From assembly GCA_002720855.1 (NCBI GenBank), contig PBIN01000002.1, forward strand, positions 143,930 through 207,929: a stretch of DNA of 64,000 nucleotides. Reading direction: 5' to 3'. Both the position numbers and the translations under genes were made by a program. Below are positions 1 to 64,000 of this stretch, one piece after another (position 1 is the first letter of the stretch; each line of letters opens with the position of its first letter). The DNA comes from Rhodospirillaceae bacterium. Its GTDB lineage: Bacteria; Pseudomonadota; Alphaproteobacteria; MPNO01; UBA2964. The notes beneath the pieces are model-generated. The model saw only the letters and a list, made by a program, of their open reading frames with translations. It did no database searches and was not told where the DNA came from.

Positions 1-753
1 AACGTTTTGTTTTTGATCTAGAAGCACCTTAAGTGCGGAAAACAATAGGGACAGATTCTTTCGGCCGTCCTCGGGACGACCTGCGAAGCCGATTACGCCT
101 TGTTCTGGTGGCATTGCTGGGGGATGAAACCGTATAACATCCACGGGGATAGGGGTTTTTGAGATTTTCTTATCATCAAGTCCAACGGCCACCATACTAT
201 TTCGCGTATATTCGCTGACCGCCATGAAATGGCCATCCGCCATCAAAATATTTTTTTCCATTACGCGGAGGATTGGAGAAAGAATGGTCTGATCGAATAA
301 CCGCCTTGGTAACGGCATAGATTGCCGACGATCAATACGATCTTCAATCATTGTGCCGGCACACCAGACTAAATGCGGCATGCCCAATTTCGCGATCATA
401 TTTGCCGTCAGCACGGTGCCCGTGACAACAATGTGCCTGTCATATTCTGAAATCACATCCTGCCAACGTTTTGACGACAGGTAATAGGGAAACTCCAATT
501 CGGGGAACCGGCATCCGATCGAAAGACAAGGCACATCACCAAAACATATGCCCTCACGGACCATTGGACGTCTGGCAGAGAGGATTTTCCAACTAGGCAC
601 TACAAGATCGGGGTAATCACTGAGTGTTGCAAAATGCGCAACCGTTACCGCATGGCCAAGGGACCGAAGATGTTGGATCAGAATGCGGGCCTTGTCAGGC
701 ACGCCCCCGGTCAGCGGCGGCAGGGTTATGATCAATACGGATTGTGCTGTCAT
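1..753 (-). CDS. Glycosyltransferase family 4 (GT-B), 3' end outside the window
   Basis: The reverse strand is open for 251 codons from an ATG at 753 to the window edge, so this is the N-terminal part only. The start follows a strong AGGAGG-type site three to four bases upstream. The protein begins MTAQSVLIITLPP and has the GT-B pattern of an N-terminal Rossmann domain (TGGVPDKARILIQHLRSLGH), then the hinge into the second domain, ending in VIGFAGRPEDGRKNLSLL. That last stretch is the usual GT4 start of the donor-nucleotide domain (FVGRxxxxKN). It probably transfers a sugar from a nucleotide-sugar donor during exopolysaccharide or O-antigen synthesis; acceptor and sugar cannot be told. It is divergent from the ligase gene at 861. 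Confidence 0.8.
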   Translation of the reverse strand, partial: MTAQSVLIITLPPLTGGVPDKARILIQHLRSLGHAVTVAHFATLSDYPDLVVPSWKILSARRPMVREGICFGDVPCLSIGCRFPELEFPYYLSSKRWQDVISEYDRHIVVTGTVLTANMIAKLGMPHLVWCAGTMIEDRIDRRQSMPLPRRLFDQTILSPILRVMEKNILMADGHFMAVSEYTRNSMVAVGLDDKKISKTPIPVDVIRFHPPAMPPEQGVIGFAGRPEDGRKNLSLLFSALKVLLDQKQNV

Positions 754-860
754 TACCCTCCTTTTGAGCAGTCTGGAGGCCGCAGTGTCAACATGTTGTG
801 GTGTGGAAAAGCTTGGCCCGGCGCGTTGCTGTGCCGTAATACCAATGCTAAACCACGGAC

Positions 861-2432
861 ATGTCGGAGATATCTTTACAGGACGCTAAATCTTTTCATA
901 GCGTGGTCGCTGAGAACGCGGCCAAGTGGCCTGATCGGACTTATGTCCATTGTATTGATCAGGACAAATCGCTCAGCTATGGCGCCCTTTACAGCGTATC
1001 CAATCGCATCGCCCGTTTTCTCCAGGATAGAAAGCTTGGTGCGAATGATCGTGTTCTTTTGCTCGCGGAAAACTCGGTTGAGAACCTTGCAATATTCGTG
1101 AGCGTATTACGGTATGGCGCCACGCTCGCGACTGTTCACGTTGAAATGAACCAGGCGCATCTGTCTGAGATTATTCAGGCCATCGCGCCAAAAATCGTTC
1201 TTTTTCAGGAAGGGCTCGGTCTTGAGAAATTGCGAGACAATGCGCAGGGCGATTGGTTTGCTCTCGGAGAATGGTCAGAAAGAGCTGAAGCAGCGACAGG
1301 GTTTTTTGCTGATCTTGAGCAGCTTTCCGATGCCGACAATGTCGAAAGTATCGCTGCACCCGATGATCACGGAGTCATCTTTTATACGTCTGGGACAGTG
1401 GCGAAACCTAAAGGTGTCATTCAGACGCATGCAACTGCGTATTATAATTATGACGCCACCGCCGACTATTTACAGCTTGCGCCAGGGGATACGGTTTTTG
1501 ACTGCCGGTCCTATAGCTGGCTTTCCGCGCAGCACATGAGCCTCGGCGCACCGCTTGTCGCCGGTGCTACCTGTGTAATGGCAAAGCACTTTTCTCAAAG
1601 CCGATATTTTGAATGGCTCAAGACATCGCAAGCAAATGTTGGATTCGTCGTGCCGACGATTGTCAATATGCTGATCAACCGCCCGCAGGAAATTCACGGA
1701 AGCGACCTTCCGCATTTGCGGTTTTTGACGTCGAGTTCTGCGCCTTTGTTGGATGAACAGTGGCGTCAATTTGAAGAACTCTACGGAATTACGCTCGCTC
1801 AGAGCTGTGGCTCCAGTGAAGGCGGGAATACAGCAGCACATCGAGGCGCCGACCGAAAATTTGGAACGATCGGTCCAGCCCAAAAATATCAGGACATTCG
1901 TATTGTTGATGGTGACGGGAAACGACTGCCTCAGGGCGAAACCGGTGAAATCATTATTGGGGGCGGAAAACAACAGGCCTTCGGTTATTTGATGTCGGAC
2001 GGGACCATCGATCGTTTACCAGACGATGGTCACCATTCTGGTGACCTTGGGTTTTTTGATGAAGATGGTCATTTGCACATAACCGGCCGGGTTAAAGAAC
2101 TGATCATTCGTGGCGGTATGAATATCGCACCGCTGGAAATTGATGCGGTATTGATCGATCACGAGGCGGTTGCCGAAGCAGGAACAATCGGCGTTCCTCA
2201 CCCGATTTATGGCGAGGAGGTTGTTGCCTATATTGCCTGCAAACAGGAAAACAGGGCCTCTGAAGATGAAATCGCGACTCACTGTTTGGGAAGATTGCCC
2301 GAAGCGAAGACGCCAAAGGCGGTGTATATACTGGATGAGTTGCCCAAGAACCCCCGCGGAAAGCTGGATCGAACGGCGCTTGCGCAGCATTATAAGGACC
2401 ATTACGCTGATAAAGTTGATTGGACCGCTTAG
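861..2432 (+). CDS. AMP-dependent acyl-CoA synthetase/ligase
   Basis: A 523-residue class I adenylate-forming enzyme of about the usual length for the family. It would activate a carboxylic acid as an acyl-AMP and transfer it to CoA. Visible motifs in order are the phosphate-binding loop YTSGTVAKPKGV (about residues 174-186, with TVA where TTG is usual), a GSSEGG segment, SGDLGFFDEDGHLHITGR with the hinge aspartate, KELIIRGGMNI, and the C-terminal NPRGKLDR with the catalytic lysine. The next gene in the same direction is an iron oxygenase 51 bp away, so the two may act on one aromatic or fatty acid. The substrate cannot be read from the sequence. Confidence 0.88.
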   Translation: MSEISLQDAKSFHSVVAENAAKWPDRTYVHCIDQDKSLSYGALYSVSNRIARFLQDRKLGANDRVLLLAENSVENLAIFVSVLRYGATLATVHVEMNQAHLSEIIQAIAPKIVLFQEGLGLEKLRDNAQGDWFALGEWSERAEAATGFFADLEQLSDADNVESIAAPDDHGVIFYTSGTVAKPKGVIQTHATAYYNYDATADYLQLAPGDTVFDCRSYSWLSAQHMSLGAPLVAGATCVMAKHFSQSRYFEWLKTSQANVGFVVPTIVNMLINRPQEIHGSDLPHLRFLTSSSAPLLDEQWRQFEELYGITLAQSCGSSEGGNTAAHRGADRKFGTIGPAQKYQDIRIVDGDGKRLPQGETGEIIIGGGKQQAFGYLMSDGTIDRLPDDGHHSGDLGFFDEDGHLHITGRVKELIIRGGMNIAPLEIDAVLIDHEAVAEAGTIGVPHPIYGEEVVAYIACKQENRASEDEIATHCLGRLPEAKTPKAVYILDELPKNPRGKLDRTALAQHYKDHYADKVDWTA

Positions 2433-2483
2433 GTAGAGACCTCCGCAGTTGATCGCATACACTGAAAAAGACAGAGGTGTATT

Positions 2484-3401
2484 ATGACAGATATCCCGAT
2501 TATCGATTTTCAGAACTTCGAAAACGGCAGTGACGACCAGCGCCGTAAGGTTGCCGCCGAGCTTGATTGGGCGGCCTCGGAAGTCGGCTTTATGTATGTC
2601 AAAAACCTGGGGATCGATCCGCAAATCTTGAAGAACGCATTTGCGTCGAGCAAAGCGTATTTTGCGCTAACGGAGGAAATAAAGAGCACCCATGATTATG
2701 ATCAGGTCATTAATCACGGCTATCAGGCTCCCGAGGAGCAGAGGCTGGATTCATCCGAAGCGCCCGATCTCAAAGAAACCTTCACAATGCGGGATGTTCA
2801 TAAGAATGAGAACAACCCGGAAATGTGGCCTTCAGAGGAATTTTTGGAGACGGCCAAGGCGACTTTTGATGAATTTTTACGAGGCGGCAATATCGTTATG
2901 GAAGCGTTCGCGCTCGCGCTTGATCTGCCGATTAACTTCTTCCGTGAACGCCACGTCGGCGATAACACAGCGCTTCGCTATCTCCATTATCCAATCGTGA
3001 CAAAAGAGCTGACCGAGGAGCAACTCGGCTGCGGTGCGCACACTGATTTTGGCACAATCACCTTGTTATTCCAGGATAACGTCGGCGGGTTGCAGGTGCA
3101 GGGGCGAGATGGTGTCTGGCGGGATGCGATATACATCCCCGATACCATCGTCATAAATACTGCCGATCTCGTCGCGACCTGGACAAATGATCGTTACTGT
3201 TCAACACCGCATCGGGTAAAACCAATGATCAGCGACAAGGACAGATATTCCATCGCATTCTTCATTGATCCCGATCAGGCGACGCCTGTCAGCACCATTC
3301 CGAGCTGTATCACTGAAGACAATCCGAAAAAATATCCCGATACCACCGCAGGTGCGTATGTTGCGCAACGCATTGCGGACAGCAATAAGCTGACGAATTG
3401 A
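2484..3401 (+). CDS. Isopenicillin N synthase-family 2-oxoglutarate/Fe(II) oxygenase
   Basis: A 305-residue protein starting MTDIPIIDF with an AGAGGT site upstream. The iron-binding triad is complete: HTD in GAHTDFGTITLLFQD and the distal His in STPHRVKP. It is followed by RYSIAFF, whose Arg and Ser bind the 2-oxoglutarate carboxylate in this family. The N-terminal region (DIPIIDFQNF, GFMYVKNLGID) is the typical DIOX_N domain. It is expected to hydroxylate or desaturate a small molecule in the cytoplasm. It follows the acyl-CoA ligase by 51 bp and converges on the LysR gene with only one base between the stop codons. The substrate is unknown. Confidence 0.88.
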   Translation: MTDIPIIDFQNFENGSDDQRRKVAAELDWAASEVGFMYVKNLGIDPQILKNAFASSKAYFALTEEIKSTHDYDQVINHGYQAPEEQRLDSSEAPDLKETFTMRDVHKNENNPEMWPSEEFLETAKATFDEFLRGGNIVMEAFALALDLPINFFRERHVGDNTALRYLHYPIVTKELTEEQLGCGAHTDFGTITLLFQDNVGGLQVQGRDGVWRDAIYIPDTIVINTADLVATWTNDRYCSTPHRVKPMISDKDRYSIAFFIDPDQATPVSTIPSCITEDNPKKYPDTTAGAYVAQRIADSNKLTN

Positions 3402-3402
3402 A

Positions 3403-4320
3403 TTAAACGTTTTCGACGGCGCCAAAACCGCCGGCTTGAACCATTTTATCGATCTCATCATGGATCATTTTGGTGAGTTCAATGACAGCTGGCGTCGGAG
3501 TGCGATCCGCACGATGAACAAGTGTTCGAGTAATCGATAGACCTTCAAGGGGCACCGCCTGAAAGCGCCCATTATCGACATCCGGCGTGATTGAGGAGTA
3601 GGGGAGAACGCCATACCCTAGCCCGCGCTCCACAAAATCCTTCACGACATCTACATTGGCAACTTCATGGGTGACATCGAAAGTGACGCCCGCTTCAACT
3701 GCCATGCGATCGAGCTTCACCCGGCTGCCCGCCGGTCGGGGCAATAATATGAGCGGGAGACCAGAAAGGTTTTCGACCGTGCAATTGGGCGTCGGCATGT
3801 TTGCCTTCTGTGTGCCGACCAAAAATTCCTGCTCTGTCACGAGAGGTTCAAGTATGAGGCTGGAACGCGGTTCGGGGTCCACCATAACCGCCAGATCAAT
3901 ATCGCCAGTATCAATACCTTCGAGCAGGAGATAGGGAACTCCTTCAACAAAGCGAAGCCGGACGTTGGGATATTCCTGTGCAAAGCGCGCAGCGAGCACA
4001 CCATAAAGAATACGGCTGGTGGTTGATGTCGTCCCTATTACGGCCTCGCCTGATGGTAGGGCGGCCTGCGCCATGACCTCGGTTCGGGCCTCTTCCAGCT
4101 CCGCCATGATCCGTTTCGTGCGTGCTAGCAAAAGAGAACCGGAAGGTGTAACATCTATGCCGCGCGGGTGGCGTTTGAACAGATCAACGCCCAGTTCATT
4201 CTCCAGCGACAATGTGTGACGGCTCAAGGCGGATTGCGCGACTCTCAGCCGCGCCGAGGCTTCACTAAAACTGCCGCACTCTGCAATTGCGGCGAAATAT
4301 CTCAATTGGCGAAGGTCCAA
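3403..4320 (-). CDS. LysR-family transcriptional regulator
   Basis: A 305-residue regulator of standard LysR length. It has an N-terminal winged helix-turn-helix (MDLRQLRYFAAIAECGSF, then ASARLRVAQSALSRHTLSLE) and a periplasmic-binding-protein-like effector domain from about residue 90. It is divergent from the first UbiD gene. The shared upstream region contains a perfect 7-bp inverted repeat with a 3-bp spacer at 4393-4409 that fits a T-N11-A LysR box. The simplest reading is control of the UbiD gene at 4505 and of itself in response to an aromatic acid; the ligand is not known. Confidence 0.9.
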   Translation of the reverse strand: MDLRQLRYFAAIAECGSFSEASARLRVAQSALSRHTLSLENELGVDLFKRHPRGIDVTPSGSLLLARTKRIMAELEEARTEVMAQAALPSGEAVIGTTSTTSRILYGVLAARFAQEYPNVRLRFVEGVPYLLLEGIDTGDIDLAVMVDPEPRSSLILEPLVTEQEFLVGTQKANMPTPNCTVENLSGLPLILLPRPAGSRVKLDRMAVEAGVTFDVTHEVANVDVVKDFVERGLGYGVLPYSSITPDVDNGRFQAVPLEGLSITRTLVHRADRTPTPAVIELTKMIHDEIDKMVQAGGFGAVENV

Positions 4321-4392
4321 CGCAAAAATCCAATGCTGGGGCGTGAATTAAGCCCTTAAAAGCGCTTCGGTATCTCAAAACGGCATAACTAT

Positions 4393-4409
4393 AATACCGA
4401 GACGGTATT
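4393..4409. promoter_or_regulatory. Candidate LysR operator
   Basis: AATACCG-AGA-CGGTATT is a perfect inverted repeat with 7-bp arms in the divergent region between the LysR gene (start 4320, minus) and the UbiD gene (start 4505, plus). It includes a T-N11-A arrangement, the usual LysR-box form. Binding is inferred from position and symmetry. Confidence 0.55.
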
Positions 4410-4504
4410 TGTATCAAGCGACCAGAATTCGGTACGTTGCAGCCGGTCGTGGCTAGGGGCTGCGACGGTTCTGCACCTTGAATTCTCACAGGGAGATAAA
4501 TTTT

Positions 4505-6025
4505 ATGGCAGATTCTACCGCCACAGCCGTTGACGCAGGTTCAAACGTCGGCGCCCGCATGACCTACGAGGACATGCGCGAATGGATCGTGGAGGCCGAA
4601 AAACTCGGTGAACTCCGCGTTGTTAAAGGAGCCAGCTGGGAAGAAGATATCGGTCTTGCCGCCGAGGTTGTCCAGCATGACGAAAATGCTCCTTGCATCA
4701 TCTTTGATGACGTACCCGGGTGTCCACCAGGTTTCCGCATGCTCATCAACTTTTTTGCCGGTAAGCGCAAATGCATGACGATGGGCTTTTCACCGGAATG
4801 GAACAAGCTTGAGCTCACTGACGGTGTGCATCAGCACATGAAATCCGTTGAGTCGATCCCTCACAAGATCGTTGAGACCGGCGCAGTGTTCGAGAATATT
4901 CTTGAAGGGGACGATATTGATATCGAGAAGTTCCCCGCCCCGATGTGGCATGATAAGGACGGCGGTCGTTATATCGGCACCGGGTCTTACAATGTCACAC
5001 GCGATCCCGATACCGGTTGGATCAACCTCGGCACCTATCGCGTAATGATCCAAAGCAAAAATGAAGTTGGATTCTATATCTCGCCGGGTAAACACGGCAG
5101 GATCCATCGCGACAAGTACGAAGCCAACGGCGAAGCAATGCCTGCTTGTATTGTTTTGGGTGGCGATCCCATGGGCTTCCTGATGGGTTGTACTGAATTG
5201 CCTCCAGGTGAATGCGAATATGACATTCTCGGTGGTTATCGGGGCCATGCAACCGAATGTGTGGAAGGCAAGCATACCGGTCTGCCGTTCCCGGCCAATG
5301 CCGAAGTTGTGATTGAAGGATTCGTTCAACCTGACAACCGCCGCATCGAAGGACCTTTTGGTGAGTGGACTGGATATTACGGTTCTGACGTTCGACCAGA
5401 GCCCATCCTGGATATTAAGGCGATCTATCACCGGAACGACCCGATTATTCTGGGATGTCCTCCACTGCGTCCGCCGGATGAGCTGGCACGTTATCGCGCT
5501 GTCACACGTTCAGCTGCTCTCAAGGAGAATATTGAGCGCGCTGGTGTACCGGATATTACCGGTGTTTGGGCCCATGAATGTGGCACCGCCCGTATGCTCC
5601 TTGGTATTTCGATCAAGCAGCGTTATCCCGGTCATGCTATGCAGACCGGTCACGTTGCCGCGATGTGCCACACAGGTGCTTATGCAGGTAAATATGTCAT
5701 CGTCGTAGATGATGATATCGATGTTACCAATCTTGAAGAGCTGATGTGGGCGGCGATTACCCGCTCCGATCCGGCAACGTCGATTGATATCATTCATAAT
5801 TGCTGGTCAACGCCTCTTGATCCGCGCATTCCGCCGGAAGAGAAGGCCAAAGGCAATCTGACCAATAGCCGCGCTATCATTGATGCGTGCCGGCCATTCC
5901 ACTGGAAGGAAGATTTCCCTGCAGTGAATTCGCCGGAGCCTGCTGTCATGAAACAGGCCTATGAACAGTGGGGTCACCTCTGTGACCCGGTAACCCCTGA
6001 GAATCAGGTTGTTACGAAGAAGTAA
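4505..6025 (+). CDS. UbiD-family prenylated-FMN decarboxylase, paralogue 1
   Basis: A 506-residue UbiD-family (de)carboxylase that would use prenylated FMN to decarboxylate an aromatic or unsaturated acid. The ATG at 4505 is chosen because GGGAG lies about nine bases upstream; an in-frame TTG at 4478 has no such site. The family catalytic set is present: WINLGTYR at residues 172-179 supplies the Asn and Arg matching N168 and R173 of fungal Fdc1, and EGPFGE from residue 282 supplies the two Glu matching E277 and E282. It is a close paralogue of the gene at 13290. No UbiX-type flavin prenyltransferase is visible in the window, so the cofactor must come from elsewhere. It is probably LysR-controlled and ends in its own terminator. 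Confidence 0.92.
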   Translation: MADSTATAVDAGSNVGARMTYEDMREWIVEAEKLGELRVVKGASWEEDIGLAAEVVQHDENAPCIIFDDVPGCPPGFRMLINFFAGKRKCMTMGFSPEWNKLELTDGVHQHMKSVESIPHKIVETGAVFENILEGDDIDIEKFPAPMWHDKDGGRYIGTGSYNVTRDPDTGWINLGTYRVMIQSKNEVGFYISPGKHGRIHRDKYEANGEAMPACIVLGGDPMGFLMGCTELPPGECEYDILGGYRGHATECVEGKHTGLPFPANAEVVIEGFVQPDNRRIEGPFGEWTGYYGSDVRPEPILDIKAIYHRNDPIILGCPPLRPPDELARYRAVTRSAALKENIERAGVPDITGVWAHECGTARMLLGISIKQRYPGHAMQTGHVAAMCHTGAYAGKYVIVVDDDIDVTNLEELMWAAITRSDPATSIDIIHNCWSTPLDPRIPPEEKAKGNLTNSRAIIDACRPFHWKEDFPAVNSPEPAVMKQAYEQWGHLCDPVTPENQVVTKK

Positions 6026-6053
6026 AATCAATTTTAAAGCGTAATTGATGAAC

Positions 6054-6083
6054 GGCCATCGCGCATAGCGCGATGGCCTTTTT
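6054..6083 (+). terminator. Rho-independent terminator after UbiD 1
   Basis: Perfect 10-bp stem (GGCCATCGCG / CGCGATGGCC) with a 5-base loop, followed by five T, about 28 bp after the UbiD stop codon. Confidence 0.9.
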
Positions 6084-6149
6084 CTATTCGACATTCCAAA
6101 TCGGACTCTAAAGTTTCGATGACTTGACCTATGCGCACGCTTACTTAAA

Positions 6150-6216
6150 TTGTTTGATAAGTTGTTAAGAATAATTATCATTTGCAATTGGAATGCGAAT
6201 GATAACTATTCGCATT
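6150..6216 (+). repeat. 67-bp direct repeat, copy 1 (promoter of the iron operon)
   Basis: This segment recurs at 12917-12983 with about four mismatches. It carries a promoter and a Fur-type box. The two copies bracket the hemP-to-DUF1513 operon. Confidence 0.85.
6154..6216 (+). promoter_or_regulatory. Fur-type iron-responsive promoter of the hemP operon
   Basis: TTGATA (6154-6159), a 16-bp spacer and TATCAT (6176-6181) form a sigma-70 promoter. Just downstream is the inverted repeat AATGCGAAT-N7-ATTCGCATT (6192-6216), the form of a Fur-family box. It lies 24 bp before the hemP start and overlaps the expected transcription start, so metal-bound repressor would block the promoter. Whether the regulator is Fur, Irr or another family member is not decided by the sequence. 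Confidence 0.75.
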
Positions 6217-6239
6217 GTGAAGTGTTAGAAGATTAAGGG

Positions 6240-6404
6240 ATGAAACCAGAGTCTGATAAAGATCGGGATCGTACCGTTAGCGAAGTGCCGACGGTTTCGA
6301 GCCGCGATCTTTTGAACGGCGGACACAGGATAAATATCGAGCATGATGGCGAGATTTATCAGATCAATGTTACTCGCCGTGGAAAACTCATACTCATAAA
6401 GTAA
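6240..6404 (+). CDS. hemP: HemP haemin uptake protein
   Basis: A 54-residue protein, MKPESDKDRDR to GKLILIK. The C-terminal half (SRDLLNGGHRINIEHDGEIY, then INVTRRGKLILIK) fits the HemP/HmuP family (PF10636): a short Ser-x-x-Leu-Leu start, an I.H.G..Y core and the terminal GKLILxK. Family members are small cytoplasmic proteins needed for haem or iron uptake gene expression in several proteobacteria. It is the first gene after the Fur-type box, with AAGGG close to the start codon. It is followed by an LbtU-like porin gene after 106 bp. Confidence 0.85.
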   Translation: MKPESDKDRDRTVSEVPTVSSRDLLNGGHRINIEHDGEIYQINVTRRGKLILIK

Positions 6405-6510
6405 CAATCCCTTAACCTTAAAAACGACCTTAAATCCAAGGCAAGCCAGCCAAAAGCCAGTCAGCCGCATATACTGGGTTTGTGTATTAACTAGTAGAGG
6501 GGACTGATTG

Positions 6511-7695
6511 ATGAAGTTTGGAACAGTTGGGATGGCATCTCTGGCCGCTTTAGCGTGCGCGGTGCCTGTTTTGAGTGGTCCGGCACTAGCACAAAGCTCT
6601 GTGTTAGAACGACTTGCCGCCATGGAAAAACGAATCAAATATTTGGAAAGCCGCGTTGCTTCCTAGGATAAGGTGATCGTTGAAAAAGACCGGCAGCTAG
6701 GTCAGATGAAGAAGGCCCAGGAATCAACCAGTTCAGGTTGGCTCAACAATGTTACGATTTCTGGCGCCGTTGAACTCGAAACTTCATACAACAGCCCGTA
6801 CACTGGGGACTCTACCAGCGATGCAACCGTGGCCACTGCTGAAATTGGTATAGAGGCTCAAGTGCATGATTGGGTAAGTGCACAAATTACCCTTCTTCAT
6901 GAGGAAGATGACACTAGCCTGGAAGTGGTCTCGGCATCCTTTACAATCGGTCCACCGGAAGGAAACTGGTCGCTTACGGCTGGTCAAATCGTTGTACCGT
7001 TTGGTGCATACGAATCAAACATGATTTCGGACCCTCTTACACTTGAGGTAGGTGAAGCCAAGGAAACCGCTATCCAGTTATCGTTCAACAATGGCGGATT
7101 CTCGGGTTCGGTATATGCCTTTAACGGCGCCAACAAGGACGGTGGAGACAACCACATTGATAACTTCGGTGCATCCATTGGCTACGCCATGGAGTCCGAA
7201 AATAACTCCTTCGCCTTCGGCTTGGGTTATATCAATGACATTGGTGACTCAGATAATTTACAAAGCACAGTGAGTACGACGCTTGGAAGCGCGAATATTA
7301 GCGACCATGTTGGTGGCTGGGCTGCAAATGCATCTGTCACATTTGGACCATTTGCTCTGATTGGTGAGTACCTTTCCGCTTTCGATAACTTTGAAGCAAA
7401 TGAAGTGGTGTTCAACGGTAGAGGTGCGGAACCAAGCGCGTGGCATGTTGAAGCGGCTTACAACTTCAATGTTGGCGGAAAAGACGCCACTTTTGCTGTT
7501 TCGTATCAGGGAACTGATGAAGCGCTTGCGCTTGAGCAACCTGAACAGCGCATTATGGTCGGTCTTTCCGTCGGTCTCTTCGAAAATGTCGGATTGGCAT
7601 TCGAATGGGCTCACGACGAAGACTATAGTGTTGCAGATGGTGGAACCGGCAATACCGCAAACACAGTCACCGGCCAGATCGCCGTTGGATTTTAA
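6511..7695 (+). pseudogene. LbtU-like outer-membrane porin gene interrupted by an in-frame TAG
   Basis: The ATG at 6511 follows GAGGGG and opens a signal peptide (MKFGTVGMASLAALA to GPALAQ), then a short coiled coil (VLERLAAMEKRIKYLESRVAS). A TAG at 6664-6666 stops the frame. The same frame continues at once with DKVIVEKDRQLGQMKK, finishing the coiled coil, and a roughly 330-residue beta-barrel ending in GQIAVGF with a terminal aromatic residue. Signal peptide, coiled coil and barrel are the layout of LbtU-type siderophore porins. With the stop, the barrel (GTG possible at 6673) would have no export signal. Recent nonsense mutation, sequencing error or readthrough all remain possible. The position in an iron operon supports the family call. 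Confidence 0.65.
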
Positions 7696-7721
7696 TTTGA
7701 GAGGATAAAGGGAAAACAGTT

Positions 7722-8984
7722 ATGAGATTTTTCATAGCCATTGCGGCGGCAGTCGTTCTGACGTCCACAGCTTACGCCGGACATCACGAGAAAAAGGCCG
7801 TCATTGAGCAATACACTAAGATAGCGCATGCGATGTATTCGGATTCGCTAACCACGGCGAAAAGGCTCCAAAGTATTGTAAATCGCCTTATCGCGCAGCC
7901 CACTGAAGCTAATCTTGCGGCAGCACGCACAGCTTGGCTTGCTGCACGTGTTCCTTACCAGCAAACGGAAGTTTACCGTTTCGGAAACGCGATTGTTGAT
8001 GACTGGGAAGGAAAGGTAAATGCCTGGCCGTTGGATGAAGGTTTGATTGATTACGTCGCCGCAAGTTATGGCGCGGAATCTGAGGAGAACCCTTTCTATC
8101 GGGCAAATGTCATTGCCAATAAATCGATTAAGATCTCAGGCAAGACCGTTGATACGTCGCGGATTACCAAAGCATTGATTTCCAAGACGTTGCACGAAGT
8201 GAATGAGGTCGAGTCCAACGTTGCTACAGGATATCACGCGATCGAATTCTTGTTGTGGGGACAGGACCTTAATGGAAATGGTCCGGGCGCCGGCAATCGG
8301 CCAGCTTCCGACTTCGACCCGAAAAACTGTTCCTGGGGCAATTGTGATCGCCGCGCAGCATATCTAAAGGCTGCTTCCGATCTGTTGGTCGATGATCTGG
8401 TTTGGATGACAAATCAATGGGCACCTAATGGCAAGGCGACTGTTGGCCTCGTCAAAGGTGATGTCAAAAAGGGGCTTTCCACGATCCTCACCGGGATGGG
8501 CAGTCTTTCATATGGCGAACTCGCTGGTGAGCGCATGAAGCTCGGGTTGATGCTTAAAGATCCAGAAGAAGAGCATGATTGCTTTAGCGATAACACGCAC
8601 AATTCGCACTACTATGATGCGTTGGGAATTCGCAATATCTATCTTGGTGAATACCGTCGTATCGATGGAAGCGTTGTTAAGGGCCCGAGCCTGTCGAGTT
8701 TGGTTGCCAAGACCAGCAAAGGTGTCGATCAGGAATTACGGAGTAAACTCGACGCCACGATGTCTGCTATGGGTAAACTCGTCAAAGCTGCTGAAGCTGG
8801 CGAAGCTTATGACCAGATGATTGGCCCAAATAACAAGGCAGGTAATGCAAGGGTTCAAGCTGCAGTAGACGCTTTGACCTCGCAGACCAAATCTATCGAA
8901 AAAGCGGTTGCTGCCTTGGGTCTGAGCCGCATCAAATTCGAGGGATCAGATTCTCTCGATAATCCGTCAGCCGTGTTCCAGTAA
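7722..8984 (+). CDS. Imelysin-family iron-regulated protein (peptidase M75-like)
   Basis: A 420-residue periplasmic protein with a clear signal peptide (MRFFIAIAAAVVLTSTAYA). The imelysin signature GxHxxE is present as GYHAIEFLLWGQD (His172, Glu175), the motif shared with EfeO and IcmP. Family members are iron-regulated and most likely bind iron or an iron ligand; proteolytic activity is doubtful. It lies 26 bp after the porin and 30 bp before the di-haem protein. The order imelysin, di-haem oxidoreductase, imelysin, DUF1513 is a known conserved set in proteobacteria. Confidence 0.92.
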   Translation: MRFFIAIAAAVVLTSTAYAGHHEKKAVIEQYTKIAHAMYSDSLTTAKRLQSIVNRLIAQPTEANLAAARTAWLAARVPYQQTEVYRFGNAIVDDWEGKVNAWPLDEGLIDYVAASYGAESEENPFYRANVIANKSIKISGKTVDTSRITKALISKTLHEVNEVESNVATGYHAIEFLLWGQDLNGNGPGAGNRPASDFDPKNCSWGNCDRRAAYLKAASDLLVDDLVWMTNQWAPNGKATVGLVKGDVKKGLSTILTGMGSLSYGELAGERMKLGLMLKDPEEEHDCFSDNTHNSHYYDALGIRNIYLGEYRRIDGSVVKGPSLSSLVAKTSKGVDQELRSKLDATMSAMGKLVKAAEAGEAYDQMIGPNNKAGNARVQAAVDALTSQTKSIEKAVAALGLSRIKFEGSDSLDNPSAVFQ

Positions 8985-9014
8985 GAACAGGCTGGATTAA
9001 ACCTCTGTACTACC

Positions 9015-10517
9015 TTGTTGGGCGGTCGGAACATACTGGTATTCTTCCAGATATGTTCCGCCGCCCTCATTGTTTCGTTATCTCACTCCAAGGCCTTCGC
9101 ATCAGACAAAAAAGTCGTGATGCCAACCGGCGACTTCTCTCTCGCTGAGAAGTACGAGTTCTTTTCCGCCGGTGCTGCGACGTCGCGGAAAAAAATAAAT
9201 TCAAATTCGTTTTCGCAAAACTCGGCAAACATGAAGTTTAGTCGGGAGCTGGATTTCAAAGTTGGAAATAGCTTCTTCAGGCGGATTTGGGTAACCGCAC
9301 CAGCATCGACACAGGCGGCTGACGGGCTTGGCCCGCTCTTTAACGCACGTTCCTGTCAAAGGTGTCATCTGAAGGATGGTCGCGGACATCCACCGGCCGC
9401 GAAATGGCCCGAAGATAACGCGGTCTCTATGCTCATCAGATTAAGTATTCCGCCGCAAAACAAGGAAAATGTTATGGCGGTCGCTAGCGGTCGCCGCACA
9501 GTTATCGGTGATCCCGTTTATGGTGGGCAGCTTCAAGACCGTTCTATCATCAATGTTCCAGCCGAAGGAAATTTCAAGATCGACTACCGCGAAAAAAAGG
9601 TTGAGTTGAATGGAGGGGAAATCGCTTACCTTAGACGGCCTACCTATTCAATTTTTAACCTCGGTTACGGTAGTCTCCATCCTCAAATTATGATGTCGCC
9701 GCGTGTCGCGCCGCCGATGATTGGTCTCGGGTTTTTGGAAGCGATCGCCGAGAAAGATATCCTTGCCCAGGAAGATCCAGACGACAAAGACGGTGATGGT
9801 ATTTCCGGTAAAGCCAACCGGGTTTGGAGTCCAAAGTTGAAGCGCGTTGCGCTGGGCCGATTTGGCTGGAAGGCCGGTATAGCCACCATGGAAGATCAGG
9901 TGTCAGCAGCATTTTTGGGAGATATCGGTATTTCGACACCGCTATTTCCCAAAGGTAGGGGCGAATGTACCGATGCCCAAAAAGAATGTGTCAGGGCGCC
10001 AACAGGAAACAGCCCACGATATGCCAATCTCGAAGTGGATCAGCAGATCGTCGATCTGGTTACTTTTTATTCTCGTAACCTTGCCGTACCTGCGCGAAGG
10101 AATTTCAGAAACAAATCAGTCCTGGCCGGGAAGAAGCATTTTTACAAAGCAGGTTGTATTGCCTGTCATCGCCCAAAGTACATTACTCCGCGAAATATTC
10201 CCGGTATGCCGGAACAATCCCGACAGCTGATTTGGCCCTATACGGATTTGCTATTGCATGACATGGGCGATGGTCTCGCAGACAATCGCCCGGAAGGGCA
10301 TGCCAACGGAAGAGAGTGGCGGACACCTCCTCTCTGGGGAATAGGGCTGACAAAAACGGTCAATAAGCACACGTTTTTTCTTCACGATGGAAGAGCGCGG
10401 AGTCTTCTGGAAGCAATTCTGTGGCATGGTGGTGAGGCTGAAAGCGCCAAGCAGAAAGTTATTAAAATGCAACCGGAGGAACGAAAAAACCTGATCCGAT
10501 TCTTGGAGTCGCTATGA
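9015..10517 (+). CDS. Di-haem oxidoreductase (DHOR family, DUF1111)
   Basis: A 500-residue secreted c-type cytochrome with two haem-binding CxxCH sites, CQRCH at about 114-118 and CIACH at 381-385. The family segments GRGHPP, DMGDGLADNRPEG, EWRTPPLWGIGL and FLHDGRARSLLEAILWHGG are intact. The start is the weakest part: the frame opens at TTG 9015 or 9018 without a clear ribosome site, followed by a usable signal peptide (LVFFQICSAALIVSLSHSKAFA). In this operon type the protein is thought to serve redox steps of periplasmic iron handling between the two imelysins. Its stop is one base from the next start. Confidence 0.88.
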   Translation: MLGGRNILVFFQICSAALIVSLSHSKAFASDKKVVMPTGDFSLAEKYEFFSAGAATSRKKINSNSFSQNSANMKFSRELDFKVGNSFFRRIWVTAPASTQAADGLGPLFNARSCQRCHLKDGRGHPPAAKWPEDNAVSMLIRLSIPPQNKENVMAVASGRRTVIGDPVYGGQLQDRSIINVPAEGNFKIDYREKKVELNGGEIAYLRRPTYSIFNLGYGSLHPQIMMSPRVAPPMIGLGFLEAIAEKDILAQEDPDDKDGDGISGKANRVWSPKLKRVALGRFGWKAGIATMEDQVSAAFLGDIGISTPLFPKGRGECTDAQKECVRAPTGNSPRYANLEVDQQIVDLVTFYSRNLAVPARRNFRNKSVLAGKKHFYKAGCIACHRPKYITPRNIPGMPEQSRQLIWPYTDLLLHDMGDGLADNRPEGHANGREWRTPPLWGIGLTKTVNKHTFFLHDGRARSLLEAILWHGGEAESAKQKVIKMQPEERKNLIRFLESL

Positions 10518-10518
10518 A

Positions 10519-11673
10519 ATGAATTCTAGAACCCGAATTAAAAGAATTGAATCCTGGCTGATTAATTTCTTTTCATGCCTGTTCGTTGTCATTCTGTGTG
10601 CGCTTGTTATTGTCGGCGTACAGCGAAAACTCAGTGCTGCAGACTCACCAAATTTCGCAACAGTAAATTTAAAATTGGCACAATCCCATATTCTTCCACG
10701 GTATAAACGTCTGCAGACAAATGCTGCTCAATTCGAAGACGCTATAGTTAAACTTTGCAACGCCGCGGCGCCGCGCGACCCTTCGGCATCTCAGGCAGCA
10801 TTCCATCAGTTGATGGATGGTTGGATGGCGATCGAGCATATTCGACATGGCCCGGTGGAACTTTTGATGCGGAATTTCCGTATTCACTTCTGGCCTGATA
10901 AAGGAGCACGCGGCGCACGACAGATTCGTCTGCTCCACCAACGGCGTGATCAATCTGGATTGAAAAAGGATGCCTTTACTTCCGCCAGCGTGGCGGTTCA
11001 GGGTCTACCCGCCGCGGAACGGTTACTTTTCAGCAAGTCATATTCCAAGACGATTATCGATGCGAAGGAAAAAAATTACACATGCCAACTTTTGCAAGCG
11101 ATTGCTCAAAACATCAATGACATCTCCAAAGAGTTATTAGCGAGCTGGTCGCCGGGGTCTAATTCATACCAGGCCGTGATTCAGAATGCCGGAAAGCCAG
11201 GAAATAAATTTTCCAAACCTAAGGACGCAACCGCGGATTACGTAAAAGCAATGCATACGACGTTGAAGGTTTTGACCGATTTGAAACTGGATCGCGTTCT
11301 TGGAAAAACCATTGAGAAGGTCAAACCCAAGCGTGCGGAGTCGTGGAGAAGCAAGAGATCGCTCAGAAACATTATTTTTAACCTGAAAGCGCTCCAGGCA
11401 ATGTATGAGGGTGAAAAAGGGCTCGGTTTGAAGCACCTGATCGAGAGCAAACATCCCGACCTTTCCCGGCTGTTGTCTCGCGCTTTCAAAAAGACACTGG
11501 AAACCGCGCAAAGTATTCAACAACCGCTTACCGACGCTGTGACAATGCCTAAGCCGCGTTCCAAAGTCTTGCGCCTTGCGAAAGAAATGCGGGCACTGAA
11601 AGTGCTGGTAAGTGGCAAGCTTGCGCCGGCGATCGGCACGCCGCTCGGATTTAATGCCCTTGATGGGGACTAG
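10519..11673 (+). CDS. Second imelysin-like protein, without the GxHxxE motif
   Basis: A 384-residue protein starting one base after the stop codon of the di-haem gene, which implies translational coupling. An N-terminal membrane anchor or signal (about residues 17-38, FFSCLFVVILCALVIVG) leads into an all-helical imelysin domain. The GxHxxE motif of the first imelysin is replaced by VQGLPAAERLLF, the pattern typical of the second imelysin in these operons. This suggests it does not bind metal in the same way and may be a partner subunit. Confidence 0.82.
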   Translation: MNSRTRIKRIESWLINFFSCLFVVILCALVIVGVQRKLSAADSPNFATVNLKLAQSHILPRYKRLQTNAAQFEDAIVKLCNAAAPRDPSASQAAFHQLMDGWMAIEHIRHGPVELLMRNFRIHFWPDKGARGARQIRLLHQRRDQSGLKKDAFTSASVAVQGLPAAERLLFSKSYSKTIIDAKEKNYTCQLLQAIAQNINDISKELLASWSPGSNSYQAVIQNAGKPGNKFSKPKDATADYVKAMHTTLKVLTDLKLDRVLGKTIEKVKPKRAESWRSKRSLRNIIFNLKALQAMYEGEKGLGLKHLIESKHPDLSRLLSRAFKKTLETAQSIQQPLTDAVTMPKPRSKVLRLAKEMRALKVLVSGKLAPAIGTPLGFNALDGD

Positions 11674-11675
11674 GT

Positions 11676-12797
11676 TTGCTGTTTAGCCGCCGCCGAGCGC
11701 TTCAATTATTATCGGGTACAGTGGCAGGTGGCATAATGCCACTTTCATCACCGATAGCAGGCGATGACGACGTAGCGTTTCTTTCCGCAAATGCAGACCG
11801 CCAGAAACAGTTCCATGCTGCAGGATTAACGCCCGCTGGGAACATTGCGTTCGAGATGAGAATTCCGCAGCGTGGCCACGGAGTTGCGACGCATCCTTCG
11901 GGTAGAGAAGCTGTAATTTTTGCTCGTCGGCCGGGGAATTTCGCTTTCGTATTCGATTGCAAACTTGGCCATAAAATTAGATTTCTTCAGAGCCCGACAG
12001 GCAGCCATTTTTATGGTCACGGGGTATACTCAAAAGACGGTCGGCATCTATTCTCAACCGAAAACAACTACGGGGACGGCCGTGGGTTCATTGGTGTTTG
12101 GGATACGCAGCGCGGTTATCAACGGATGGGTAGGTGGGCAAGCGGGGGCATCGGTCCACATGAGCTGGTACTGTCGCAAGATGGCAAACAACTTATTGTC
12201 GCGAATGGGGGCCTTCGAACGCATCCGGAGACCGGTCGCCAAAAACTCAATATTCCGACGATGCAGCCGTCGCTGACATTTCTGGACATCAAGAATGGGA
12301 CCATCGCCGCCAGCTACAAGTTTGAGCAATCTCGTCTTCGTTTCTTGAGTATCCGTCATTTGGCCGTAAATAAGTCCGGCGATGTCTGCATTGCCATGCA
12401 GGACCAGGGACCGAGACACGACTTGGTGCCTCTAGTTGCATTGTTTCGTCGGGGTTCGAATCGCCTGCAATTACTCGCTGCGCCGGAAGCCACAACTCTA
12501 CGCTTCAAAGGGTATGCAGGTGCGACAAAAATGGATGAATCCGGTCGGTTTGTTGCGATGTCGGCGCCTCGGGGAGACCGAATTGCATTCTGGGATGCCA
12601 AAGACGGTAAATTTCTGACGGAAACCAGGTTGGTAGACGGGTGCGGGGTAGCAGGGACAGGGGTAGAGGGTGAGTTTGTTGCGACGAGTGGTACTGGAAA
12701 AGTTATAAAAATCGAGAACCTTACCGGTCCCACTCTAAAAATTAATTCGGAACAAACATCCAACCGGTTTTGGGACAATCACCTAACACGTTTGTAG
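11676..12797 (+). CDS. DUF1513 beta-propeller protein with Tat-like signal
   Basis: A 373-residue protein that begins at TTG 11676, two bases after the imelysin stop. The N-terminus (MLFSRRRALQLLSGTVAGG) looks like a twin-arginine signal. The rest is a seven-bladed-propeller-type protein of family DUF1513 (PF07433), with phrases such as GHGVYSKDGRHLFSTENNY and RGFIGVWD. It is the usual last gene of imelysin operons. The molecular role is not known; periplasmic location and iron regulation are inferred from signal and context. Confidence 0.85.
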   Translation: MLFSRRRALQLLSGTVAGGIMPLSSPIAGDDDVAFLSANADRQKQFHAAGLTPAGNIAFEMRIPQRGHGVATHPSGREAVIFARRPGNFAFVFDCKLGHKIRFLQSPTGSHFYGHGVYSKDGRHLFSTENNYGDGRGFIGVWDTQRGYQRMGRWASGGIGPHELVLSQDGKQLIVANGGLRTHPETGRQKLNIPTMQPSLTFLDIKNGTIAASYKFEQSRLRFLSIRHLAVNKSGDVCIAMQDQGPRHDLVPLVALFRRGSNRLQLLAAPEATTLRFKGYAGATKMDESGRFVAMSAPRGDRIAFWDAKDGKFLTETRLVDGCGVAGTGVEGEFVATSGTGKVIKIENLTGPTLKINSEQTSNRFWDNHLTRL

Positions 12798-12916
12798 CGC
12801 ATCTTTGCAAAATCCGCCCTGAGAGAAGCCCGAAACAGGCCGTTTCTGTGTGCGCCTATTGTCTTTCGGTAGCTAATCTGACCTCGGCCAATTTTTTTTA
12901 ACCTAAATGGCTTTAT

Positions 12917-12983
12917 TTGTTTGACAAGTTGTTAAGAATAATTATCATTTGCAATTGGAATGCGAATGAGAATGATTCGCATT
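12917..12983 (+). repeat. 67-bp direct repeat, copy 2
   Basis: Second copy of the segment at 6150-6216. The mismatches are one base in the -35 hexamer and three in the 7-bp centre of the Fur box; the rest is identical. It begins 120 bp after the DUF1513 stop codon. Confidence 0.85.
12921..12983 (+). promoter_or_regulatory. Second Fur-type promoter, upstream of a short untranslated segment
   Basis: Consensus TTGACA (12921-12926), a 16-bp spacer and TATCAT (12943-12948), then AATGCGAAT-GAGAATG-ATTCGCATT (12959-12983). The centre AATGAGAATGATT is closer to a classical Fur box than copy 1. The -35 is also better than in copy 1, so this may be the stronger promoter. Confidence 0.75.
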
Positions 12984-13118
12984 CATCGGGAGTTTAGGCT
13001 CTCGATACCCGTCAGTTTTGTTCACGATGGGAACATGCTGGCTTACACCTCTGTACCTTCATGGGCGGTGGCAAATTCTGGTTTTCCTCCCGAAATTACC
13101 CACCGCCCATTTTTTTTC
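12955..13118 (+). ncRNA. Candidate Fur-regulated small RNA
   Basis: The promoter at 12921 should start transcription near 12955, and a strong terminator ends at 13118, giving an RNA of about 160 nt. No convincing protein is encoded: the only open frame from 12960 reads through the terminator stem and has no ribosome site. A Fur-controlled promoter followed by a short RNA and an intrinsic terminator is the architecture of RyhB and PrrF RNAs, which repress iron-using proteins when iron is scarce. No sequence relation to those RNAs is claimed. It could instead be a leader of the UbiD gene at 13290, though the terminator argues against that. Confidence 0.55.
13061..13118 (+). terminator. Strong intrinsic terminator of the candidate small RNA
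   Basis: Perfect 11-bp stem ATGGGCGGTGG (13061-13071) and CCACCGCCCAT (13100-13110) with a 28-base loop, followed by seven T. It lies about 170 bp before the next gene. Confidence 0.85.
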
Positions 13119-13289
13119 TTAAAATTGAGAATTTGTCCGGCGGTCCGTCCTTTACGGTCCGGTGACATCCTAGCTCAACTATTTCAAATTCGGATTCAAA
13201 TTTAGGTTTTGAATAGGCGTTACTGCGGCTGGCCCCCACCGCACAAACACGATACAACATTCCCTAAATAATCAATTAGGGACGGCTAG

Positions 13290-14780
13290 ATGAGCGATTC
13301 CACGGCTAAAGCTGAAATTGCGGATACGGGAGCCAATGCGGCCTGCGCGTTGGAATATGTCGACCTACGGGATTGGCTGGATGAGGTCGAAAAACGCGGC
13401 GATCTGAAAGTCGTAACCGGCGCAAGTTGGGAAAAGGATATCGGCCAGGTTGTTGAGGTTATGTGCCACGATGAGGGTACGCCCAGCATTGTGTTTGATG
13501 AGGTGCAAGGCTGCCCTAAAGGGTTCCGCCTCCTGATCAATTGGTTCACCGGCACACGCAAGAACCTGACATTGGGTTTTCCGTCCAATCTCAACAAGTT
13601 GGAACTCAGCCAGTCCTATCACCAGCACACACGCAATCTAGATCCGATCCAGCATGAGATCATCGAAGACGGACCGATTTTTGAGAATATCATTGAAGGT
13701 GACGATATTGATGTCACCAAATTCCCCTCGCCACTATGGAATCCGGCGGATGGTGGGCGCTATATCGGCACCGGATGTTTTAACATCACCCGCGACCCCG
13801 ATACCGGCTGGATTAATTGCGGAACCTATCGTGTCATGGTGCATGATGAAAAACGCGTTGGGCTTTATATCTCGCCCGGCAAACATGGCCGTATCCATCG
13901 TGATAAATACATGGCGAAGGGCGAGCCAATGCCAGTCTGCATCGTCGTTGGCAGCGACCCGTTATCATTCCTGACATCCTCCACAGAGGCGCCGGAAGGC
14001 ATGTGCGAGCTGGATATGATGGGTGCATACCGGGGCGAGGCGATCAAATGCGTGATCGGCAAGCATACTGGCCTGCCATTTCCCGCCAATTCCGAGATTG
14101 TCATCGAAGGGTTCATTCATCCCGGCAATACAGCGCCCGAAGGACCGTTTGGTGAGTGGCTTGGCTATCAGGGCGGGCAGATGGAGGCAGAACCCTGGGT
14201 CGATATTTCCGCCATCTATCATCGCAACGATCCGATCATGCTTGGTGCGGCTCATATCCGCATGCCATATGAGTATGCGCGCTATCGGGCAATCAGCCGG
14301 TCTGCTGTTCTCAAGGAAAACATCGCGCGCGCCGGTGTTCCCGATGTCGACAATGTCTGGGCTCATGAGGTCGGTGGATCGCGACTGTTCCTGGCGATTG
14401 GTATCAAGCAGCGTTATCCGGGCCACGCGACACAGGCCGGCCATATTGCGGCCACCTGTCATGCAGGTGCCTATCTAGGCCGAATTGTTGTGGTGGTTGA
14501 TGAGGATGTAGACGTTACGAGCCTCGATGAGGTGATATGGGCGGTCTGCACGCGCTGCGATCCGGCCAGCGGTATCGATATTATTCACAACATGTGGTCA
14601 TCGGCGCTTGATCCAGTGATATCTCCTGATGACCGCAAGGCTGGAAAGCTTTATAACAGCCGGGCAATTATCGATGCCTGCCGGCCGTTTCACTGGAAAG
14701 ATGAGTTTCAGGAAGTAAACGCCCCAACTCCAGAGGCCCGCCGTGAAGCGTGGGACAAGTGGGGGCATCTCAGAGATTGA
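13290..14780 (+). CDS. UbiD-family prenylated-FMN decarboxylase, paralogue 2
   Basis: A 496-residue UbiD-family enzyme and the closest relative in the window of the gene at 4505, sharing long identical stretches such as GGRYIGTG, TRDPDTGWIN, ISPGKHGRIHRDKY and GKHTGLPFPAN. The Asn and Arg of WINCGTYR and both Glu of EGPFGE are conserved, so it should be active with prenylated FMN. GGGACGG lies a few bases before the ATG. It is followed after 61 bp by another UbiD gene, and a terminator closes the pair. The two probably act on related aromatic acids, or one may be a partner subunit. Substrate unknown. Confidence 0.92.
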   Translation: MSDSTAKAEIADTGANAACALEYVDLRDWLDEVEKRGDLKVVTGASWEKDIGQVVEVMCHDEGTPSIVFDEVQGCPKGFRLLINWFTGTRKNLTLGFPSNLNKLELSQSYHQHTRNLDPIQHEIIEDGPIFENIIEGDDIDVTKFPSPLWNPADGGRYIGTGCFNITRDPDTGWINCGTYRVMVHDEKRVGLYISPGKHGRIHRDKYMAKGEPMPVCIVVGSDPLSFLTSSTEAPEGMCELDMMGAYRGEAIKCVIGKHTGLPFPANSEIVIEGFIHPGNTAPEGPFGEWLGYQGGQMEAEPWVDISAIYHRNDPIMLGAAHIRMPYEYARYRAISRSAVLKENIARAGVPDVDNVWAHEVGGSRLFLAIGIKQRYPGHATQAGHIAATCHAGAYLGRIVVVVDEDVDVTSLDEVIWAVCTRCDPASGIDIIHNMWSSALDPVISPDDRKAGKLYNSRAIIDACRPFHWKDEFQEVNAPTPEARREAWDKWGHLRD

Positions 14781-14841
14781 ACCTAATGGTCGCTGCAATC
14801 GTGCGGGCGACTCTGAATTTGTTGAAAGAGGAGAAGTAAAA

Positions 14842-16299
14842 ATGGATGGTGGCAGGGAGAATTTTAGCCCGCAAACTGATTTACGTGATTTTCTCGCGGC
14901 ATGCGAAGAAAACGGCCAGCTTGAGAAAGTAGACGGCGCGCACTGGGACAAGGAAATGGGTGCCGTCGTTGAGGTGCTCTATCGTGAGCGCGTTGAGAAG
15001 GCCAAAGCTGTTCTGTTTGATAACATTCCGGGATATCCCGAAGGCTATCGCTGCCTTTATGGCATGCTGGCATCGCCGTTTCGTCTGGCGCTCGCCGTTG
15101 GTATGGATACAGAGCTGCGCGACAATCGCTTTGAACTTCTCAAGGCGTATCGCGAGAAGATGTTCAACCATGAACCGATCCCGCCGCGCCATGTCGATGA
15201 AGGTCCGGTTATGGAGAACATCATTGAAGGCGATGATATCGACATTGAGAAAACAATTCCCGTGCCGATCCATCATGAGCTGGATGGCGGGCGCTATATC
15301 GGAACGGCCTGCGGTGTTATCACCCGCGATCCTGAAAATGGTCGGGTAAACTCCGGTACCTATCGCTGTATGGTGCATGACGGTCAGACACTCGGCGTCA
15401 TGGCGTCGAACGGTAAGCAGGGTAATATCCAGCGGGCCAAATATTTCGCCAAAGGCGAACCTTGCCCGGTAACGGTCGTGGTCGGTGTTGATCCAACCCA
15501 TTTCCTCGCCGCACGGATGACGATTCCGGATGATGTTGAAGAGTTTGCTTTCCAGGGCGGTCTTGCCGGCAAGCCGATTGATCTGATCACCGGCGATAAT
15601 GGTCTGCCATTCCCGGCGCACTCGGAAATCGTCATTGAAGGTTATCAATACCCTGACGAGACCCGTCTGGAAGGGCCGTTCGGTGAGTGGACCGGTTACT
15701 ATGCCGGTGATGCCGAGCAGGACCCGGTTTTCAAAATCACCAAGGTCTATCATCGGAACAACCCGATCCTGACTTGTGCTGCGAGCCAGAAGCCGCCGCA
15801 TTCACATCTGTTCGAGCGTTGCTTCACCCGTTCGGTGACCTTGCTTGAAGGGCTGCAGAAGGCTGGCGTTCAGGACGTTCGCGGTGTTTGGCATCATGAA
15901 GCCGGTTCCGGCCGGACATTCGTGGTGGTTTCCATCAAACAGCGTTTCTATGGTCATGCCACTCAGGCAGGGCTGATGGCATCGCAGCTCAATCCAGCGA
16001 CCTATTGCGGTCGTTATACGGTTGTGGTCGATGAGGATATCGAAGCGCATAATCTTCATGACGTCGTATGGGCGATGGGCACGCGGTCTGATCCTGAGAA
16101 GGACATTATCCATCTCAACCAGTGCCAGTCATCGCGTCTCGATCCGATGCATGGTGAAGACACGCTCTACAATACGCGGGTGGTTATCAACGCCTGCCGG
16201 CCGTATGAGCGGATCGAAACCTTCCCGGCAGTTGCCCAGACCTCGCCGGAACTTAATGCGGAAGTTCGCAAGAAGTTCCCGCAGGTATTCGATTACTAG
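14842..16299 (+). CDS. UbiD-family prenylated-FMN decarboxylase, paralogue 3
   Basis: A 485-residue UbiD-family protein. ATG 14842 is chosen because AGGAGAAG lies seven bases before it; the frame is open upstream to 14743 but would overlap the previous gene without a ribosome site. Cofactor and catalytic residues are conserved in VNSGTYR and EGPFGEWTGYY. It is more distant from paralogues 1 and 2 than those are from each other (for example MASNGKQGNIQRAKYF where they have ISPGKHGRIHRDKY), so it probably differs in substrate. It is expressed with paralogue 2 and ends at the terminator at 16341. Confidence 0.92.
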   Translation: MDGGRENFSPQTDLRDFLAACEENGQLEKVDGAHWDKEMGAVVEVLYRERVEKAKAVLFDNIPGYPEGYRCLYGMLASPFRLALAVGMDTELRDNRFELLKAYREKMFNHEPIPPRHVDEGPVMENIIEGDDIDIEKTIPVPIHHELDGGRYIGTACGVITRDPENGRVNSGTYRCMVHDGQTLGVMASNGKQGNIQRAKYFAKGEPCPVTVVVGVDPTHFLAARMTIPDDVEEFAFQGGLAGKPIDLITGDNGLPFPAHSEIVIEGYQYPDETRLEGPFGEWTGYYAGDAEQDPVFKITKVYHRNNPILTCAASQKPPHSHLFERCFTRSVTLLEGLQKAGVQDVRGVWHHEAGSGRTFVVVSIKQRFYGHATQAGLMASQLNPATYCGRYTVVVDEDIEAHNLHDVVWAMGTRSDPEKDIIHLNQCQSSRLDPMHGEDTLYNTRVVINACRPYERIETFPAVAQTSPELNAEVRKKFPQVFDY

Positions 16300-16340
16300 G
16301 TTTTAAGGCGTCGGTATTTACGGATATCGATGGGATGAGG

Positions 16341-16373
16341 AAAAGCCCCGGAGTTTGCTCCGGGGCTTTTTTT
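16341..16373 (+). terminator. Terminator of the UbiD 2-3 operon
   Basis: AAAAGCCCCGGAG / CTCCGGGGCTTTT, a perfect 13-bp stem with a TTTG loop and a run of seven T, 41 bp after the stop codon. Confidence 0.92.
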
Positions 16374-16396
16374 ACGGTGAACCTGGTTTTAAGGGC

Positions 16397-16882
16397 TCAA
16401 ACTTGTTCGGTCCGCAATCCCGCTTTTACAGCATTCTCCCAGGCATTTGGTTCTCTGATTGTATCTGTCTCATCCGTTTCAGCTGTGTCCGCAGTTTCAA
16501 ATTCAACGTCATCTCCGTCATCACTGCGGTCGAGAGATTTGAATATGTTGGAATTTCGAAACTTCATTAAGTTGGCCATAATAAAGAAATGGGCGACATC
16601 CAGTAGAACGATCACGAGGCCAAGTTTTAAGCTCAAAAACTCGATTGCTTCGACATAGGTAACGGGCTTTTCGCCGTACTTTAGTGCGAGAGAAACAAAT
16701 CCGATATTTATTAGGTAGAAGCCGACCAGTAAGAGGTGGTTGACGGAATCCGCAATCGCTTCATCTCCGTCAAAGGTTTTGACGAGGAAAATTCGGCCAT
16801 TCAGGTTTAACGTTCGACCGACCCATATGGTCATCATCAAGCTGACTAAAACATATGTCACGTACGTATATATCATCATCAT
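16397..16882 (-). CDS. Small integral membrane protein of unknown function
   Basis: A 161-residue protein with about four hydrophobic segments: MMMIYTYVTYVLVSLMMTIW at the N-terminus, HLLLVGFYLINIGFVSLAL, LGLVIVLLDVAHFFIMANL, and a weaker segment in between. The C-terminal tail of about 50 residues is acidic (DDGDDVEFETADTAETDETD). I do not recognise the family with certainty. It is divergent from an ArsR-type regulator across an AT-rich region full of TTAGCTAA-like sites, so it is probably the regulator's target. It could be a small permease or a stress membrane protein. Confidence 0.65.
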   Translation of the reverse strand: MMMIYTYVTYVLVSLMMTIWVGRTLNLNGRIFLVKTFDGDEAIADSVNHLLLVGFYLINIGFVSLALKYGEKPVTYVEAIEFLSLKLGLVIVLLDVAHFFIMANLMKFRNSNIFKSLDRSDDGDDVEFETADTAETDETDTIREPNAWENAVKAGLRTEQV

Positions 16883-16916
16883 TGTCAGTCCCTTACGCGA
16901 TATGATAAAAATTACG

Positions 16917-16980
16917 TTATTAGCTAATCAGCTAACTATTAAGATATATACTCATTAGTTAATTAGTCAATAAGCTAAAA
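16917..16980. promoter_or_regulatory. AT-rich operator region between membrane protein and ArsR gene
   Basis: The divergent region contains TTAGCTAA (16920-16927), AGCTAA (16930-16935), TTAGTTAA (16955-16962) and AAGCTAA (about 16972-16978). These repeated near-palindromic units are what a dimeric ArsR-type repressor controlling both genes would need. Confidence 0.5.
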
Positions 16981-17006
16981 AAATAATATTGTGAACGGTG
17001 ATTTTT

Positions 17007-17333
17007 ATGAATATGGATAAAATCTTTCAGGCACTATCGTCTGTCGTTAGGCGTAAGATATTGGCTTATTTGTCGGGGGGTAGTTTGACGGCGGGTGACA
17101 TTTCGGATCGTTTCGATATTTCAAAGCCCTCAGTCTCTAAGCATTTGAGTATATTGGAAAATGCCGAACTGATCGTGAGCGAGAAAAAGGGCCAGTTCGT
17201 TTACTATACGCTGGTCGAAGAAAACGTTGTGAATACGCTCAACGGTTTCGTCCAGGAAGTCTGTCCCGTGGCCCGGCCGTTAAAGAAGGAAAGCCGCCAG
17301 AAGGCAAAGCGGAACGCAAAACAAACGGCATAA
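17007..17333 (+). CDS. ArsR-family winged-helix repressor
   Basis: A roughly 108-residue ArsR/SmtB-type regulator (MNMDKIFQALSSVVRRKILA to GDISDRFDISKPSVSKHLSI and FVYYTLVEENV). ATG 17007 follows GGTGAT; GTG 16998 and ATG 17013 are alternatives. I do not see the ELCVCDL or CxC metal motifs, so it may belong to the non-metal SdpR-like subgroup, often found beside membrane protein genes. It probably represses itself and the divergent membrane gene at 16882. The DUF4166 gene follows after about 45 bp. Confidence 0.85.
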   Translation: MNMDKIFQALSSVVRRKILAYLSGGSLTAGDISDRFDISKPSVSKHLSILENAELIVSEKKGQFVYYTLVEENVVNTLNGFVQEVCPVARPLKKESRQKAKRNAKQTA

Positions 17334-17378
17334 ATTCAACCCGCTGGTGGCCGAAACGCCTCTATATCGGAGAAAATA

Positions 17379-17909
17379 CTGGGTAGCGACTATTCGCGGC
17401 TGCCACCAATTATCCAAAGAATGCACGACGTACGCGGTATAGTCTCGGCGAGTGGTGTGGCGTCGGTTTCCCGCGCTTCCAATTTCGTAGGACAATTGTT
17501 GGCATCGCTTCTCGGCATGCCGCCGGCAGGACAGGATTACCCTGCGATCGTTACATTTTCCAATAGGGGAGACGCCGAGGTTTTGACCCGTCGCTATGGC
17601 GACAATCGGCTGGAAACTGTCCAAAAGCAGGGTGTGGGCAAAGAGTCGGTTTATTTGGTTGAAAAGTTTGGGCCGGTTGGCTTGCTTTTAAAGCTCCACG
17701 GAAATGAGACTGGTATTCGTTTTGAAATTGTGAGGGTACGCGTATTTGGCATTCCCCTGGCCCGCTGTATTTGGCCCACATTGGATGCTCACGAATGGGT
17801 GGAAGAGGATTGGTATCGTTTCTCGGTAGAGATCGGACTGCCGGTTGTTGGGCGAATTGTTCGCTATGAGGGTAGACTTCAAATCGATGAAGAAGCCGCG
17901 ATTTCGTGA
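17379..17909 (+). CDS. DUF4166 protein, probably starting at CTG
   Basis: The protein from the first ATG (17421) is MHDVRGIVSASGVAS..., with LLASLLGMPPAGQDYPAIV and LPVVGRIVRYEGRL, which fit DUF4166 (PF13761). Family members normally have an upstream segment of the type LGxxFxxLPPxxRxLHD. The same frame here reads LGSDYSRLPPIIQRMHD before the ATG. In that extension, the only plausible initiator near a ribosome site is CTG 17379, six bases after GGAG. I therefore place the start there; if a pipeline uses ATG/GTG/TTG only, it will give 17421. Function unknown; likely co-transcribed with ArsR. Confidence 0.72.
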   Translation: MGSDYSRLPPIIQRMHDVRGIVSASGVASVSRASNFVGQLLASLLGMPPAGQDYPAIVTFSNRGDAEVLTRRYGDNRLETVQKQGVGKESVYLVEKFGPVGLLLKLHGNETGIRFEIVRVRVFGIPLARCIWPTLDAHEWVEEDWYRFSVEIGLPVVGRIVRYEGRLQIDEEAAIS

Positions 17910-18040
17910 AATCTGTCGGGCATCTTCATAACCGGTGATTTGCGCGATAGAGAGGTTCAACTCAAAAACTTTACTAGACAGTTGGGTGCCTTCTCATCCA
18001 GAATCGATGGATCGTTTTGGTCCCCTAACAGGAGAGCGCA

Positions 18041-18454
18041 ATGGAACTTGGCGACATTAATTATTTAGCGATCGTGGTTGCGGCACTAGCGTCGTTTATC
18101 TTTGGTTTTGGCTATTACGCGTCGCTTGGCAAGTTCTGGATGGCGGCGACGGGTAAGTCGGAAGAAGAGCTAAAATCCGGCGGCATGGCCCAGCCCATGA
18201 TCATCACCATCATCTGCCAACTCATCATGTCCTTCTTCCTCGCCGGTATCATGGTGCATGTTGGCGAAGAGCACATCAATCTGCGGGGCGGCCTGATAAA
18301 CGGATTTTTTGTGTGGGTCGGATTCGCCATGACGGCCACAGCGGTAAACTATGCCTGGCAGCGCGCAAAAGTCTCACTAATGGTCATCGATGGTGGCCAC
18401 TGGCTTGGTGTATTACTGGTGCAGGGTGCCGTTCTCGGCGTAATGGGTGTTTAA
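18041..18454 (+). CDS. DUF1761 membrane protein
   Basis: A 137-residue protein with four hydrophobic segments (YLAIVVAALASFIFGFGYY, IITIICQLIMSFFLAGIMV, GLINGFFVWVGFAMTATAV, WLGVLLVQGAVLGVMGV). The opening and the spacing of the segments fit DUF1761 (PF08570), inner-membrane proteins of unknown role. GGAGAG lies before the ATG. It stands alone between the DUF4166 gene and the TauD gene. Confidence 0.8.
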   Translation: MELGDINYLAIVVAALASFIFGFGYYASLGKFWMAATGKSEEELKSGGMAQPMIITIICQLIMSFFLAGIMVHVGEEHINLRGGLINGFFVWVGFAMTATAVNYAWQRAKVSLMVIDGGHWLGVLLVQGAVLGVMGV

Positions 18455-18552
18455 GAGCCTATTTTCGTTTCGTTTACGACAGAGTACAAAATCACGTAGA
18501 ATGCTTATGAGCCCTTGAGGGATTTTGCGGTGTTCTGCGGAGGAAACTGATC

Positions 18553-19434
18553 ATGGCGACGCAACTTAGCCAGGACGCAAACATTACGGTCACGCCGATC
18601 CATCCTGTGATCGGCGCTGAGATTGGCGGTGTGGATTTAAGCCAGGAGCTTGATGCCACGACAGTCGAGGCAATCCGTAATGCCTGGCATGACCACGGCA
18701 TCCTCCTGTTTCGCGGTCAGGATATCACCGGTGATGAGCAGTTACGATTTGCCGGTTATTTTGGCGATGTGGCGGAACGTCATATTCCGAAAGCCGGTGC
18801 CAATACGGCGGAATCCAGTAAGGCGCCGGATTGGACGAACCTGATGATGGTTACCGATAAGAAGGACGAGGAAGGTAATCCCGTTGGCGGGCTCGGTCAT
18901 GGCGAGATGTGGTTCCATTCGGATAAGTGCTATCACGAGAGCCCACACCGCGCGTCCTTTCTCTATGGCATTGAGATTCCAAATGAGGGTGGGCATACCA
19001 AGTTCGCCAGCCTGTATGGTGCCTACAATAAATTGCGGCCTGAGCTGAAGGAGCGGTTTGCCGAGGCACGGGTTATGCAGGGGTATGACTATCGCAATGT
19101 CGAACGGCTCGATCTCAATATCGATCTCGATAATATCTTCCATTTCAGCCAGCCGCTTTTCGTCACCAATCCCGGCTCGAAACGTAAGGCGCTGTATGTG
19201 TCGCGGCTGAACACAATGTGGATTGAGGGGTTAGAGCGCGATGAAAGCGAAGAGATTCTCGCCGAGCTCTTCGATCTCACTGAAGACCCCGACAACTACT
19301 ATGAGCATGTCTGGAAACCGGGCGATCTCATGATGTGGGATAATCTCGCCTGTTTGCATGCCCGGACCGATTGGCCGCAGGATCAAACGCGGATGTTGCG
19401 CCGCTGTACAACGCTTGGTGTACCGCTCGACTGA
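18553..19434 (+). CDS. TauD/TfdA-family 2-oxoglutarate-dependent dioxygenase
   Basis: A 293-residue protein with the iron triad HSD (in MWFHSDKCYHESP) and the distal His in NLACLHARTDW, and the 2-oxoglutarate-binding Arg in RMLRRCTTLG. The N-terminus (VTPIHPVIGAEIGGVDLSQE, HGILLFRGQDI) is typical of the TauD fold. GCGGAGG precedes the ATG. It probably hydroxylates an organic acid, sulfonate or ether substrate, but the substrate-binding residues do not let me name one. It is monocistronic, with a terminator 20 bp downstream. Confidence 0.9.
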   Translation: MATQLSQDANITVTPIHPVIGAEIGGVDLSQELDATTVEAIRNAWHDHGILLFRGQDITGDEQLRFAGYFGDVAERHIPKAGANTAESSKAPDWTNLMMVTDKKDEEGNPVGGLGHGEMWFHSDKCYHESPHRASFLYGIEIPNEGGHTKFASLYGAYNKLRPELKERFAEARVMQGYDYRNVERLDLNIDLDNIFHFSQPLFVTNPGSKRKALYVSRLNTMWIEGLERDESEEILAELFDLTEDPDNYYEHVWKPGDLMMWDNLACLHARTDWPQDQTRMLRRCTTLGVPLD

Positions 19435-19452
19435 TTATAAATTTCTTGATCA

Positions 19453-19482
19453 AAAAAAGGCGGCTGGGATGCCGCCTTTTTT
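19453..19482 (+). terminator. Terminator after the TauD gene
   Basis: AAAAAAGGCGGC / GCCGCCTTTTTT with a short loop; symmetric A/T flanks mean it could serve both strands. Confidence 0.85.
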
Positions 19483-19503
19483 CTATTGTTCATATCCGAA
19501 GTT

Positions 19504-20325
19504 TTAAATAATCCGTCGCCGCCTGATCTGGCTCATCGCGAGCAATGCAATAGCGAAAATGCTGAGGCTGGCTGGCGCAGATATTGTTAGCTCGTCACCG
19601 CCGGGTGTACCGCCACCAGGGGACGAGGAACCCAGACCCTCTATGTATGCAGTGGCGTCATAAGCGCCATCGCCAGAATCAGCGATAATGAAAGTCAATG
19701 TGTTGCCAGTCGACCCGGCCCCCACGATGCCTTTAAACTCCATTATGGGATTGCCGCCGCCGCTCGTTGGATCAAGGACGCCATCGAGTTCTGTGCCCGG
19801 AATACCCGACATATTAGGGTGATCTACGTTCACTGGAAGTCCGGCAAAACCGGCTATGTTGACCCCATTGAGGTATATCCCAAACGCATCGATGAATTCT
19901 GTTCCAATGAATTCGGCAAACTCTTCAGTTCCAAAAACGACGTTAAAAAAGACCCGGTCCTGGCCAGCGGCCATGTCGAAAGTCAGATCGAGCTGGGTAA
20001 CGTCAAAAAGGTCCTTGCCGCCGGTGATTGGGTCAAGAAGAACATCCTGCGGTGCTGTCGCCGAAGTGAAATAATCGGTCGTAAATTAAGCTGATGTATT
20101 CGGACCATCGCCATAATCCGATACATTTCCACTGGAGAGAACGATTCCATCGCCAATGCCATATGTTCCGGAGCCATTGGTATAGGTTCCAGATGAAGCA
20201 GCTCCGCCGCTCGACTGAAAGGAAAGTGATGAACCTGTGATCGTTATTCCACCGGCACCGCCACTGGTAAGTGCCGCCGCAAGTGAAGCAGCTACGGTGT
20301 CTTGCGCTACGACTAATGCCTTTGC
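19504..20325 (-). pseudogene. Choice-of-anchor-L PEP-CTERM protein gene, 5'-truncated and with an in-frame TAA
   Basis: Read on the minus strand, a frame with VVAQDTVAASLAAALTSGG, then GIVLSSGNVSDYGDGPNTSA meets a TAA at 20086-20088. It continues in the same frame with FTTDYFTSATAPQDVLLD, DLFDVTQLDLTFD and GQDRVFFNVVFGTEEFAEFI. It ends in a PEP-CTERM-like anchor, SAPASLSIFAIALLAMSQ, followed by RRRR. The pieces are in the normal order of a choice-of-anchor-L domain protein. No signal peptide is encoded: upstream of about 20325 the sequence belongs to another, opposite gene. The gene has therefore lost its 5' end and carries a nonsense codon. An assembly chimera is the alternative. Confidence 0.7.
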
Positions 20326-20827
20326 GGGCATGGCGTTCGATACGTCGACCAACACCCTTTACGGCACGACTACTGCAGCAGGGTTTCTTGTTTCTATCGA
20401 TACCGGTACCGCAGCTGCGACGACAATCGGGCAGTATGCCGATGCGGCGATAAGCCGGTTCGTCACAGGACTGGCTTATGATCCCATCACCGATACGCTG
20501 TATGGCATGGGAAATGACAATGGTTTCAACAATGATCTGCTGATTACCCTGGACAGGACAACAGGTGCTGGTACGTCAGTTGGGTTTCTCGGCACGCTCG
20601 GTTCCATTGCTCTCGCTTATGATTTGACCAGCAACGAGCTGTTCACGATTGATAACAATACCAATCTTTTGCATACAATCGATGGATCTACTGGCGCTAT
20701 TTTGAATTCCGTGGCCTCGGTGCAAACGCATGGTTTGGCTTCCAGTGCTGTTGTTGCCGAACCCGCCACGTTAGCGGTTTTCGTAATGGCCCTATTGGGG
20801 CTCGGTTTTAGCCGCCGTTTCGTCTAA
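20320..20827 (+). pseudogene. 5'-truncated PEP-CTERM beta-propeller protein gene
   Basis: From about 20320 the plus strand encodes NAFAGMAFDTSTNTLYGTTT, then FVTGLAYDPITDTLYGMGND and LGSIALAYDLTSNELFTIDN, repeated blades of a propeller-like PEP-CTERM protein. It ends in AEPATLAVFVMALLGLGFSR, a PEP-CTERM anchor. The upstream part of the open frame (from 20237) is the complement of the opposite truncated gene and has no signal peptide. The two genes thus meet head to head at about 20320-20330, each without its 5' end. Confidence 0.65.
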
Positions 20828-20918
20828 TTTAAGCTAAAATTGTCCGTTGGTCATAGGCGCTATGCGCCAGCCATCTGCTGCGTTAGACTTTCTAAAATTT
20901 TAAATTCAGAGGTGGCCG

Positions 20919-21677
20919 ATGGATGACGCAAAGGGACCGTCAGAACTAGCGGAAGAAGACGAATTCCAGAGAATGCGCGAGCTGGGTGATTTCATGATCT
21001 ACCGCTCAGCAATCAACAAGCTCGCGGATGGGGAGTGGTCTACCGAGGCGGCAAAGTTTAGCCTTGGACCACTCAAACCTTCGCTGATGGGCGAAGACCC
21101 ACGCCTTCCGCCGATGCCTGAAAATCCAACATTGATCGATTTTTTCAAATTACGGTTCGGACCGTCGAAGCAACACCTTTTGCAAAGTGCAGCTTTGGCA
21201 CAGGAGAACGGATTGTCGGAAAAAATGATCCTTGCGTGTCTGTTACACGATGTATCTGTGATCGCCTTCTTTCGTCCCGATCACGGATATTGGGGTGCGC
21301 AAATGCTGGAACCCTATGTCGATGAGGAAGTGTCGTGGGCCATCCGACTGCATCAGGCGTTACGTTTCTTTCCGGATGAATCTGTAGGCTATGAATATCC
21401 CGTGGCTTACGCCAAACGGTTCGGTGCGGATTATCAGGTAGAGCCTTACATTCAGCGCGACTACGAATATGCCCGCAATCATAAATGGTATATGTCAGCA
21501 CGCATGATTTGCCTGAACGACCTTTACGCGTTCGACCCGGATAAGCTCGTTACCATTGACCAGTTCGAGGACATTATTGGGCGGCATTTCAAACAGCCTA
21601 AAGAAGGATTGGGAAACGACAGTTCGCCGGCCTCACATATGTGGCGGACGCTGCGCCGCCCGGCGAATGCGTTGTAA
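20919..21677 (+). CDS. HD-domain protein
   Basis: A 252-residue protein preceded by AGAGGTGG. The central part has the HD-type metal pattern: H in SKQHLLQSAALAQENGLSEK, the HD pair in LACLLHDVSV, and later HGYWGAQMLEPYV and IRLHQALRFFPD, with YLNDL-like MICLNDLYAFD near the end. Such proteins are metal-dependent phosphohydrolases or, in the PhnZ/MIOX branch, di-iron oxygenases. The sequence does not separate these. The BNR-propeller gene follows after 13 bp, so the two form an operon. Confidence 0.75.
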   Translation: MDDAKGPSELAEEDEFQRMRELGDFMIYRSAINKLADGEWSTEAAKFSLGPLKPSLMGEDPRLPPMPENPTLIDFFKLRFGPSKQHLLQSAALAQENGLSEKMILACLLHDVSVIAFFRPDHGYWGAQMLEPYVDEEVSWAIRLHQALRFFPDESVGYEYPVAYAKRFGADYQVEPYIQRDYEYARNHKWYMSARMICLNDLYAFDPDKLVTIDQFEDIIGRHFKQPKEGLGNDSSPASHMWRTLRRPANAL

Positions 21678-21690
21678 GGTGGAGGGCTGA

Positions 21691-22770
21691 ATGGCTGAAG
21701 CGCTCAGATACTCTATCGCCTGTAACAGTGGACTGACGGTCTTCCGGGGAAATGGAAAAACCTTTGATGAGTTGGGTCACAGTTTTGAAGACGTAACATT
21801 GGAATATATAACCGGCTGCCGAGAAACGCCGGAAATTATGTTCGCAGCCGTGGCATTTGATGGTGGTTACCGTTCCGAGGACGGCGGACTCAGTTGGCAA
21901 AAAATACTGGATGGCGATGTCCGGACTTTTACCGTAAATCCACATGATGAAAAAATCGTCTATGCCGGTAGTGGCCCGGTCTGCCTCTATCGCAGTGAAG
22001 ACAATGGTTGCACGTTCGATGTCGTCGACAGTTTTCTTGATTTGCCGCAGTCAGTGCAAAACCAATGGACCGTTCCGAAACCTTATCTCGGAAAAGTTCC
22101 ACCGCATGTGAGACATATTTACATTCATCCGGAGCGTCAGGACCTGATCTATGTTCTCTTGGAACATGGTGGCGTTGTACGCAGCCTGGATGGTGGTGCC
22201 AGTTGGGAAGATGTAAGCCGCGGTATCGACTATCTCGATATGCATATCATCGAAAATCTGCCGGGCGATTTCGATCGTTATTATGTCTCCTCCGCACGTG
22301 GGTTCTTCAGAACTGATGATGGCGGCAAAATGTGGCATCGGGTTGAAGAAGGCATGCCGTACGGGAATACCGAAATGTATAGCTATTCGCATGAATGGCT
22401 TTTTTGCGATGGTCCGGATGGACGTCCACGTATGGTTCTTGGCGGCGGCAAGGGATCGCCGGGTGTTTGGAACCGAGAGTCCATAACGCCACATGGCCAC
22501 ATTCTGATCAGCGACAATGAGGGGGAGAGTTGGCGCAATTCCGCTAATCTTCCTATCGATATGCCGTATATGCCGTGGACGTTTGTACCTCATCCTGAAA
22601 ATCGGGAGGTCTTGTTTTGCGGCATGGGTGACGGTGCGCGGGGCTTTGGAATGGCTCCCGATCATCGGGGAAACGGCGCTTTCTATCGTTCAGACGATCA
22701 CGGCGAGAGCTGGGACTGCGTTATGCCTGATGCACCATCCATCCTTACCTGCTGGATTGCACCGGTTTAA
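21691..22770 (+). CDS. BNR/sialidase-like beta-propeller protein
   Basis: A 359-residue cytoplasmic-looking protein (no signal peptide) with repeated Asp-box motifs: SEDGGLSWQ, SEDNGCTFD, SLDGGASWE, TDDGGKMWH, SDNEGESWR and SDDHGESWD. These fit a six-bladed propeller of the BNR/VPS10 type. GGAGG precedes the ATG. Sequences of this type are often labelled sialidase or glycosyl hydrolase, but no sialidase catalytic set is recognisable. It could be a lyase-like or sensing propeller acting with the HD protein. The stop overlaps the opposing gene by four bases. Confidence 0.82.
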   Translation: MAEALRYSIACNSGLTVFRGNGKTFDELGHSFEDVTLEYITGCRETPEIMFAAVAFDGGYRSEDGGLSWQKILDGDVRTFTVNPHDEKIVYAGSGPVCLYRSEDNGCTFDVVDSFLDLPQSVQNQWTVPKPYLGKVPPHVRHIYIHPERQDLIYVLLEHGGVVRSLDGGASWEDVSRGIDYLDMHIIENLPGDFDRYYVSSARGFFRTDDGGKMWHRVEEGMPYGNTEMYSYSHEWLFCDGPDGRPRMVLGGGKGSPGVWNRESITPHGHILISDNEGESWRNSANLPIDMPYMPWTFVPHPENREVLFCGMGDGARGFGMAPDHRGNGAFYRSDDHGESWDCVMPDAPSILTCWIAPV

Positions 22771-23144
22771 GGGGCAAACGAAGATCGGAGTTGCGCAGCC
22801 CAGACTCCATTGATGTTTGCGATTACCCATAGGGAACGAAACTGCCCCATGGAAGAACCGTTCGCACGGTAACGGGTAAAACGCACATCGAGATGAACCT
22901 TATTGTCCTCGGCAGCGATAACATCGACCGAGTCGAGGTCGCTATGATGCCAGCCGTCTCCGGCGCGATCGTGAAAATCAGAAAGGTATGTGTCGGAATT
23001 TTCCCAGATTTTCATCTGCCCACTCGAAAGGCGGTAGTGAGGAAAATGAAGCGTTGCCGCAAGCGATATTTCGTCACCAGCATTTAAGGCAGCGAAATGC
23101 GCCTCCATGACCTCTCGGGCTTTTGCTATGGCAGTGCTGGTCAT
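22767..23144 (-). CDS. NTF2-like (SnoaL-type) protein
   Basis: A 125-residue protein of the NTF2-like fold: an opening helix (AIAKAREVMEAHFAALNAGD), LHFPHYRLSSGQ, then strands ending in FRSLWVIANINGVWAAQLRS. The ATG at 23144 lies eight bases after the stop of the SDR gene at 23153, so the pair is an operon and the start is set by coupling. Such proteins act as small-ligand binders, isomerases or cyclases; no catalytic residues are certain here. It converges on the BNR gene with a four-base overlap. Confidence 0.75.
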   Translation of the reverse strand: MTSTAIAKAREVMEAHFAALNAGDEISLAATLHFPHYRLSSGQMKIWENSDTYLSDFHDRAGDGWHHSDLDSVDVIAAEDNKVHLDVRFTRYRANGSSMGQFRSLWVIANINGVWAAQLRSSFAP

Positions 23145-23152
23145 GATCAATT

Positions 23153-23902
23153 CTAATTAATCGAAACGTACCAGCCGCCATTGACGTGCAACGTCTGGCC
23201 TGTCGTGTAACGTGATTGCGGGCCGCACAGAAAACGTACAGTTTCCGAAAATTCTTCCGGCGTGCCCTCACGTCCCATTGGAATGGGTTTTGACTGGAAA
23301 TGCGGTGATATCGCGCCGGGGCGTGCAATTCTGCCGGGGGCAACACAATTCACGGTAATGCTCTGCTCTGCCAGTTCCACGGCGAGAGCACCGGTCAGCC
23401 CGGCAAGCCCCATCTTGGCAGCAACGTCCACCGCGCGATTGGGATTGCCGGTGTGAGCGGAAGAGGCGCCGATATTGATGATCACGCCGCGTTCATGTTT
23501 GGCAAGATGCGGAATGGACGCCTTTATGCAGAGGAATGCGCTGTCGAGTTTGGTCGCCATAAAATGACGCCATTCGTCATAGGTGATTTCCGTTACCGGG
23601 CCGCTTGAAGGCGGGCCGACATTGTTGATCAGGATATCGAGCCTGCCGAATTCTGCGACCGCAGTATCGACCATATTCTGTACCTGGTCTTCATCTGTTA
23701 CGTCAGCCAGACAAGCGATAGCACGGCCGCCGGAGTCTTCAATTTCTTTGACAATTTCCGCGGCCTTATCCGCCGAGGTGCGTGCGTTGATAACGACCTT
23801 CGCACCAGCATTTGCAAGCGTCTTTGCAATGGTGCTGCCAATGTTGCCGGTGCTGCCTGTGATGATCGCAGCCATTCCTTCAAGTTCATTTTCGTTGGGC
23901 AT
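23153..23902 (-). CDS. Short-chain dehydrogenase/reductase-like protein lacking the catalytic Tyr
   Basis: A 249-residue SDR with the cofactor motif TGSTGNIG, the NNVGPP segment (for NNAG) and SSAHTG holding the catalytic Ser. The C-terminal GQTLHVNGGWY is standard. The YxxxK motif reads DVAAK (in AVDVAAKMGLAG): Asp sits where Tyr should be, so normal hydride-transfer chemistry is doubtful. ATG 23902 is preferred since it keeps the family start LEGMAAIITG; TTG 23923 is an alternative. It forms an operon with the NTF2-like gene. It could be a non-reducing SDR or a decaying copy. Confidence 0.82.
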   Translation of the reverse strand: MPNENELEGMAAIITGSTGNIGSTIAKTLANAGAKVVINARTSADKAAEIVKEIEDSGGRAIACLADVTDEDQVQNMVDTAVAEFGRLDILINNVGPPSSGPVTEITYDEWRHFMATKLDSAFLCIKASIPHLAKHERGVIINIGASSAHTGNPNRAVDVAAKMGLAGLTGALAVELAEQSITVNCVAPGRIARPGAISPHFQSKPIPMGREGTPEEFSETVRFLCGPQSRYTTGQTLHVNGGWYVSIN

Positions 23903-24105
23903 GTTTGATCTGTTGGTGAACAATCGTTGGCGTCATATTTTCATATGTCTATGAGACTGTCTATTTGGTGTCGGAACTCGAATCGTCGTGCGATTGCCTG
24001 GGTCGCTTTTCTGATGCACTCTGCCGATTGGGTCATGAATTTTTCATGAGCTGCATTAGTAAGTCGGCCATTCACCGACCGTAGTAGGGCATAAAACACA
24101 GTGTG

Positions 24106-25326
24106 ATGCAGGAGATTTTGAACAAACACTGGACTATCGCGTTCCTGCTGATTGGGCCACTGGCGTATTTTTCAGTTTACGCGCTCTGGATTCCGATCGT
24201 GCTGACAGTTTTATTTAACCTTTCGCGTATCAAAGAGGCCTTCTGGTCTGACAACACCGGGCTTCTAAAGAGATGTTGGCCATACTTTTTGTTGCCTGTT
24301 TTTGGTGCTTTATCAGCTAGTTGGGCACTTGTGCCATCGGATGCTCTTTCTACTGCCGCAAAGCTCGCTGTGTATATTCTTGTTGCCATTTTGGTTGGCC
24401 TTCTAATTCGCAAACTTACTGGGGAAGAAAATCGCAAGATCATCTATTGGACGGCAGCTGGTTTGTTAATCGCATTCCCGGTTGCAGTTGTCGATATTGC
24501 ACTGGCGGGAAAAATTTCCAGCCTCTACAAGTCCTACGAATTTAACCCCAACATGTATAGCCGTGGCACCGCGATAACCGCTTTCTTGGTTATACCAGTT
24601 GCTATGGGCCTGTTCCGACATACACGGCCGATCTTTGGTGTTTTGTTTGTCGCGATTTGTCTTGCAATGATTTCCGGCCTTTATATGGAGGCGGCTAAAC
24701 TCGCGATAATTCTGGGCGCTGGAGTATTTCTTCTCATTAGATGGACGAAAAAATTATTCTGGCCGGTGGTTGCTGTCCCTATGTTAATTGCTTTTGTTTT
24801 TCCGGCCTTCTTCGCTGTACCGCTAACAGAAGAACAAAGATGCCGTTTACATTACACGATGGATTCGGCGCATCACCGGATAATGATTTATCAGTTCGGG
24901 ACCCATAAAATTCTTGAAAAACCAATCTTGGGGTGGGGTCTCGATTCTTCCCGCTCAATTCCAGGTGGGGCGGATCGATCAAATTGGATAAATTGCATAC
25001 GTCCCGACGGTCAGCCGACTCAATTGAATATAGGCGGCAATATGCCGCTGCATCCTCATAATGCCGCAATCCAAATTTGGCTCGAACTTGGTTTAGTGGG
25101 TAGTTTGATATTGAGCGGTTCAGTACTGCTTTTGGTTGGCCGTTTTAAAAGAGATTTCGTCGACAATGAAGGTCAAGCCGTTGTCGCTGCGTCATTTTGT
25201 GCCGCATGTTTGATCTATAATGTTAGCTTTGGACTATGGCAAAGCTGGCTCATGTTTTCGATGATATTGCTGGGAGGTATTGTGATGACGCTTCAGCGAT
25301 CGGACGGTTCTCGCAAAAGCGGATAG
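24106..25326 (+). CDS. O-antigen ligase / Wzy-like membrane protein
   Basis: A protein of about 406 residues with ten or more hydrophobic segments and the Wzy_C family signature late in the sequence: ILEKPILGWGLDSSR, then PLHPHNAAIQIWLELGLVGS, where the HxHN-WLELG motif lies in the large periplasmic loop. It would ligate or polymerise lipid-linked glycans at the outer face of the inner membrane. Together with the partial GT4 gene at the start of the window and the PEP-CTERM genes nearby, it points to surface-polysaccharide functions. The stop codon abuts the next ATG at 25327. Confidence 0.85.
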   Translation: MQEILNKHWTIAFLLIGPLAYFSVYALWIPIVLTVLFNLSRIKEAFWSDNTGLLKRCWPYFLLPVFGALSASWALVPSDALSTAAKLAVYILVAILVGLLIRKLTGEENRKIIYWTAAGLLIAFPVAVVDIALAGKISSLYKSYEFNPNMYSRGTAITAFLVIPVAMGLFRHTRPIFGVLFVAICLAMISGLYMEAAKLAIILGAGVFLLIRWTKKLFWPVVAVPMLIAFVFPAFFAVPLTEEQRCRLHYTMDSAHHRIMIYQFGTHKILEKPILGWGLDSSRSIPGGADRSNWINCIRPDGQPTQLNIGGNMPLHPHNAAIQIWLELGLVGSLILSGSVLLLVGRFKRDFVDNEGQAVVAASFCAACLIYNVSFGLWQSWLMFSMILLGGIVMTLQRSDGSRKSG

Positions 25327-25700
25327 ATGTCACTTGGAAATTTGGGTCGTAAGATTTCACGGGAGGTTGGCAAGGGGATTAGAAAGGCCCTGGCACCAAA
25401 AGGAGTGCGCGAATTACCGCCGGACTGGCCGGAAGACTTTTCTGAATTCACCAAGGATTTGTGGCGGCAATGTAATGGCGATACTATCGTTGGAAGGGCT
25501 CACGTAAAGCTGTTGATGAGGACATCGCAGAAAATGGCATTCGTATTTTCTGGTCGAGGATTGATGAGAAAGCTGCCCTTGCTGTGAAGCAGGGTTAGCG
25601 ATGCTCCGCGTGTGCCAACGGATGCAGAGCTCAAATGGGTGCGGGACGCTTATCGCAACCCGGAAACGACCAAACTCGCGACAGATATAGGAGGTTTGGG
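25327..25700 (+). pseudogene. Decayed gene fragments after the O-antigen ligase
   Basis: An 86-residue frame starts at 25327, immediately after the ligase stop. Its first 55 residues (MSLGNLGRKISREVGKGIRK, then ELPPDWPEDFSEFTKDLWRQ and DTIVGRAHVKLL) recall the N-terminus of TylF-like methyltransferases, but the frame stops at 25587 well short of that family. A second frame reads AENGIRIFWSRIDEKAALAV, and a third reads PRVPTDAELKWVRDAYRNPE, before running into the opposite VOC gene. All three look once-coding but in different frames, as expected of a frameshifted or truncated remnant. The family call is weak. Confidence 0.45.
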
Positions 25701-25701
25701 A

Positions 25702-26106
25702 TTACTGGTTCTTGTCGCCGGAATAAGCGTACATATCGACCAGTTCGATAATATTGCCGTCCGGGTCGGGGAAATAGACGCTGCGGCCGGTGACAACGGC
25801 TTTGCCGGTACGTTCTTCTTCCAGGATGATTTCAACACCCTTGTTTTTTAGCTCCTGGACATAATCATCCAGCTTGTCGGCATCGACGTGAAACGCATGA
25901 TGCGCGTCGCGTTGATGAACCGGTGCGATTGTTGTTTCGGTTTTCATCAGAACGATGCAATCGCCAGCAGAGTCGAGAAACACCATGCCGCGGTCATGAT
26001 TGGCGTTCAGGAGCCGTAATCCAAGGACATCCGTATAAAACTCCGTGCTTTTGACGGAGTCGGTCACGGCAATAGTGAAATGGCAAACGCCTTTGGTCTC
26101 AATCAT
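25702..26106 (-). CDS. VOC-superfamily (glyoxalase/bleomycin resistance-like) protein
   Basis: A 134-residue protein with the paired beta-alpha-beta modules of the vicinal oxygen chelate fold: CHFTIAVTDSVKSTEFYTDV with LGLRLLNANHDRGMVFLDSA, then HHAFHVDADKLDDYVQELKN and YFPDPDGNIIELVDMYAYS. His in CHF and AFH and Glu in NIIELVD are the expected metal ligands. It could be a lyase, dioxygenase or resistance protein; no closer assignment is possible. It stands alone between two regions of gene decay. Confidence 0.85.
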   Translation of the reverse strand: MIETKGVCHFTIAVTDSVKSTEFYTDVLGLRLLNANHDRGMVFLDSAGDCIVLMKTETTIAPVHQRDAHHAFHVDADKLDDYVQELKNKGVEIILEEERTGKAVVTGRSVYFPDPDGNIIELVDMYAYSGDKNQ

Positions 26107-26379
26107 TTCAAACTCCCAACCGGCGAAATCGTTGGCGCAAGTTTAAGGACGAGGGAGGTGGGTGTCTATTGGTAGAGATTTTACGGCTGTATACCGAAAA
26201 AATTGACGGCCCAAATTAACCCTCTTTTTTTGTTCTCCTACTTGTTAACCCTATTGGTAGAAATAGCTTTTTACATTTCACGTCCATAGGGTAGAGTTTA
26301 GAGAAAGCCGATCCTTTGGTAATGTTGGCTGGTTAGGTGGCTTGGTTGGATTGGTGTGGAGTAGGGGACTGTTGGGGAT

Positions 26380-26895
26380 TTGAGCTTGGACTTCATCTGT
26401 ACAGTGAAGAGATTTTTATCAGCAGTGATATTCATTGGTGCACTTGGTATCAATGGAACCTCTTCCGCTGCAATAATTACCTACAATTTTACTGGGACAG
26501 TTTTTTATTCTGATGGTATTTTTTCAACTGATGCTCCAGTTGGCGCAACAATTTCAGGTACTTATACCGTTAATACCTCCATCCCGGACTCTAACCCTGG
26601 CGATCTTAACGTTGGAGAATATCAGGACGTAACGACATCCCTATCATTTACAGTTGGGGGTGCAACGGGGTTTACACCAGGGGTCAATATTATTGTCCCA
26701 AATCCAAACCATTCAACAACGATTGGAAACAATCTTACATCGCTGTCACTTCCGGGCCCGTTTGATGGATATGCCAGTACGGGATTTGCCCAAGTTAATC
26801 ATACCGGTGGGATAGCCGGAACGGGTTTTAGGTTGGCGATGTTTCTGGTGGGACGGACGGAATATTTGCCAACAACGCCGGTTCAGGAAATCTGA
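26380..26895 (+). pseudogene. PEP-CTERM-type secreted protein, N-terminal part only
   Basis: The frame opens at TTG 26380 or GTG 26404 with a signal peptide (VKRFLSAVIFIGALGINGTSSAA) and a beta-rich domain (ITYNFTGTVFYSDG, then GTYTVNTSIPDSNPGDLNVG). It ends without a PEP-CTERM anchor. After about residue 145 (GIAGTGF) the sense is lost, and from about 26832 another frame encodes the body of a different glycine-rich protein. This is a 5' fragment joined out of frame to a 3' fragment. Confidence 0.6.
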
Positions 26896-27812
26896 CAGTC
26901 AATGTGAGCGGAACGGTTACCGGCGGTGGTGGCGCTGGCGATCAGGGTATCGATACAAATACCGGCAGCGGCGGGATAACCATCATCAATTTGAATTCGG
27001 GCGCGGATATCAGCGCAGTGTCAGGAAACGCCATTGTTAATGATGATGGCAATTCAACGGTAAATGCCAACGCGGGCAGCAGCGTCAACGGTGGCATCAG
27101 TCTCGGCGGTGGTGATGATAATCTGATCGTCGATGGTGCCGATTTCTCGAATGTCGGCCTTATCGATCTCGGTGCGGGAACAGATGGCATTATCGTTCGC
27201 AACGTCACGGCATCATTTGTCGGATCAGATTTTACAAATACCGAAGGTTTTAAATTGGAGAGCGGTATGATCTCGCTGAGCGGCACGGCGACAACCAATG
27301 TCACGGTCACTGGCGGGTCATTGAGTGCTGGCAGCTCGCCGGGTTCCCTGAATATTGTTGGTAATCTCGACCTTGGGATCGGCGGTAAGACTTTGGTCGA
27401 GCTTGGCGGATTGCTGGCTGGAAGCAATTACGATCAGATCGATGTTGAAGATAATTTGAGTACGGGGCCGGTCGAAGGTATCGCGTCTTTGGCCGATGGT
27501 ACGATCTTCGATATCGACTGGTTTGGCGGATTTACCGCGAACCTTGGAGATATGTTCGATATTCTGGTAGCGGACACAATCAACGTTAGCGATATCAATA
27601 ATGTCGTGTTTGATTTCTCCGATGCCGCACTTGGGTCGGGTTTGGTCTGGGAATTCTCTATCGTCAATGATGGCGGGCACGACACGTTGCGGCTTGAGGT
27701 GGCAGCGGATTCGGGCCCAGTGCCTGAGCCGGGAACAATCCTGATTATGCTTGGCGGGCTTAGGGGGTTTCGGCTGCTCCGAAAACGGCATCAAAAAAGA
27801 AAAGCCGCCTGA
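26832..27812 (+). pseudogene. PEP-CTERM glycine-rich protein, C-terminal part only
   Basis: The coherent frame begins just after a TAG at 26829 with VGDVSGGTDGIFANN and TVNVSGTVTGGGGAGDQGID. It runs through beta-solenoid-like Gly/Asn/Asp-rich sequence to FDILVADTINVSDINN, DTLRLEVAADSG and the PEP-CTERM tail VPEPGTILIMLGGL plus a basic end. GTG 26904 is the first possible start but would give a protein without a signal peptide. The C-terminal 90 residues match the layout of the intact protein at 58729 (FDILIADTISG, DSLRLFV, VPEPSGLIILVGGL). Confidence 0.65.
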
Positions 27813-27821
27813 TTAAACCCG

Positions 27822-28319
27822 CTACTCTTCCCATTCGGGAATGAGGGGATCGCCTGCGCCTGATGGTGGGCTATCCATATCCAGAATGCTGTCATCGTGC
27901 TCAGGTTCATTGAGTTGCTGTAGCAGGGAAAGCCGGTCGCCAAGTTCCCATGCATGGCTGATGAGATCAGCGCGGACGATAAAGATGCCGACACCGACAT
28001 ATTGAACCTGCCGTCCATATGGTTCGACACCAAATATTTCGCCCTCTTGTGTCCCGCGATAGGTAACGCAGGCAGCGATCTTTTGCTCCTCGGCTACCAT
28101 GTCTTCGACCGAGTTATGAAAATCGGGAAAAATATCGTGTAGCTGCTGAATATAGGTCACCAGCCCATCGATTCCCTTGGTCTGGGTACCCAACGCACCG
28201 TGAAAAGTAACGTCTTCCGTAATGATTTCCTCGGCGATATCGAACTGCCGTTCGTTCCAGAACTCGTGATAGAAGCGGTTTACCAAAAGCCGGTTGGCTT
28301 CGATTTGTTGCTCAGACAT
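27822..28319 (-). CDS. SnoaL-like / ester cyclase-family protein
   Basis: A 165-residue NTF2-fold protein of the ester cyclase (SnoaL) group: NRLLVNRFYHEFWNERQFD, AEEIITEDVTFHG, GIDGLVTYIQQLHDIFPDFH and ACVTYRGTQEGEIFGVEPYG. The length exceeds the usual 130-140 residues because of an acidic C-terminal tail (PEHDDSILDMDSPP). Family members catalyse ring closure or isomerisation or just bind small molecules. It converges on the PEP-CTERM fragment and is divergent from the amidohydrolase at 28441. Confidence 0.82.
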   Translation of the reverse strand: MSEQQIEANRLLVNRFYHEFWNERQFDIAEEIITEDVTFHGALGTQTKGIDGLVTYIQQLHDIFPDFHNSVEDMVAEEQKIAACVTYRGTQEGEIFGVEPYGRQVQYVGVGIFIVRADLISHAWELGDRLSLLQQLNEPEHDDSILDMDSPPSGAGDPLIPEWEE

Positions 28320-28440
28320 TTCTTAAAACTGTGCCCCCGAAACGCTGCCCTTAATCACGGTTTGTCCGCGTTGCGGATTGGTTTATCATGAAAGTGAGGT
28401 GTACGGCCAATAGCATGGCCGGTTTTATCCGGAGGAAGCC

Positions 28441-29646
28441 ATGGATAGTGGACTGGAACAAACCCGGGAACTGCCCGGTGAAATAACGATCAAGACCGAT
28501 ACCCGCGATATTCTGGCGCGTGAAACCAAATATCAGATTGAAAACGGATTCCATGACTGGACGATCGTCGATGTTGATGCGCATCACTCGGAGATGAGTT
28601 CATGGCGTGAGGTGATCGAGTATCTCGATGATCCCATCCTGAAACACTACGCTCAGGAATTCCAGTCGCGTACCGGCGGCTCGCCCGGTCTCTCAAACGC
28701 GATGCCAGGGCTACGCTATCAGGATGCCGGTGGGCGGGTTCCGCATCAGCAAAAGATTGCAGAAGAGGTGGATGACGATAGCGTCCATCGCGATGTCACT
28801 TTGATCCGCCGGTCCCTGGACGCCATGGGGCTGGATCATCAGATACTGTTTCCCGGCAATCTGTTACAGCTTGGGACCCATCCGCAGCCGCGGGTCGAGG
28901 CACATCTCGCGCTGGCCTACAACCGTTGGGTTTGTGAACGCATCCTGCCCGAAGACGACCGTGTTAAAACACTGCTTTATCTGCCGATTTCCGAACCCGA
29001 TATGTGTCTCAAGATCATCAGGGAGTTTGGGGATAATCCAAATGTTTCCGGCTTTATGATTACAGCTGTCCGCTATAAGCCGGTCCATCACAATCAGTAT
29101 ATTCCGATTTACCGCGAGTTGGAGGAGAGGGGACTACCGCTCGCCTTCCATGCCGGGCTGACGTGGGGTGACGATTGGATGAAGCAGCTTGATCTGTTTA
29201 TTTCCATGCATTCGATCTCGTTTGTGCTGTGCAATATCGTTCACATGACGAACTGGGTCATCCACGGAATGCAGGAGCGTTTTCCAAAACTCGATGTAAT
29301 CTGGATTGAATCTGGCCTCGCCTGGTTGGCGTTTATGATGCAGCGTCTGGATTCTGAATATCTGATGCGCCCCTCGGAAGCACCACTGCTCAAAAAGCTG
29401 CCGAGCGAATATATGGCCGATATGTATTACACCTGTCAGCCTATCGAGACATCGAACATGGCGCTAACCGAGGAGACCTTTAAGGCCGTAAAAGCGAAAA
29501 CCCAGTTGCTTTATGCATCCGATTGGCCGCATTGGGATTTCAATCCGCCGAGCACGATTTATGACCTGCCCTTCCTCGATGAGCAGGCGAAGCGTAATAT
29601 ACTGGGAGAAAATGCTGTCCGGTTATTTGGTATCGATACCAAATAG
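28441..29646 (+). CDS. Amidohydrolase-family (ACMSD-like) metal-dependent hydrolase
   Basis: A 401-residue protein of the PF04909 amidohydrolase group. The metal-site opening is changed to DVDAHHSE (the family usually has DxHxH or DxDxHxxE). Further landmarks are LAFHAGLTWGDDW, LDVIWIESGLAWLAFMMQRL and LLYASDWPHWDFN, where the Asp in ASDWPH is the conserved metal or base residue. GGAGG precedes the ATG. Members decarboxylate or hydrolyse aromatic-derived acids. The next genes are a Rieske ferredoxin and a small helical protein with overlapping frames, so this set probably works as one catabolic unit. Confidence 0.88.
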   Translation: MDSGLEQTRELPGEITIKTDTRDILARETKYQIENGFHDWTIVDVDAHHSEMSSWREVIEYLDDPILKHYAQEFQSRTGGSPGLSNAMPGLRYQDAGGRVPHQQKIAEEVDDDSVHRDVTLIRRSLDAMGLDHQILFPGNLLQLGTHPQPRVEAHLALAYNRWVCERILPEDDRVKTLLYLPISEPDMCLKIIREFGDNPNVSGFMITAVRYKPVHHNQYIPIYRELEERGLPLAFHAGLTWGDDWMKQLDLFISMHSISFVLCNIVHMTNWVIHGMQERFPKLDVIWIESGLAWLAFMMQRLDSEYLMRPSEAPLLKKLPSEYMADMYYTCQPIETSNMALTEETFKAVKAKTQLLYASDWPHWDFNPPSTIYDLPFLDEQAKRNILGENAVRLFGIDTK

Positions 29647-29675
29647 GAACGGTCAGCGCAGAGGAGAAAGAAGAA

Positions 29676-30041
29676 ATGGCGGAGTTGTATGTTGGCCGCG
29701 AGGATGAATTTGAGGATCGCGGCCGCAAAGTAATTGCCCACGGGACTTTGGAAATAGGGGTGTTTTTTGTCGATGGCGGGTTCTATGCCTACGAAAATAA
29801 ATGTGTGCATCAGGGTGGTCCTGTTTGCCAAGGGCGGGTTTTAAACCGGGTCGTAGAAATGATCGCTGATGACAAAACCAGCCAGGGATTGGCATGGTCG
29901 GAGGATGACGTCCACATCGTGTGCCCGTGGCACGGTTATGAGTTCAATCTCAAAACCGGAATTCATCCTGGATACAAAAGTGCGCGGCTGCGCCCGTTCG
30001 ACGTAAAGGTCAGGGACGGGGACGTCTATGTCGTCACCTGA
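29676..30041 (+). CDS. Rieske [2Fe-2S] ferredoxin-like protein
   Basis: A 121-residue single-domain Rieske protein. The cluster ligands are CVH in NKCVHQGGPVCQG and CPWH in CPWHGYEFNLKTG, spaced by an insert of about 45 residues (LNRVVEMIADDKTSQGLAW) that is longer than in common Rieske ferredoxins. It would carry electrons to an oxygenase or hydrolase partner. It follows the amidohydrolase by 29 bp, and the next gene starts inside its last codons (14-bp overlap). Confidence 0.88.
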   Translation: MAELYVGREDEFEDRGRKVIAHGTLEIGVFFVDGGFYAYENKCVHQGGPVCQGRVLNRVVEMIADDKTSQGLAWSEDDVHIVCPWHGYEFNLKTGIHPGYKSARLRPFDVKVRDGDVYVVT

Positions 30042-30327
30042 GGACATTACCCAACCGGCAGAGGCGGCATTCGAAGCCGCGCTTAAAGCTTTAAATGAGG
30101 GCGAAACGGAAAATATTCCGCCCGAAACAGTCCAGAAATTATTGACTGCAGGGGCCAAGCTTTATTGCCGCAAGCTCACCGAGGAAGACGATTACTTCCC
30201 GCCATTTCGTCCTGAAGATGTTGTAACGGCTACCGAAGCCGTTGTCGCGATTGCAGAAATGATGCGCTCGGCTGATCTCAACACTTTCGATCTCGCCATG
30301 TGGATGTCGCGGCCGCATTCGGAGTAA
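30028..30327 (+). CDS. Small helical hypothetical protein coupled to the Rieske gene
   Basis: A 99-residue, mostly helical acidic protein (PAEAAFEAALKALNEGETEN, then LLTAGAKLYCRKLTEEDDYF, DVVTATEAVVAIAEMMRSAD). I do not recognise a family. The start overlaps the Rieske gene by 14 bp, which implies coupled translation and a joint role with the Rieske protein and the amidohydrolase, perhaps as a small subunit. It has no signal peptide and no membrane segment. Confidence 0.7.
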   Translation: MSSPEDITQPAEAAFEAALKALNEGETENIPPETVQKLLTAGAKLYCRKLTEEDDYFPPFRPEDVVTATEAVVAIAEMMRSADLNTFDLAMWMSRPHSE

Positions 30328-30413
30328 TACGAAGCTCTCACAGGCTTGTTTAGCGGCATGTTTTCCGTATGATCCCGCCATCGCCTGGAAATATAAAATT
30401 TGAAGGATTGGAC

Positions 30414-31637
30414 ATGTCCAGCTCTGCTGCAGAGGCCGCCGGTTCAGGACCCAAACCCAAGAAATGGGCCAAGTTTAATTGGGAAGACCCGCTATTATTT
30501 GAGAACCAGCTGACGGAAGAAGAAAAGCTTGTACGAGATTCTGCGCGTCAGTATGCACAAGACAAGCTTATGCCGCGCATTCTCGAAGCGAATCGCAACG
30601 AGACGTTCGAGCGTGAAATCATGAATGAGATGGGCGAACTCGGTCTACTGGGTTCGACACTTGATACGAAATATGGCTGTGCTGGCGTCAACTATGTTTG
30701 CTATGGGCTCGTCGCGCGCGAAATCGAGCGAGTAGACTCGTCCTATCGTTCCACACTATCCGTGCAGAGCAGCTTGGTGATGTGGCCAATCTATGCCTAC
30801 GGCACCGAAGAACAGCGCCAAAAATACTTGCCCAAGCTGGCGACCGGCGAGTATGTCGGCTGCTTTGGCCTGACGGAGCCTGATCACGGCTCTGACCCCG
30901 GCAGCATGATCACGCGTGCAAAATCGGTTGATGGCGGATATGTGGTCAAAGGGGCGAAGATGTGGATTTCCAACGCGCCAATTGCCGATGTGTTTGTCGT
31001 CTGGGCGAAAGATGATGACGGAACTATTGGCGGCTTTATTCTTGAAAAAGGCATGAAAGGCCTCAGCGCGCCCAAGATTGAAGGCAAGTTCTCACTCCGT
31101 GCGTCGCTGACCGGCGAAGTTGTAATGGATGACGTATTTGTTCCGGAAGAAAACCGGCTTCCCGGCGCGCGCGGCCTTGGCGGTCCATTCGGTTGCCTAA
31201 ATAATGCACGCTATGGCATCGCCTGGGGTGTTTTGGGTGCAGCTGAGTTCTGCTGGCATGGCGCGCGCGATTACACAATGGAACGCACGCAGTTCGGTCG
31301 TCCGCTGGCAGCGAACCAGCTGGTTCAGAAAAAGCTTGCCGACATGCAGACCGAAATTACCGTCGCGCTTGAATCCTGTCTGCGTCTCGGTCGTCTGATG
31401 GATGATGGTGATTGCGCACCGGAAGCAATTTCTCTGATGAAACGCCATTGCACCGGTAAGGCACTTGATATCGCCCGCATATCCCGCGATATGCACGGCG
31501 GAAACGGTATCGTCGACGAATATCACATCATTCGTCATGCAATGAATCTGGAAACTGTTGTTACCTATGAGGGTACGCACGATATACACGCGCTGATCCT
31601 CGGACGGGCGCAAACCGGTATACAGGCATTTACATAG
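30414..31637 (+). CDS. gcdH: Glutaryl-CoA dehydrogenase (acyl-CoA dehydrogenase family)
   Basis: A 407-residue flavoprotein. ATG 30414 is chosen for the GAAGGA site nine bases before it. Family landmarks are all present: [68 protein letters not shown] and [19 protein letters not shown], whose Glu is the catalytic base. [16 protein letters not shown] and RAQTGIQAF favour glutaryl-CoA dehydrogenase over other acyl-CoA dehydrogenases. It oxidises and decarboxylates glutaryl-CoA to crotonyl-CoA, handing electrons to ETF. The CoA-transferase gene follows after about 100 bp, a usual pair for glutarate use, and glutarate is an expected product of the nicotinate genes downstream. Confidence 0.9.
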
Positions 31638-31738
31638 GATACCCCCTGACCACCCTTCATCCCCTCCTGACCACCCAATGCGAATATCCTAGGGGTGGTT
31701 CGGGACGGCGCGAAGGGTAAGCAAAGAACGAAATTCGA

Positions 31739-32968
31739 ATGACAGCACCACTTTCCCATATCCGTGTTCTTGATATGAGCCGGATTCTTGCTGGCCCATG
31801 GGCAGCGCAAACTCTGGCTGATCTTGGCGCCGAGGTTATCAAGATTGAACGACCCGGTACTGGCGATGACACGCGGACCTGGGGACCTCCATTCATTCAG
31901 GACACGGAAGGAAATGAGACGCAGGAGTCAGCTTATTTTCTGTCAACGAACCGCGGAAAAAAATCCGTGGCTCTCGATATCTCCAAACCCGAAGGTCAGG
32001 AGGTCCTCCGTAAGCTCGCGGCTAAATCGGATATTCTGATTGAGAACTACAAAGTCGGTGGTCTGGCGGGATATGGATTGGGTTATGAAGATCTCAAGAA
32101 AATCAATCCGGGTTTAATCTATTGTTCGATCACGGGTTTTGGTCAGACCGGGCCCTTTAGCTCGCGCGCAGGTTACGACTTTCTCATTCAGGCGATGGGC
32201 GGAATCATGAGTGTTACCGGTGAAGCAGATGGCAAGCCCGGTGCAGGTCCACAGAAGATCGGCATTGCCCTGACAGATGTCCTGACCGGCCTCTATACCA
32301 ATATTGCCGCACTCAGCGCGCTTGCCCGACGGGAAAAGACCGGCGAAGGCTGTCATATCGATATGGCGTTGCTGGATGTCACCACGGCAACGATGGCTAA
32401 TCAGGCGCTGAACTATCTCGTCACAGGCAACTCACCGACGCGCATGGGAAATGCGCACCCCAATATCGTTCCATACGAAGCTTTTGAAGCTTCTGACATG
32501 TATTTGATCGTAGCGGTTGGCAACGATGGACAGTTCACCCGGTTTGTCGAAGCTGCCGGTCAACCTGATCTTGCAACTGACGAACGCTTTGCCACCAATG
32601 CTGCACGCGTTGAAAACCGTGATGTTCTGATCCCGATCATCAAAGACTTCATGAAGCAAAAAACCGGTCAGGAGTGGATCGATGATCTGGAGAAAGTCGG
32701 TGTACCTTGCGGACCGTTAAACAATATGGAGCAGGTATTTGCGCATCCGCAAGTGCAGGCACGCGGCATGCAGATGGAACTTGATCACCCGCTCGCGGGG
32801 ACCGTTCCTCAGGTCGCCAGTCCGATAAAAATCACCGGTGAAGAATTTGAGTATCAGGGCGCACCGCCGACACTAGGCCAGCATTCAGAGCATGTACTTG
32901 GTGAGGTGTTGGACATGTCAGAGGATGAAATAACTGCGCTGCGCGACAGCGGAGTTTTGGGCAAATAG
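31739..32968 (+). CDS. CaiB/BaiF family CoA-transferase, probably for glutarate
   Basis: A 409-residue class III CoA-transferase: LDMSRILAGPWAAQTLADLG, AEVIKIERPGTGDDTRTWGP, GYDFLIQAMGGIMSVTGEAD and CHIDMALLDV, whose Asp is the residue that forms the acyl anhydride. Length and sequence are close to succinate/hydroxymethylglutarate CoA-transferases (SUGCT-like) that supply glutaryl-CoA. It sits directly after glutaryl-CoA dehydrogenase, which makes glutarate activation the likeliest role. No ribosome site is obvious at 31739. Confidence 0.88.
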   Translation: MTAPLSHIRVLDMSRILAGPWAAQTLADLGAEVIKIERPGTGDDTRTWGPPFIQDTEGNETQESAYFLSTNRGKKSVALDISKPEGQEVLRKLAAKSDILIENYKVGGLAGYGLGYEDLKKINPGLIYCSITGFGQTGPFSSRAGYDFLIQAMGGIMSVTGEADGKPGAGPQKIGIALTDVLTGLYTNIAALSALARREKTGEGCHIDMALLDVTTATMANQALNYLVTGNSPTRMGNAHPNIVPYEAFEASDMYLIVAVGNDGQFTRFVEAAGQPDLATDERFATNAARVENRDVLIPIIKDFMKQKTGQEWIDDLEKVGVPCGPLNNMEQVFAHPQVQARGMQMELDHPLAGTVPQVASPIKITGEEFEYQGAPPTLGQHSEHVLGEVLDMSEDEITALRDSGVLGK

Positions 32969-33113
32969 TTCAAAATCACCACTTAATTCCCGTATCTTCG
33001 CCGCCCGTTATTTTGAATTTGTTGACCCAATTTAATTCGGCGTTTTAACCCGGTTTTAACCCCGATCTAGTGGTATAGCGCATCCGCAATACTTGCGAAT
33101 ATCAGGTACGGCT

Positions 33114-33593
33114 ATGGACGGTAGTACAGTCGCGCAGAGCCCTCAGCTTTCAGCGACCGAAATCTCGAAAGAAGAACTTGATCGCCGTCTTGAAGCCGCC
33201 GACGACAAGATCAAAAGGCTTGCCCAAAACTATAATATGGTCGCCGCTGACCTTTTTCAGGAAGAACTGAAGAAATTTCAGGAAATGGCAACTGCGGAAG
33301 CCAATGAAGAAACAAGAGCTGCCGCAATAAAATCCGTATTTACGGTGACCCATGACATGCGGGGATTGTCCGAAACTTTTGGCTACCCGCTCCTTGGTCA
33401 AATCTCATCAGCCTGCGCAGATTTTATTGATTCCCGGGAAGGCCCGGTTTCCGTTACCGAGCTGGAAGTCATTCGTCTTCACCTGAGTTCGCTTATTGTC
33501 GTTGCAAAGCAGAATATGAAAGGCGATGGCGGGGAAGCCGGACGAATGCTCAATGAGCAGCTGGTCGCCGCTGTGAAAGCGATGAATAAGTAA
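33114..33593 (+). CDS. Stand-alone Hpt-like (histidine phosphotransfer) protein
   Basis: A 159-residue helical protein with an N-terminal coiled coil (EELDRRLEAADDKIKRLAQN) and a C-terminal four-helix segment with VTHDMRGLSETFGYPLLGQI. This resembles the Hpt core AHxLKGxxxxxG, with His in THD as the possible phosphorylation site. ATG 33114 is used; a TTG at 33093 would add seven residues. It might relay phosphate between a hybrid kinase and a response regulator elsewhere; no kinase gene is in the window. The family call rests on one motif. Confidence 0.65.
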   Translation: MDGSTVAQSPQLSATEISKEELDRRLEAADDKIKRLAQNYNMVAADLFQEELKKFQEMATAEANEETRAAAIKSVFTVTHDMRGLSETFGYPLLGQISSACADFIDSREGPVSVTELEVIRLHLSSLIVVAKQNMKGDGGEAGRMLNEQLVAAVKAMNK

Positions 33594-33669
33594 AACACTC
33601 ACCAAACTTGCGCACTCCCCGGCACGCTTTTAAACTTTGCGTTGCAATTGTTGTGGTCAGGGAGGAGCC

Positions 33670-34704
33670 ATGTTTTTGCGCAATGCCTGGTATGTTGCGG
33701 CCTTCATTGGTGAGGTCGGCCGTGAACCCATGGCGAGAACCCTTCTCAACGATAAAGTCGTTTTGTTCCGAACAGAAAGCGGGACCCCCGTCGCTTTGGA
33801 AGACCGCTGTTGTCATAGGGCGCTGCCATTATCGATGGGCCAATGCGTTGGCGATAATTTGCAATGCGGATATCACGGACTGCAGTTTGATAGTTCCGGC
33901 CAATGTGTTGAGGTGCCCGGTCAGGTCAGAATACCGCCCGATGCATCAGTGCGCTCTTATCCACTGGTGGAACGGTGGAACTGGATTTGGATTTGGATGG
34001 GCGATCCGACACAAGCTGATGAGTCGCAAATTCCCAACTGGTTCTGGGCAGATGATCCTGATTGGGCATGCATTCAGGGGTGTGGTGGAACCCCCCTTTA
34101 TGTCAAATGCAATTATGAACTCATCACCGACAATCTTCAGGATGTTTCGCATCTAACTTACGTACATAGCTCTTCAATTGGCGCTTCTTCCGTTGCTGAA
34201 ACACCACCAAAAACAGTTCGGTCCGAGAGGGAGGTGACGGCGTCGCGCTGGGTTCCGGACCGCGAACCCGCGCCATTCTATAAAAATGCTGGTGGTTTTG
34301 AAGGGAATGTCGATCGCTGGCTGATCAGCACCACTATTCTGCCGGCTTTTACTGTCAATGACGCCGGGAGCGTTGAAGTAGGGACCGATTCTCGCGAAGG
34401 GCACCGTGATCAAGGGGTTGAGATGCGCGTGCTGAATGCACCAACGCCGGAAACGGAAACGACCACGCATTATTTTTATCAGCATGCGCGGGCCTTTGAG
34501 GTCGAAAATGCCGAGTGGGATGAAGTCTACAAAACACAGTTCACGGAAGTATTTCTCGAAGACAAAGTGATACTCGAAGCGCAACAGGAAAGCATGAGCC
34601 GGAATCCGGACCGGCCGATGATTGATATTAATGATGATGCACCATGCATTGCGGTGCGGAACGCCCTTCGTGCAGCGATCGCTGCTGAGCAATTAGCGAA
34701 ATAA
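33670..34704 (+). CDS. Rieske non-haem iron oxygenase, VanA-like
   Basis: A 344-residue oxygenase alpha subunit. ATG 33670 is preferred for the GGGAGGAG site; the frame upstream adds only 11 residues. The Rieske cluster is CCHRALPLS and CGYHGLQFD. The mononuclear iron site is NYELITDNLQDVSHLTYVH with both His and the bridging Asp. This is the O-demethylase type of vanillate or dicamba monooxygenases rather than ring dioxygenases. It needs a reductase, and none is adjacent, though a Rieske ferredoxin lies 3.6 kb upstream. Substrate is likely a methoxylated or N-methyl aromatic. Confidence 0.88.
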   Translation: MFLRNAWYVAAFIGEVGREPMARTLLNDKVVLFRTESGTPVALEDRCCHRALPLSMGQCVGDNLQCGYHGLQFDSSGQCVEVPGQVRIPPDASVRSYPLVERWNWIWIWMGDPTQADESQIPNWFWADDPDWACIQGCGGTPLYVKCNYELITDNLQDVSHLTYVHSSSIGASSVAETPPKTVRSEREVTASRWVPDREPAPFYKNAGGFEGNVDRWLISTTILPAFTVNDAGSVEVGTDSREGHRDQGVEMRVLNAPTPETETTTHYFYQHARAFEVENAEWDEVYKTQFTEVFLEDKVILEAQQESMSRNPDRPMIDINDDAPCIAVRNALRAAIAAEQLAK

Positions 34705-34784
34705 TAGTTCACCGTCGACCGACGAGACTGACACCCAAGGGCTGGGGTTTAGAATGATCGGATTTCCAATTGCAGGGCACTTTC

Positions 34785-34829
34785 TTGACACAAATCGCCG
34801 TCCCCTAGATTATTCGTACACAAACGAAT
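34785..34829 (+). promoter_or_regulatory. MarR gene promoter and operator-like site
   Basis: TTGACA (34785-34790), a 17-bp spacer and GATTAT form the promoter. Just downstream is the inverted repeat ATTCGT-ACACAA-ACGAAT (34812-34829). The core GTACACAAACGAAT resembles the sites at 39926-39947 and 39759-39776, so autoregulation is likely. Confidence 0.65.
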
Positions 34830-34851
34830 ATTTATCAGGCATGCCGTACGG

Positions 34852-35298
34852 ATGACGTCAAAAGAAGGGTATATTTTAGAGACTCAGGCGGGGCACCTGC
34901 TCCGCCGGGCCCATCAGCGCCATTCTGCAATTTTCCAGGAAAATATCGGTGAATCACAGCTAACGCCGCTGCAGTTTGCTGCTCTCGTCAAATTGCGTGA
35001 CCTAGAAGAAGTTTCGCAAAACCATCTAGGTCGTTTAACGGCGATGGATGCGGCGACGATGCAGGGTGTTATCAAAAGACTGGCGTCGCGTGGTTTAATT
35101 GAGCGTCGGCCTGATCCCAATGACAGGCGGCGCCTTATATTGAGTTTGAGCGCAGAGGGGAAAGCCTGTATCGATGCAATTATCCAGAACGGCAGCGGGA
35201 TCACCGCTCAAACGCTGGCGCCGTTGAGTTCTTCGGAGCAAAAGATTTTTCTGGATTTGCTTACCAAGCTGGCCCAGATGAACGGCAATGGTGATTAG
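34852..35298 (+). CDS. MarR-family transcriptional regulator
   Basis: A 148-residue MarR protein with the winged helix in NHLGRLTAMDAATMQGVIKR, LASRGLIERRPDPNDRRRL and ILSLSAEGKAC. The recognition helix and wing RPDPNDRRR are standard. Small phenolic or N-heterocyclic acids are the usual ligands of this family. It has its own promoter with a palindromic site, and similar sites stand between the 2-oxoacid:ferredoxin oxidoreductase and 6-hydroxynicotinate reductase operons, so it probably represses all three. It converges on the ferredoxin reductase gene with seven bases between stops. Confidence 0.9.
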   Translation: MTSKEGYILETQAGHLLRRAHQRHSAIFQENIGESQLTPLQFAALVKLRDLEEVSQNHLGRLTAMDAATMQGVIKRLASRGLIERRPDPNDRRRLILSLSAEGKACIDAIIQNGSGITAQTLAPLSSSEQKIFLDLLTKLAQMNGNGD

Positions 35299-35305
35299 CC
35301 TCTTA

Positions 35306-36631
35306 CTAACGAGTTGCGTTTAAGCCCTCAAGCATACTTTCGACAGTGCAGAACTTTTTACGTGGCGATGGTTCAATTGCGGCCTTTTCTTCGAGATCTT
35401 TGATTACAAGCCAATCTTCGAATGAAACTGCCTGTAAATCCCGGTCGCAAACGAGCGAATCCATTGCGTTAGGCCCAGGCATGGGATCGCCAGCAAAGTC
35501 AGAGATCAGCAAATCCGTCACAGCATAGGAATCGAGGCGGTTGGTTCCTATCGTGCCAGTGGCTCCTCTTTTGACCCAACCCGCCGCATAGACGCCTGGA
35601 GAGACTCGACCTTCCTCGTGTTCGACGATACCGCTTCGGTCATTAAAAGGAATGCCTTCAATTGGTTCGGCCCGCGATCCGATACAGGTGATTACCATTT
35701 CACAGGGAATGTCGAATGTTTCACCGGTACTTATACAACGACCATTTTCAACTTTGGTCCGTTCCATTCGAATGCCTTCTACCTTGTCGCCGCCGAGAAT
35801 TTCGGTGGGGGAGGCAAAAAACTCTATATGCACTGTACGGCGTTTCTCACCGGCTTTTGCCTGAGATAATTCTTTAAACGTGTCTACGATACGCGCCCGG
35901 ACTTTCTTTTCCCGGTCATCCATTTCTTCTGGCATTTCAGCCGGTAGCACCGAGGGGTCGACCACAGTCGTAGCCGCTTCAAGAACACCCATCTCTTTTA
36001 GTTCGTTGTTCGTGCAGGCCGCCTCAAGTGGACCGCGACGCGCAAACATATAAATGTTTTTCAGGGACGCAGCCTCAATGGAATCCATCGCATAATCGGC
36101 AATGTCGGTTGTCGACATCTCCGCTGGTGTCCGGGACAATACGCGCGCCACGTCGATTGCAACGTTGCCAATTCCGATTACCGCTGCGTTCCCAATTTCT
36201 AGATTGGGGCCTAGGTCTTTAAAATCTGGATGGCAGTTGTACCAGCCAACAAAGGCGTTGGAGCCGTATACATTTTCTTTATCTTCTCCAGGGATACCGA
36301 GTTTGTTGTCATATGGTGCGCCATACGCAAGGACGACGGCATCGTATATCTGATTAAGTTCGTCGAGACCTACGTCACGTCCAAGTGCTACATTGCCGAC
36401 ATAGCGGACACTTTCGTTTTCGGTGATGCTCTGTGCATATTTCTGATCAACGCGTTTGGTTTTTTGATGATCAGGCGCTACGCCTCCCCTAATCAATCCG
36501 AAGGGCGAAGGCAGGCGGTCAATAATATCGACCCTGCACCCCGGCGCTTTCTCAAGAAGTGCCTGCGCTACATACATGCCACCCGGACCTGAGCCGACGA
36601 TGGCAACACTACGGTTGCTGAACTCACCCAT
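35306..36631 (-). CDS. Ferredoxin-NADP+ reductase, adrenodoxin-reductase type
   Basis: A 441-residue FAD protein with the FAD site VAIVGSGPGGMYVAQALL, then DRLPSPFGLIRGGVAPDHQK and VVLAYGAPYDNKLGIPGED. The NADP domain (AAVIGIGNVAIDVARVLSRT) and the late FAD contact (PGVYAAGWVKRGATGTIGTN) follow. These are diagnostic of FprA/adrenodoxin reductases. It moves electrons between NADPH and ferredoxin. The gene starts 149 bp after a KorB terminator, in the same direction. Here it would balance the ferredoxin pool made by the 2-oxoacid oxidoreductase. A ferredoxin gene is not visible in the window. Confidence 0.92.
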   Translation of the reverse strand: MGEFSNRSVAIVGSGPGGMYVAQALLEKAPGCRVDIIDRLPSPFGLIRGGVAPDHQKTKRVDQKYAQSITENESVRYVGNVALGRDVGLDELNQIYDAVVLAYGAPYDNKLGIPGEDKENVYGSNAFVGWYNCHPDFKDLGPNLEIGNAAVIGIGNVAIDVARVLSRTPAEMSTTDIADYAMDSIEAASLKNIYMFARRGPLEAACTNNELKEMGVLEAATTVVDPSVLPAEMPEEMDDREKKVRARIVDTFKELSQAKAGEKRRTVHIEFFASPTEILGGDKVEGIRMERTKVENGRCISTGETFDIPCEMVITCIGSRAEPIEGIPFNDRSGIVEHEEGRVSPGVYAAGWVKRGATGTIGTNRLDSYAVTDLLISDFAGDPMPGPNAMDSLVCDRDLQAVSFEDWLVIKDLEEKAAIEPSPRKKFCTVESMLEGLNATR

Positions 36632-36722
36632 ACTTACACCTGAATTCTTATTTAGGCTTTTATACGGTGATGATAGCCGAACCGCGTGCAGAGGGAACCC
36701 CTGCCTTTCAATTTTTCACATT

Positions 36723-36758
36723 AAAAAAAGCCCTAGAAAATTATCTTCCAGGGCTTTT
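36723..36758 (-). terminator. Terminator after the 2-oxoacid:ferredoxin oxidoreductase operon
   Basis: On the minus strand AAAAGCCCT / AGGGCTTTT forms a stem with a run of seven T after it, about 20 bases past the KorB stop codon. Confidence 0.8.
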
Positions 36759-36779
36759 GCATTTTCGAAAATTAAAAGA

Positions 36780-37805
36780 TCAGACGACAGTCCAGGTCTT
36801 ACCCTTGTGCATAAGGTCATTAACCGGAATGGCCTCTGTATTCTCTTTGATCTCGTCGATCTGACTATAGACCGCTTCATCGTACGCTTGGCCGGGATCG
36901 CGAAAAATAACACCCATTGCTACCGGGAAATCAGGCGGTTGCATGCCGGCAAGCATCAAAGCCAACGGCCGATTGGTTTCGTCGTGGACAAGAATGTCGT
37001 CCTCGGTGACGCCGTCTTCACCAATGGTGACAACCTCGAGTTCCATTTTTCCAGGAGTCAATCGCAGGCCTTTTTCGCTTTCTTTACCGAAAACGAGGGG
37101 CTCACCATGTTTGCAAAGAATTTGGCCGTCCGCCACATTCGCTTTGTCGGTGAATGAGGAATAAACACCATCGTTATAAACGATACAGTTCTGCAAAATT
37201 TCGACGAAAGATGCACCTTTGTTTTCTTTCGCCTCCTGAAGCAGGCCCGGCAATACTTTTTGATTTGTATCGACAGATCGTCCAACAAAACGTGCGTTGC
37301 AACCAAGTGCAAACACGCACGCTGATACGGGTGAGTCGACAGATCCCGCCGGAGTCGATGGAGAACGGGTCCCGACTTTAGAGGTCGGTGAATATTGACC
37401 CTTTGTCAGGCCGTAAATTTCGTTGTTAAAAAGCAGGACTTGAACATCAATGTTACGGCGCAAAACGTGAAGGGTGTGATTGCCACCGATACTGAGCATA
37501 TCGCCATCACCGCCGATTACCCAAACATCCAGTTCCGGATTGGCAAGTTTAACGCCGGAAGCAACGGCAGGTGCTCGGCCGTGAATTGTGTGAAATCCGT
37601 AGGTCGCCATGTAGTAGGGGAAACGTGCCGCACAACCAATACCTGAGACGAACACTGTATTTTTAGGGTCGGCACCCATATTGGCCAGTGAACGCTGTAC
37701 CGCCTTTACGATGGCGTAGTCTCCACAACCAGGGCACCATCTTACTTCCTGGTCGGACGCAAAGTCATTTGGCTTTAGTGCTTCTGGCGGGCTTTGTACG
37801 TTCAT
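36780..37805 (-). CDS. korB: 2-oxoacid:ferredoxin oxidoreductase, beta subunit (KorB-like)
   Basis: A 341-residue thiamine-diphosphate subunit. The Cys pair WCPGCGDYAIVKAV binds part of a [4Fe-4S] cluster, and the ThDP motif is GGDGDMLSIGGNH with NNEIYGLTKGQYSPTS. These match the beta subunit of 2-oxoglutarate or pyruvate:ferredoxin oxidoreductases; KQ/ KG specificity is not proved. It would decarboxylate a 2-oxoacid with CoA and give reduced low-potential ferredoxin. GAGG lies seven bases before the ATG, and the alpha subunit's stop is three bases upstream. Confidence 0.92.
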   Translation of the reverse strand: MNVQSPPEALKPNDFASDQEVRWCPGCGDYAIVKAVQRSLANMGADPKNTVFVSGIGCAARFPYYMATYGFHTIHGRAPAVASGVKLANPELDVWVIGGDGDMLSIGGNHTLHVLRRNIDVQVLLFNNEIYGLTKGQYSPTSKVGTRSPSTPAGSVDSPVSACVFALGCNARFVGRSVDTNQKVLPGLLQEAKENKGASFVEILQNCIVYNDGVYSSFTDKANVADGQILCKHGEPLVFGKESEKGLRLTPGKMELEVVTIGEDGVTEDDILVHDETNRPLALMLAGMQPPDFPVAMGVIFRDPGQAYDEAVYSQIDEIKENTEAIPVNDLMHKGKTWTVV

Positions 37806-37808
37806 TGA

Positions 37809-39674
37809 TTAATCCTCTACCCGGCTTCGGATTTCCTGTTCCAAATCTGCAACCTTGAAGGGTTGTCCTGTAATCTGAGCCAGAGACTCGGCATCTACCA
37901 AATACTCAGAGCGCAGCAGAGTTACGAGTTGCCCGTTATTCATCTCAGGAATCAGAATTCGATCAAAGCCGTTCAACAGGTCACCGAGATTTTTGGGCAA
38001 GGGCCAGATATAACGAATATGAATATGCGATACATCCAGGCCTGCTTCCTGACACCGCCGTGTTGCCTGCTCAATAGCACCGTATGTTGATCCCCAGCCA
38101 ACCACCGCAAGTTTCCCGGATGTATTGCCAGAGGCTACGTCTTGATCGGGAATGTCATCGGCAACGTTAAGGACTTTTTGCGCACGGACTTTCGTCATCT
38201 TGTGATGGTTGTCAGCATCGTAAGAGATGTTGCCCGAGTCATAATCTTTTTCAATGCCACCGATACGATGCTCAAGACCAGGTGTACCGGGAATGGCCCA
38301 GTTTCGGCCCAAAGTCTTTTCATCGCGGAGGTACGGGTGAAATCCTTCTGTCTCAGACGCGAATTCGACCGGAAAAGGTTCAATGTCGTCGGTGTCAGGC
38401 AATTTCCAGGGCTCTGCTGCATTGGCCAGAAAACCCTCATTGAGAAACATAACCGGAGTCATGTACTTAGTGGCGATCCGTACGGCCTCGATGGCGCATT
38501 CATAACAATCTGAAGCCGTTGATGCAGAAATCACTGGCATCGGGGTGTCACCATTTCGGCCAAACACTGACTGAAAAAGATCAGATTGCTCGGTTTTAGT
38601 CGGCATGCCTGTCGACGGCCCGGCACGTTGGAAATTAACGACAACCAGCGGCAATTCCGTCACAACCGCTAACCCCAAGGCTTCAGACTTTAAAGCAACG
38701 CCGGGGCCAGAGCTTGAGGTAACGCCAATAGCGCCAGCATATGAAGCGCCAATCGCGGAACAGACGGCTGAAATTTCATCCTCAGCCTGGAAGGTGACGA
38801 CACCGTACTGTTTGAGATTGCTAAGAGAATGCAACAAAGGCGATGCCGGCGTGATTGGGTAAGATCCAAGGAAAATATTCAGTCCGGCTTTCTGCGCACC
38901 AACCAATAGTCCCCAGCAAGTCGTTTCGACTCCCGTTACCGCCCGGTAGATACCTGGTTCTACTTTGGCTTTCGGAACAACATAGGTACTGATTTCGCTA
39001 GGCAACTCAGCGGTTTCACCGAAAGCGTGTCCGGCATTGAGAGCGGCAATATTTGCTTCTGCAATGTTTGGCAATTTTCCAAAGCGTTGGTTGAGCCAAT
39101 CTATTGTGGGCTGCCGATCACGGTTATACATCCAGCACATTAGCCCCAGCGTCCACAGATTTTTAGCTCTTAGGGCCTCTTTCTGTGTCACATCGATGCC
39201 TTCAACGGCAGCGAGCGTCAGTTTGGAAATGTCGATTTCAATAAGTCTGTAATCTTCAAGTGTCCCGTCTTCCAGGGGATTTGAGGTATATCCAGCTTTC
39301 TCAATATTTCGGTCTGTAAAGGAACCGAGGTTCACAATCACAGTTCCACCCGGAACCAAATCCTTCAAATGAACTTTTAATGCGGCCGGGTTCATCGCAA
39401 CCAGAACGTCTGGTGCATCACCCGGGGTCTTGATCACGTGAGATGCAAAATTGATCTGGAACGCGGAAACACCATAAGTCGTACCCACCGGAGCACGAAT
39501 TTCAGCCGGAAAATCCGGGAAAGTAGACAGGTCGTTTCCCATTAAGGCTGTAGATTGTGTGAACTGAGTACCCGTCAACTGCATTCCATCGCCCGAATCG
39601 CCTGCGAAGCGAATGACGACGGAGTCGATGATTTCTCGGCCGCTCTCGTCGGTTTCTTTTAGTTGTGTAGCCAT
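37809..39674 (-). CDS. korA: 2-oxoacid:ferredoxin oxidoreductase, fused gamma-alpha subunit (KorA-like)
   Basis: A 621-residue protein joining the gamma domain (VIRFAGDSGDGMQLTGTQFT, about residues 15-200) to the alpha domain (GLNIFLGSYPITPASPLLHS, then FQAEDEISAVCSAIGASYAG and TSSSGPGVALKSEALGLAV). This fused form is common in alphaproteobacterial and mycobacterial Kor enzymes that work under aerobic conditions. ATG 39674 is preferred over TTG 39710, which lacks a ribosome site. It is divergent from the 6-hydroxynicotinate reductase operon, separated by about 300 bp holding two operator-like repeats. Conversion of 2-oxoglutarate to succinyl-CoA is the likeliest reaction. Confidence 0.92.
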   Translation of the reverse strand: MATQLKETDESGREIIDSVVIRFAGDSGDGMQLTGTQFTQSTALMGNDLSTFPDFPAEIRAPVGTTYGVSAFQINFASHVIKTPGDAPDVLVAMNPAALKVHLKDLVPGGTVIVNLGSFTDRNIEKAGYTSNPLEDGTLEDYRLIEIDISKLTLAAVEGIDVTQKEALRAKNLWTLGLMCWMYNRDRQPTIDWLNQRFGKLPNIAEANIAALNAGHAFGETAELPSEISTYVVPKAKVEPGIYRAVTGVETTCWGLLVGAQKAGLNIFLGSYPITPASPLLHSLSNLKQYGVVTFQAEDEISAVCSAIGASYAGAIGVTSSSGPGVALKSEALGLAVVTELPLVVVNFQRAGPSTGMPTKTEQSDLFQSVFGRNGDTPMPVISASTASDCYECAIEAVRIATKYMTPVMFLNEGFLANAAEPWKLPDTDDIEPFPVEFASETEGFHPYLRDEKTLGRNWAIPGTPGLEHRIGGIEKDYDSGNISYDADNHHKMTKVRAQKVLNVADDIPDQDVASGNTSGKLAVVGWGSTYGAIEQATRRCQEAGLDVSHIHIRYIWPLPKNLGDLLNGFDRILIPEMNNGQLVTLLRSEYLVDAESLAQITGQPFKVADLEQEIRSRVED

Positions 39675-39758
39675 AAGTCCGATTAGGTTACAAGGCGTAC
39701 AAACGCCCAAACTCGGGTTAAATCAAATGTCTGTAATATCACGACTCTGTAAAAATTA

Positions 39759-39776
39759 TTGTATGTACACGTACAA
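39759..39776. promoter_or_regulatory. Operator-like site upstream of the korA gene
   Basis: TTGTA-TGTACACG-TACAA, an inverted repeat, lies 85 bp before the korA start. It shares TGTACAC with the sites before the MarR gene and before the 6-hydroxynicotinate reductase operon. Confidence 0.5.
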
Positions 39777-39899
39777 TTCTATTAGCGCCAGTATCGGCTA
39801 AGCCAAGAAATTGTCAAGAGTAACGCGCGGAAAATCCGGATGACTGGATTGGCGCTTCGCAAGGCCGATAAAACGATGATTCCGGTCGTTCTATCTTTC

Positions 39900-39947
39900 T
39901 TGACAGAAAACAATGTCTCGCAGATATTTGTATGTACACAAACAAAT
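39900..39947 (+). promoter_or_regulatory. Promoter and operator-like site of the 6-hydroxynicotinate reductase operon
   Basis: TTGACA (39900-39905), a 17-bp spacer and GATATT make the promoter. The inverted repeat ATTTGT-N10-ACAAAT (39926-39947) overlaps the -10 region and contains GTACACAAACAAAT, nearly the same as GTACACAAACGAAT before the MarR gene. Repressor binding here would block the promoter. Confidence 0.65.
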
Positions 39948-39981
39948 AATCTAGACGCAGCTCTTTGCAGAGGAGGGCATC

Positions 39982-41475
39982 ATGGCCGACGAAACAAAAA
40001 GCAAAAATGAAGAACCCGTCAGATGCGATGCCTGCCCGGTTTTGTGCCGAATTCGTGATGGCAGAACAGGGGCATGTAGTCGATATGGCAATTTTGATGG
40101 GAAGCTGGTCCGGATGGATCCCGTCGTCGTTGCTCAAAAGGTCATGGATGAAAATGGCGAGATGATTCCCTTTGCGCAGGCCTCGGAAGACTGGGACGGT
40201 GCTGTCATCAGTCAGGCCCCGACGTTCCTGACTGGTATTGGCGCTAAAACGACCTACCCCGACTACAAGCCGGCACCGTTTATTGTGGGGAGCGACCAGG
40301 ATGGCGTCGATATGGTCACCGTGGTCAGTGAAGGGGTCTTTAGCTATTGCGGTGTGAAAGTAAAGATCGACACCGATGCTTATGTTGGTCCCGAACCGGC
40401 GGCAGTCCGGGTCAATGGTGAGCAGGTCGGGCATGTGACCACAGCGGAGTATGGGTCACAAATGCTGGCGATTGGCGGCGTCCGCCATCTGACGGGTGGA
40501 AGCAAAAAAGAGGGCAATGTCACCTGTAATACTATGATGCGCCTTTGTAATAAAGAGGCCGTCGAGATGACCATCGACGATGGTGCCGAAATTGTGGTTC
40601 AGGCCGGAAAGCCACCGGTCGTCAATGGTATACAGGAAGAACGCATGCGCGTTGGTTGCGGTTCTGCAACAGTTGGTATTTTTGCCCCGCAATGGCACAG
40701 CCATGTCGATGAAGTAATTGTTGTCGATGATCACATCACAGCAGTGTTGAGCGAACATCAGGCGGGCAAATTTATCGATATGCCACCCGCGGGAATAAAG
40801 GTCCGTGGCCGCCGTTCGACTGCTGGCCGCTATTTCCAGGTAGCTGACCATGGTGCAGGATGGGGGGGTACGGATATTACTGATCCACTCGATATTATTG
40901 ATAAGATCGACCCCGAAGTGGCCTGGGCCGGCCAGCGCCTGCTGATGGTATCAACAACAGGGCAGGACTCAGCATATTTCGAACTGGACGATGACCTAAA
41001 ACCCATTGAAAAAGACATGCCCGACGCGGTTAAGGTCGTCGTCGACAGGATTGGTGAAAACTGCGAGCCGGCTTTATGTACCGTAATGTTCATGGGTGGG
41101 GCAGGTGGTAGTTTGCGAGCTGGTGTAACGGTAAATCCGGTTTTGCTCACACGGTCGGTGAAAAAGACTCTGACGCAGGTTACTTGCGGCGGTGCGCCCG
41201 TGTTTGTTTGGCCGGGTGGCGGCATAACGTTGTTGGTTGATGTGAATGAAATGCCCGACAATTCATTTGGCTATGTGCCAACCCCGGCACTTGTAGCGCC
41301 CATCGAATTCACGGTTCGTGCAGATGACTATGAAGAACTCGGCGGTTATATGGATAAGATCAAGACTTTAGAGGAAATTCTCGAAAACGAAAAAGTACGC
41401 TCCGTTCCATGGCAGGAAGATCACCCATGGCCTCTTGATGTCGGAAAACAATTGGAACAGGAGCAGGAAAACTGA
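39982..41475 (+). CDS. 6-hydroxynicotinate reductase homologue
   Basis: A 497-residue protein with an excellent AGGAGGG site. The N-terminus has a four-Cys cluster motif, Cys15, Cys18, Cys22 and Cys32 (RCDACPVLCRIRDGRTGAC), followed by RYGNFDGKLVRMDPVV. This start and the overall length match 6-hydroxynicotinate reductase (EC 1.3.7.1) of Eubacterium barkeri and its rhizobial homologues. That enzyme uses reduced ferredoxin to convert 6-hydroxynicotinate to 1,4,5,6-tetrahydro-6-oxonicotinate. Other conserved Cys-rich pieces are CNTMMRLCNKEAVEM and RVGCGSATVGIFAPQW. It leads a four-gene operon, and an enamidase homologue for the next step lies 9 kb downstream. A related N-heterocycle as substrate is possible. 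Confidence 0.82.
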   Translation: MADETKSKNEEPVRCDACPVLCRIRDGRTGACSRYGNFDGKLVRMDPVVVAQKVMDENGEMIPFAQASEDWDGAVISQAPTFLTGIGAKTTYPDYKPAPFIVGSDQDGVDMVTVVSEGVFSYCGVKVKIDTDAYVGPEPAAVRVNGEQVGHVTTAEYGSQMLAIGGVRHLTGGSKKEGNVTCNTMMRLCNKEAVEMTIDDGAEIVVQAGKPPVVNGIQEERMRVGCGSATVGIFAPQWHSHVDEVIVVDDHITAVLSEHQAGKFIDMPPAGIKVRGRRSTAGRYFQVADHGAGWGGTDITDPLDIIDKIDPEVAWAGQRLLMVSTTGQDSAYFELDDDLKPIEKDMPDAVKVVVDRIGENCEPALCTVMFMGGAGGSLRAGVTVNPVLLTRSVKKTLTQVTCGGAPVFVWPGGGITLLVDVNEMPDNSFGYVPTPALVAPIEFTVRADDYEELGGYMDKIKTLEEILENEKVRSVPWQEDHPWPLDVGKQLEQEQEN

Positions 41476-42339
41476 ATGTTTTCGCCGCCGCAAATGGCTC
41501 TGTTGCCAGATGGCAAGCGGCTGCACCTAAACCAGGGGCCAATTGATCTAATTGTTCAGGCATTTGGCGAATCCGGCGAGGTTGGCAAATCATATGAACA
41601 AGCAATGGGTATATTCCCAGACATCCTGACAGATTTAGTAAAAGAGCTCCTAAGGTTGCGGCAACCGTACGATAAAAATTGGCAACCTGCCGGGTCTGTT
41701 GCGGCTTCTATGCAGGAAGCAATTACACCTCACAAGAATAGCTTTGTGACACCGATGGCGGCGGTAGCAGGCGCGGTCGCTGATTACGTTTTGGCGGCTT
41801 TGATTAAGGATCGGAAACTCAACAAAGCCTATGTAAATAACGGCGGCGATATCGCTTTTCATTTAACGCCAGGTCAAAGCCTAACCGCGGGTCTCGTTGC
41901 TGATTACCATCTTCCCAATATTGATGGGCAATGTGAATTAGACCATGAGATGCCTGTACGTGGGATTGCGACGAGTGGGTGGAAAGGCCGGAGCTTCTCT
42001 TTGGGTATCGCGGATTCGGTGACTGTTTTGGCTGAAAACGCCGCAAAAGCGGATGTAGCTGCAACATTGATAGCCAATGCGGTAGATGTTGATGATCCAG
42101 CGATTGCACGGGAGCCAGCATCGGCATTGGACCCCGATAGTGACTTGAGAGACAGGCTGGTAACTGTCGGTGTAGATGCATTAACCTCACCGACCATAGA
42201 TCTGGCACTTGATGAAGGTCAGAAATCTGCAGAGCTGATGGAACAGGCTGGACACATCAAGGCGGCAGTGTTGGTATTGCAGGACAATTTCAGGGTAGTT
42301 GGAAGCGCGCCTGCCGGATTTATAGAACAGGCGGCATAA
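41476..42339 (+). CDS. UPF0280 / ApbE-like protein
   Basis: A 287-residue protein whose ATG touches the stop codon of the reductase gene. VTPMAAVAGAVADYVLAALI and YVNNGGDIAFHL are the features shared with ApbE-type flavin transferases and the UPF0280 family. A homologue accompanies the 6-hydroxynicotinate reductase gene in other genomes as far as I recall. It could attach FMN covalently to a protein of the pathway or maintain the flavin of the reductase; neither is shown. Confidence 0.8.
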   Translation: MFSPPQMALLPDGKRLHLNQGPIDLIVQAFGESGEVGKSYEQAMGIFPDILTDLVKELLRLRQPYDKNWQPAGSVAASMQEAITPHKNSFVTPMAAVAGAVADYVLAALIKDRKLNKAYVNNGGDIAFHLTPGQSLTAGLVADYHLPNIDGQCELDHEMPVRGIATSGWKGRSFSLGIADSVTVLAENAAKADVAATLIANAVDVDDPAIAREPASALDPDSDLRDRLVTVGVDALTSPTIDLALDEGQKSAELMEQAGHIKAAVLVLQDNFRVVGSAPAGFIEQAA

Positions 42340-42349
42340 GGAGAACGGA

Positions 42350-42985
42350 ATGGACGATTCAAGAAGTATCTCAGACATCCAGACAACATCGCAGGGTGAT
42401 TTTGGCGAATTGGTGAAAGTTCGCAAATTCGTCATGCACATTGAAGAAATACTGCATGAATTTGGTCCGCCGGCAGATCCGCCGCAACTCAAAGGGTATA
42501 TCGCTGCTGTTTGTGCCAACCCTTATGCCGGTCGTTATGTTGATGATTTGATGCCGTTAATGGAGGCGCTCAAGCCACTGGGGACGGCAATGGCACACCG
42601 CCTTATCGATGCTCTTGGTGGCGCAGACAATATTGTCGCTTATGGAAAATCGGCAATCGTTGGCGAAAATGGTGAATTGGAGCACGCGGCTCTATGGCAT
42701 GAGCCCGGTGGATATGGCATGCGCCAATTGATTGCGCCATCCAAAGCGATCGTGCCATCGACGAAAAAGGTTGCCGGACCAGGACGCCCCGTCGATGTAC
42801 CATTGGCTCACGTGAACGCCGCATATGTTAGAAGTCATTTCGACTGTATCGAATGCTCTATTCCAGATGCGCCACGCGCAGATGAGGTTGTGTGGATACA
42901 ATCTATGGCGACAGGTGCGCGGATTTATGACCGTGCAGGCGGACTAAAGGATTCTGACATCAAGGGAGAGGATGGACTCAAATGA
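42350..42985 (+). CDS. Amino acid synthesis (PF06684) family protein, copy 1
   Basis: A 211-residue protein of the family called 'amino acid synthesis' (PF06684), a name not based on proven function. Segments shared with the next gene are GYIAAVCANPYAGRYVDDL, KSAIVGENGELEHAALWHE, VPLAHVNAAYVRSHFDCIE and PDAPRADEVVWI. It starts 10 bp after the UPF0280 gene, and its last four bases overlap the next start. The operon suggests a role in the ring-reduction pathway, for instance as a hydrolase or isomerase acting on a lactam. Confidence 0.8.
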   Translation: MDDSRSISDIQTTSQGDFGELVKVRKFVMHIEEILHEFGPPADPPQLKGYIAAVCANPYAGRYVDDLMPLMEALKPLGTAMAHRLIDALGGADNIVAYGKSAIVGENGELEHAALWHEPGGYGMRQLIAPSKAIVPSTKKVAGPGRPVDVPLAHVNAAYVRSHFDCIECSIPDAPRADEVVWIQSMATGARIYDRAGGLKDSDIKGEDGLK

Positions 42986-43566
42986 AGGCCAATATCAGAA
43001 AGACCCAGGTAATTGTTGAAACGACCAATAGTGATGTTGGTAAAGCTGTTGATCCACCCACTCGCAAAGCTGCGGCGTTGGCAGTCATCGAGAACCCTTT
43101 TGCCGGGCGTTATGAAGAAGATTTATCTGAGTTGATGGACATCGGTGAAGAACTTGGCGGCTATCTTGGCAAGATGTGTGTCGATGCGCTGGGAATTACA
43201 CCGGAGCAGGCTGAAAGTTATGGCAAGGCCGCGATTGTTGGTGAAAATGGTGAATGGGAACATGCTGCGGCGATCCTTCATCCCAAGCTCGGAGCGCCGC
43301 TTCGCAAAGAGGTGGAAAAAGGTGCGGCGCTCGTTCCTTCGGTAAAGAAACTTGGCGGGCAGGGGTGCCGGATCGATGTGCCGCTTGGTCACAAGGATGC
43401 GGCATACGTTCGAAGTCATTTCGACGGCATGGAAGTCGGTATTGCTGATGCACCCCGTGCCAATGAAATCCTGGTTGCGATCTCCGTAACAGATTCGGGT
43501 CGGCCATTTCCGAGAGTGGGCGGGCTCACGACCGATGAAATGGTTGGTGAAGACGGTCTCCGATAA
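42982..43566 (+). CDS. Amino acid synthesis (PF06684) family protein, copy 2
   Basis: A 194-residue paralogue of the preceding gene (AVIENPFAGRYEEDLSELMD, KAAIVGENGEWEHAAAILHP, VPLGHKDAAYVRSHFDGMEV, ADAPRANEI). The ATG overlaps the stop codon of copy 1 (ATGA type), so the two are translated together and may form a heteromer. It is the last gene of the operon, followed by a terminator. Confidence 0.82.
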   Translation: MKANIRKTQVIVETTNSDVGKAVDPPTRKAAALAVIENPFAGRYEEDLSELMDIGEELGGYLGKMCVDALGITPEQAESYGKAAIVGENGEWEHAAAILHPKLGAPLRKEVEKGAALVPSVKKLGGQGCRIDVPLGHKDAAYVRSHFDGMEVGIADAPRANEILVAISVTDSGRPFPRVGGLTTDEMVGEDGLR

Positions 43567-43587
43567 AGGAGTAGCTCTGCTTGAATT

Positions 43588-43617
43588 AAAAAGGCGGATT
43601 TTTGATCCGCCTTTTTT
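43588..43617 (+). terminator. Terminator of the 6-hydroxynicotinate reductase operon
   Basis: AAAAAGGCGGAT / ATCCGCCTTTTTT around a five-base loop, 21 bp after the stop codon of the last gene. Confidence 0.9.
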
Positions 43618-43708
43618 CTTTGGTTAAGCCAAAATTAACGCCATTCCCATTATCAATAGACTGGAAAAGAGTCTGAAAGCGGTCTGATTGGCCGCGGGGA
43701 AGCGAGAT

Positions 43709-44404
43709 ATGCGGATAATTCCGGTGATGACCGTTACAGTTTTTGGAACTGTATTGAGCGGTTGTTTTTCGGCGACGTCAGTGATTACCAATCCCGATCA
43801 AGTTGTTGTGGAAGCAATATCGGCTAAAGCGGCAGCTGAACATGCGCAGCAGCAATGCGGCGAATACGGCAAGCACGCTCACTATATTCGCGATGGCGGT
43901 TCAGCTTACTGGTTTTCCTGCCGTAAGATCGATCCGTTGCCGGTAAAAATTGCGGCAACGAAAACCATGGCGAAAAAAATGGAGCACGTCGAGCCGCCGA
44001 CCAAAAGAGTCGTAAAAAAACAAAAACGTTCAATAAAAAAAGACAATTTGGCTGATCGAATGAAAAATTCGGGAAGGCCCATTCAGTTGTCAAAAAGAAG
44101 CAAACACAATTCAACCGCCAAGCGAATGAAGAATGAAGTTCGCTGGGCAGAAAAGGGCTCTATTTGGGTGCAGGTCGCCGCTAGTAAACGACGCAATGAC
44201 GCGGCAGAATTTGCGAAACGGGTGATCAAGCGCAATAGAGACCTGATTGGCACCAGATCTTTTACGGTCCAAAAAGCCGAGCTTCGCCATTCTGGGACGA
44301 TCTATCGGTCGCGGGTAGGTCCATTTAGGAAGCACGCTGCTGCGGCCAAAGTTTGCCAAAAGCTGCGTGCCCGCCGCCAGGATTGTCTGGTAGCAGTCCG
44401 TTAA
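43709..44404 (+). CDS. SPOR-domain lipoprotein
   Basis: A 231-residue protein starting at ATG 43709 (GGGGAAG upstream; TTG 43688 is less likely). The signal peptide ends in a lipobox, LSGC, so the protein should be lipid-anchored in the periplasm. A basic linker (KRVVKKQKRSIKKDNLADRM) leads to a C-terminal SPOR domain (SIWVQVAASKRRNDAAEFAK to YRSRVGPFRKHAAAAKVCQK), which binds denuded peptidoglycan at the septum. It is probably a cell-envelope or division protein unrelated to the catabolic genes around it. Confidence 0.82.
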   Translation: MRIIPVMTVTVFGTVLSGCFSATSVITNPDQVVVEAISAKAAAEHAQQQCGEYGKHAHYIRDGGSAYWFSCRKIDPLPVKIAATKTMAKKMEHVEPPTKRVVKKQKRSIKKDNLADRMKNSGRPIQLSKRSKHNSTAKRMKNEVRWAEKGSIWVQVAASKRRNDAAEFAKRVIKRNRDLIGTRSFTVQKAELRHSGTIYRSRVGPFRKHAAAAKVCQKLRARRQDCLVAVR

Positions 44405-44413
44405 GTTGAGTTC

Positions 44414-44971
44414 CTAAACCCTTTCCAATGCGACATGGGGCCCTGCTGGTAATTCCAGTTGTATTTGATCGCCGGCTCGCACTGGACCGCTATTTTTGAC
44501 GACCCCCATCACACCTGATTTTCGGATCAGATTTCCTTCCTCATCTTTGTCCAATACAGCCTGCATCAGCCCGTCTTTGAAGTCGTTGAGTTGACGGCAA
44601 GGATTTCGAAGTCCCGTAATTTCGATTTGCGCTTCATTTCCGATTATCAAGACTGTTCCGCGTGGGAGCTCGAGAAGATTAATGCCTTGTGTCGTGATGT
44701 TTTCCCCCATTTCGCCGGGTTTTATGTTGTACCCGCTTGCCTTTAGCTCTTCATGAAGTTCCGCATGGATGAGGTGAACCTGCCGTAAATTGGGAACGTC
44801 GGGATCTATTTTAATCCGCGCTAAATGCTGCACGGTTTTCCCAAAATGGGCGTCACCCTCAACACCGAGCCCCGCGACAAGTGTGATGCTATCCCGGGTG
44901 GGTTTAGAAAAATTGTGTCCCTTGTCACATGCGACTGACAGAACAGAGCCGCTTGAATTTTGATTAGTCAT
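44414..44971 (-). CDS. MOSC-domain protein
   Basis: A 185-residue single MOSC-domain protein: LGVEGDAHFGKTVQHLARIK, RQVHLIHAELHEEL, PGEMGENITTQGINL and GLRNPCRQLN, which holds the conserved Cys thought to carry sulfur. The domain is found in molybdenum cofactor sulfurases and in mARC-like enzymes. A role in sulfurating or handling the cofactor of the molybdenum hydroxylase at 47939 is attractive but unproved. It starts 11 bp after the flavin reductase-like gene in the same direction. Confidence 0.88.
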   Translation of the reverse strand: MTNQNSSGSVLSVACDKGHNFSKPTRDSITLVAGLGVEGDAHFGKTVQHLARIKIDPDVPNLRQVHLIHAELHEELKASGYNIKPGEMGENITTQGINLLELPRGTVLIIGNEAQIEITGLRNPCRQLNDFKDGLMQAVLDKDEEGNLIRKSGVMGVVKNSGPVRAGDQIQLELPAGPHVALERV

Positions 44972-44982
44972 GGGAATTTACT

Positions 44983-45714
44983 CTACACCTTCTCTGCTTC
45001 ATCCTTAAAAGCATCCCATTCTCCCTCAACACGTTCCCAGTGTTTGGAATCTTTGGGCTCGCCAATCTGCCCTGGTCTAAATTCTTCTCCCTTTGGCCCT
45101 GCCATCGTAAAGACCTCGGTCACATGCGTGTAGTCCATGTAGCCCATGCGGGCGAGGGGTTGGATCTTGACCCAATCGACTTTTCCGTCGGTTAAGGCCG
45201 CGTCATTGATATGAATGCCAACCACCTCGCCAATCACGACATGATGGACACCTTTCGCCGAATTGGAGGGTAACGTAATCGTTGAATGATGTTTGCATTC
45301 AAGATTTACGGGGCTTTCAGCGACACGCGGGCATTTGACGAAGTTACACGGTGCAGGTGTTAGTCCGCACAATTCAAGTTCGTCAACTTCAGGCGGAACA
45401 TGTTTTGAAGAGAGGTTTACTTCATTGCGAAGTTCATACGTCGCCATGTTGTATACAAACTCACCGGTATCCTCGGCATTGACGACGGAGTCCTTGCGGC
45501 GTGGTTCAGCCCCTTCGCCATCGATTGCGCCTGATCCCGAAAAAAATACAAAGGGCGGGTCGTACGCCAATTGATTGGAGATAGAGAACGGCGCCAGGTT
45601 GACGATACCCGCATGGCTCAGCGTGGTGATCCAGCCTATCGGCCGCGGGACCACACAGGCCTTAAACGGATTAAAGGGTAGGCCATGATCGTCGTTTCTG
45701 GGTTCATAGAACAT
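44983..45714 (-). CDS. Flavin reductase-like (FMN split-barrel) protein
   Basis: A 243-residue FMN-binding split-barrel protein: VPRPIGWITTLSHAGIVNLA, PFSISNQLAYDPPFVFFSGS, and DTGEFVYNMATYEL, the standard flavin reductase domain. It could reduce free flavin for a monooxygenase or act as a flavoredoxin. The MOSC gene follows in the same direction, so the pair is an operon. The cofactor-binding SNxLAYDPP segment is intact. Confidence 0.85.
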   Translation of the reverse strand: MFYEPRNDDHGLPFNPFKACVVPRPIGWITTLSHAGIVNLAPFSISNQLAYDPPFVFFSGSGAIDGEGAEPRRKDSVVNAEDTGEFVYNMATYELRNEVNLSSKHVPPEVDELELCGLTPAPCNFVKCPRVAESPVNLECKHHSTITLPSNSAKGVHHVVIGEVVGIHINDAALTDGKVDWVKIQPLARMGYMDYTHVTEVFTMAGPKGEEFRPGQIGEPKDSKHWERVEGEWDAFKDEAEKV

Positions 45715-45802
45715 AAATGCCTCCCGGCAAAAATTTTGATTTCACGTTGCCGGGAGTATGACACTGGGCGGGGGAGTGGAGAAGGGATAGCCCAAACGAA
45801 AA

Positions 45803-45826
45803 CGCCCCGCCTGTAGAGGCGGGGCG
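45803..45826 (-). terminator. Terminator after the chemotaxis gene
   Basis: CGCCCCGCCT / AGGCGGGGCG with a four-base loop. On the minus strand it is followed by TTTTCGTTT, 24 bases past the stop codon at 45850. Confidence 0.8.
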
Positions 45827-45849
45827 CTTTGGGTTGTTTTTTTGATTTA

Positions 45850-47757
45850 TCAGGCGGCTCTAATGTCCTGAAGGAACTGATCGACCTGTGAGCGTAATGC
45901 ATCACCCTGTTTTGCCAGTTCATCAGCAGCGTTCAGAACCTGTTCAGCGCTGGCACCTGTTTCAGATGCTGCCTGATTGACTTCAACAATATTGCCGGAA
46001 ACTTCTTGGGTGTCTGATGCGGCTTGCGCAACATTGCCCGCAATCTCGCGAGAGGCTGACCCTTGTTCCTCGACAGCGGCAGTAACGGCGCCAGAGATTT
46101 CGCTGATCTGCGAAATGATATCGGAAATACCACCGATTGCCTGGACAGCGTCTCCCGTTGCCTCCTGGATTTCGCCGATTTGACCACCGATTTCCTCGGT
46201 CGCTTTACCTGTTTGCGTCGCCAAGGATTTTACCTCGGATGCAACTACGGCGAAGCCCTTGCCAGCGTCACCGGCGCGGGCAGCCTCAATCGTCGCATTC
46301 AGTGCCAGCAAATTGGTCTGGCTGGCGATATCATTAATAAGATTAACAACGTCGCCGATCTTTTGCGCGGCATCCGCCAGGCCTTGAACCTTCTGGTTCG
46401 TTGCGGCTGCTTCCTGAACGGCTTTCTCGGCAATCGAAGAGCTTTCTTTGACCTGTCGGCTGATTTCGCCAACGGAGGCCGACAGTTCTTCTGCGGCACT
46501 GGCAACTGTTTGGATGTTGGTTGTTGCTTCCTCGGACGCCGCCGCAACCGATGATGACCGCTGGCTGGTCTGCTCAGCTGTGGAAGTCATTGCTTCTGCG
46601 GAAGCGCGCATTTCAGTTGCGGCGGAGCTCACGGTTTCCAAGGCCGTCTTAACGTTGGTGTCAAAGGCCGAAATAATCTCATCCATTCGCCGGGTGCGTT
46701 CCTCCGACGCTTTGGCTGTTGCTTCGCGTTGCTGTATTTCATTGTCGGCGGCTTCTTTTTCCGCAGCGAGACGTTTTTGTTCGTCTTCCTTGGCTTTTTG
46801 TTCGAGTTCGCCGCGTTCCTTTTCCAATTGGCGGGCTTTTATCAGGCCAGCCTTGAGGCCTTGAACAGCGAGAAATACCCGTCCTATTTCGTTATTGGTC
46901 AGGACCTTGACCTCGACATCGTAGTCTCCTGAAGCAAGCGCTTCGACTTTTTCGAGAATGGTCCGGAGTGGCCGGTTAACGCTCTGCCGCACAATCAAGA
47001 CAGCGACGATCAGGCCAAAAAGAATACCGCGAACGCCAATTATGCTTATCAAATTGATGGCCTGCTTTTCGTGCTCTTCGGCGACCAGGGCTGCATTTGC
47101 GGTAAAGTCTTCGAATTTGAGCAGAAGACCTTCAATCTCGTGGTTTAGACTTTTTACGAGTTTTTCTATTTTTTCTTCTTTCTTATGGGCGGTTTTTAGA
47201 TCGCCGGCCTTAATAAGGCTGAAGACCGCTTCGGTTTGGTCAAAATAGACTTTATGAGCTTTGTGTATCTTGAGAGTTTGATCGTATGCATTTTGAAAGG
47301 CATCGCGTTCCTTTTGAGTATGGCTTGTATCGCGAGCCTTTAGAATAAGTGCTTCCGCATCCTTTAGTTCTTTATTGATTTTCACATCATATTTTTCGAA
47401 CTGTTTCTTGGATTTTTCGAATGCGACCGCAGCGTGGCTGTCCGTTTTGAGTGTCTCGCCATAACGGAACGCATGTTCCATGCTGATTTCCTGTTCCAGC
47501 TGATGGACGGTAATTTGGGATAGCGCATTGGTTACCGGGATATCGCGCTCGGCAATCGCTTCGATTTCCGCGCCAATAATCGAGAATTGCCAATAGCTAA
47601 CGCCAGCAATCATTCCGGCAATACCAAGGCAGATACCAACAACGCAGTAAAACTTTGCTCCGATACTTAAGTTTCTACGAGACTTTTTTTGAGGTTCCGG
47701 TTGGGTGCCATCGTCCGCCAGTTCCGTTTCATGAACATTCACGTTTGTTTCAGACAT
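45850..47757 (-). CDS. Methyl-accepting chemotaxis protein
   Basis: A 635-residue transducer. Membrane segment 1 is near residues 33-55 ([20 protein letters not shown]), followed by a helical periplasmic sensor of about 180 residues ([20 protein letters not shown]), membrane segment 2 near 225-247 ([20 protein letters not shown]), HAMP, a coiled coil, and the signalling domain with [20 protein letters not shown]. The sensor looks like a four-helix bundle rather than a Cache domain. The ligand is unknown, but the position between the nicotinate genes and the Mo hydroxylase would fit a taxis receptor for the pathway's substrate. Confidence 0.93.
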
Positions 47758-47851
47758 TAATTCCGCTTTCTCTAAGGTGCCGATAAAGTTTCGCCACGTA
47801 GTCCAATTCGTTTGAGAGAACGTTTTATGATTAATGTCTTAAAGGGCCGTA

Positions 47852-47879
47852 AAAAAACGGCAGTTTTCAGCCGTTTTTT
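47852..47879 (-). terminator. Terminator between the Mo hydroxylase and chemotaxis genes
   Basis: AAAAAACGGC / GCCGTTTTTT with an eight-base loop; symmetric, so usable on either strand. It lies 60 bases past the Mo hydroxylase stop on the minus strand. Confidence 0.75.
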
Positions 47880-47938
47880 CCATCTGACGCCACCCGTTTC
47901 CGACCCTTTTGATACAGTTTAAGCCGATGTGACCCTGA

Positions 47939-50284
47939 TTAGCCTGCTTTCTGCAAAGCTTCCCAGACACGATGGGGGGTGGCGGGGGCATCAAGCTCAG
48001 TTATGCCGTGGTCTTCCAACGCATGATATATCGCATTCATCACCGCCGGCATCGATCCACCATTTCCCGCTTCGCCACAGCCTTTGACACCAAGCGGATT
48101 GGTGACAGATGGAACGTTGCGCGTTGAGAAATCGATGCTGCAAATGTTATCTGCGCGCGGCATGCAGTAATCCATGTAGGATCCAGTGACCAGCTGGCCA
48201 TCTTCATCATACACAGTATGCTCAACAAGAATTTGCCCAACACCCTGCATTATGCCTCCCTGAACCTGGCCTTCGACAACCAACGGGTTGATCACGACGC
48301 CAAAATCGTCGACCACTACATATTTAACGATATCGATAACGCCTGTTTCCGGTTCCACCTCAACCTCGCAGACATGACAACCGTTTGGATAACTTGAAGG
48401 GCTAGAATCATGTACTGCTTTGTTATCGAGACTTTCGGGAACATCGTCGGGTCGCTCACCCCATTCTCGCAGCCGAGCCGCCAAATCGATGACGGTGATC
48501 GATTTGTCGGTGCCAACTACCGTAAAATTACCCTCTGCGAACTCGATATCCTCGACGGCAGCCTCCAGAATATGAACCGCCGCCAATTTGCCTTTATCAA
48601 TAATTTCAGCAGCGCAATCGTAGATTGCGTTGCCTGCGCCAAGAAGCGTTTTTGAGCCCCCCGATCCTGATGCTCCAGGGCTCATCAAATCAGAGTCATT
48701 CTGAATTACTTCAATAGAGTCATATGGGACGCCGAGCCTCTCATGGAGAATTTGTGCAAATGGCGTGCGATGGCTGGTGCCCATATCCTTGGCACCCGTT
48801 ATCAAAGCAACGGTGCCATCGTCTCTGAATCTAATGTCAGCGAGCTCACCGGCGGCGCCGGTATTTTCGAGATAGTTGGTGATGCTTATGCCGCGGAGCT
48901 TTCCATTGGCAGCGGACTCTGCCTTGCGGTTATCGAAATCGTTCCAGTCGGCACGTTCGAGGGCGGCATCCATGATCGCTTCGAATTCACCGCAATCGTA
49001 AGTTTGTCCATTTGGCGTTGAATAGGGAAAGGCATCCGGCGCTATGAGGTTGCGGCGGCGGAGCTCGACTCGGTCGATTCCCATTTCGCGTGCGGCCTTA
49101 TCGACCAGCTGTTCCATGATGTATTTGGACTCGGGACGGCCCGCCCCGCGATAGGGGCCGGTCGGTACGGTGTTGGTAAATACGGCTTTCGTTGCGTAGG
49201 AAAATGCGGGCGTTTTGTATACGCTGATAATGTTGCGGCATATGACATTGGTCATCGGGGCAGGTCCCATCGCGGTCAGGTAGGCGCCGCAGTTGCCAAC
49301 CCCAGTCACTTTAAGACCGAGAAAATCACCTTCGGTGTTAAGGGCCAGTTCCGCGTAGATTATGCTGTCACGTCCGTGGTGATCGGAAATAAAGCTCTCC
49401 GAACGATCCGCCGTCCACTTGACCGGACGGCCCAGTTTGCGCGCGGCATAGAGAACTGAGATAGGTTCAACAAAGGCAGCACCTTTCATACCAAAGGAGC
49501 CGCCGACATCGTTGGATAGGACACGTACCTGCTCAGGGTCGATTTTAAAAATTGCTTTTGACATGGCGGCACGAACACCCGTAACGCCCTGGGTCGGCAT
49601 ATGGATGGTGAACCTGCCACTTTCAGCGTCGAACTCACCGATAACGGAACGGGGCTCCATCGCATTGACGACAATACGGGTGTTGTCGATCCGGACCTTG
49701 GTGACGTGAGCGGCTTCAGCGAACGCCTTCTCAACGGCTTCATCGTCGCCGACAAAAAAATCGAGACAGGTATTGCCGGGCGCTTCATCGTGCAGCAAAG
49801 GGGCACCGTCTTTCACCGCTTCCTCAGCATCAGTGACGACGGGCAAAAGATCGATGTCAGCGGTTACTGCTTCAGAGGCTTCCTGCGCCTGAGCCGGCGT
49901 CTCAGCGACTACGACCGCAATTGGTTCGCCGACATGCCGGACTCGATCAACGGCGAGACCGGTTCGGGGTGGTACGATATAGGGGCTGCCATCGCGGTTC
50001 TTGAGTGGCAGGCCACTTGGAATGTTGCCGATGTCGTCGGCCTTCAAATCCGCTCCTGTATAAATCGCAATGACACCGGGCATGGATGACGCAACGGATA
50101 TATCGACGGAATTGAGTGTGCCGTGCGCAATCTGGCTGCGTACAAATCGTGCATAGACCTGCCCATCGATATTTGTGTCATCGGTATAATTGCCGCCGCC
50201 AGTGAGATGGCGCGGATCTTCCGACCGGGTTACCGGTTGCCCAATCCCGAAATTGAGCGGCATTTCGGCTGTGTCTGGCGGCAT
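47939..50284 (-). CDS. Xanthine dehydrogenase-family molybdopterin-binding subunit
   Basis: A 781-residue large subunit of a molybdenum hydroxylase. The start at 50284 (MPPDTAEMPLNFGIGQPVTR) follows GAGGT and lies four bases after the enamidase stop; the frame upstream to 50443 only overlaps that gene. Landmarks are RSEDPRHLTGGGNYTDD, DVGGSFGMKGAAF, TGPYRGAGRPESKYIMEQLV and VKGCGEAGNGGS, whose Glu is the catalytic base. The active-site loop is not AYRCSFR, so it is not a form I CO dehydrogenase. The [2Fe-2S] and FAD subunits are not in the window. Next to the enamidase, it is a candidate hydroxylase for nicotinate or a related ring. Confidence 0.88.
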   Translation of the reverse strand: MPPDTAEMPLNFGIGQPVTRSEDPRHLTGGGNYTDDTNIDGQVYARFVRSQIAHGTLNSVDISVASSMPGVIAIYTGADLKADDIGNIPSGLPLKNRDGSPYIVPPRTGLAVDRVRHVGEPIAVVVAETPAQAQEASEAVTADIDLLPVVTDAEEAVKDGAPLLHDEAPGNTCLDFFVGDDEAVEKAFAEAAHVTKVRIDNTRIVVNAMEPRSVIGEFDAESGRFTIHMPTQGVTGVRAAMSKAIFKIDPEQVRVLSNDVGGSFGMKGAAFVEPISVLYAARKLGRPVKWTADRSESFISDHHGRDSIIYAELALNTEGDFLGLKVTGVGNCGAYLTAMGPAPMTNVICRNIISVYKTPAFSYATKAVFTNTVPTGPYRGAGRPESKYIMEQLVDKAAREMGIDRVELRRRNLIAPDAFPYSTPNGQTYDCGEFEAIMDAALERADWNDFDNRKAESAANGKLRGISITNYLENTGAAGELADIRFRDDGTVALITGAKDMGTSHRTPFAQILHERLGVPYDSIEVIQNDSDLMSPGASGSGGSKTLLGAGNAIYDCAAEIIDKGKLAAVHILEAAVEDIEFAEGNFTVVGTDKSITVIDLAARLREWGERPDDVPESLDNKAVHDSSPSSYPNGCHVCEVEVEPETGVIDIVKYVVVDDFGVVINPLVVEGQVQGGIMQGVGQILVEHTVYDEDGQLVTGSYMDYCMPRADNICSIDFSTRNVPSVTNPLGVKGCGEAGNGGSMPAVMNAIYHALEDHGITELDAPATPHRVWEALQKAG

Positions 50285-50288
50285 CGAG

Positions 50289-51449
50289 TTACTCGACCTC
50301 AGGCAGATTATTCGCCGGTGGGGTATTGCGGCTGCGGTGACAGGCGATCTTACCGTCAATGATAACCATACCAACGCCAGGAATATCGCCGAGACCAATA
50401 GCCTCGAGCACGGTTTTTCCTGCCGAATGTTGCGGTGCGTCAATAAATATCAGATCAGCGGCGCGACCCACTTCGATCAGACCGCAATCGAGCTCGCGCA
50501 CGCGGGCGGTATTCCCGGTCCCGAAACAGATTACGGTTTCTGCGGGTACATCGCCGAGCGACGACAACATTGAAATCATGCGGATGATACCAAGCGGCTG
50601 GACACCCGAACCGGCCGGGCCGTCAGTACCAAGTATGACACGGCTCTCTTCGCCAAGCTCAAACGCGGTGCGCATCGCATAAAGCGCGGCCTTCTCATTA
50701 CCGTTATGAACGATTTCGATACCGGCGCTGCAATCCTCACAAAGACAACGGATCTGATCGAGGGGCAGGGCCGTATGCCCGCCATTGATATGTCCGATAA
50801 TGTCGGCACCCGCTTCGAGGACAATGTCCTTATCGATAAGACCCGAACCCGGTATCGATGGCCCGCCAGTATGGATCGTGCTCTGGATGCCGTACTTGCG
50901 TGCCCAGTCCACCATGATTTTGGCTTCGTCGCCGGCCTTGACGCCGCCAAGCCCGATCTCACCGAGAAGCTTAACGCCGGCCTCGGCCATGAATTTGAAA
51001 TCGTCTTCGACCATATCCTTCTCGAGGATCGGTGCGCCGGCATGCATTTTGACCTGACCGGGATAGGCGCTGAAGGAGCGCTGCGCGGCAATGGCCAGTG
51101 CGACGACGCCTTTCGGATCGCGCGGACGACCCGGAAAATGCGCCTCACCTGCCGAAATCATCGTGGTTACGCCGCCATGCATCGAACTGTCGATCCAGTT
51201 GACCTGACTTTGACGTGGCGTCCAGTCACCGGCGACAGGGTGGACGTGACTATCGATCAGGCCCGGTGCCAACGCAGCGCCGTTGCCATTCACCGTTGTA
51301 TTGGCATTTTCAGTATCAAGATCGGATTTCTTGCCGATCGCTATAATCTTGCCGTCTTCGATGACGACCGTATCGGCATCGAGTATCGGCTCTTCCAGAG
51401 CGCCGGATAGCATCATTCCGACATTTTTGATAACCAGTTTTTCCGCCAT
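50289..51449 (-). CDS. Enamidase homologue (amidohydrolase superfamily)
   Basis: A 386-residue amidohydrolase starting at ATG 51449 (GGGAG upstream; GTG 51470 is an alternative). It closely follows Eubacterium barkeri enamidase: PGLIDSHVHPVAGDWTPRQ, HGGVTTMISAGEAHFPGRPR, IHTGGPSIPGSG, GHINGGHTALP, LGTDGPAGSGVQPLGIIRM and the C-terminal RNTPPA. Metal ligands are the HVH pair, the later His residues and the Asp in GTDGPAG. Enamidase hydrolyses 1,4,5,6-tetrahydro-6-oxonicotinate to 2-formylglutarate and ammonia, the product of the reductase encoded at 39982. The Mo hydroxylase gene follows four bases after its stop. Confidence 0.85.
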   Translation of the reverse strand: MAEKLVIKNVGMMLSGALEEPILDADTVVIEDGKIIAIGKKSDLDTENANTTVNGNGAALAPGLIDSHVHPVAGDWTPRQSQVNWIDSSMHGGVTTMISAGEAHFPGRPRDPKGVVALAIAAQRSFSAYPGQVKMHAGAPILEKDMVEDDFKFMAEAGVKLLGEIGLGGVKAGDEAKIMVDWARKYGIQSTIHTGGPSIPGSGLIDKDIVLEAGADIIGHINGGHTALPLDQIRCLCEDCSAGIEIVHNGNEKAALYAMRTAFELGEESRVILGTDGPAGSGVQPLGIIRMISMLSSLGDVPAETVICFGTGNTARVRELDCGLIEVGRAADLIFIDAPQHSAGKTVLEAIGLGDIPGVGMVIIDGKIACHRSRNTPPANNLPEVE

Positions 51450-51726
51450 TATGGGCTCTCCCAAATACACCTTCTGCGTTCGATTTTTTGTACCGATATG
51501 ATTACCCGAGATGAGCGCTTAAGCAAATGGGGTGGGGGAGAAAAATTCGGAAAAGTCAGATTAACGAAGTTTAGCCGCTTTGGAAGAGATATTCCCTACC
51601 AGAATGCTATTTCGAGGCCCTCTGGAATATAGAACTCTGAATACCAATATTTACGTCCAAGTGGCTGTCGTTTGGAAGGTACATGTCCCCTTCTTACTGG
51701 ATCGGTAGCGGGGAGGTGATTTGCGT

Positions 51727-51978
51727 ATGCTTGTCGCGAAGTTCCTGGGTTTTTATCAGCGAACCGGCTCGCCGTTTTATGAATGGTCCGAGAGGCAGCC
51801 GATTACGTCGATGTTCGTCTGGGGTATTCTGCTAACCCTTATATTCGGCGTCATCCCTGTTTATCTCTTTAACGGCTCTATCTATATTTTCGGTGTTTAT
51901 TTCATTCTATTCGCGCTGGTTCCATACGTTCTCGTCTACGTATCGGAAATGCTCTTAAAGCACGATTTTTTTAATTAG
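51727..51978 (+). CDS. Small membrane protein of unknown function
   Basis: An 83-residue protein with a consensus-like GGAGGTGAT site ending six bases before ATG 51727. Two hydrophobic stretches are seen (SMFVWGILLTLIFGVIPVYL and GVYFILFALVPYVLVYVSEM). I do not recognise the family. It lies alone between the enamidase promoter and the convergent isochorismatase gene. Confidence 0.6.
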   Translation: MLVAKFLGFYQRTGSPFYEWSERQPITSMFVWGILLTLIFGVIPVYLFNGSIYIFGVYFILFALVPYVLVYVSEMLLKHDFFN

Positions 51979-52095
51979 AACGTCGGTGATGTCTTCGGTG
52001 TCAGTCATCGGGTAGAATTTCTACGAACTTCGTCGGAATCGCGTCGGCCAGCCAAACAACATCATTGCCAATGTAAAATATGTGAAAGAGACCCT

Positions 52096-52806
52096 TCACT
52101 CCGCGGCGGCAGCGTTGTTCTTTTCTGCATTTTCGGAAAGCGCTTCGAGGACCTGATCGGTCATCTGCACATCGCCAAAGTTCAGATAGAGCGCGTTGAG
52201 GGCGGCTTCGTGCCCGGCGATGGTTCCGGCGGCGCAGGCATCTTCGACGACAAGCGTGTGATAGTTCATCATCATCGCATCGCGGGCACTGGATTCGACG
52301 CAGACATTGGTGGCAACACCGCAAAAGACCAGCGTGTGGATTCCATGCTCGCCGAGAACTTTTTCGATATTAGAGGCGCCGGGAATAAAGGCTGAATAGC
52401 GGATTTTATTGACCTTGGGATCGTCCTTGCGGACATCAAGACCTTCCCACAACTGAAAACCCTCTCCATCTTGCGCGAGTTCCTTCTTGCGGATCGCAAT
52501 CCGCTCATCCGTCATGCGGTCATAATGGGCGGTCCATCCTTTGAACCCTTCCGGGTTGGTGACATTGCGAACCCAAATCACCTTGCCGCCGAACTGACGC
52601 ATTGCCATCGCCAGCCGATTGACGTTGGGCACGATCGCCTCGGCATACTCACAATAGGACAGCTGGTTTTTTGCCATGTAGAAGTTCTGCATATCGATCA
52701 CGATCAATGCGGTCGATTTTGGATCGAACTCCGTCAGGCTGTGCGGGCCGCCATCGCGTTTTGTTATTTTCTCGATGTTCTCGGGCAACAGGCATGATGT
52801 CGACAT
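52096..52806 (-). CDS. Isochorismatase-family cysteine hydrolase, copy 1
   Basis: A 236-residue protein with the Asp-Lys-Cys triad: Asp in LIVIDMQNFYMA, Lys in VNKIRYSAF and Cys in GVATNVCVESSARDAMMMNY. The family includes maleamate amidohydrolase, nicotinamidase-like enzymes and N-carbamoylsarcosine amidase, all of which release ammonia from amides. A paralogue lies 110 bp upstream in the same direction, and a dehydrogenase follows that, so this is a small catabolic operon. Whether it works on products of the nicotinate-type pathway is inference. Confidence 0.88.
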   Translation of the reverse strand: MSTSCLLPENIEKITKRDGGPHSLTEFDPKSTALIVIDMQNFYMAKNQLSYCEYAEAIVPNVNRLAMAMRQFGGKVIWVRNVTNPEGFKGWTAHYDRMTDERIAIRKKELAQDGEGFQLWEGLDVRKDDPKVNKIRYSAFIPGASNIEKVLGEHGIHTLVFCGVATNVCVESSARDAMMMNYHTLVVEDACAAGTIAGHEAALNALYLNFGDVQMTDQVLEALSENAEKNNAAAAE

Positions 52807-52915
52807 GAAATCTTCCTCAAATTATTGATCATTATGTTGGTCAGGCACGCAATGGTGGTAGCGACGCGCTCACATTAACGCTCATGTCCTGACGATTATT
52901 TAAATTACTGCGTTC

Positions 52916-53617
52916 CTACTCAGCAGCCGCTGCGCCGATATTCTGATCGAGCAGTGCGATGACCTCGTCGGTCGATTGCACATCACCGAACTGTAAATAG
53001 AACTGGTTTAACGCATTATTATGAAGCTCATCGCTCGGCGCGGCATTTCCATCGGAAATCATCATCGTCCGATAGTTGAGCATCATGGCATCGCGCGCCG
53101 TTGATTCACAGCAGGTACAGGTCGCGACACCGGTGATCATCACGGTATCGATGTTGTGTTCCTTGAGAACCGCTTCCAATTTGGACGGGCTGGGCATAAA
53201 GGCTGAATAGCGTGTTTTAGGCACGATTTCGTCTTCATCCAGGACCTCAAGGTCTGGCCATAGATCAAATCCGCTGCCGCCAGGAGTCATGCCCTCGACC
53301 CGCTGTACGCCGCGTTCAGGTGTTACGCGCTCATAATATGCTGACCAGAATTCCTTGGATTCCGGACCGGAATGCGTCTGGATCCAGATGACCTTGCCAC
53401 CCGCACGCCGTGTTGCGGTAGCCAGCCGATTAACATTCGGCACAATTTCGCGGGCCACCGGGCATTCCGACGGTTGACCTTCGCCCATGAAATAAATCTG
53501 CATATCCACGACGACAAGCGCGGTCGTCGGCCCATCCAAGGACTCGACCGAATGTTCCTTGCCACCACGCTTGATCATGGCTTCAACGTATTCGGGTTTG
53601 ATAAACGCGTTATGCAT
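52916..53617 (-). CDS. Isochorismatase-family cysteine hydrolase, copy 2
   Basis: A 233-residue paralogue of the gene at 52096, with triad residues in VVVDMQIYFMG, VPKTRYSAF and GVATCTCCESTARDAMMLNY. The last segment has CTCCES where copy 1 has NVCVES, so extra Cys residues flank the nucleophile. ATG 53617 has AGGAG seven bases upstream; ATG 53623 lies directly on that site and is less likely. The copies share a PNVNRLA segment, KVIW and FGDVQ, with a common C-terminal Ala-rich tail (AAAAE / NAAAAE). Confidence 0.88.
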   Translation of the reverse strand: MHNAFIKPEYVEAMIKRGGKEHSVESLDGPTTALVVVDMQIYFMGEGQPSECPVAREIVPNVNRLATATRRAGGKVIWIQTHSGPESKEFWSAYYERVTPERGVQRVEGMTPGGSGFDLWPDLEVLDEDEIVPKTRYSAFMPSPSKLEAVLKEHNIDTVMITGVATCTCCESTARDAMMLNYRTMMISDGNAAPSDELHNNALNQFYLQFGDVQSTDEVIALLDQNIGAAAAE

Positions 53618-53700
53618 TTTCATCTCCTCGCTGTTGTCCAGCTTTCCGCATGCGCCAAAAGAAAAGTATAGCGCTAAATTGGATCAAAGTGTCGGTCTTT

Positions 53701-54444
53701 TTAAACGCTACCACCGCCGCTGGCGCTGATCACATCCCCGGTCACATAACGCGCCTGATCGGAAATCAGAAAGCGTGCAACATCTGCGATCTCGTTGGGA
53801 TCGCCAATACGGTCCAGCATTGATTTGTTTGCTGCGTTTTCACGTGCCTGGTTAGTGTATTCGGCAATCATCGGTGTTTCAGTAGCGCCCGGCGCAACTG
53901 TATTAACCCGGATATTATGAGGGCCGAGTGAACGCGCAAGCGACCGGTTGAGACCGTAGATTGCTGCCTTCGAGGTTACATAGGCGGGTCCGCCGCGACC
54001 GCTGCCACCGCCGACACCGCTGGCCTGGACCGACCCCGAGGAGGTTAGACAAATTGCGCCGCCGCCATTGTCCTTCATCCATTCTCCGGCTGCTTTCGCG
54101 ATGTGAAACGAGCCAACAACATTGACTTCGAGGACGCGATTGAATTCCTCGCTGGAGACATCTTCCCAATTCAGCGTCGAATGGATGGCAGCAAAATGGC
54201 AGACCGCATCAATACGGCCAAATTTGTCTACGGTTTGATTCACGGCATCCCGGCATGCATCGAGCGACGACACATCGACATTGAGTGCGATGTAGTTTTC
54301 CTCTGATGCCGCATTGAGGACGCTTTCATGGACGGGTTTAACATCCAGCGCGGTTACTTTGTTGCCGTCTTCAAGCAAGCCCCGCGCGCAGGCAGCGCCG
54401 ATGCCGCCACCCGTTCCCGTAACCAGTACAACCTGTTCCGCCAT
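53701..54444 (-). CDS. Short-chain dehydrogenase/reductase
   Basis: A 247-residue SDR with the cofactor motif VTGTGGGIGAACARGLL, acidic Asp in VTALDV at the end of strand 2 (favouring NAD+ over NADP+), Ser in CLTSSGSVQASG and an intact YVTSK. It would oxidise a secondary alcohol or reduce a ketone. It is the first gene of the minus-strand group that also holds the two isochorismatase-type hydrolases. The divergent TctA gene lies 474 bp away. Confidence 0.9.
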   Translation of the reverse strand: MAEQVVLVTGTGGGIGAACARGLLEDGNKVTALDVKPVHESVLNAASEENYIALNVDVSSLDACRDAVNQTVDKFGRIDAVCHFAAIHSTLNWEDVSSEEFNRVLEVNVVGSFHIAKAAGEWMKDNGGGAICLTSSGSVQASGVGGGSGRGGPAYVTSKAAIYGLNRSLARSLGPHNIRVNTVAPGATETPMIAEYTNQARENAANKSMLDRIGDPNEIADVARFLISDQARYVTGDVISASGGGSV

Positions 54445-54918
54445 AAAAATTCTCCCAGTACATATGTTTCTATTTTGGTGGGCTGCAGACTAACCCAACA
54501 TTTCTAATACCGCCACTCTTCCCAGCCGATTACCCTCCGAGGGTGAGAGAATTGTTGTCCAATTCGCTGTACAAAGTTTGTGAAAAAATCAATCAAATTA
54601 TTTTGCATTTGATCCCCAGTCCCGGCCTTGACAGCGGGGTTAGTTTCATATCACATCCGTCGCAACCGGGCCGTCTAATGAAGCCCGGCAACAGGGCCTG
54701 CCTTTACGGGTATGCTGGCGAAAAGAGCGGGAGCGGGGAGACTATATAATTTCCTTGATTTCTGACGTGTTTGGCACAGCCAACGGGCGCTCTGTTCGTA
54801 AAGTTGGTTTGAGCGTGTAGTGACGATTCTGTATCAGAGTCGGAATATTCGAACGCCAAATTTGGTTTACGAAGTCGATGGGATAAATTTGGCGCGGATT
54901 TTTTTATAGGCGAGAATA
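54445..54918. other. Intergenic region between SDR and TctA genes, no gene seen
   Basis: Neither strand has a frame with coding character or a ribosome site. A TTGACA at 54628-54633 is the only promoter-like element I noticed, and its -10 partner is poor. The region should hold the divergent promoters of both operons. Confidence 0.5.
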
Positions 54919-57045
54919 ATGGAAGACATTTCCCTATTAAGTGAAGCAACACAGGCGTTAGGAATTCTGTTCACACCTGAGCGACTAGGGTTCTTGGCCC
55001 TGGGCGTTATCATCGGTCTGGTCGTTGGTGTTATTCCCGGACTCGGTGGTTTGGTCGGGTTATCATTATTGTTGCCATTTACATTCGATATGAACGCCTA
55101 TACCGCGCTGGCATTCCTGATGGGGCTGCAATCGGTAACAGTGACATCGGACACCATTCCGGCTGTTATGTTTGGTGTGCCGGGGACAGTGGGGTCGGCA
55201 GCGACGATCCTTGATGGCTACCCAATGTCGCGAAAAGGGCAAGCCGGGCGGGCTTATGGTGCGGCCTTTACCGCTTCAGTGATTGGCGGGCTTTGGGGCG
55301 CTCTGCTTCTCGGTGTCAGTATTCCAATTCTGCGTCCTGTTATGCTGCATATTGGCTCACCTGAGCTGCTGTCCTTCTGTGTTTTCGGCCTGTCACTCGC
55401 CTCCGTGCTGAGTGGCGGTTCGCTCCTCAAGGGCCTGTGCGGTGCGTGCATCGGTATTCTGATTTCAACTGCAGGCGATGACCCGCAGACAGGGACTCTA
55501 AGATGGACATTTGACTCACTTTACTTATGGGACGGCCTGCCCGTTGTGCCTCTTGCGCTCGGACTGTTTGCTATTCCCGAACTCGCCGATCTGGCTATTC
55601 AGCAAAAATCAATCGCGGCCGAAGGGCAAAGTACAGAAATTAAAGACAGTCAGCTCGTCGGTGTCGGCGACGTATTCAAGAACATGTGGCTGGTTATGCG
55701 CTGCGGTACCATCGGTGCCGGTCTTGGGGCGGTACCGGGGATCGGGGCGTCCGTTGTCGACTGGATAGCCTACGGCCACGCGGCTCGAACAGAGAAAGAT
55801 GCTGATATCCACTTCGGCAAGGGAGACGTGCGCGGCGTTATCGCGTCCGAAAGCTCGAACAACGCAAAAGAAGGTGGTGCATTGGTGCCCACCATCGCCT
55901 TCGGTGTTCCGGGTTCTGCGTCGATGGCACTTATTCTTGGTGCCTTCCTGATCCATGGCTTGGTCCCCGGACCTGATATGGTCACCAAGAAACTGGACGT
56001 TACCTATACGATGGTATGGTCTGTTGCTGTCGCCAACATCATCGGCGCCGGTATCTGTTTCACCTTCGCCAATCAGTTGGCCAAACTTGCCCTGATCCGT
56101 CCCGGAATTCTGGTGCCGATTGTGCTCGCCGTTGTGTTCGTTGGTGCGTTCCAGGGATCGCGTCAATGGGGCGATATCTGGGCATTGCTCGGCTTCGGTC
56201 TGCTTGGTTTCATCATGAAACGCCTGCGCTGGCCGCGTCCTCCGCTTGTTTTAGGCTTCGTGCTTGGCGGGCTGGTTGAACGATATATGTTCATCTCGGT
56301 CGAACGATACGGCGCGCAATGGACATACGATATTACTGAGTTCCCGGTCGTCGTTATTATGTTCATCATCACCTTCTATGGCATCATGAGCCCGTATATC
56401 CGCGATGCACGACAGCGTCGTAAGGACAAGGCAGCTGGTGTGACGACAACCCAGACATCCACCTTCTCCTACAACAAGCGTGGTCTTGATTGGGACTTTG
56501 CGTTCGGTGCGGGGCTCTTTGTTCTCTTTGTGATTGAATTGTCAATCGCATCGACCTGGGAGTTCGGTGCTCGCCTTGTTCCGCAAGTCGTCGGTTATTT
56601 GGCTCTGATCATTCTGGCATTCTTCATGTTTGCCAAGCTGTTCTATCAGCAGGGCGCCAAGCAGGTAACGACCAAGGGTGCCGATGGAAAAGAGATCACT
56701 AAGGAAGAAGCGGAATCTGATGTCCACTTCGACATTGTGGTCGACTTCGGCGACTTGGATAAGGCAACAATCACCCGAAGGGCATTTGCTTACTTCGGCT
56801 GGTGCGGCTTTTTCTTCCTGATGGCCTCAATTGTCGGCCTCATGGTGTCGATGTTCATCTTCCTGGTCGGTTATATGCGGCTTTGGGGCAAAGCCAGTTG
56901 GGCAGTTACAATGATGATTGCCTTGCCGTTGTGGATTTTCTGCTACTTCCTGTTCCATCGCATATTGGTCATTCCGTGGCCGCAGACGGTGGTCGGCGAT
57001 ATGTGGCCGGTCCTGCGGACGATTAACTGGATTAATCTGTTCTAG
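54919..57045 (+). CDS. TctA-TctB fusion permease of a tripartite tricarboxylate transporter
   Basis: A 708-residue inner-membrane protein. Residues 1 to about 490 form the large TctA subunit with repeated glycine-rich segments (LALGVIIGLVVGVIPGLGG, SDTIPAVMFGVPGTVGSAAT, GALVPTIAFGVPGSASMALI). The last 190 or so residues carry four hydrophobic segments that match a TctB small subunit (DWDFAFGAGLFVLFVIELSI to FGWCGFFFLMASIVGLMVSM). TctA alone is normally about 500 residues, so this is a fusion. The system imports citrate-like or aromatic carboxylates with a periplasmic TctC protein, and no TctC gene is seen in the window. A flavoprotein gene follows. Confidence 0.9.
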   Translation: MEDISLLSEATQALGILFTPERLGFLALGVIIGLVVGVIPGLGGLVGLSLLLPFTFDMNAYTALAFLMGLQSVTVTSDTIPAVMFGVPGTVGSAATILDGYPMSRKGQAGRAYGAAFTASVIGGLWGALLLGVSIPILRPVMLHIGSPELLSFCVFGLSLASVLSGGSLLKGLCGACIGILISTAGDDPQTGTLRWTFDSLYLWDGLPVVPLALGLFAIPELADLAIQQKSIAAEGQSTEIKDSQLVGVGDVFKNMWLVMRCGTIGAGLGAVPGIGASVVDWIAYGHAARTEKDADIHFGKGDVRGVIASESSNNAKEGGALVPTIAFGVPGSASMALILGAFLIHGLVPGPDMVTKKLDVTYTMVWSVAVANIIGAGICFTFANQLAKLALIRPGILVPIVLAVVFVGAFQGSRQWGDIWALLGFGLLGFIMKRLRWPRPPLVLGFVLGGLVERYMFISVERYGAQWTYDITEFPVVVIMFIITFYGIMSPYIRDARQRRKDKAAGVTTTQTSTFSYNKRGLDWDFAFGAGLFVLFVIELSIASTWEFGARLVPQVVGYLALIILAFFMFAKLFYQQGAKQVTTKGADGKEITKEEAESDVHFDIVVDFGDLDKATITRRAFAYFGWCGFFFLMASIVGLMVSMFIFLVGYMRLWGKASWAVTMMIALPLWIFCYFLFHRILVIPWPQTVVGDMWPVLRTINWINLF

Positions 57046-57066
57046 GAATTGATCCGATAAAAATGA

Positions 57067-57101
57067 AGCGCCGGTCTTGCAAAAGACTGGCGCTTTTTTT
57101 T
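57067..57101 (+). terminator. Terminator after the TctA-TctB gene
   Basis: AGCGCCGGTCTT / AAGACTGGCGCT (one G-T pair) with a four-base loop and a run of eight T, 21 bp after the stop codon. Confidence 0.9.
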
Positions 57102-57187
57102 GACGATCGACAGGTGACGCCGTTTTCGCAACGGATCCTTTAGCCTATGATATTTTTTTGGAGAAAGCGGACGGAGACGAGGAAAAA

Positions 57188-58732
57188 ATGGCATCTCAAG
57201 ATAATGGTGCAGACCCGGGATTCGACGAGGAATTTGACGTCGTTGTAGTCGGGTTTGGGTTTGCCGGTGGCGTCTCAGCCATCGAAGCGCACGATGCCGG
57301 CGCCAAGGTGTTGCTTATTGAGAAAATGCCTGACCCGGGCGGCATTTCGATTTGCTCTCACGGAGCCATCTGTTCCACCAAAAACCCCGATGGTGCCTTT
57401 ACCTATTTGAAACACACCAATGCCGGCCGCACCCCTGACCCGGTCCTTCGCGCACTTGCCGATGGTATGCAGGACAATGAATCGTATGCCCGGAAACTAA
57501 CTGAATTAACCGGCGCTGAGTTTATGATCCGCGAACGGGGCGGAAACTATCCGTTTCCGGGCGAAGACGCATTTTACTACACACAGATCACCGCGATCCC
57601 CAACATCGATGCATCTCAGGTGTATCCACAGGTAAAAGGCCGACCGGGAGGACCGTTGGTATTCTATGTTCTGCAAAAGAACGTCGAGCAGCGCGGCATA
57701 GAAGTACGCTGCAGTACCCCGGCAAAGACCCTTATTTCAAATGCAGATCGCGAGGTTATCGGCATCGTCGTCGATACACCAAACGGTGAGCGGCGCATCC
57801 GCACGAAGAAGGGTGTAATCCTTGCGAGTGGCGGGTTTGAAGCCAATACCGAAATGCAGAAGCAGTTCTGGCAAATTATGCCCGTTACGACCGCCGCAAA
57901 TGGCGGCAATACCGGTGACGGTATCCGTATGGCGCAAGCGCTTGGCGCAGAGCTTTGGCATATGTGGCACTTCCATGGCTCCTACGGATTCCTGCATCCG
58001 GATCGTGAAGAGTTTCCCTATGGCATTCGTGTAAAGCGATTTCCTGACTGGATACCGGGGCTGGAGCAACGCGCAGTCGTTCAGGCGCCCTGGATCATCG
58101 TCGATAAGTCGGGCGAGCGGTATATGAACGAGTTCCCGCCTTATGTGCAGGATACCGGCTGGCGGGATATGGAGCACTATGACCCCGTTACGCAAAGCTT
58201 CCCGCGCATACCGTCTCTGCTAATTTACGACGAGCTGGGCAAGCGCCGTTTCCCAATGGGCAACCCGGCCTATAACGAGCGCGACATGACCTATGTCTGG
58301 AGCCCCGACAACAGCAAGGAAATCGACGAAGGCATTATCAAAAAGGCAGACACGGTTGGAGAACTAGCCGAGATGTTCGGTGTCGATGGCGATAAGGCAG
58401 AGGAGACCATGGCGCGCTGGAACGAAATGTGCGTCACCAAGAACGATACCGAATTTGGCCGCCCTGCAGGGACCATGATGAAAATCCAGCGCCCGCCATA
58501 CTATGGCGGCGAGATCTGGCCTGTTCTTTCGAACACACAGGGTGGGCCGGTCCATGATGCCAAGCAGCGCATCATAGATGTTAATGGCGACGCGATTCCG
58601 CGGCTTTATGCAGCGGGCGAGATGGGCAGCTCTTTCGGGCATCTTTATCTTGCAGGCGGCAACATTGCCGAGTGTTTTGTCACCGGTCGCATCGCAGGGA
58701 AAGAGGTCGCCGGTTTAGGCGGGCGTGATTAG
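57188..58732 (+). CDS. FAD-dependent flavoprotein of the fumarate reductase/3-ketosteroid dehydrogenase family
   Basis: A 514-residue flavoprotein from ATG 57188 (GAGG seven bases upstream; an in-frame TTG at 57158 is less likely). FAD binding is shown by VVVVGFGFAGGVSAIEAHDA and the terminal AAGEMGSSFGHLYLAGGNIA. Internal segments GVILASGGFEANTEM and IVDKSGERYMNEF are typical of FAD_binding_2 enzymes (PF00890) such as fumarate reductase flavoprotein, urocanate reductase and steroid dehydrogenases. There is no signal peptide or FMN-binding domain, so it is cytoplasmic. It would reduce or desaturate a C=C bond in a carboxylic acid imported by the neighbour transporter. Confidence 0.88.
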   Translation: MASQDNGADPGFDEEFDVVVVGFGFAGGVSAIEAHDAGAKVLLIEKMPDPGGISICSHGAICSTKNPDGAFTYLKHTNAGRTPDPVLRALADGMQDNESYARKLTELTGAEFMIRERGGNYPFPGEDAFYYTQITAIPNIDASQVYPQVKGRPGGPLVFYVLQKNVEQRGIEVRCSTPAKTLISNADREVIGIVVDTPNGERRIRTKKGVILASGGFEANTEMQKQFWQIMPVTTAANGGNTGDGIRMAQALGAELWHMWHFHGSYGFLHPDREEFPYGIRVKRFPDWIPGLEQRAVVQAPWIIVDKSGERYMNEFPPYVQDTGWRDMEHYDPVTQSFPRIPSLLIYDELGKRRFPMGNPAYNERDMTYVWSPDNSKEIDEGIIKKADTVGELAEMFGVDGDKAEETMARWNEMCVTKNDTEFGRPAGTMMKIQRPPYYGGEIWPVLSNTQGGPVHDAKQRIIDVNGDAIPRLYAAGEMGSSFGHLYLAGGNIAECFVTGRIAGKEVAGLGGRD

Positions 58733-60741
58733 AGCGTCGTCGTCACGCGCCTTCGCATAAGTAGAAATAGGCAAAGCCCACCCACCAGAATGATCAGGCC
58801 GCTTGGCTCGGGCACACTGGATTCAGCCGTCCCGGTGACAAATAGCCGTAGGGAGTCACGGCCAGAGACATCAAACACCCCGAGGTCCCATGAAAGACCG
58901 GCGGTTAAGGTCGGTAAAATGGCGAACTGACTAAGCGTGACGAGACCTGAGATTGTATCGGCGATCAGGATATCAAAGCTATCTCCTGCATTCCAGGTGG
59001 AGCCAGCACCCGTTACATTTACGGTACCAGTTGAACCAACGGAACGTCCGATTACTTCGGTTCTAGCCGAGCCTGAATTTAAGGTTCCACCGTTAGTGAT
59101 ATTGAGCGTGCCTGTACCTGCACGGCCTATTTGGTTATCGCCGGTTGTTACGGTGACCGTTGAACCATTACCGTCAATATTGAGGGTGCCATCGGCTTGA
59201 GCTTGACCAGAAAACCCGCCGATTAAAAGACCGCCTTGCGAGGATCCGGTCGGCGTACCTTGAGCATCAATGACGATAGTACCGCCGTTGCTAACGGTGA
59301 CTGTCGCATTGCCTCTAGACGCTAACTGAAGCATCGCGCCTCGGTCAGAGGTGTCCGTTCCAAGAAGGTTCCACTGAGCACCCGCCCCATTGACATTAAC
59401 GGAGGAGGGATCAGCGGTGTTCTGAGTTGCGACACCTACACGGACTGAGTTCACCACACCACCGGTTTCCACTCCCCCAGTAGCTGGGTTGTCGCCAATG
59501 TTTAAATTTCCGCTACCGCCACTGCCGATGCTGAAATACCCAGCGGTAGTAAGGGTCGAGCCATTGCCGCTTACATTTTTAGATCCGGTGTCAGTAGTTT
59601 CATCGGCAATCACTGTACTCCCGGTCGAATTAAACGACGCACCATCAGTTATATTGAGCACACCGACGCTGTGGGTTCCAGTGTTTGAGCTATCGCCAAC
59701 CGTTAATGTAAGGAAAGAAATTCCGCCAGTTGTTACAATAGACGAGCCGGCGCCTGACAAATTTATGGTTCCGTTTCCTGTAGGTTGCGACCCGCCGCTC
59801 CACGCAATGCCGACTTGTACCGATTGAGCGACCACGCTACCGCCATTTTCAACGTTTAGAGTTCCGCTACCTGATGCAGTTGAAATTCCAACGACAAAAG
59901 CGCCGGTGGTGTTATTAAGTGTGGAACCGTTTCCGTCGACAGTCACGGTGCCAGTACCAGACTCGACGCCTATGAAAGTCGATTGATTATTATTTCCGTT
60001 AACGAATACGTCCGCACCGGATTGAATGGTGAGTGTTCCTGTCGAATTGTCTCTATTTCCAACATTAAGCCCGTCACTAATTGTGAATTGAGCATCATTG
60101 GAAACCGTCATTCTTCCGATGCTTGCATCTTCTCCGATGGTGGCAGAGCTATTGTTGATTTGGATTGAAGAGCCACTGCCCGTCAGATTTACAGTGCCAT
60201 CTCCAAGTAACGCAGGTGTATTTCCAAATGTACTTCCAACATCGAATTGGCCACTAGAAAACGAGGCACCGTTCTGTACGTTCAAAGTACCCGTGCCGGA
60301 AATGCCTACATTTACGCCATCAGCAGTTGTGAATGTTGAACCGTTACCGTCAATTGTAACCGTACCTGTCGCTTCTGAAGACCCGATGAAAGAACTTGTG
60401 GTGGCGGTAAAGTCTCCGCCAGTTTGAATTGTTAACGAGCCATTTGCTCCCGTTTGAGAACCGACATTGAGAGAGCTGGTGTTAGTCAATCCTGTGCCAA
60501 CTTCTATGGTCGCATTGTTCTCGACGGTCACGGAACCGGTGCTGCCAGCACCGGAATTTGCGATATCTAGTGTTCCGGTAATGCTTGTATTTCCCGGACC
60601 GATGCTCGGGGAAACCGTGCCCGTCGAAGATATCTGAGCGTTTGCCGGTCCTGTTACGAGCAAAGCAAGCACCGCGGCTACGACGGCGCTAACCGCGGTT
60701 CTGCGCAGGCGGACTCTTTGTTTCTGATCTACAAACTTCAT
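58729..60741 (-). CDS. Beta-solenoid PEP-CTERM surface protein
   Basis: A 670-residue secreted protein. The N-terminus (MKFVDQKQRVRLRRTAVSAV to LALLVTGPANAQ) is a long signal peptide. The body is made of about ten imperfect Gly/Ser/Thr-rich units of 45-55 residues with recurring phrases GTVTIDGNGSTF, VGISGTGTLNVQNGAS and GSLTIQTGG, as in autotransporter-type beta-helices. Near the C-terminus are FDILIADTISG and DSLRLFV, then the sorting signal VPEPSGLIILVGGLCLFLLM and RRR. Exosortase would cleave it; none is visible. It is the only intact PEP-CTERM gene here; it overlaps the opposing flavoprotein stop by four bases. Confidence 0.88.
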   Translation of the reverse strand: MKFVDQKQRVRLRRTAVSAVVAAVLALLVTGPANAQISSTGTVSPSIGPGNTSITGTLDIANSGAGSTGSVTVENNATIEVGTGLTNTSSLNVGSQTGANGSLTIQTGGDFTATTSSFIGSSEATGTVTIDGNGSTFTTADGVNVGISGTGTLNVQNGASFSSGQFDVGSTFGNTPALLGDGTVNLTGSGSSIQINNSSATIGEDASIGRMTVSNDAQFTISDGLNVGNRDNSTGTLTIQSGADVFVNGNNNQSTFIGVESGTGTVTVDGNGSTLNNTTGAFVVGISTASGSGTLNVENGGSVVAQSVQVGIAWSGGSQPTGNGTINLSGAGSSIVTTGGISFLTLTVGDSSNTGTHSVGVLNITDGASFNSTGSTVIADETTDTGSKNVSGNGSTLTTAGYFSIGSGGSGNLNIGDNPATGGVETGGVVNSVRVGVATQNTADPSSVNVNGAGAQWNLLGTDTSDRGAMLQLASRGNATVTVSNGGTIVIDAQGTPTGSSQGGLLIGGFSGQAQADGTLNIDGNGSTVTVTTGDNQIGRAGTGTLNITNGGTLNSGSARTEVIGRSVGSTGTVNVTGAGSTWNAGDSFDILIADTISGLVTLSQFAILPTLTAGLSWDLGVFDVSGRDSLRLFVTGTAESSVPEPSGLIILVGGLCLFLLMRRRVTTTL

Positions 60742-60939
60742 ACCAATGACAACGGAACTAAAAAAATGCTTACCCTCTGTTATTAGACGGAAGTTTATAC
60801 AACTTTTAATATTTTGACCAATTACTTATTCGATTTTTTATAGGCCTGCTTGCTTGAGTTTAACGGAGAATTCCTTTGCTGTTTTTACAGGAGGTCCTCC
60901 CTGCATTGCCAAGGTGTGGCGCGCGCTATAGGTTTGAGA

Positions 60940-60957
60940 CCATACGCTAACGTATGG
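60940..60957. promoter_or_regulatory. Candidate TetR operator before UbiD 4
   Basis: CCATACG-CTAA-CGTATGG, a perfect 7-bp inverted repeat with a 4-bp spacer, directly after a TTGAGA that could be a -35 hexamer (60934-60939) and 58 bp before the UbiD start. The same arrangement recurs at 63261-63278. Confidence 0.7.
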
Positions 60958-61015
60958 GTGGCGCAGGCTTATATTTTATGCGCCTTCCTAAAAGATTTGC
61001 GCGGGGAGAGTAGGA

Positions 61016-62677
61016 ATGGCGAACGATCCTAAATCGTTTGACGGTAAGGGATATCCCGATTTTCAGGATCACCTGAAAGCGCTTGATGAAGCGGGCTTGC
61101 TTGAGACCGTCGACAAGCCGGTCAATAAAGACACTGAAATGCACCCGCTGGTGCGTTGGCAATTCCGGGGTGGAATCCCTGAAACCGATCGAAAGGCGTT
61201 TGTTTTCAACAATATTACCTGCTCGCGCGGCCAATCATATGGCCTGCCTGTGGCGGTGGGGGCGCTCTCGGCCAACCGGGCAATTTACAGCATTGGTATT
61301 GGTGCCGATGTTGAGGACATCGGGAAGGTGTGGAGCAATGCGATTGCCAACCCGATTGCACCCCGTGAGGTGACGGAGGCACCGTGCCAGGAAGTCGTTA
61401 TTGACTCTGATCTCGAAGGAGAAGGGAAGGGCCTGGACAGCTTGCCGATCCCAATTTCGACACCGGGATTTGATAGCGCTCCGTATTTCACTGCAACCGG
61501 CTGTATCAGTCGTAACCCCGAAACCGGTGTGCAGAACATGGGCACCTATCGTGCAGGGCTGAAAAGCTCGACGCGAATGGCGGTGCGCATGTCAGTCCGG
61601 TCGGGCGGAGCGGAAGGTCACCAGCACTGGCTGCAATACAAGGAACGCGGCGAAAAAATGCCAATGGCGATCATCCTCGGCGGGCCACCCAGCGTTTGTT
61701 ACTGCGCGCCGCAAAAGCTGCAGCTTGGTGTCGATGAGGTTGGCGTTGCCGGCGGCCTGGTTGGCAATCCAATCAATATGGTGAAAGCCAAGACGGTAGA
61801 TCTCATGGTTCCAGCGGAAGCCGAAATCGTCGTCGAAGGATATATCGACCCGGAATACCTGGAGCCCGAAGCACCATTTGGCGAAAGCCACGGCCATATT
61901 GCGCTGGAAGATTACAACAACATCATGGAAATAACGGCCATCACCCATCGCAAAAGTGCTGTCATCGCCAGCATCATTTCACAGGTGACGCCCTCTGAAT
62001 CGAGCGTCATCAAACGCGTTGCGTGGGAGCCGGTATGGTACAACCATCTGACGGATCACCTCGGCATCAAGGGCATCAAGCGGGTCTCGATGCACGAGCC
62101 GCTAACCAATATCCGCCGGGTGCTGTTTATCGTATTTGAGCGTGGGGTCCCGACCACGGAAATCTGGCGGGCGCTTTATGGTGCTTCAGTGCTCAACTCT
62201 GCCGTCGGCAAATACATTATTGCGGTGAATGAGGATATTGATCCCGACGAGGGAGATGCTGTTTTCTGGGCGCTGGCCTATCGCGCCAACCCGGCGCTTG
62301 ATGTCGCAATCCTGCCACATCGCGACAAAGGCCATGGTCCAAAAAGCGATCTTCGAATGGGACGCGAAGAAGCGACCATGCTGATCGATGCGACGCTTAA
62401 ATCGGATATGCCGCCGATTGCCCTGCCAACCAAAGAATATATGGAAGGGGCCAAAGAGCTTTGGGAGAAGCTCGATCTGCCGCCGCTCAAACCAGAGAGC
62501 CCATGGCATGGCTATTCGCTGGGTGACTGGCATGATCAGTGGGAAGACATGGCGAAACGGGCGGCTGATGGCAATTATCTGGAAAATGGGCGCAGAAGCG
62601 CGCAGCTGCGCCGAAATGACGTCTTCCCCAATACGTCCATCCGCGATGTACCCGGCAATCCATTTGAGGACGAATAG
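61016..62677 (+). CDS. UbiD-family prenylated-FMN decarboxylase, paralogue 4
   Basis: A 553-residue UbiD-family enzyme of a different subgroup from paralogues 1-3 (opening DFQDHLKALDEAGLLETVDK, MHPLVRWQFRGG). The catalytic pieces are kept as VQNMGTYR, with Asn and Arg, and EAPFGESHGH, where both Glu are conserved although the family's EGPFGEW reads EAPFGES. GGGGAGAG precedes the ATG. An operator-like palindrome lies upstream and a TetR gene follows after 14 bp, so the gene is probably induced by its substrate through that regulator. Substrate unknown. Confidence 0.92.
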   Translation: MANDPKSFDGKGYPDFQDHLKALDEAGLLETVDKPVNKDTEMHPLVRWQFRGGIPETDRKAFVFNNITCSRGQSYGLPVAVGALSANRAIYSIGIGADVEDIGKVWSNAIANPIAPREVTEAPCQEVVIDSDLEGEGKGLDSLPIPISTPGFDSAPYFTATGCISRNPETGVQNMGTYRAGLKSSTRMAVRMSVRSGGAEGHQHWLQYKERGEKMPMAIILGGPPSVCYCAPQKLQLGVDEVGVAGGLVGNPINMVKAKTVDLMVPAEAEIVVEGYIDPEYLEPEAPFGESHGHIALEDYNNIMEITAITHRKSAVIASIISQVTPSESSVIKRVAWEPVWYNHLTDHLGIKGIKRVSMHEPLTNIRRVLFIVFERGVPTTEIWRALYGASVLNSAVGKYIIAVNEDIDPDEGDAVFWALAYRANPALDVAILPHRDKGHGPKSDLRMGREEATMLIDATLKSDMPPIALPTKEYMEGAKELWEKLDLPPLKPESPWHGYSLGDWHDQWEDMAKRAADGNYLENGRRSAQLRRNDVFPNTSIRDVPGNPFEDE

Positions 62678-62691
62678 CTAAAGGATAGCCA

Positions 62692-63225
62692 ATGAGCATT
62701 AGCCGCGATGACTGGATCGATGCAGCCTGGAATGTCCTGGGCGAAGCGGGTGTGGAAGGCATCCGGGTCGAACAGCTAGCGCGCAAGCTCAGCGTAACCA
62801 AAGGTAGCTTTTATTGGCATTTTAAAAATCGTCAGGGCCTCGTCGATGCAATGATCGAACGCTGGCTCGGCATGCGCGAAGAGGATCGGCCGGGATTCGT
62901 ATCAGCAGCGGAGGAACCAGGTGAGCGCATCTGGAAAGTAATTGAAAGAGGCATCACGCGCGGAACACGGGGTCAGGCGGCGGCACTAAGGCTATGGGCA
63001 CAACGTAATCCCGAAGTCGCTGAAAAGATTGACGCCGCAGACTCAATTCGTCGCCAGTTTTTTGTCGATCAATTCAAAGAGCTCGGCCACGATGATGATA
63101 CTGCTGAAATTCGGGCTGAGGTCTATATGTCGGTCATTAGCGCGGAATTTCTCCATTCGGGCAGCCGCGACAAAGCGGACCGCCTGTCCTTGGCACGGCG
63201 CAAGCATGAAATGCTGATTGGTTAA
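62692..63225 (+). CDS. TetR-family transcriptional regulator
   Basis: A 177-residue TetR protein: helix-turn-helix in IRVEQLARKLSVTKGSFYWH and FKNRQGLVDAMIERW, with a variable C-terminal ligand domain. It starts 14 bp after UbiD 4 and lies between two UbiD genes, each preceded by the same CCATACG-N4-CGTAT palindrome. It therefore most likely represses both, and itself through UbiD 4 read-through. Confidence 0.92.
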   Translation: MSISRDDWIDAAWNVLGEAGVEGIRVEQLARKLSVTKGSFYWHFKNRQGLVDAMIERWLGMREEDRPGFVSAAEEPGERIWKVIERGITRGTRGQAAALRLWAQRNPEVAEKIDAADSIRRQFFVDQFKELGHDDDTAEIRAEVYMSVISAEFLHSGSRDKADRLSLARRKHEMLIG

Positions 63226-63260
63226 TGTCAGAGTTGGTATCCGTCATTTATTCGTAAAAA

Positions 63261-63304
63261 CCATACGGTACCGTATTGACTCTGATGGGCCTCAAAAATA
63301 TGGT
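63261..63304 (+). promoter_or_regulatory. Promoter and candidate TetR operator before UbiD 5
   Basis: CCATACG-GTAC-CGTATTG (63261-63278) contains the perfect palindrome ATACGGTACCGTAT and overlaps the -35 of a good promoter, TTGACT (63276-63281), a 17-bp spacer and TATGGT (63299-63304). The half-sites are nearly the same as those before UbiD 4, with the same 4-bp spacing. Confidence 0.72.
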
Positions 63305-63361
63305 GCCCGCAGTTTGAAAAGCGCAGATTTCTGCGCCTAACGATCAACAGGGACAAGGAAA

Positions 63362-64000
63362 ATGGCTAAATCCATCCGGGAACAGACCGCGGAAGACCGT
63401 GGCTATGTCGATTTGCATGAACATATCGAAGTATTGCGCGATGCGGGGCTACTGTTTGAAGTTGATCGCGAGATCAATAAGGACACGGAAATGCATCCTT
63501 TGGTCCGCTGGCAGTATCGTGGCGGCGTTGAGGAAGAAGACCGTAAAGCCTGGATGTTTAATAACGTTACCGACGCCAAAGGCCGCAAATATGATATTCC
63601 GGTTTTGGTCGGCGGTCTGGCAGCCAACAGCGCCGTTTACAAACTTGGCATGCGTTGTGAGCTGGACGAGATCAAGGAAACCTGGATCAAGGCCCTGAAC
63701 AATCCCATCGACCCCAATGAGGTCGCATTCAACGAAGCGCCCTGTCACGACCTTGTCTATGAAGGGGATGATCTTTTAAACGGATTTGGTGTCGACCAGA
63801 TCCCCGTGCCCATATCGTCACCAGGTTGGGATAACGCGCCATATTTCGCGGCATCGCATTTCATCACCAAAGACCCGACGAACGATATCCAGAATATGGG
63901 TAACTATCGTGCGATGGTCAAAGCGCCAAATCGCGTCGGATTTAACCCTTCGATAGAATTACGCACTGGCGGTTACATGCATTGGGAAGAGTGGAAGAAG
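63362..64000 (+). CDS. UbiD-family prenylated-FMN decarboxylase, paralogue 5, 3' end outside the window
   Basis: 213 codons are present from ATG 63362 (AAGGAAA upstream) to the window edge. The sequence is closest to UbiD 4: DLHEHIEVLRDAGLLFEVDR, MHPLVRWQYRGGVEEEDRKA and NVTDAKGRKYDIPVLVGGLA. The Arg-containing cofactor motif is IQNMGNYR, where Asn and Arg are kept; the catalytic Glu region lies beyond the window. It should be about 550 residues long in full. It has its own promoter with the TetR-type operator and probably works alongside UbiD 4 on a related acid. Confidence 0.9.
   Translation, partial: MAKSIREQTAEDRGYVDLHEHIEVLRDAGLLFEVDREINKDTEMHPLVRWQYRGGVEEEDRKAWMFNNVTDAKGRKYDIPVLVGGLAANSAVYKLGMRCELDEIKETWIKALNNPIDPNEVAFNEAPCHDLVYEGDDLLNGFGVDQIPVPISSPGWDNAPYFAASHFITKDPTNDIQNMGNYRAMVKAPNRVGFNPSIELRTGGYMHWEEWKK

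Follow-up and report, generated by a model that had tools for sequence, protein, structure and literature searches.

A Fur-box RNA gene apparently formed from a deleted copy of an iron operon in a Rhodospirillaceae bacterium, and a conserved Fur-box RNA candidate in Thalassospira

Structure and Organization of the Locus

The window, i.e., the whole stretch of 64,000 nucleotides analysed here, harbors an iron operon (hemP-porin-imelysin-DHOR-imelysin-DUF1513) followed by a putative non-coding RNA gene, both embedded between two UbiD genes. The features relevant to this work are the following:

approx. 6100..13228, no strand assigned: species-specific insertion (operon plus RNA gene) between two UbiD genes, with empty sites in the genomes G002, G007, and G008
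6152..6216, + strand: parental promoter and Fur box of the iron operon, near-identical to the promoter/operator of the RNA gene
6240..6404, + strand: hemP, hemin uptake protein (Pfam PF10636)
7722..8984, + strand: imelysin (M75; Pfam PF09375), the gene from whose 3' end the RNA body is derived
8927..9080, + strand: source of the RNA body, i.e., imelysin C-terminal hairpin, stop, and junction hairpin (sequence comparison)
9015..12797, + strand: remaining iron operon, with DHOR di-haem protein, second imelysin, and DUF1513 (Pfam)
12921..12948, + strand: sigma-70-type promoter TTGACA-16-TATCAT (consensus scan; a 94% copy of the 6152-6216 promoter)
12937..12949, + strand: second AT-rich Fur-like element AATAATTATCATT, overlapping the -10 of the RNA gene
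12955..13118, + strand: predicted non-coding transcript of ~160 nt, with the start inferred from the -10
12959..12983, + strand: Fur palindrome AATGCGAATGAGAATGATTCGCATT, 25 bp, with perfect arms, immediately 3' of the -10
12977..13121, + strand: diverged copy of the imelysin 3' end and the imelysin/DHOR junction hairpin (75% identity to 8927-9080 over 144 aligned columns)
13043..13060, + strand: C/U-rich linker TTACACCTCTGTACCTTC, weakly structured, a likely pairing seed
13061..13117, + strand: intrinsic terminator, with an 11-bp stem (13061-13071 / 13100-13110), a 28-nt structured inner loop, and T8 at 13110-13117

An earlier sequence-only reading of this stretch had proposed a Fur-controlled small RNA at 12921-13118, and its structural elements were recovered at the coordinates given. 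The -35 TTGACA (12921-12926) and the -10 TATCAT (12943-12948) are present with the 16-nt spacer that it had described and match the consensus at 11/12 positions. This is the sole site with at least 11/12 matches in the 64-kb window, where ~0.9 are expected by chance (first-order Markov model, same composition), so that the promoter match by itself proves nothing. The 25-bp Fur-type box reported in the same reading is a perfect palindrome, and the same box is found at iron-related units of the genome; likewise, the 11-bp terminator stem was found as described, the run following it being counted here as eight T. The bounds of the ~160-nt unit, for which no plausible protein had been seen, were also confirmed, and the predicted transcript contains no complete ORF of at least seven codons. 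The predicted RNA (12955-13120) has a folding energy of -64.3 kcal/mol (z = -6.4 versus dinucleotide shuffles), and the inner loop of its terminator contains TTTTCCTCCC, which is anti-Shine-Dalgarno-like. Two further copies had escaped the sequence-only reading, a near-identical one of the promoter and Fur box at 6152-6216 and one of the 3' half at 8927-9080.

The comparison with Rfam that it had suggested retrieved no family, permissive settings included: no match was obtained at the gathering score across the window, and none up to E = 5 over 12780-13300. A homology to RyhB or PrrF was rejected, the Rfam covariance models being unmatched at the RNA gene, which, judged by its sequence, is neither of the two.

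The Fur-Type Box in the Genome

The core TGCGAATGAGAATGATTCGCA, searched with up to three mismatches, occurs at six sites in the 3.58 Mb genome, and the reversed control pattern at none. Besides the RNA gene, the box is located upstream of the hemP/imelysin operon (6152-6216), of fumC, of a hupE-like gene, which is followed by a Ni-SOD gene (sodN) and its peptidase gene (sodX), and of a gene for a TonB-dependent receptor. The names of these genes, other than hemP, were assigned from translations; fumC, as judged from its sequence, encodes the iron-free class II fumarase. hemP, fumC, hupE-sodN, and TonB receptor genes are typical iron-starvation genes. It is well supported by these sequences that the predicted operator of the RNA gene is of the Fur type and common to four iron-related transcription units of the genome. 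The sixth match, with three mismatches, is located on contig 15 (G000:C15:371208-371228, L100), near a short ORF without an obvious link to iron.

The regulators encoded in the genome comprise a Fur/Mur-type protein, an Irr above the NCBIfam cut-off, and a third family member. The Fur-type protein obtains its best scores with Fur models, yet under their curated cut-offs, and the rhizobial members of this Fur/Mur clade sense manganese; for these reasons, the name Fur is deduced here from the regulon.

Origin of the RNA Gene

The RNA gene is composed of two blocks, both of which have a homologous counterpart in the adjacent operon. The region 12917-12983 (67 bp) shares 94% identity with the hemP operon promoter (6152-6216), and the RNA body aligns to 8927-9080 with a Smith-Waterman score of 105; 300 shuffles reached at most 34, 20 other operons at most 39, and 0.4 Mb of sequence from this genome at most 37. 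The two blocks join at CGCAT, a motif that the imelysin gene shares with the right arm of the Fur box. In the simplest history that can be read from these sequences, a duplication of the 5' part of the adjacent operon (hemP-porin-imelysin) would have given a second copy, which would then have undergone an internal deletion between the CGCAT microhomologies, losing hemP, the porin gene, and nearly all the imelysin gene. Such a deletion would bring promoter, operator, and terminator to ~160 nt apart. The possibility of a genome-wide mobile repeat was rejected, the elements being present at the operon and at the RNA gene only.

The iron operon is kept in 20 fetched relatives and is complete in nearly all of them; a search for related loci that started from the DHOR protein yielded none that could be used. 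Since a GC-rich hairpin, often with a T-run, is located at the imelysin/DHOR junction (the position of an attenuator) in most of these 20 alphaproteobacterial operons, the terminator of the RNA gene is most likely the ancestral terminator/attenuator of the imelysin gene. On the whole, a Fur-controlled unit that originated from a copy of the operon appears very probable.

Distribution of the RNA Gene

The flanking UbiD genes (4478-6025 and 13290-14780) have orthologs in the congeners G002, G007, and G008 that adjoin each other, separated by a short spacer (157 bp in G002 and 214 bp in G008). The window aligns to this empty site from 5900 to ~6084-6112 in all three genomes and over ~13228-13289 in G007 and G002. 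The existence of an empty site in three congeners indicates that ~7.1 kb, comprising the operon and the RNA gene, are an insertion in the species of the window. In G001 and G003, ~1.4 kb of other sequence is located between the UbiD genes. Among 60 related genomes searched (61 including its own), the RNA gene is absent, the other matches being Fur-box fragments or chance; the close relatives, in which the sequence-only reading had expected conservation to be checked, harbor no copy and also lack the whole insertion. Matches to the DUF1513 of the operon were obtained in only two other genomes of the order, one match being partial.

Signs of Maintenance

The promoter/operator differs from the parental one at 4 of 65 positions, and the body at 36 of 144 (p = 8e-5 under neutral decay at the rate of the body), even though the 94% promoter identity could instead reflect gene conversion. 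Under 25% random substitution starting from the parental hairpin, the terminator stem (-25.9 kcal) exceeds the neutral mean (-13.3; p = 0.009), the T8 run is reached in 0.07% of the neutral trials (p = 0.0007), and several changes in the stem preserve pairing with respect to the parental hairpin. If the ancestor is placed midway (half divergence), the stem-retention test is not significant (13%, p about 0.1). From its sequence, the RNA gene looks as if it has been maintained as a unit that is transcribed and terminated; this comparison involves two copies and is silent on selection for the RNA sequence itself.

Predicted Targets and Possible Function

In order to predict targets, accessibility-weighted duplexes were computed against ~400 gene starts from fetched stretches of ~0.46 Mb including the window. 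In these predictions, the RNA pairs preferentially through the linker CACCUCUGUACCUUC, which is involved in 35 of the 40 best duplexes. Iron-cofactor families (Pfam) account for 10/40 top predicted targets versus 5/50 random genes (Fisher p = 0.054); with a top-30 cut, picked after viewing the list, they are 10/30 (p = 0.012). The ten are four TauD, a 2OG-Fe(II) oxygenase, two Rieske proteins, an MbnB-type enzyme, a DHODB Fe-S protein, and a LeuC-like aconitase-family protein. acnA ranks 38 and sdhC is unremarkable. This predicted list is compatible with iron sparing and represents no evidence for it. The proposal of a Fur-controlled small RNA stands for the Fur-type operator, the non-coding unit, and the intrinsic terminator, all at the sequence level, and is not established as regards a RyhB-like iron sparing.

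The anatomy, the origin, the regulon membership of the box, and the insertion are legible in the sequence; transcription, Fur binding, and a base-pairing function are predicted, as follows. When iron is plentiful, Fe-Fur would shut the RNA gene off; under iron starvation, the RNA would be made together with the operon and would most likely base-pair via its C/U-rich linker UUACACCUCUGUACCUUC, which is exposed, and via the CCUCCC loop, so as to block ribosome-binding sites. This complete explanation, i.e., a gutted, Fur-repressed operon copy acting as a base-pairing sRNA, is one for which we consider the chances evenly balanced.

A different possibility is that the gutted copy is a transcribed relic, still switched by Fur and terminated, whose RNA is idle. 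Its birth by deletion, its presence in one species only, and the unconvincing predicted targets would all fit such a relic; on the other hand, while the body has diverged by 25% with indels, the -35 (now the consensus TTGACA), the Fur box, the stem, and the T-run are intact or better, and we regard an idle RNA as a less likely, though serious, explanation. The RNA might also act as a mimic or sponge, which would copy the imelysin/DHOR junction, titrate a protein, an RNase, or an sRNA acting there, and in this way tune its own operon. Such a role would agree with a sense copy of the junction that retains both hairpins and with co-expression from the same kind of promoter; however, the single-stranded parts have drifted in sequence, and we know of no factor acting on the junction hairpin, which makes this role improbable. 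Even less credit can be given to the idea that only the operator and promoter matter, as an extra Fur site serving the downstream UbiD gene or titrating Fur: that gene does begin ~170 nt past the T-run, but a strong intrinsic terminator intervenes, and the UbiD gene of the congeners has its own leader without a Fur site. Lastly, a small-protein gene is hardly conceivable and was rejected, for the 81-codon frame that begins with the ATG at 12960, 5 nt past the predicted start, reads across the terminator, and no complete frame of seven or more codons fits within the transcript.

A Fur-Box RNA in Thalassospira

A second Fur-box RNA was first seen in the operon L093 of genome G291, where a Fur-like box, a short non-coding stretch, and a terminator are located ~170-380 bp behind DUF1513:

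L093:5395-5630, minus strand (also in L101-L129 and L130-L147): Thalassospira Fur-box RNA gene, ~150 nt, recognized by conservation and covariation

The element is present in 29/29 genomes (29 species) of the genus and in 0/31 outside it, and its exact core pattern retrieved 18 records among 85,000 genomes, all of them from Thalassospira. Conservation begins at the Fur-type box and mostly stops at the terminator. In the alignment, both main helices show compensatory changes, with six pairs changed on both sides, and the blocks GGCTTGTC and CTCTCAAGGTGG are invariant. Nothing above threshold was found in Rfam for the L093 region, the RNA being without an Rfam family, and the search of the literature on Thalassospira sRNAs yielded nothing relevant.

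The invariant seed CUCUCAAGGUGG is complementary to the ribosome-binding region of acnA and, partly, of sdhC. In each of the five species tested, UCUCAAGGUGGU is predicted to pair with ACCACCUUGAGG across the ribosome-binding site of acnA; in three of them, the top predicted match is the sdhC site. In G291, acnA ranks first, sdhD (identified from sequence and position) second, and sdhC third among 113 gene starts, which include the acnA and sdh loci, fetched as prior candidates. The Thalassospira RNA is thus predicted by the duplex model to shut off aconitase and succinate dehydrogenase, and targets of this type correspond to the classical logic of RyhB and NrrF.

Like the window RNA, the Thalassospira RNA occupies the slot directly downstream of an imelysin-DHOR-imelysin-DUF1513 operon and possesses a Fur-type palindrome at its start, giving a 5' hairpin, as well as C/U-rich exposed parts and a strong terminator. 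Unlike it, the Thalassospira RNA has covariation across 29 species, predicted pairing with acnA, sdhC, and sdhD, and no detectable homology to the operon. The two RNAs align with a Smith-Waterman score of 22, which is at the chance level; since they are not homologous, their common slot behind DUF1513 may be the result of coincidence or convergence. The window RNA gene is plausibly either an independently born Fur-driven sRNA gene or a transcribed relic, and is much less certain than the Thalassospira case. It is only tentatively that the two can be put together as unrecognised Fur-repressed iron-sparing sRNAs behind the imelysin-DUF1513 operon, one being an ancient acnA/sdhCD silencer in Thalassospira and the other an RNA born independently from a gutted operon in the species of the window.

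Comparison with Known Systems

Iron-sparing sRNAs under Fur control have been described in gamma- and betaproteobacteria and in Firmicutes. As in the case of RyhB (Enterobacteria), PrrF (Pseudomonas), NrrF (Neisseria), FsrA (Bacillus), and IsrR (Staphylococcus), the window RNA gene has a Fur-type operator on its promoter, and the RNA is short and non-coding, with an intrinsic terminator and an exposed C/U-rich stretch. Unlike them, it has no Rfam match, it is derived from an iron-uptake operon, and its targets are only predicted. The RusT RNA of Caulobacter crescentus is, like the window RNA, alphaproteobacterial and non-coding; it is induced by iron starvation and controlled by NtrYX, its promoter has no recognisable Fur box, and the authors state that no sRNA was identified in the Caulobacter Fur regulon (PMC11005374).

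The sequence-only reading had held that alphaproteobacteria generally lack RNAs of this type. In the light of the strong Thalassospira candidate, this looks wrong as a generalisation, and alphaproteobacteria probably have Fur-driven iron-sparing sRNAs. In Thalassospira, a cultivable genus, the RNA represents a directly testable candidate for a RyhB analogue, its predicted pairing positions at acnA and sdhC being exactly defined.

As to the window RNA, the Fur-box sRNA gene is a kind of gene already known; it is its birth that is unusual and well documented. The locus represents a concrete route by which such genes may be born, i.e., the duplication of an iron operon and the deletion of its coding part, keeping the switch and the terminator. 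In the literature on sRNA birth by duplication or internal deletion, no directly relevant title was found.

Other Observations on the Window

In the porin-like gene following hemP (6511-7695), an in-frame TAG at ~6664-6666 splits the signal peptide/coiled-coil part from the barrel; this might be due either to a broken gene, to read-through, or to a sequencing error. The DHOR gene apparently has a TTG start, with the junction hairpin (9015-9066) specifying its signal peptide, so that an RNA structure resembling an attenuator would also have a coding role; the start of the DHOR gene appears to lie past this hairpin in many relatives. Lastly, four UbiD-like genes are located in the window (4478-6025, 13290-14780, 14743-16299, and 61016-62677), out of 12 UbiD-like decarboxylase genes in this genome (E <= 1e-80) and about a dozen per genome in the genus, an abundance that suggests an expanded metabolism of aromatic or unsaturated acids.

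Follow-up and report, generated by a model that had tools for sequence, protein, structure and literature searches.

6-Hydroxynicotinate reductase (Hnr, EC 1.3.7.1) uses reduced ferredoxin, according to its EC entry. The locus described here touches the question of where low-potential ferredoxin comes from when aerobic cells attack a pyridine ring reductively. Within a 64,000-nucleotide stretch of a Rhodospirillaceae bacterium genome (hereafter, the window), genes for a 2-oxoacid:ferredoxin oxidoreductase (Kor) lie back to back with an hnr operon, and the original prediction held that this Kor serves the reductase rather than, or besides, the central cycle. We consider it probable that KorAB, with KorC, is part of a regulon that responds to 6-hydroxynicotinate, and that it provides Hnr with low-potential electrons.

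Results

Identity of the kor and hnr genes

The fused korA (37809..39674), korB (36780..37805) and korC (35306..36631) are all on the minus strand, where the original prediction had placed them. KorA carries gamma and alpha domains fused, with POR and POR_N on a single chain (PF01855, PF01558), and shows the GxxGxG-type CoA motif (GDSGDG) of a Kor/OGOR enzyme; it scores 621 bits with TIGR03710 (1.3e-186; cut-off 483), and matches the structure 6n2n with 1.6e-70. KorB, with PorB_KorB/TPP_enzyme_C domains, has both the TPP site and the [4Fe-4S] cysteines of the Kor/OGOR beta subunit (PF02775, motifs CPGC and GDG...N), and its match to TIGR02177 (2e-71) reaches 240.8 bits, slightly under the cut-off of 261.9. 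The substrate of KorAB would be 2-oxoglutarate, with which its solved relatives are compatible. korC encodes a 441 aa FAD ferredoxin-NADP reductase, and calling it adrenodoxin-type was correct, because adrenodoxin reductase 1cjc (1.4e-83) and FprA 1lqt (8e-82) rank first among its solved relatives; no Cys cluster or CxxC motif was found in its 441 aa. The start of korA is most likely the ATG at 39674 (MATQLKETD..., kept in relatives) rather than the TTG at 39710, and position 39974 is merely the end of the intergenic stretch next to hnr.

Divergent from korA, as first claimed, hnr (39982..41475) on the plus strand encodes a 6-hydroxynicotinate reductase homologue that is kept in relatives as well as in named nicotinate clusters. 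It is followed by its constant partner, a UPF0280 gene (41476..42339; NF003322, 2.4e-108), and by two AA_synth family genes (42350..42985, PF06684 3.3e-67; and 42982..43566, PF06684 4.9e-73, 2qtp 7.9e-90). A homologue of enamidase, which catalyses the step following Hnr, lies on the minus strand at 50289..51470 (2vun, 1.6e-107). The Hnr N-terminus holds conserved cysteines (CDACPVLC...GAC), and the protein is 66% identical to a Bradyrhizobium homologue from the same cluster type; the Hnr of strain SG-6C is 42% identical to that of Eubacterium barkeri (PMC3511419). Searches of Hnr against Pfam and PDB gave no match, and an AlphaFold2 model built from 20 sequences (mean pLDDT 59.8, pTM 0.43) was too poor for a fold search. 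Two ideas about Hnr were rejected: a covalent flavin placed on its GSAT stretch by an ApbE-like UPF0280 protein, since the Thr is not conserved (several homologues have GSAA), and selenocysteine at the in-frame TGA of some homologues, which was an ordinary terminal stop in the three cases checked.

A common operator and its regulator

The palindrome TTGTATGTACAC[A/G][A/T]ACAA occurs at the promoters of hnr and korA and upstream of the marR gene adjoining korC. Operator K (TTGTATGTACACGTACAA; 39759..39776) at the korA promoter has 0 mismatches and a PWM score of 25.1; operator H (TTGTATGTACACAAACAA, the centre of palindrome TATTTGTATGTACACAAACAAATA; 39928..39945) at the hnr promoter also has 0 mismatches and, at 27.8, the best score in the window; operator M (TTATTCGTACACAAACGA; 34810..34827), in front of marR, has 2 mismatches and the third best score in the window, 24.4. 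Matches with 0 mismatches at both promoters number 4 (two palindromes, each on both strands) against 0.22 expected. Putative promoter elements, as consensus matches only, accompany the first two sites: for korA, on the minus strand, a -35-like TTGACA (39812..39817) and, 16 nt away, a -10-like GATACT (39790..39795); for hnr, on the plus strand, a -35-like TTGACA (39900..39905) and, with 17-nt spacing, a -10-like GATATT (39923..39928) that touches operator H. Assignment of the operators rests on conservation and position. The PWM was trained on sites of hnr, ndhM and marR, one of the training sites being near an enamidase gene; none came from the korA side.

Clear sites are few in the genome as a whole: besides those at korA, hnr and marR there is a single one, at a UbiD gene, and one weaker match lies at C14:423872. 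Operators on both the korA and hnr sides were found again in most relatives of families f1 and f3, and in f3 relatives the operator is also present at glutaryl-CoA dehydrogenase and glutarate CoA-transferase-like genes. A good korA-side operator was absent from the f2 and f4 genomes, which retain the hydroxylase-side operator, and from one f3 genome (G023). Co-regulation of KorAB(C) and hnr is a well-supported reading of these sites.

The product of marR (34852..35298, plus strand) aligns with the BpsR structure 6pcp (1.9e-26). In BpsR, Tyr15, His23, Arg26 and His32 contact 6-hydroxynicotinate (PMC6837509); all four are kept here, as Y7, H15, R18 and H24, and in each of the 11 MarR proteins tested from the order to which the window belongs. 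This MarR is predicted to bind the operator and to be released from it by 6-hydroxynicotinate.

Conservation of the korA-hnr arrangement

The adjacency survey that the original prediction called for gave a clear answer: in the uncultured order of the window, hnr and korA are divergent in 20 of the 20 genomes that have both on one contig, in four families, so that the layout is not due to chance. One member of the order (G004) has hnr without korA. In genomes outside the order, korA and hnr are for the most part not linked, and two independent co-directional linkages were found, korABC-ndhML-hnr and hnr-marR-UPF0280-AA_synth-korA (L283). The operator was present at unlinked korA genes outside the order in 6 of 24 hnr-containing genomes, belonging to five families, against 0 of 36 genomes without hnr (Fisher p = 0.0027), some PWM training sites having been drawn from genomes later tested. 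Three quarters of the unlinked korA genes in hnr-containing genomes thus had no operator, and a Mann-Whitney comparison that took in the scores upstream of every korA gave no significant difference (p = 0.27), because most hnr-containing genomes have no site and the signal lies in a separate high-scoring group.

Across the class, a korA orthologue was found in 28 of 64 hnr-containing genomes outside the order and in 60 of 317 without hnr (p = 4e-5, ignoring phylogeny). Species of Thalassobaculum and Pelagibius also possess the hnr cluster. Kor is missing from the other 36 of the 64, and therefore hnr can function without it; in these genomes, comparing the neighbours of hnr with the proteins encoded in the window revealed no other electron donor. 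KorAB together with an FprA-type gene is also found in hnr-free genomes, and the module therefore has other uses.

Discussion

Proposed working of the locus

In the absence of substrate, a BpsR-type MarR would occupy the three palindromes described above and repress hnr, korA and marR; the palindromes at hnr and korA overlap the -10-like boxes or sit just downstream of them. Binding of 6-hydroxynicotinate would release MarR. KorAB would then convert 2-oxoglutarate and CoA to succinyl-CoA and CO2 with reduction of ferredoxin, and Hnr would use the reduced ferredoxin to convert 6-hydroxynicotinate to 1,4,5,6-tetrahydro-6-oxonicotinate (THON). KorC may exchange electrons between ferredoxin and NADPH, and the succinyl-CoA formed by Kor may feed the adjoining glutarate CoA-transferase. 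The claim that Kor serves the reductase is supported by the conserved adjacency, the shared operator and the separate 2-oxoglutarate dehydrogenase (OGDH) described below; delivery of electrons from Kor to Hnr is what we infer from them. The ferredoxin gene looked for beside these enzymes did not appear, as neither the kor nor the hnr operon contains one; with PF00037, a single free-standing ferredoxin of the 2[4Fe-4S] type was recovered, FdxA, which is encoded on another contig.

Could Kor instead be in the regulon chiefly for succinyl-CoA, delivered to the glutarate CoA-transferase (with NADPH through KorC), while Hnr has another donor? The cluster does contain a glutaryl-CoA dehydrogenase homologue (30369..31637, plus strand; 1sir, 3.1e-184) and a family III succinyl-CoA:glutarate CoA-transferase-like gene (31739..32968, plus strand; 9br6 1e-111, 4ed9 7e-129), whose product has NF052585 as its top NCBIfam match (1.5e-152), yet under the cut-off of that model. 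The operators at these two genes in f3 relatives, the FprA-like character of KorC and the many hnr genomes that do without Kor point the same way. However, SucA, SucB and Lpd-like genes of OGDH were found in the same genome; Kor is therefore not its only 2-oxoglutarate oxidase, so that the main refuting condition named at the outset does not hold, and since OGDH already makes succinyl-CoA, ferredoxin best explains the recruitment of a ferredoxin-linked enzyme. Moreover, the partner of Kor at the common promoter region is hnr, not the CoA-transferase. We regard this alternative as unlikely in its strict form, and its succinyl-CoA component is compatible with electron supply to Hnr.

That Kor acts on some other 2-oxoacid, such as a pathway intermediate, and performs a catabolic step rather than supplying electrons, seems improbable. 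Family models alone do not reveal the substrate in this superfamily, and the KorB score slightly below its cut-off fits such a reading, but the solved structures related to the fused KorA include 8ys5, named as a 2-oxoglutarate synthase (the best being the fused-chain oxidoreductase 6n2n), the described route from THON to 2-formylglutarate contains no 2-oxoacid (PMC9304392), and orthologues at about 50-67% identity are present in hnr-free genomes. Least credible of all is an adjacency inherited by accident, with Kor a general TCA-cycle enzyme without a role in nicotinate breakdown: every divergent example does fall within one order, korA and hnr are mostly unlinked elsewhere, and G026 gave no SucA match, so that Kor may serve the TCA cycle there, but the same operator stands at both promoters and, in five additional families, at unlinked korA, and independent linkages are seen in two other cases.

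Electron supply from Kor to Hnr can be carried further, as a tentative proposal that we think somewhat more likely to fail than to hold. In cells that also have OGDH, the locus would be a dearomatisation module that balances itself: each Kor turnover would yield two electrons for one 6-hydroxynicotinate ring and one succinyl-CoA to activate the resulting glutarate, and the ring substrate would induce the module by way of a single BpsR-type repressor. Kor would have been enlisted in this way several times independently in Alphaproteobacteria.

The locus offers a candidate donor, regulator, ligand and operator sites, and a single regulator, two promoters and two enzymes therefore suffice to test the question of ferredoxin supply. 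The genome has retained an "anaerobic-type" 2-oxoacid oxidoreductase alongside its complete OGDH complex, apparently to fill a particular catabolic role; this warns against taking each Kor in a genome for a TCA-cycle enzyme. In these marine bacteria, an oxoacid enzyme is predicted to supply the power with which a breakdown product of vitamin B3 is reduced.

Comparison with known systems

Azoarcus evansii has a related NADP+-linked, three-subunit KGOR, tied to reductive dearomatisation, whose third subunit carries FAD and two [4Fe-4S] clusters; KorC, FprA-type and without CxxC in its 441 aa, differs from that subunit. Ring reduction driven by 2-oxoglutarate is already known for benzoyl-CoA reductase, and the present locus would be a variant of it. 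In Thauera, a 2-oxoglutarate:ferredoxin oxidoreductase provides the ferredoxin for benzoyl-CoA reduction, as cited in PMC6500515, and the likeness to Thauera aromatica is a 2-oxoglutarate-oxidising Kor tied to a reductive dearomatisation that needs low-potential ferredoxin. Unlike in Thauera and Azoarcus, the ring here is 6-hydroxynicotinate, sucA-sucB-lpd is also in the genome, and control is predicted to lie with a BpsR-type MarR.

The locus shares hnr, an enamidase homologue and conserved proteins of unknown function alongside hnr with the THON-type nicotinate pathway of E. barkeri, Azorhizobium caulinodans and Bradyrhizobiaceae SG-6C; kor is not reported for those clusters in PMC3511419 and PMC9304392, whereas here it is divergent from hnr under the same operator. 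The KorAB of Mycobacterium tuberculosis, likewise a fused KorA with KorB, is air-stable, functions in an aerobe and replaces OGDH in completing the TCA cycle (PMC2773412), in contrast to the present genome, where OGDH is present and Kor stands within a catabolic regulon. Finally, the MarR resembles Bordetella BpsR, the repressor of nicotinate catabolism, in its four 6-hydroxynicotinate contacts (PMC6837509), but BpsR controls the oxidative nic pathway, whereas the predicted targets of this regulator are a reductive pathway and its electron supply.

Gene content of the locus

Three minus-strand genes, coding for a fused KorA (37809-39674; above the TIGR03710 cut-off, with POR and POR_N domains), KorB (36780-37805) and KorC, a flavoprotein of the adrenodoxin-reductase/FprA type (35306-36631), lie back to back with a plus-strand operon (39982-43566) made of hnr, the 6-hydroxynicotinate reductase homologue, a UPF0280 gene and two AA_synth genes, the back-to-back layout that the original prediction had described (35306-39974). 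Hnr itself matched no Pfam family and no solved structure in Pfam and PDB searches. Nearby genes code for a glutaryl-CoA dehydrogenase (1sir, 3e-184), an enamidase homologue (2vun, 1.6e-107) and a succinyl-CoA:glutarate CoA-transferase-like protein, which scores below the cut-off of its best NCBIfam model. Judged by homology, this gene set fits nicotinate breakdown via 6-hydroxynicotinate and 1,4,5,6-tetrahydro-6-oxonicotinate (THON), the route of Eubacterium barkeri, Azorhizobium and Bradyrhizobiaceae SG-6C (PMC3511419, PMC9304392). The window occupies positions 143930-207929 of contig C2, in a genome that is 3.58 Mb long and 98% complete. Near relatives that carry a name are metagenome bins, in many cases marine, labelled Rhodospirillaceae, UBA830 or uncultured Alphaproteobacteria.

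Across Alphaproteobacteria, hnr is often accompanied by UPF0280 and AA_synth genes (here 41476-42339 and 42350-43566), whose proteins perhaps act in Hnr maturation or THON handling. The molybdenum hydroxylase load is unusual, with more than 30 matches to the xanthine-dehydrogenase-family large subunit in 3.6 Mb; the nicotinate-dehydrogenase-type pair, found beside hnr in other families, is on another contig here (C14:697161-699881; extracted locus L151, 8138-11757), where no operator of the type described below was seen.

Conservation of the kor-hnr linkage

Of the 27 order genomes, 24 carry hnr and 23 carry korA, and the 11 good assemblies all have both. The predicted conservation of their adjacency held in relatives: korA and hnr are divergent and at most about 4.1 kb apart in all 20 order genomes with both on one contig, including G011, where the contig stops within korA. 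The two genes are directly opposed in family f1, and in families f2-f4 a FAD subunit and a fused molybdenum hydroxylase of the nicotinate-dehydrogenase type separate hnr from the shared promoter region.

This adjacency is not general beyond the order. In a class sample, 28 of 64 hnr genomes outside the order carry a korA orthologue, and only two of the 64, from one genus, have it beside hnr, in a co-directional korABC-ndhM-ndhL-hnr array; a survey of named genomes added two loci of this type (L255, L258) and one of different order, hnr-marR-UPF0280-AA_synth-korA (L283). Outside the order, korA is enriched with hnr (28/64 against 60/317 in hnr-free genomes; p = 4e-5, uncorrected for phylogeny). 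Close hnr clusters (62-68% identity) also occur in bins labelled Chloroflexi, SAR324, Deltaproteobacteria, Terriglobales/Acidobacteriaceae and Betaproteobacteria (L303, L307, L317, L318, L328; Betaproteobacteria e.g. L266, L275), which suggests horizontal spread or mislabelled bins.

A shared operator and its candidate regulator

Two palindromes, TTGTATGTACACGTACAA and TTGTATGTACACAAACAA, lie between the two operons (39675-39981), one per promoter, and a search of the 64 kb allowing up to three mismatches found these sites only (4 matches over both strands against 0.22 expected). Each overlaps or closely follows a -10-like box that has TTGACA ahead of it, a placement that suits a repressor; the promoter boxes are consensus matches only. 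A third copy, with two mismatches to the palindromic consensus and the third best weight-matrix score in the window, stands 24 bp upstream of a marR gene (34852-35298), and the sites at hnr, korA and marR are retained in relatives.

The MarR protein aligns to Bordetella BpsR (6pcp, 1.9e-26), which represses nicotinate genes, is released by 6-hydroxynicotinate and contacts this ligand through Tyr15, His23, Arg26 and His32 (PMC6837509). All four residues are identical in MarR (Y7, H15, R18, H24) and in 11 of 11 homologues from the order; homologues of other orders keep the Tyr and Arg, the two His positions being variable, and 2nnn, a somewhat closer solved relative than 6pcp, has Phe and Tyr there. 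We infer that MarR binds the palindrome from where its gene lies, from the copy ahead of that gene and from conservation.

Genome-wide, one more good copy was found outside the window, 39 bp upstream of a UbiD-family decarboxylase gene (C2:135199-135216; operator at 9700-9717 and gene at 9757-11322 of locus L202), together with a weaker match at C14:423872. The UbiD-side copy is retained in nine f1 genomes, this one and eight relatives. Since THON is an alpha,beta-unsaturated acid, it may, speculatively, be the substrate of this decarboxylase. Extra copies lie upstream of a glutaryl-CoA dehydrogenase/CoA-transferase pair in f3 genomes, near Rieske-oxygenase and AA_synth/enamidase genes in f2 and f3, and, in other orders, upstream of nicotinate hydroxylase genes in the hnr operon. 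As a control, the pattern was reversed; on each strand of a genome this gave 0-2 matches, compared with as many as 8 for the true pattern. A second UbiD-family gene lies inside the window (61016-62677); genes distantly related to it, at about 30% identity, have the operator opposite a glutaryl-CoA dehydrogenase gene in f3 (L241, L243, L245).

The operator at unlinked korA genes

Membership of Kor in the 6-hydroxynicotinate response would predict an operator at korA even away from hnr. We scanned 450 bp upstream of korA with a weight matrix whose training set contained no korA-side site, and found scores of at least 19 in 6 of 24 genomes with hnr elsewhere (families f5, f40, f76, f81 and, twice, f137). 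At some of these six sites a divergent neighbour could be the controlled gene instead. All 36 hnr-free genomes scored 10.2 or less (Fisher p = 0.0027). A rank test over the scores of all genomes was not significant, because most of the 24 lack a convincing site. Within genus g47, the hnr-bearing G175 and G062 scored 24.2 and a weak 10.4, and the hnr-free G261, G330 and G395 scored 1.0-3.6. Because operators thus stand at unlinked korA genes of hnr-bearing genomes, Kor appears to have entered the regulon more than once.

Proposed electron supply to the reductase

A separate 2-oxoglutarate dehydrogenase, which the original prediction had proposed to look for, is encoded by adjoining genes for SucA (955 aa, above cut-off), SucB and a dihydrolipoamide-dehydrogenase-like protein, so that Kor is not the sole 2-oxoglutarate enzyme. 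A SucA-family match is present in 22 of the 27 genomes of the order. None was found in G026 (family f4, 99% complete, with kor and hnr), where 2-oxoglutarate may be oxidised by Kor alone. The anticipated accompanying ferredoxin gene did not materialize: neither operon contains one, and of the PF00037 matches in the genome just one, FdxA (C15:385525), is a free-standing ferredoxin.

What the sequences show is the identity of the genes by homology, a conserved arrangement, operators in common and retention of the ligand residues; the scheme that follows is proposed. MarR would hold both promoters repressed until 6-hydroxynicotinate appears; KorAB would then convert 2-oxoglutarate to succinyl-CoA and reduced ferredoxin, Hnr would spend the latter on the ring, and KorC would link ferredoxin with NADPH. 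Glutarate would be activated by the CoA-transferase with succinyl-CoA, and we therefore propose that both Kor products are usable in one pathway. KorAB and the FprA-type gene also occur together in hnr-free genomes, so this module is older or wider than nicotinate use. Of the proposal that Kor serves Hnr, co-regulation of kor and hnr is very likely from the sequence evidence, and electron delivery to Hnr is likely.

Within the collection of papers searched, none linked 2-oxoglutarate ferredoxin oxidoreductase with nicotinate degradation. Ring reduction by benzoyl-CoA reductase is fed by a 2-oxoglutarate:ferredoxin oxidoreductase, according to a statement in PMC6500515 citing Thauera work, and the air-stable KorAB of Mycobacterium tuberculosis completes the TCA cycle (PMC2773412). 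Compared with these systems, the arrangement described here would differ in its substrate, its control and its coexistence with the SucA-SucB-Lpd complex.
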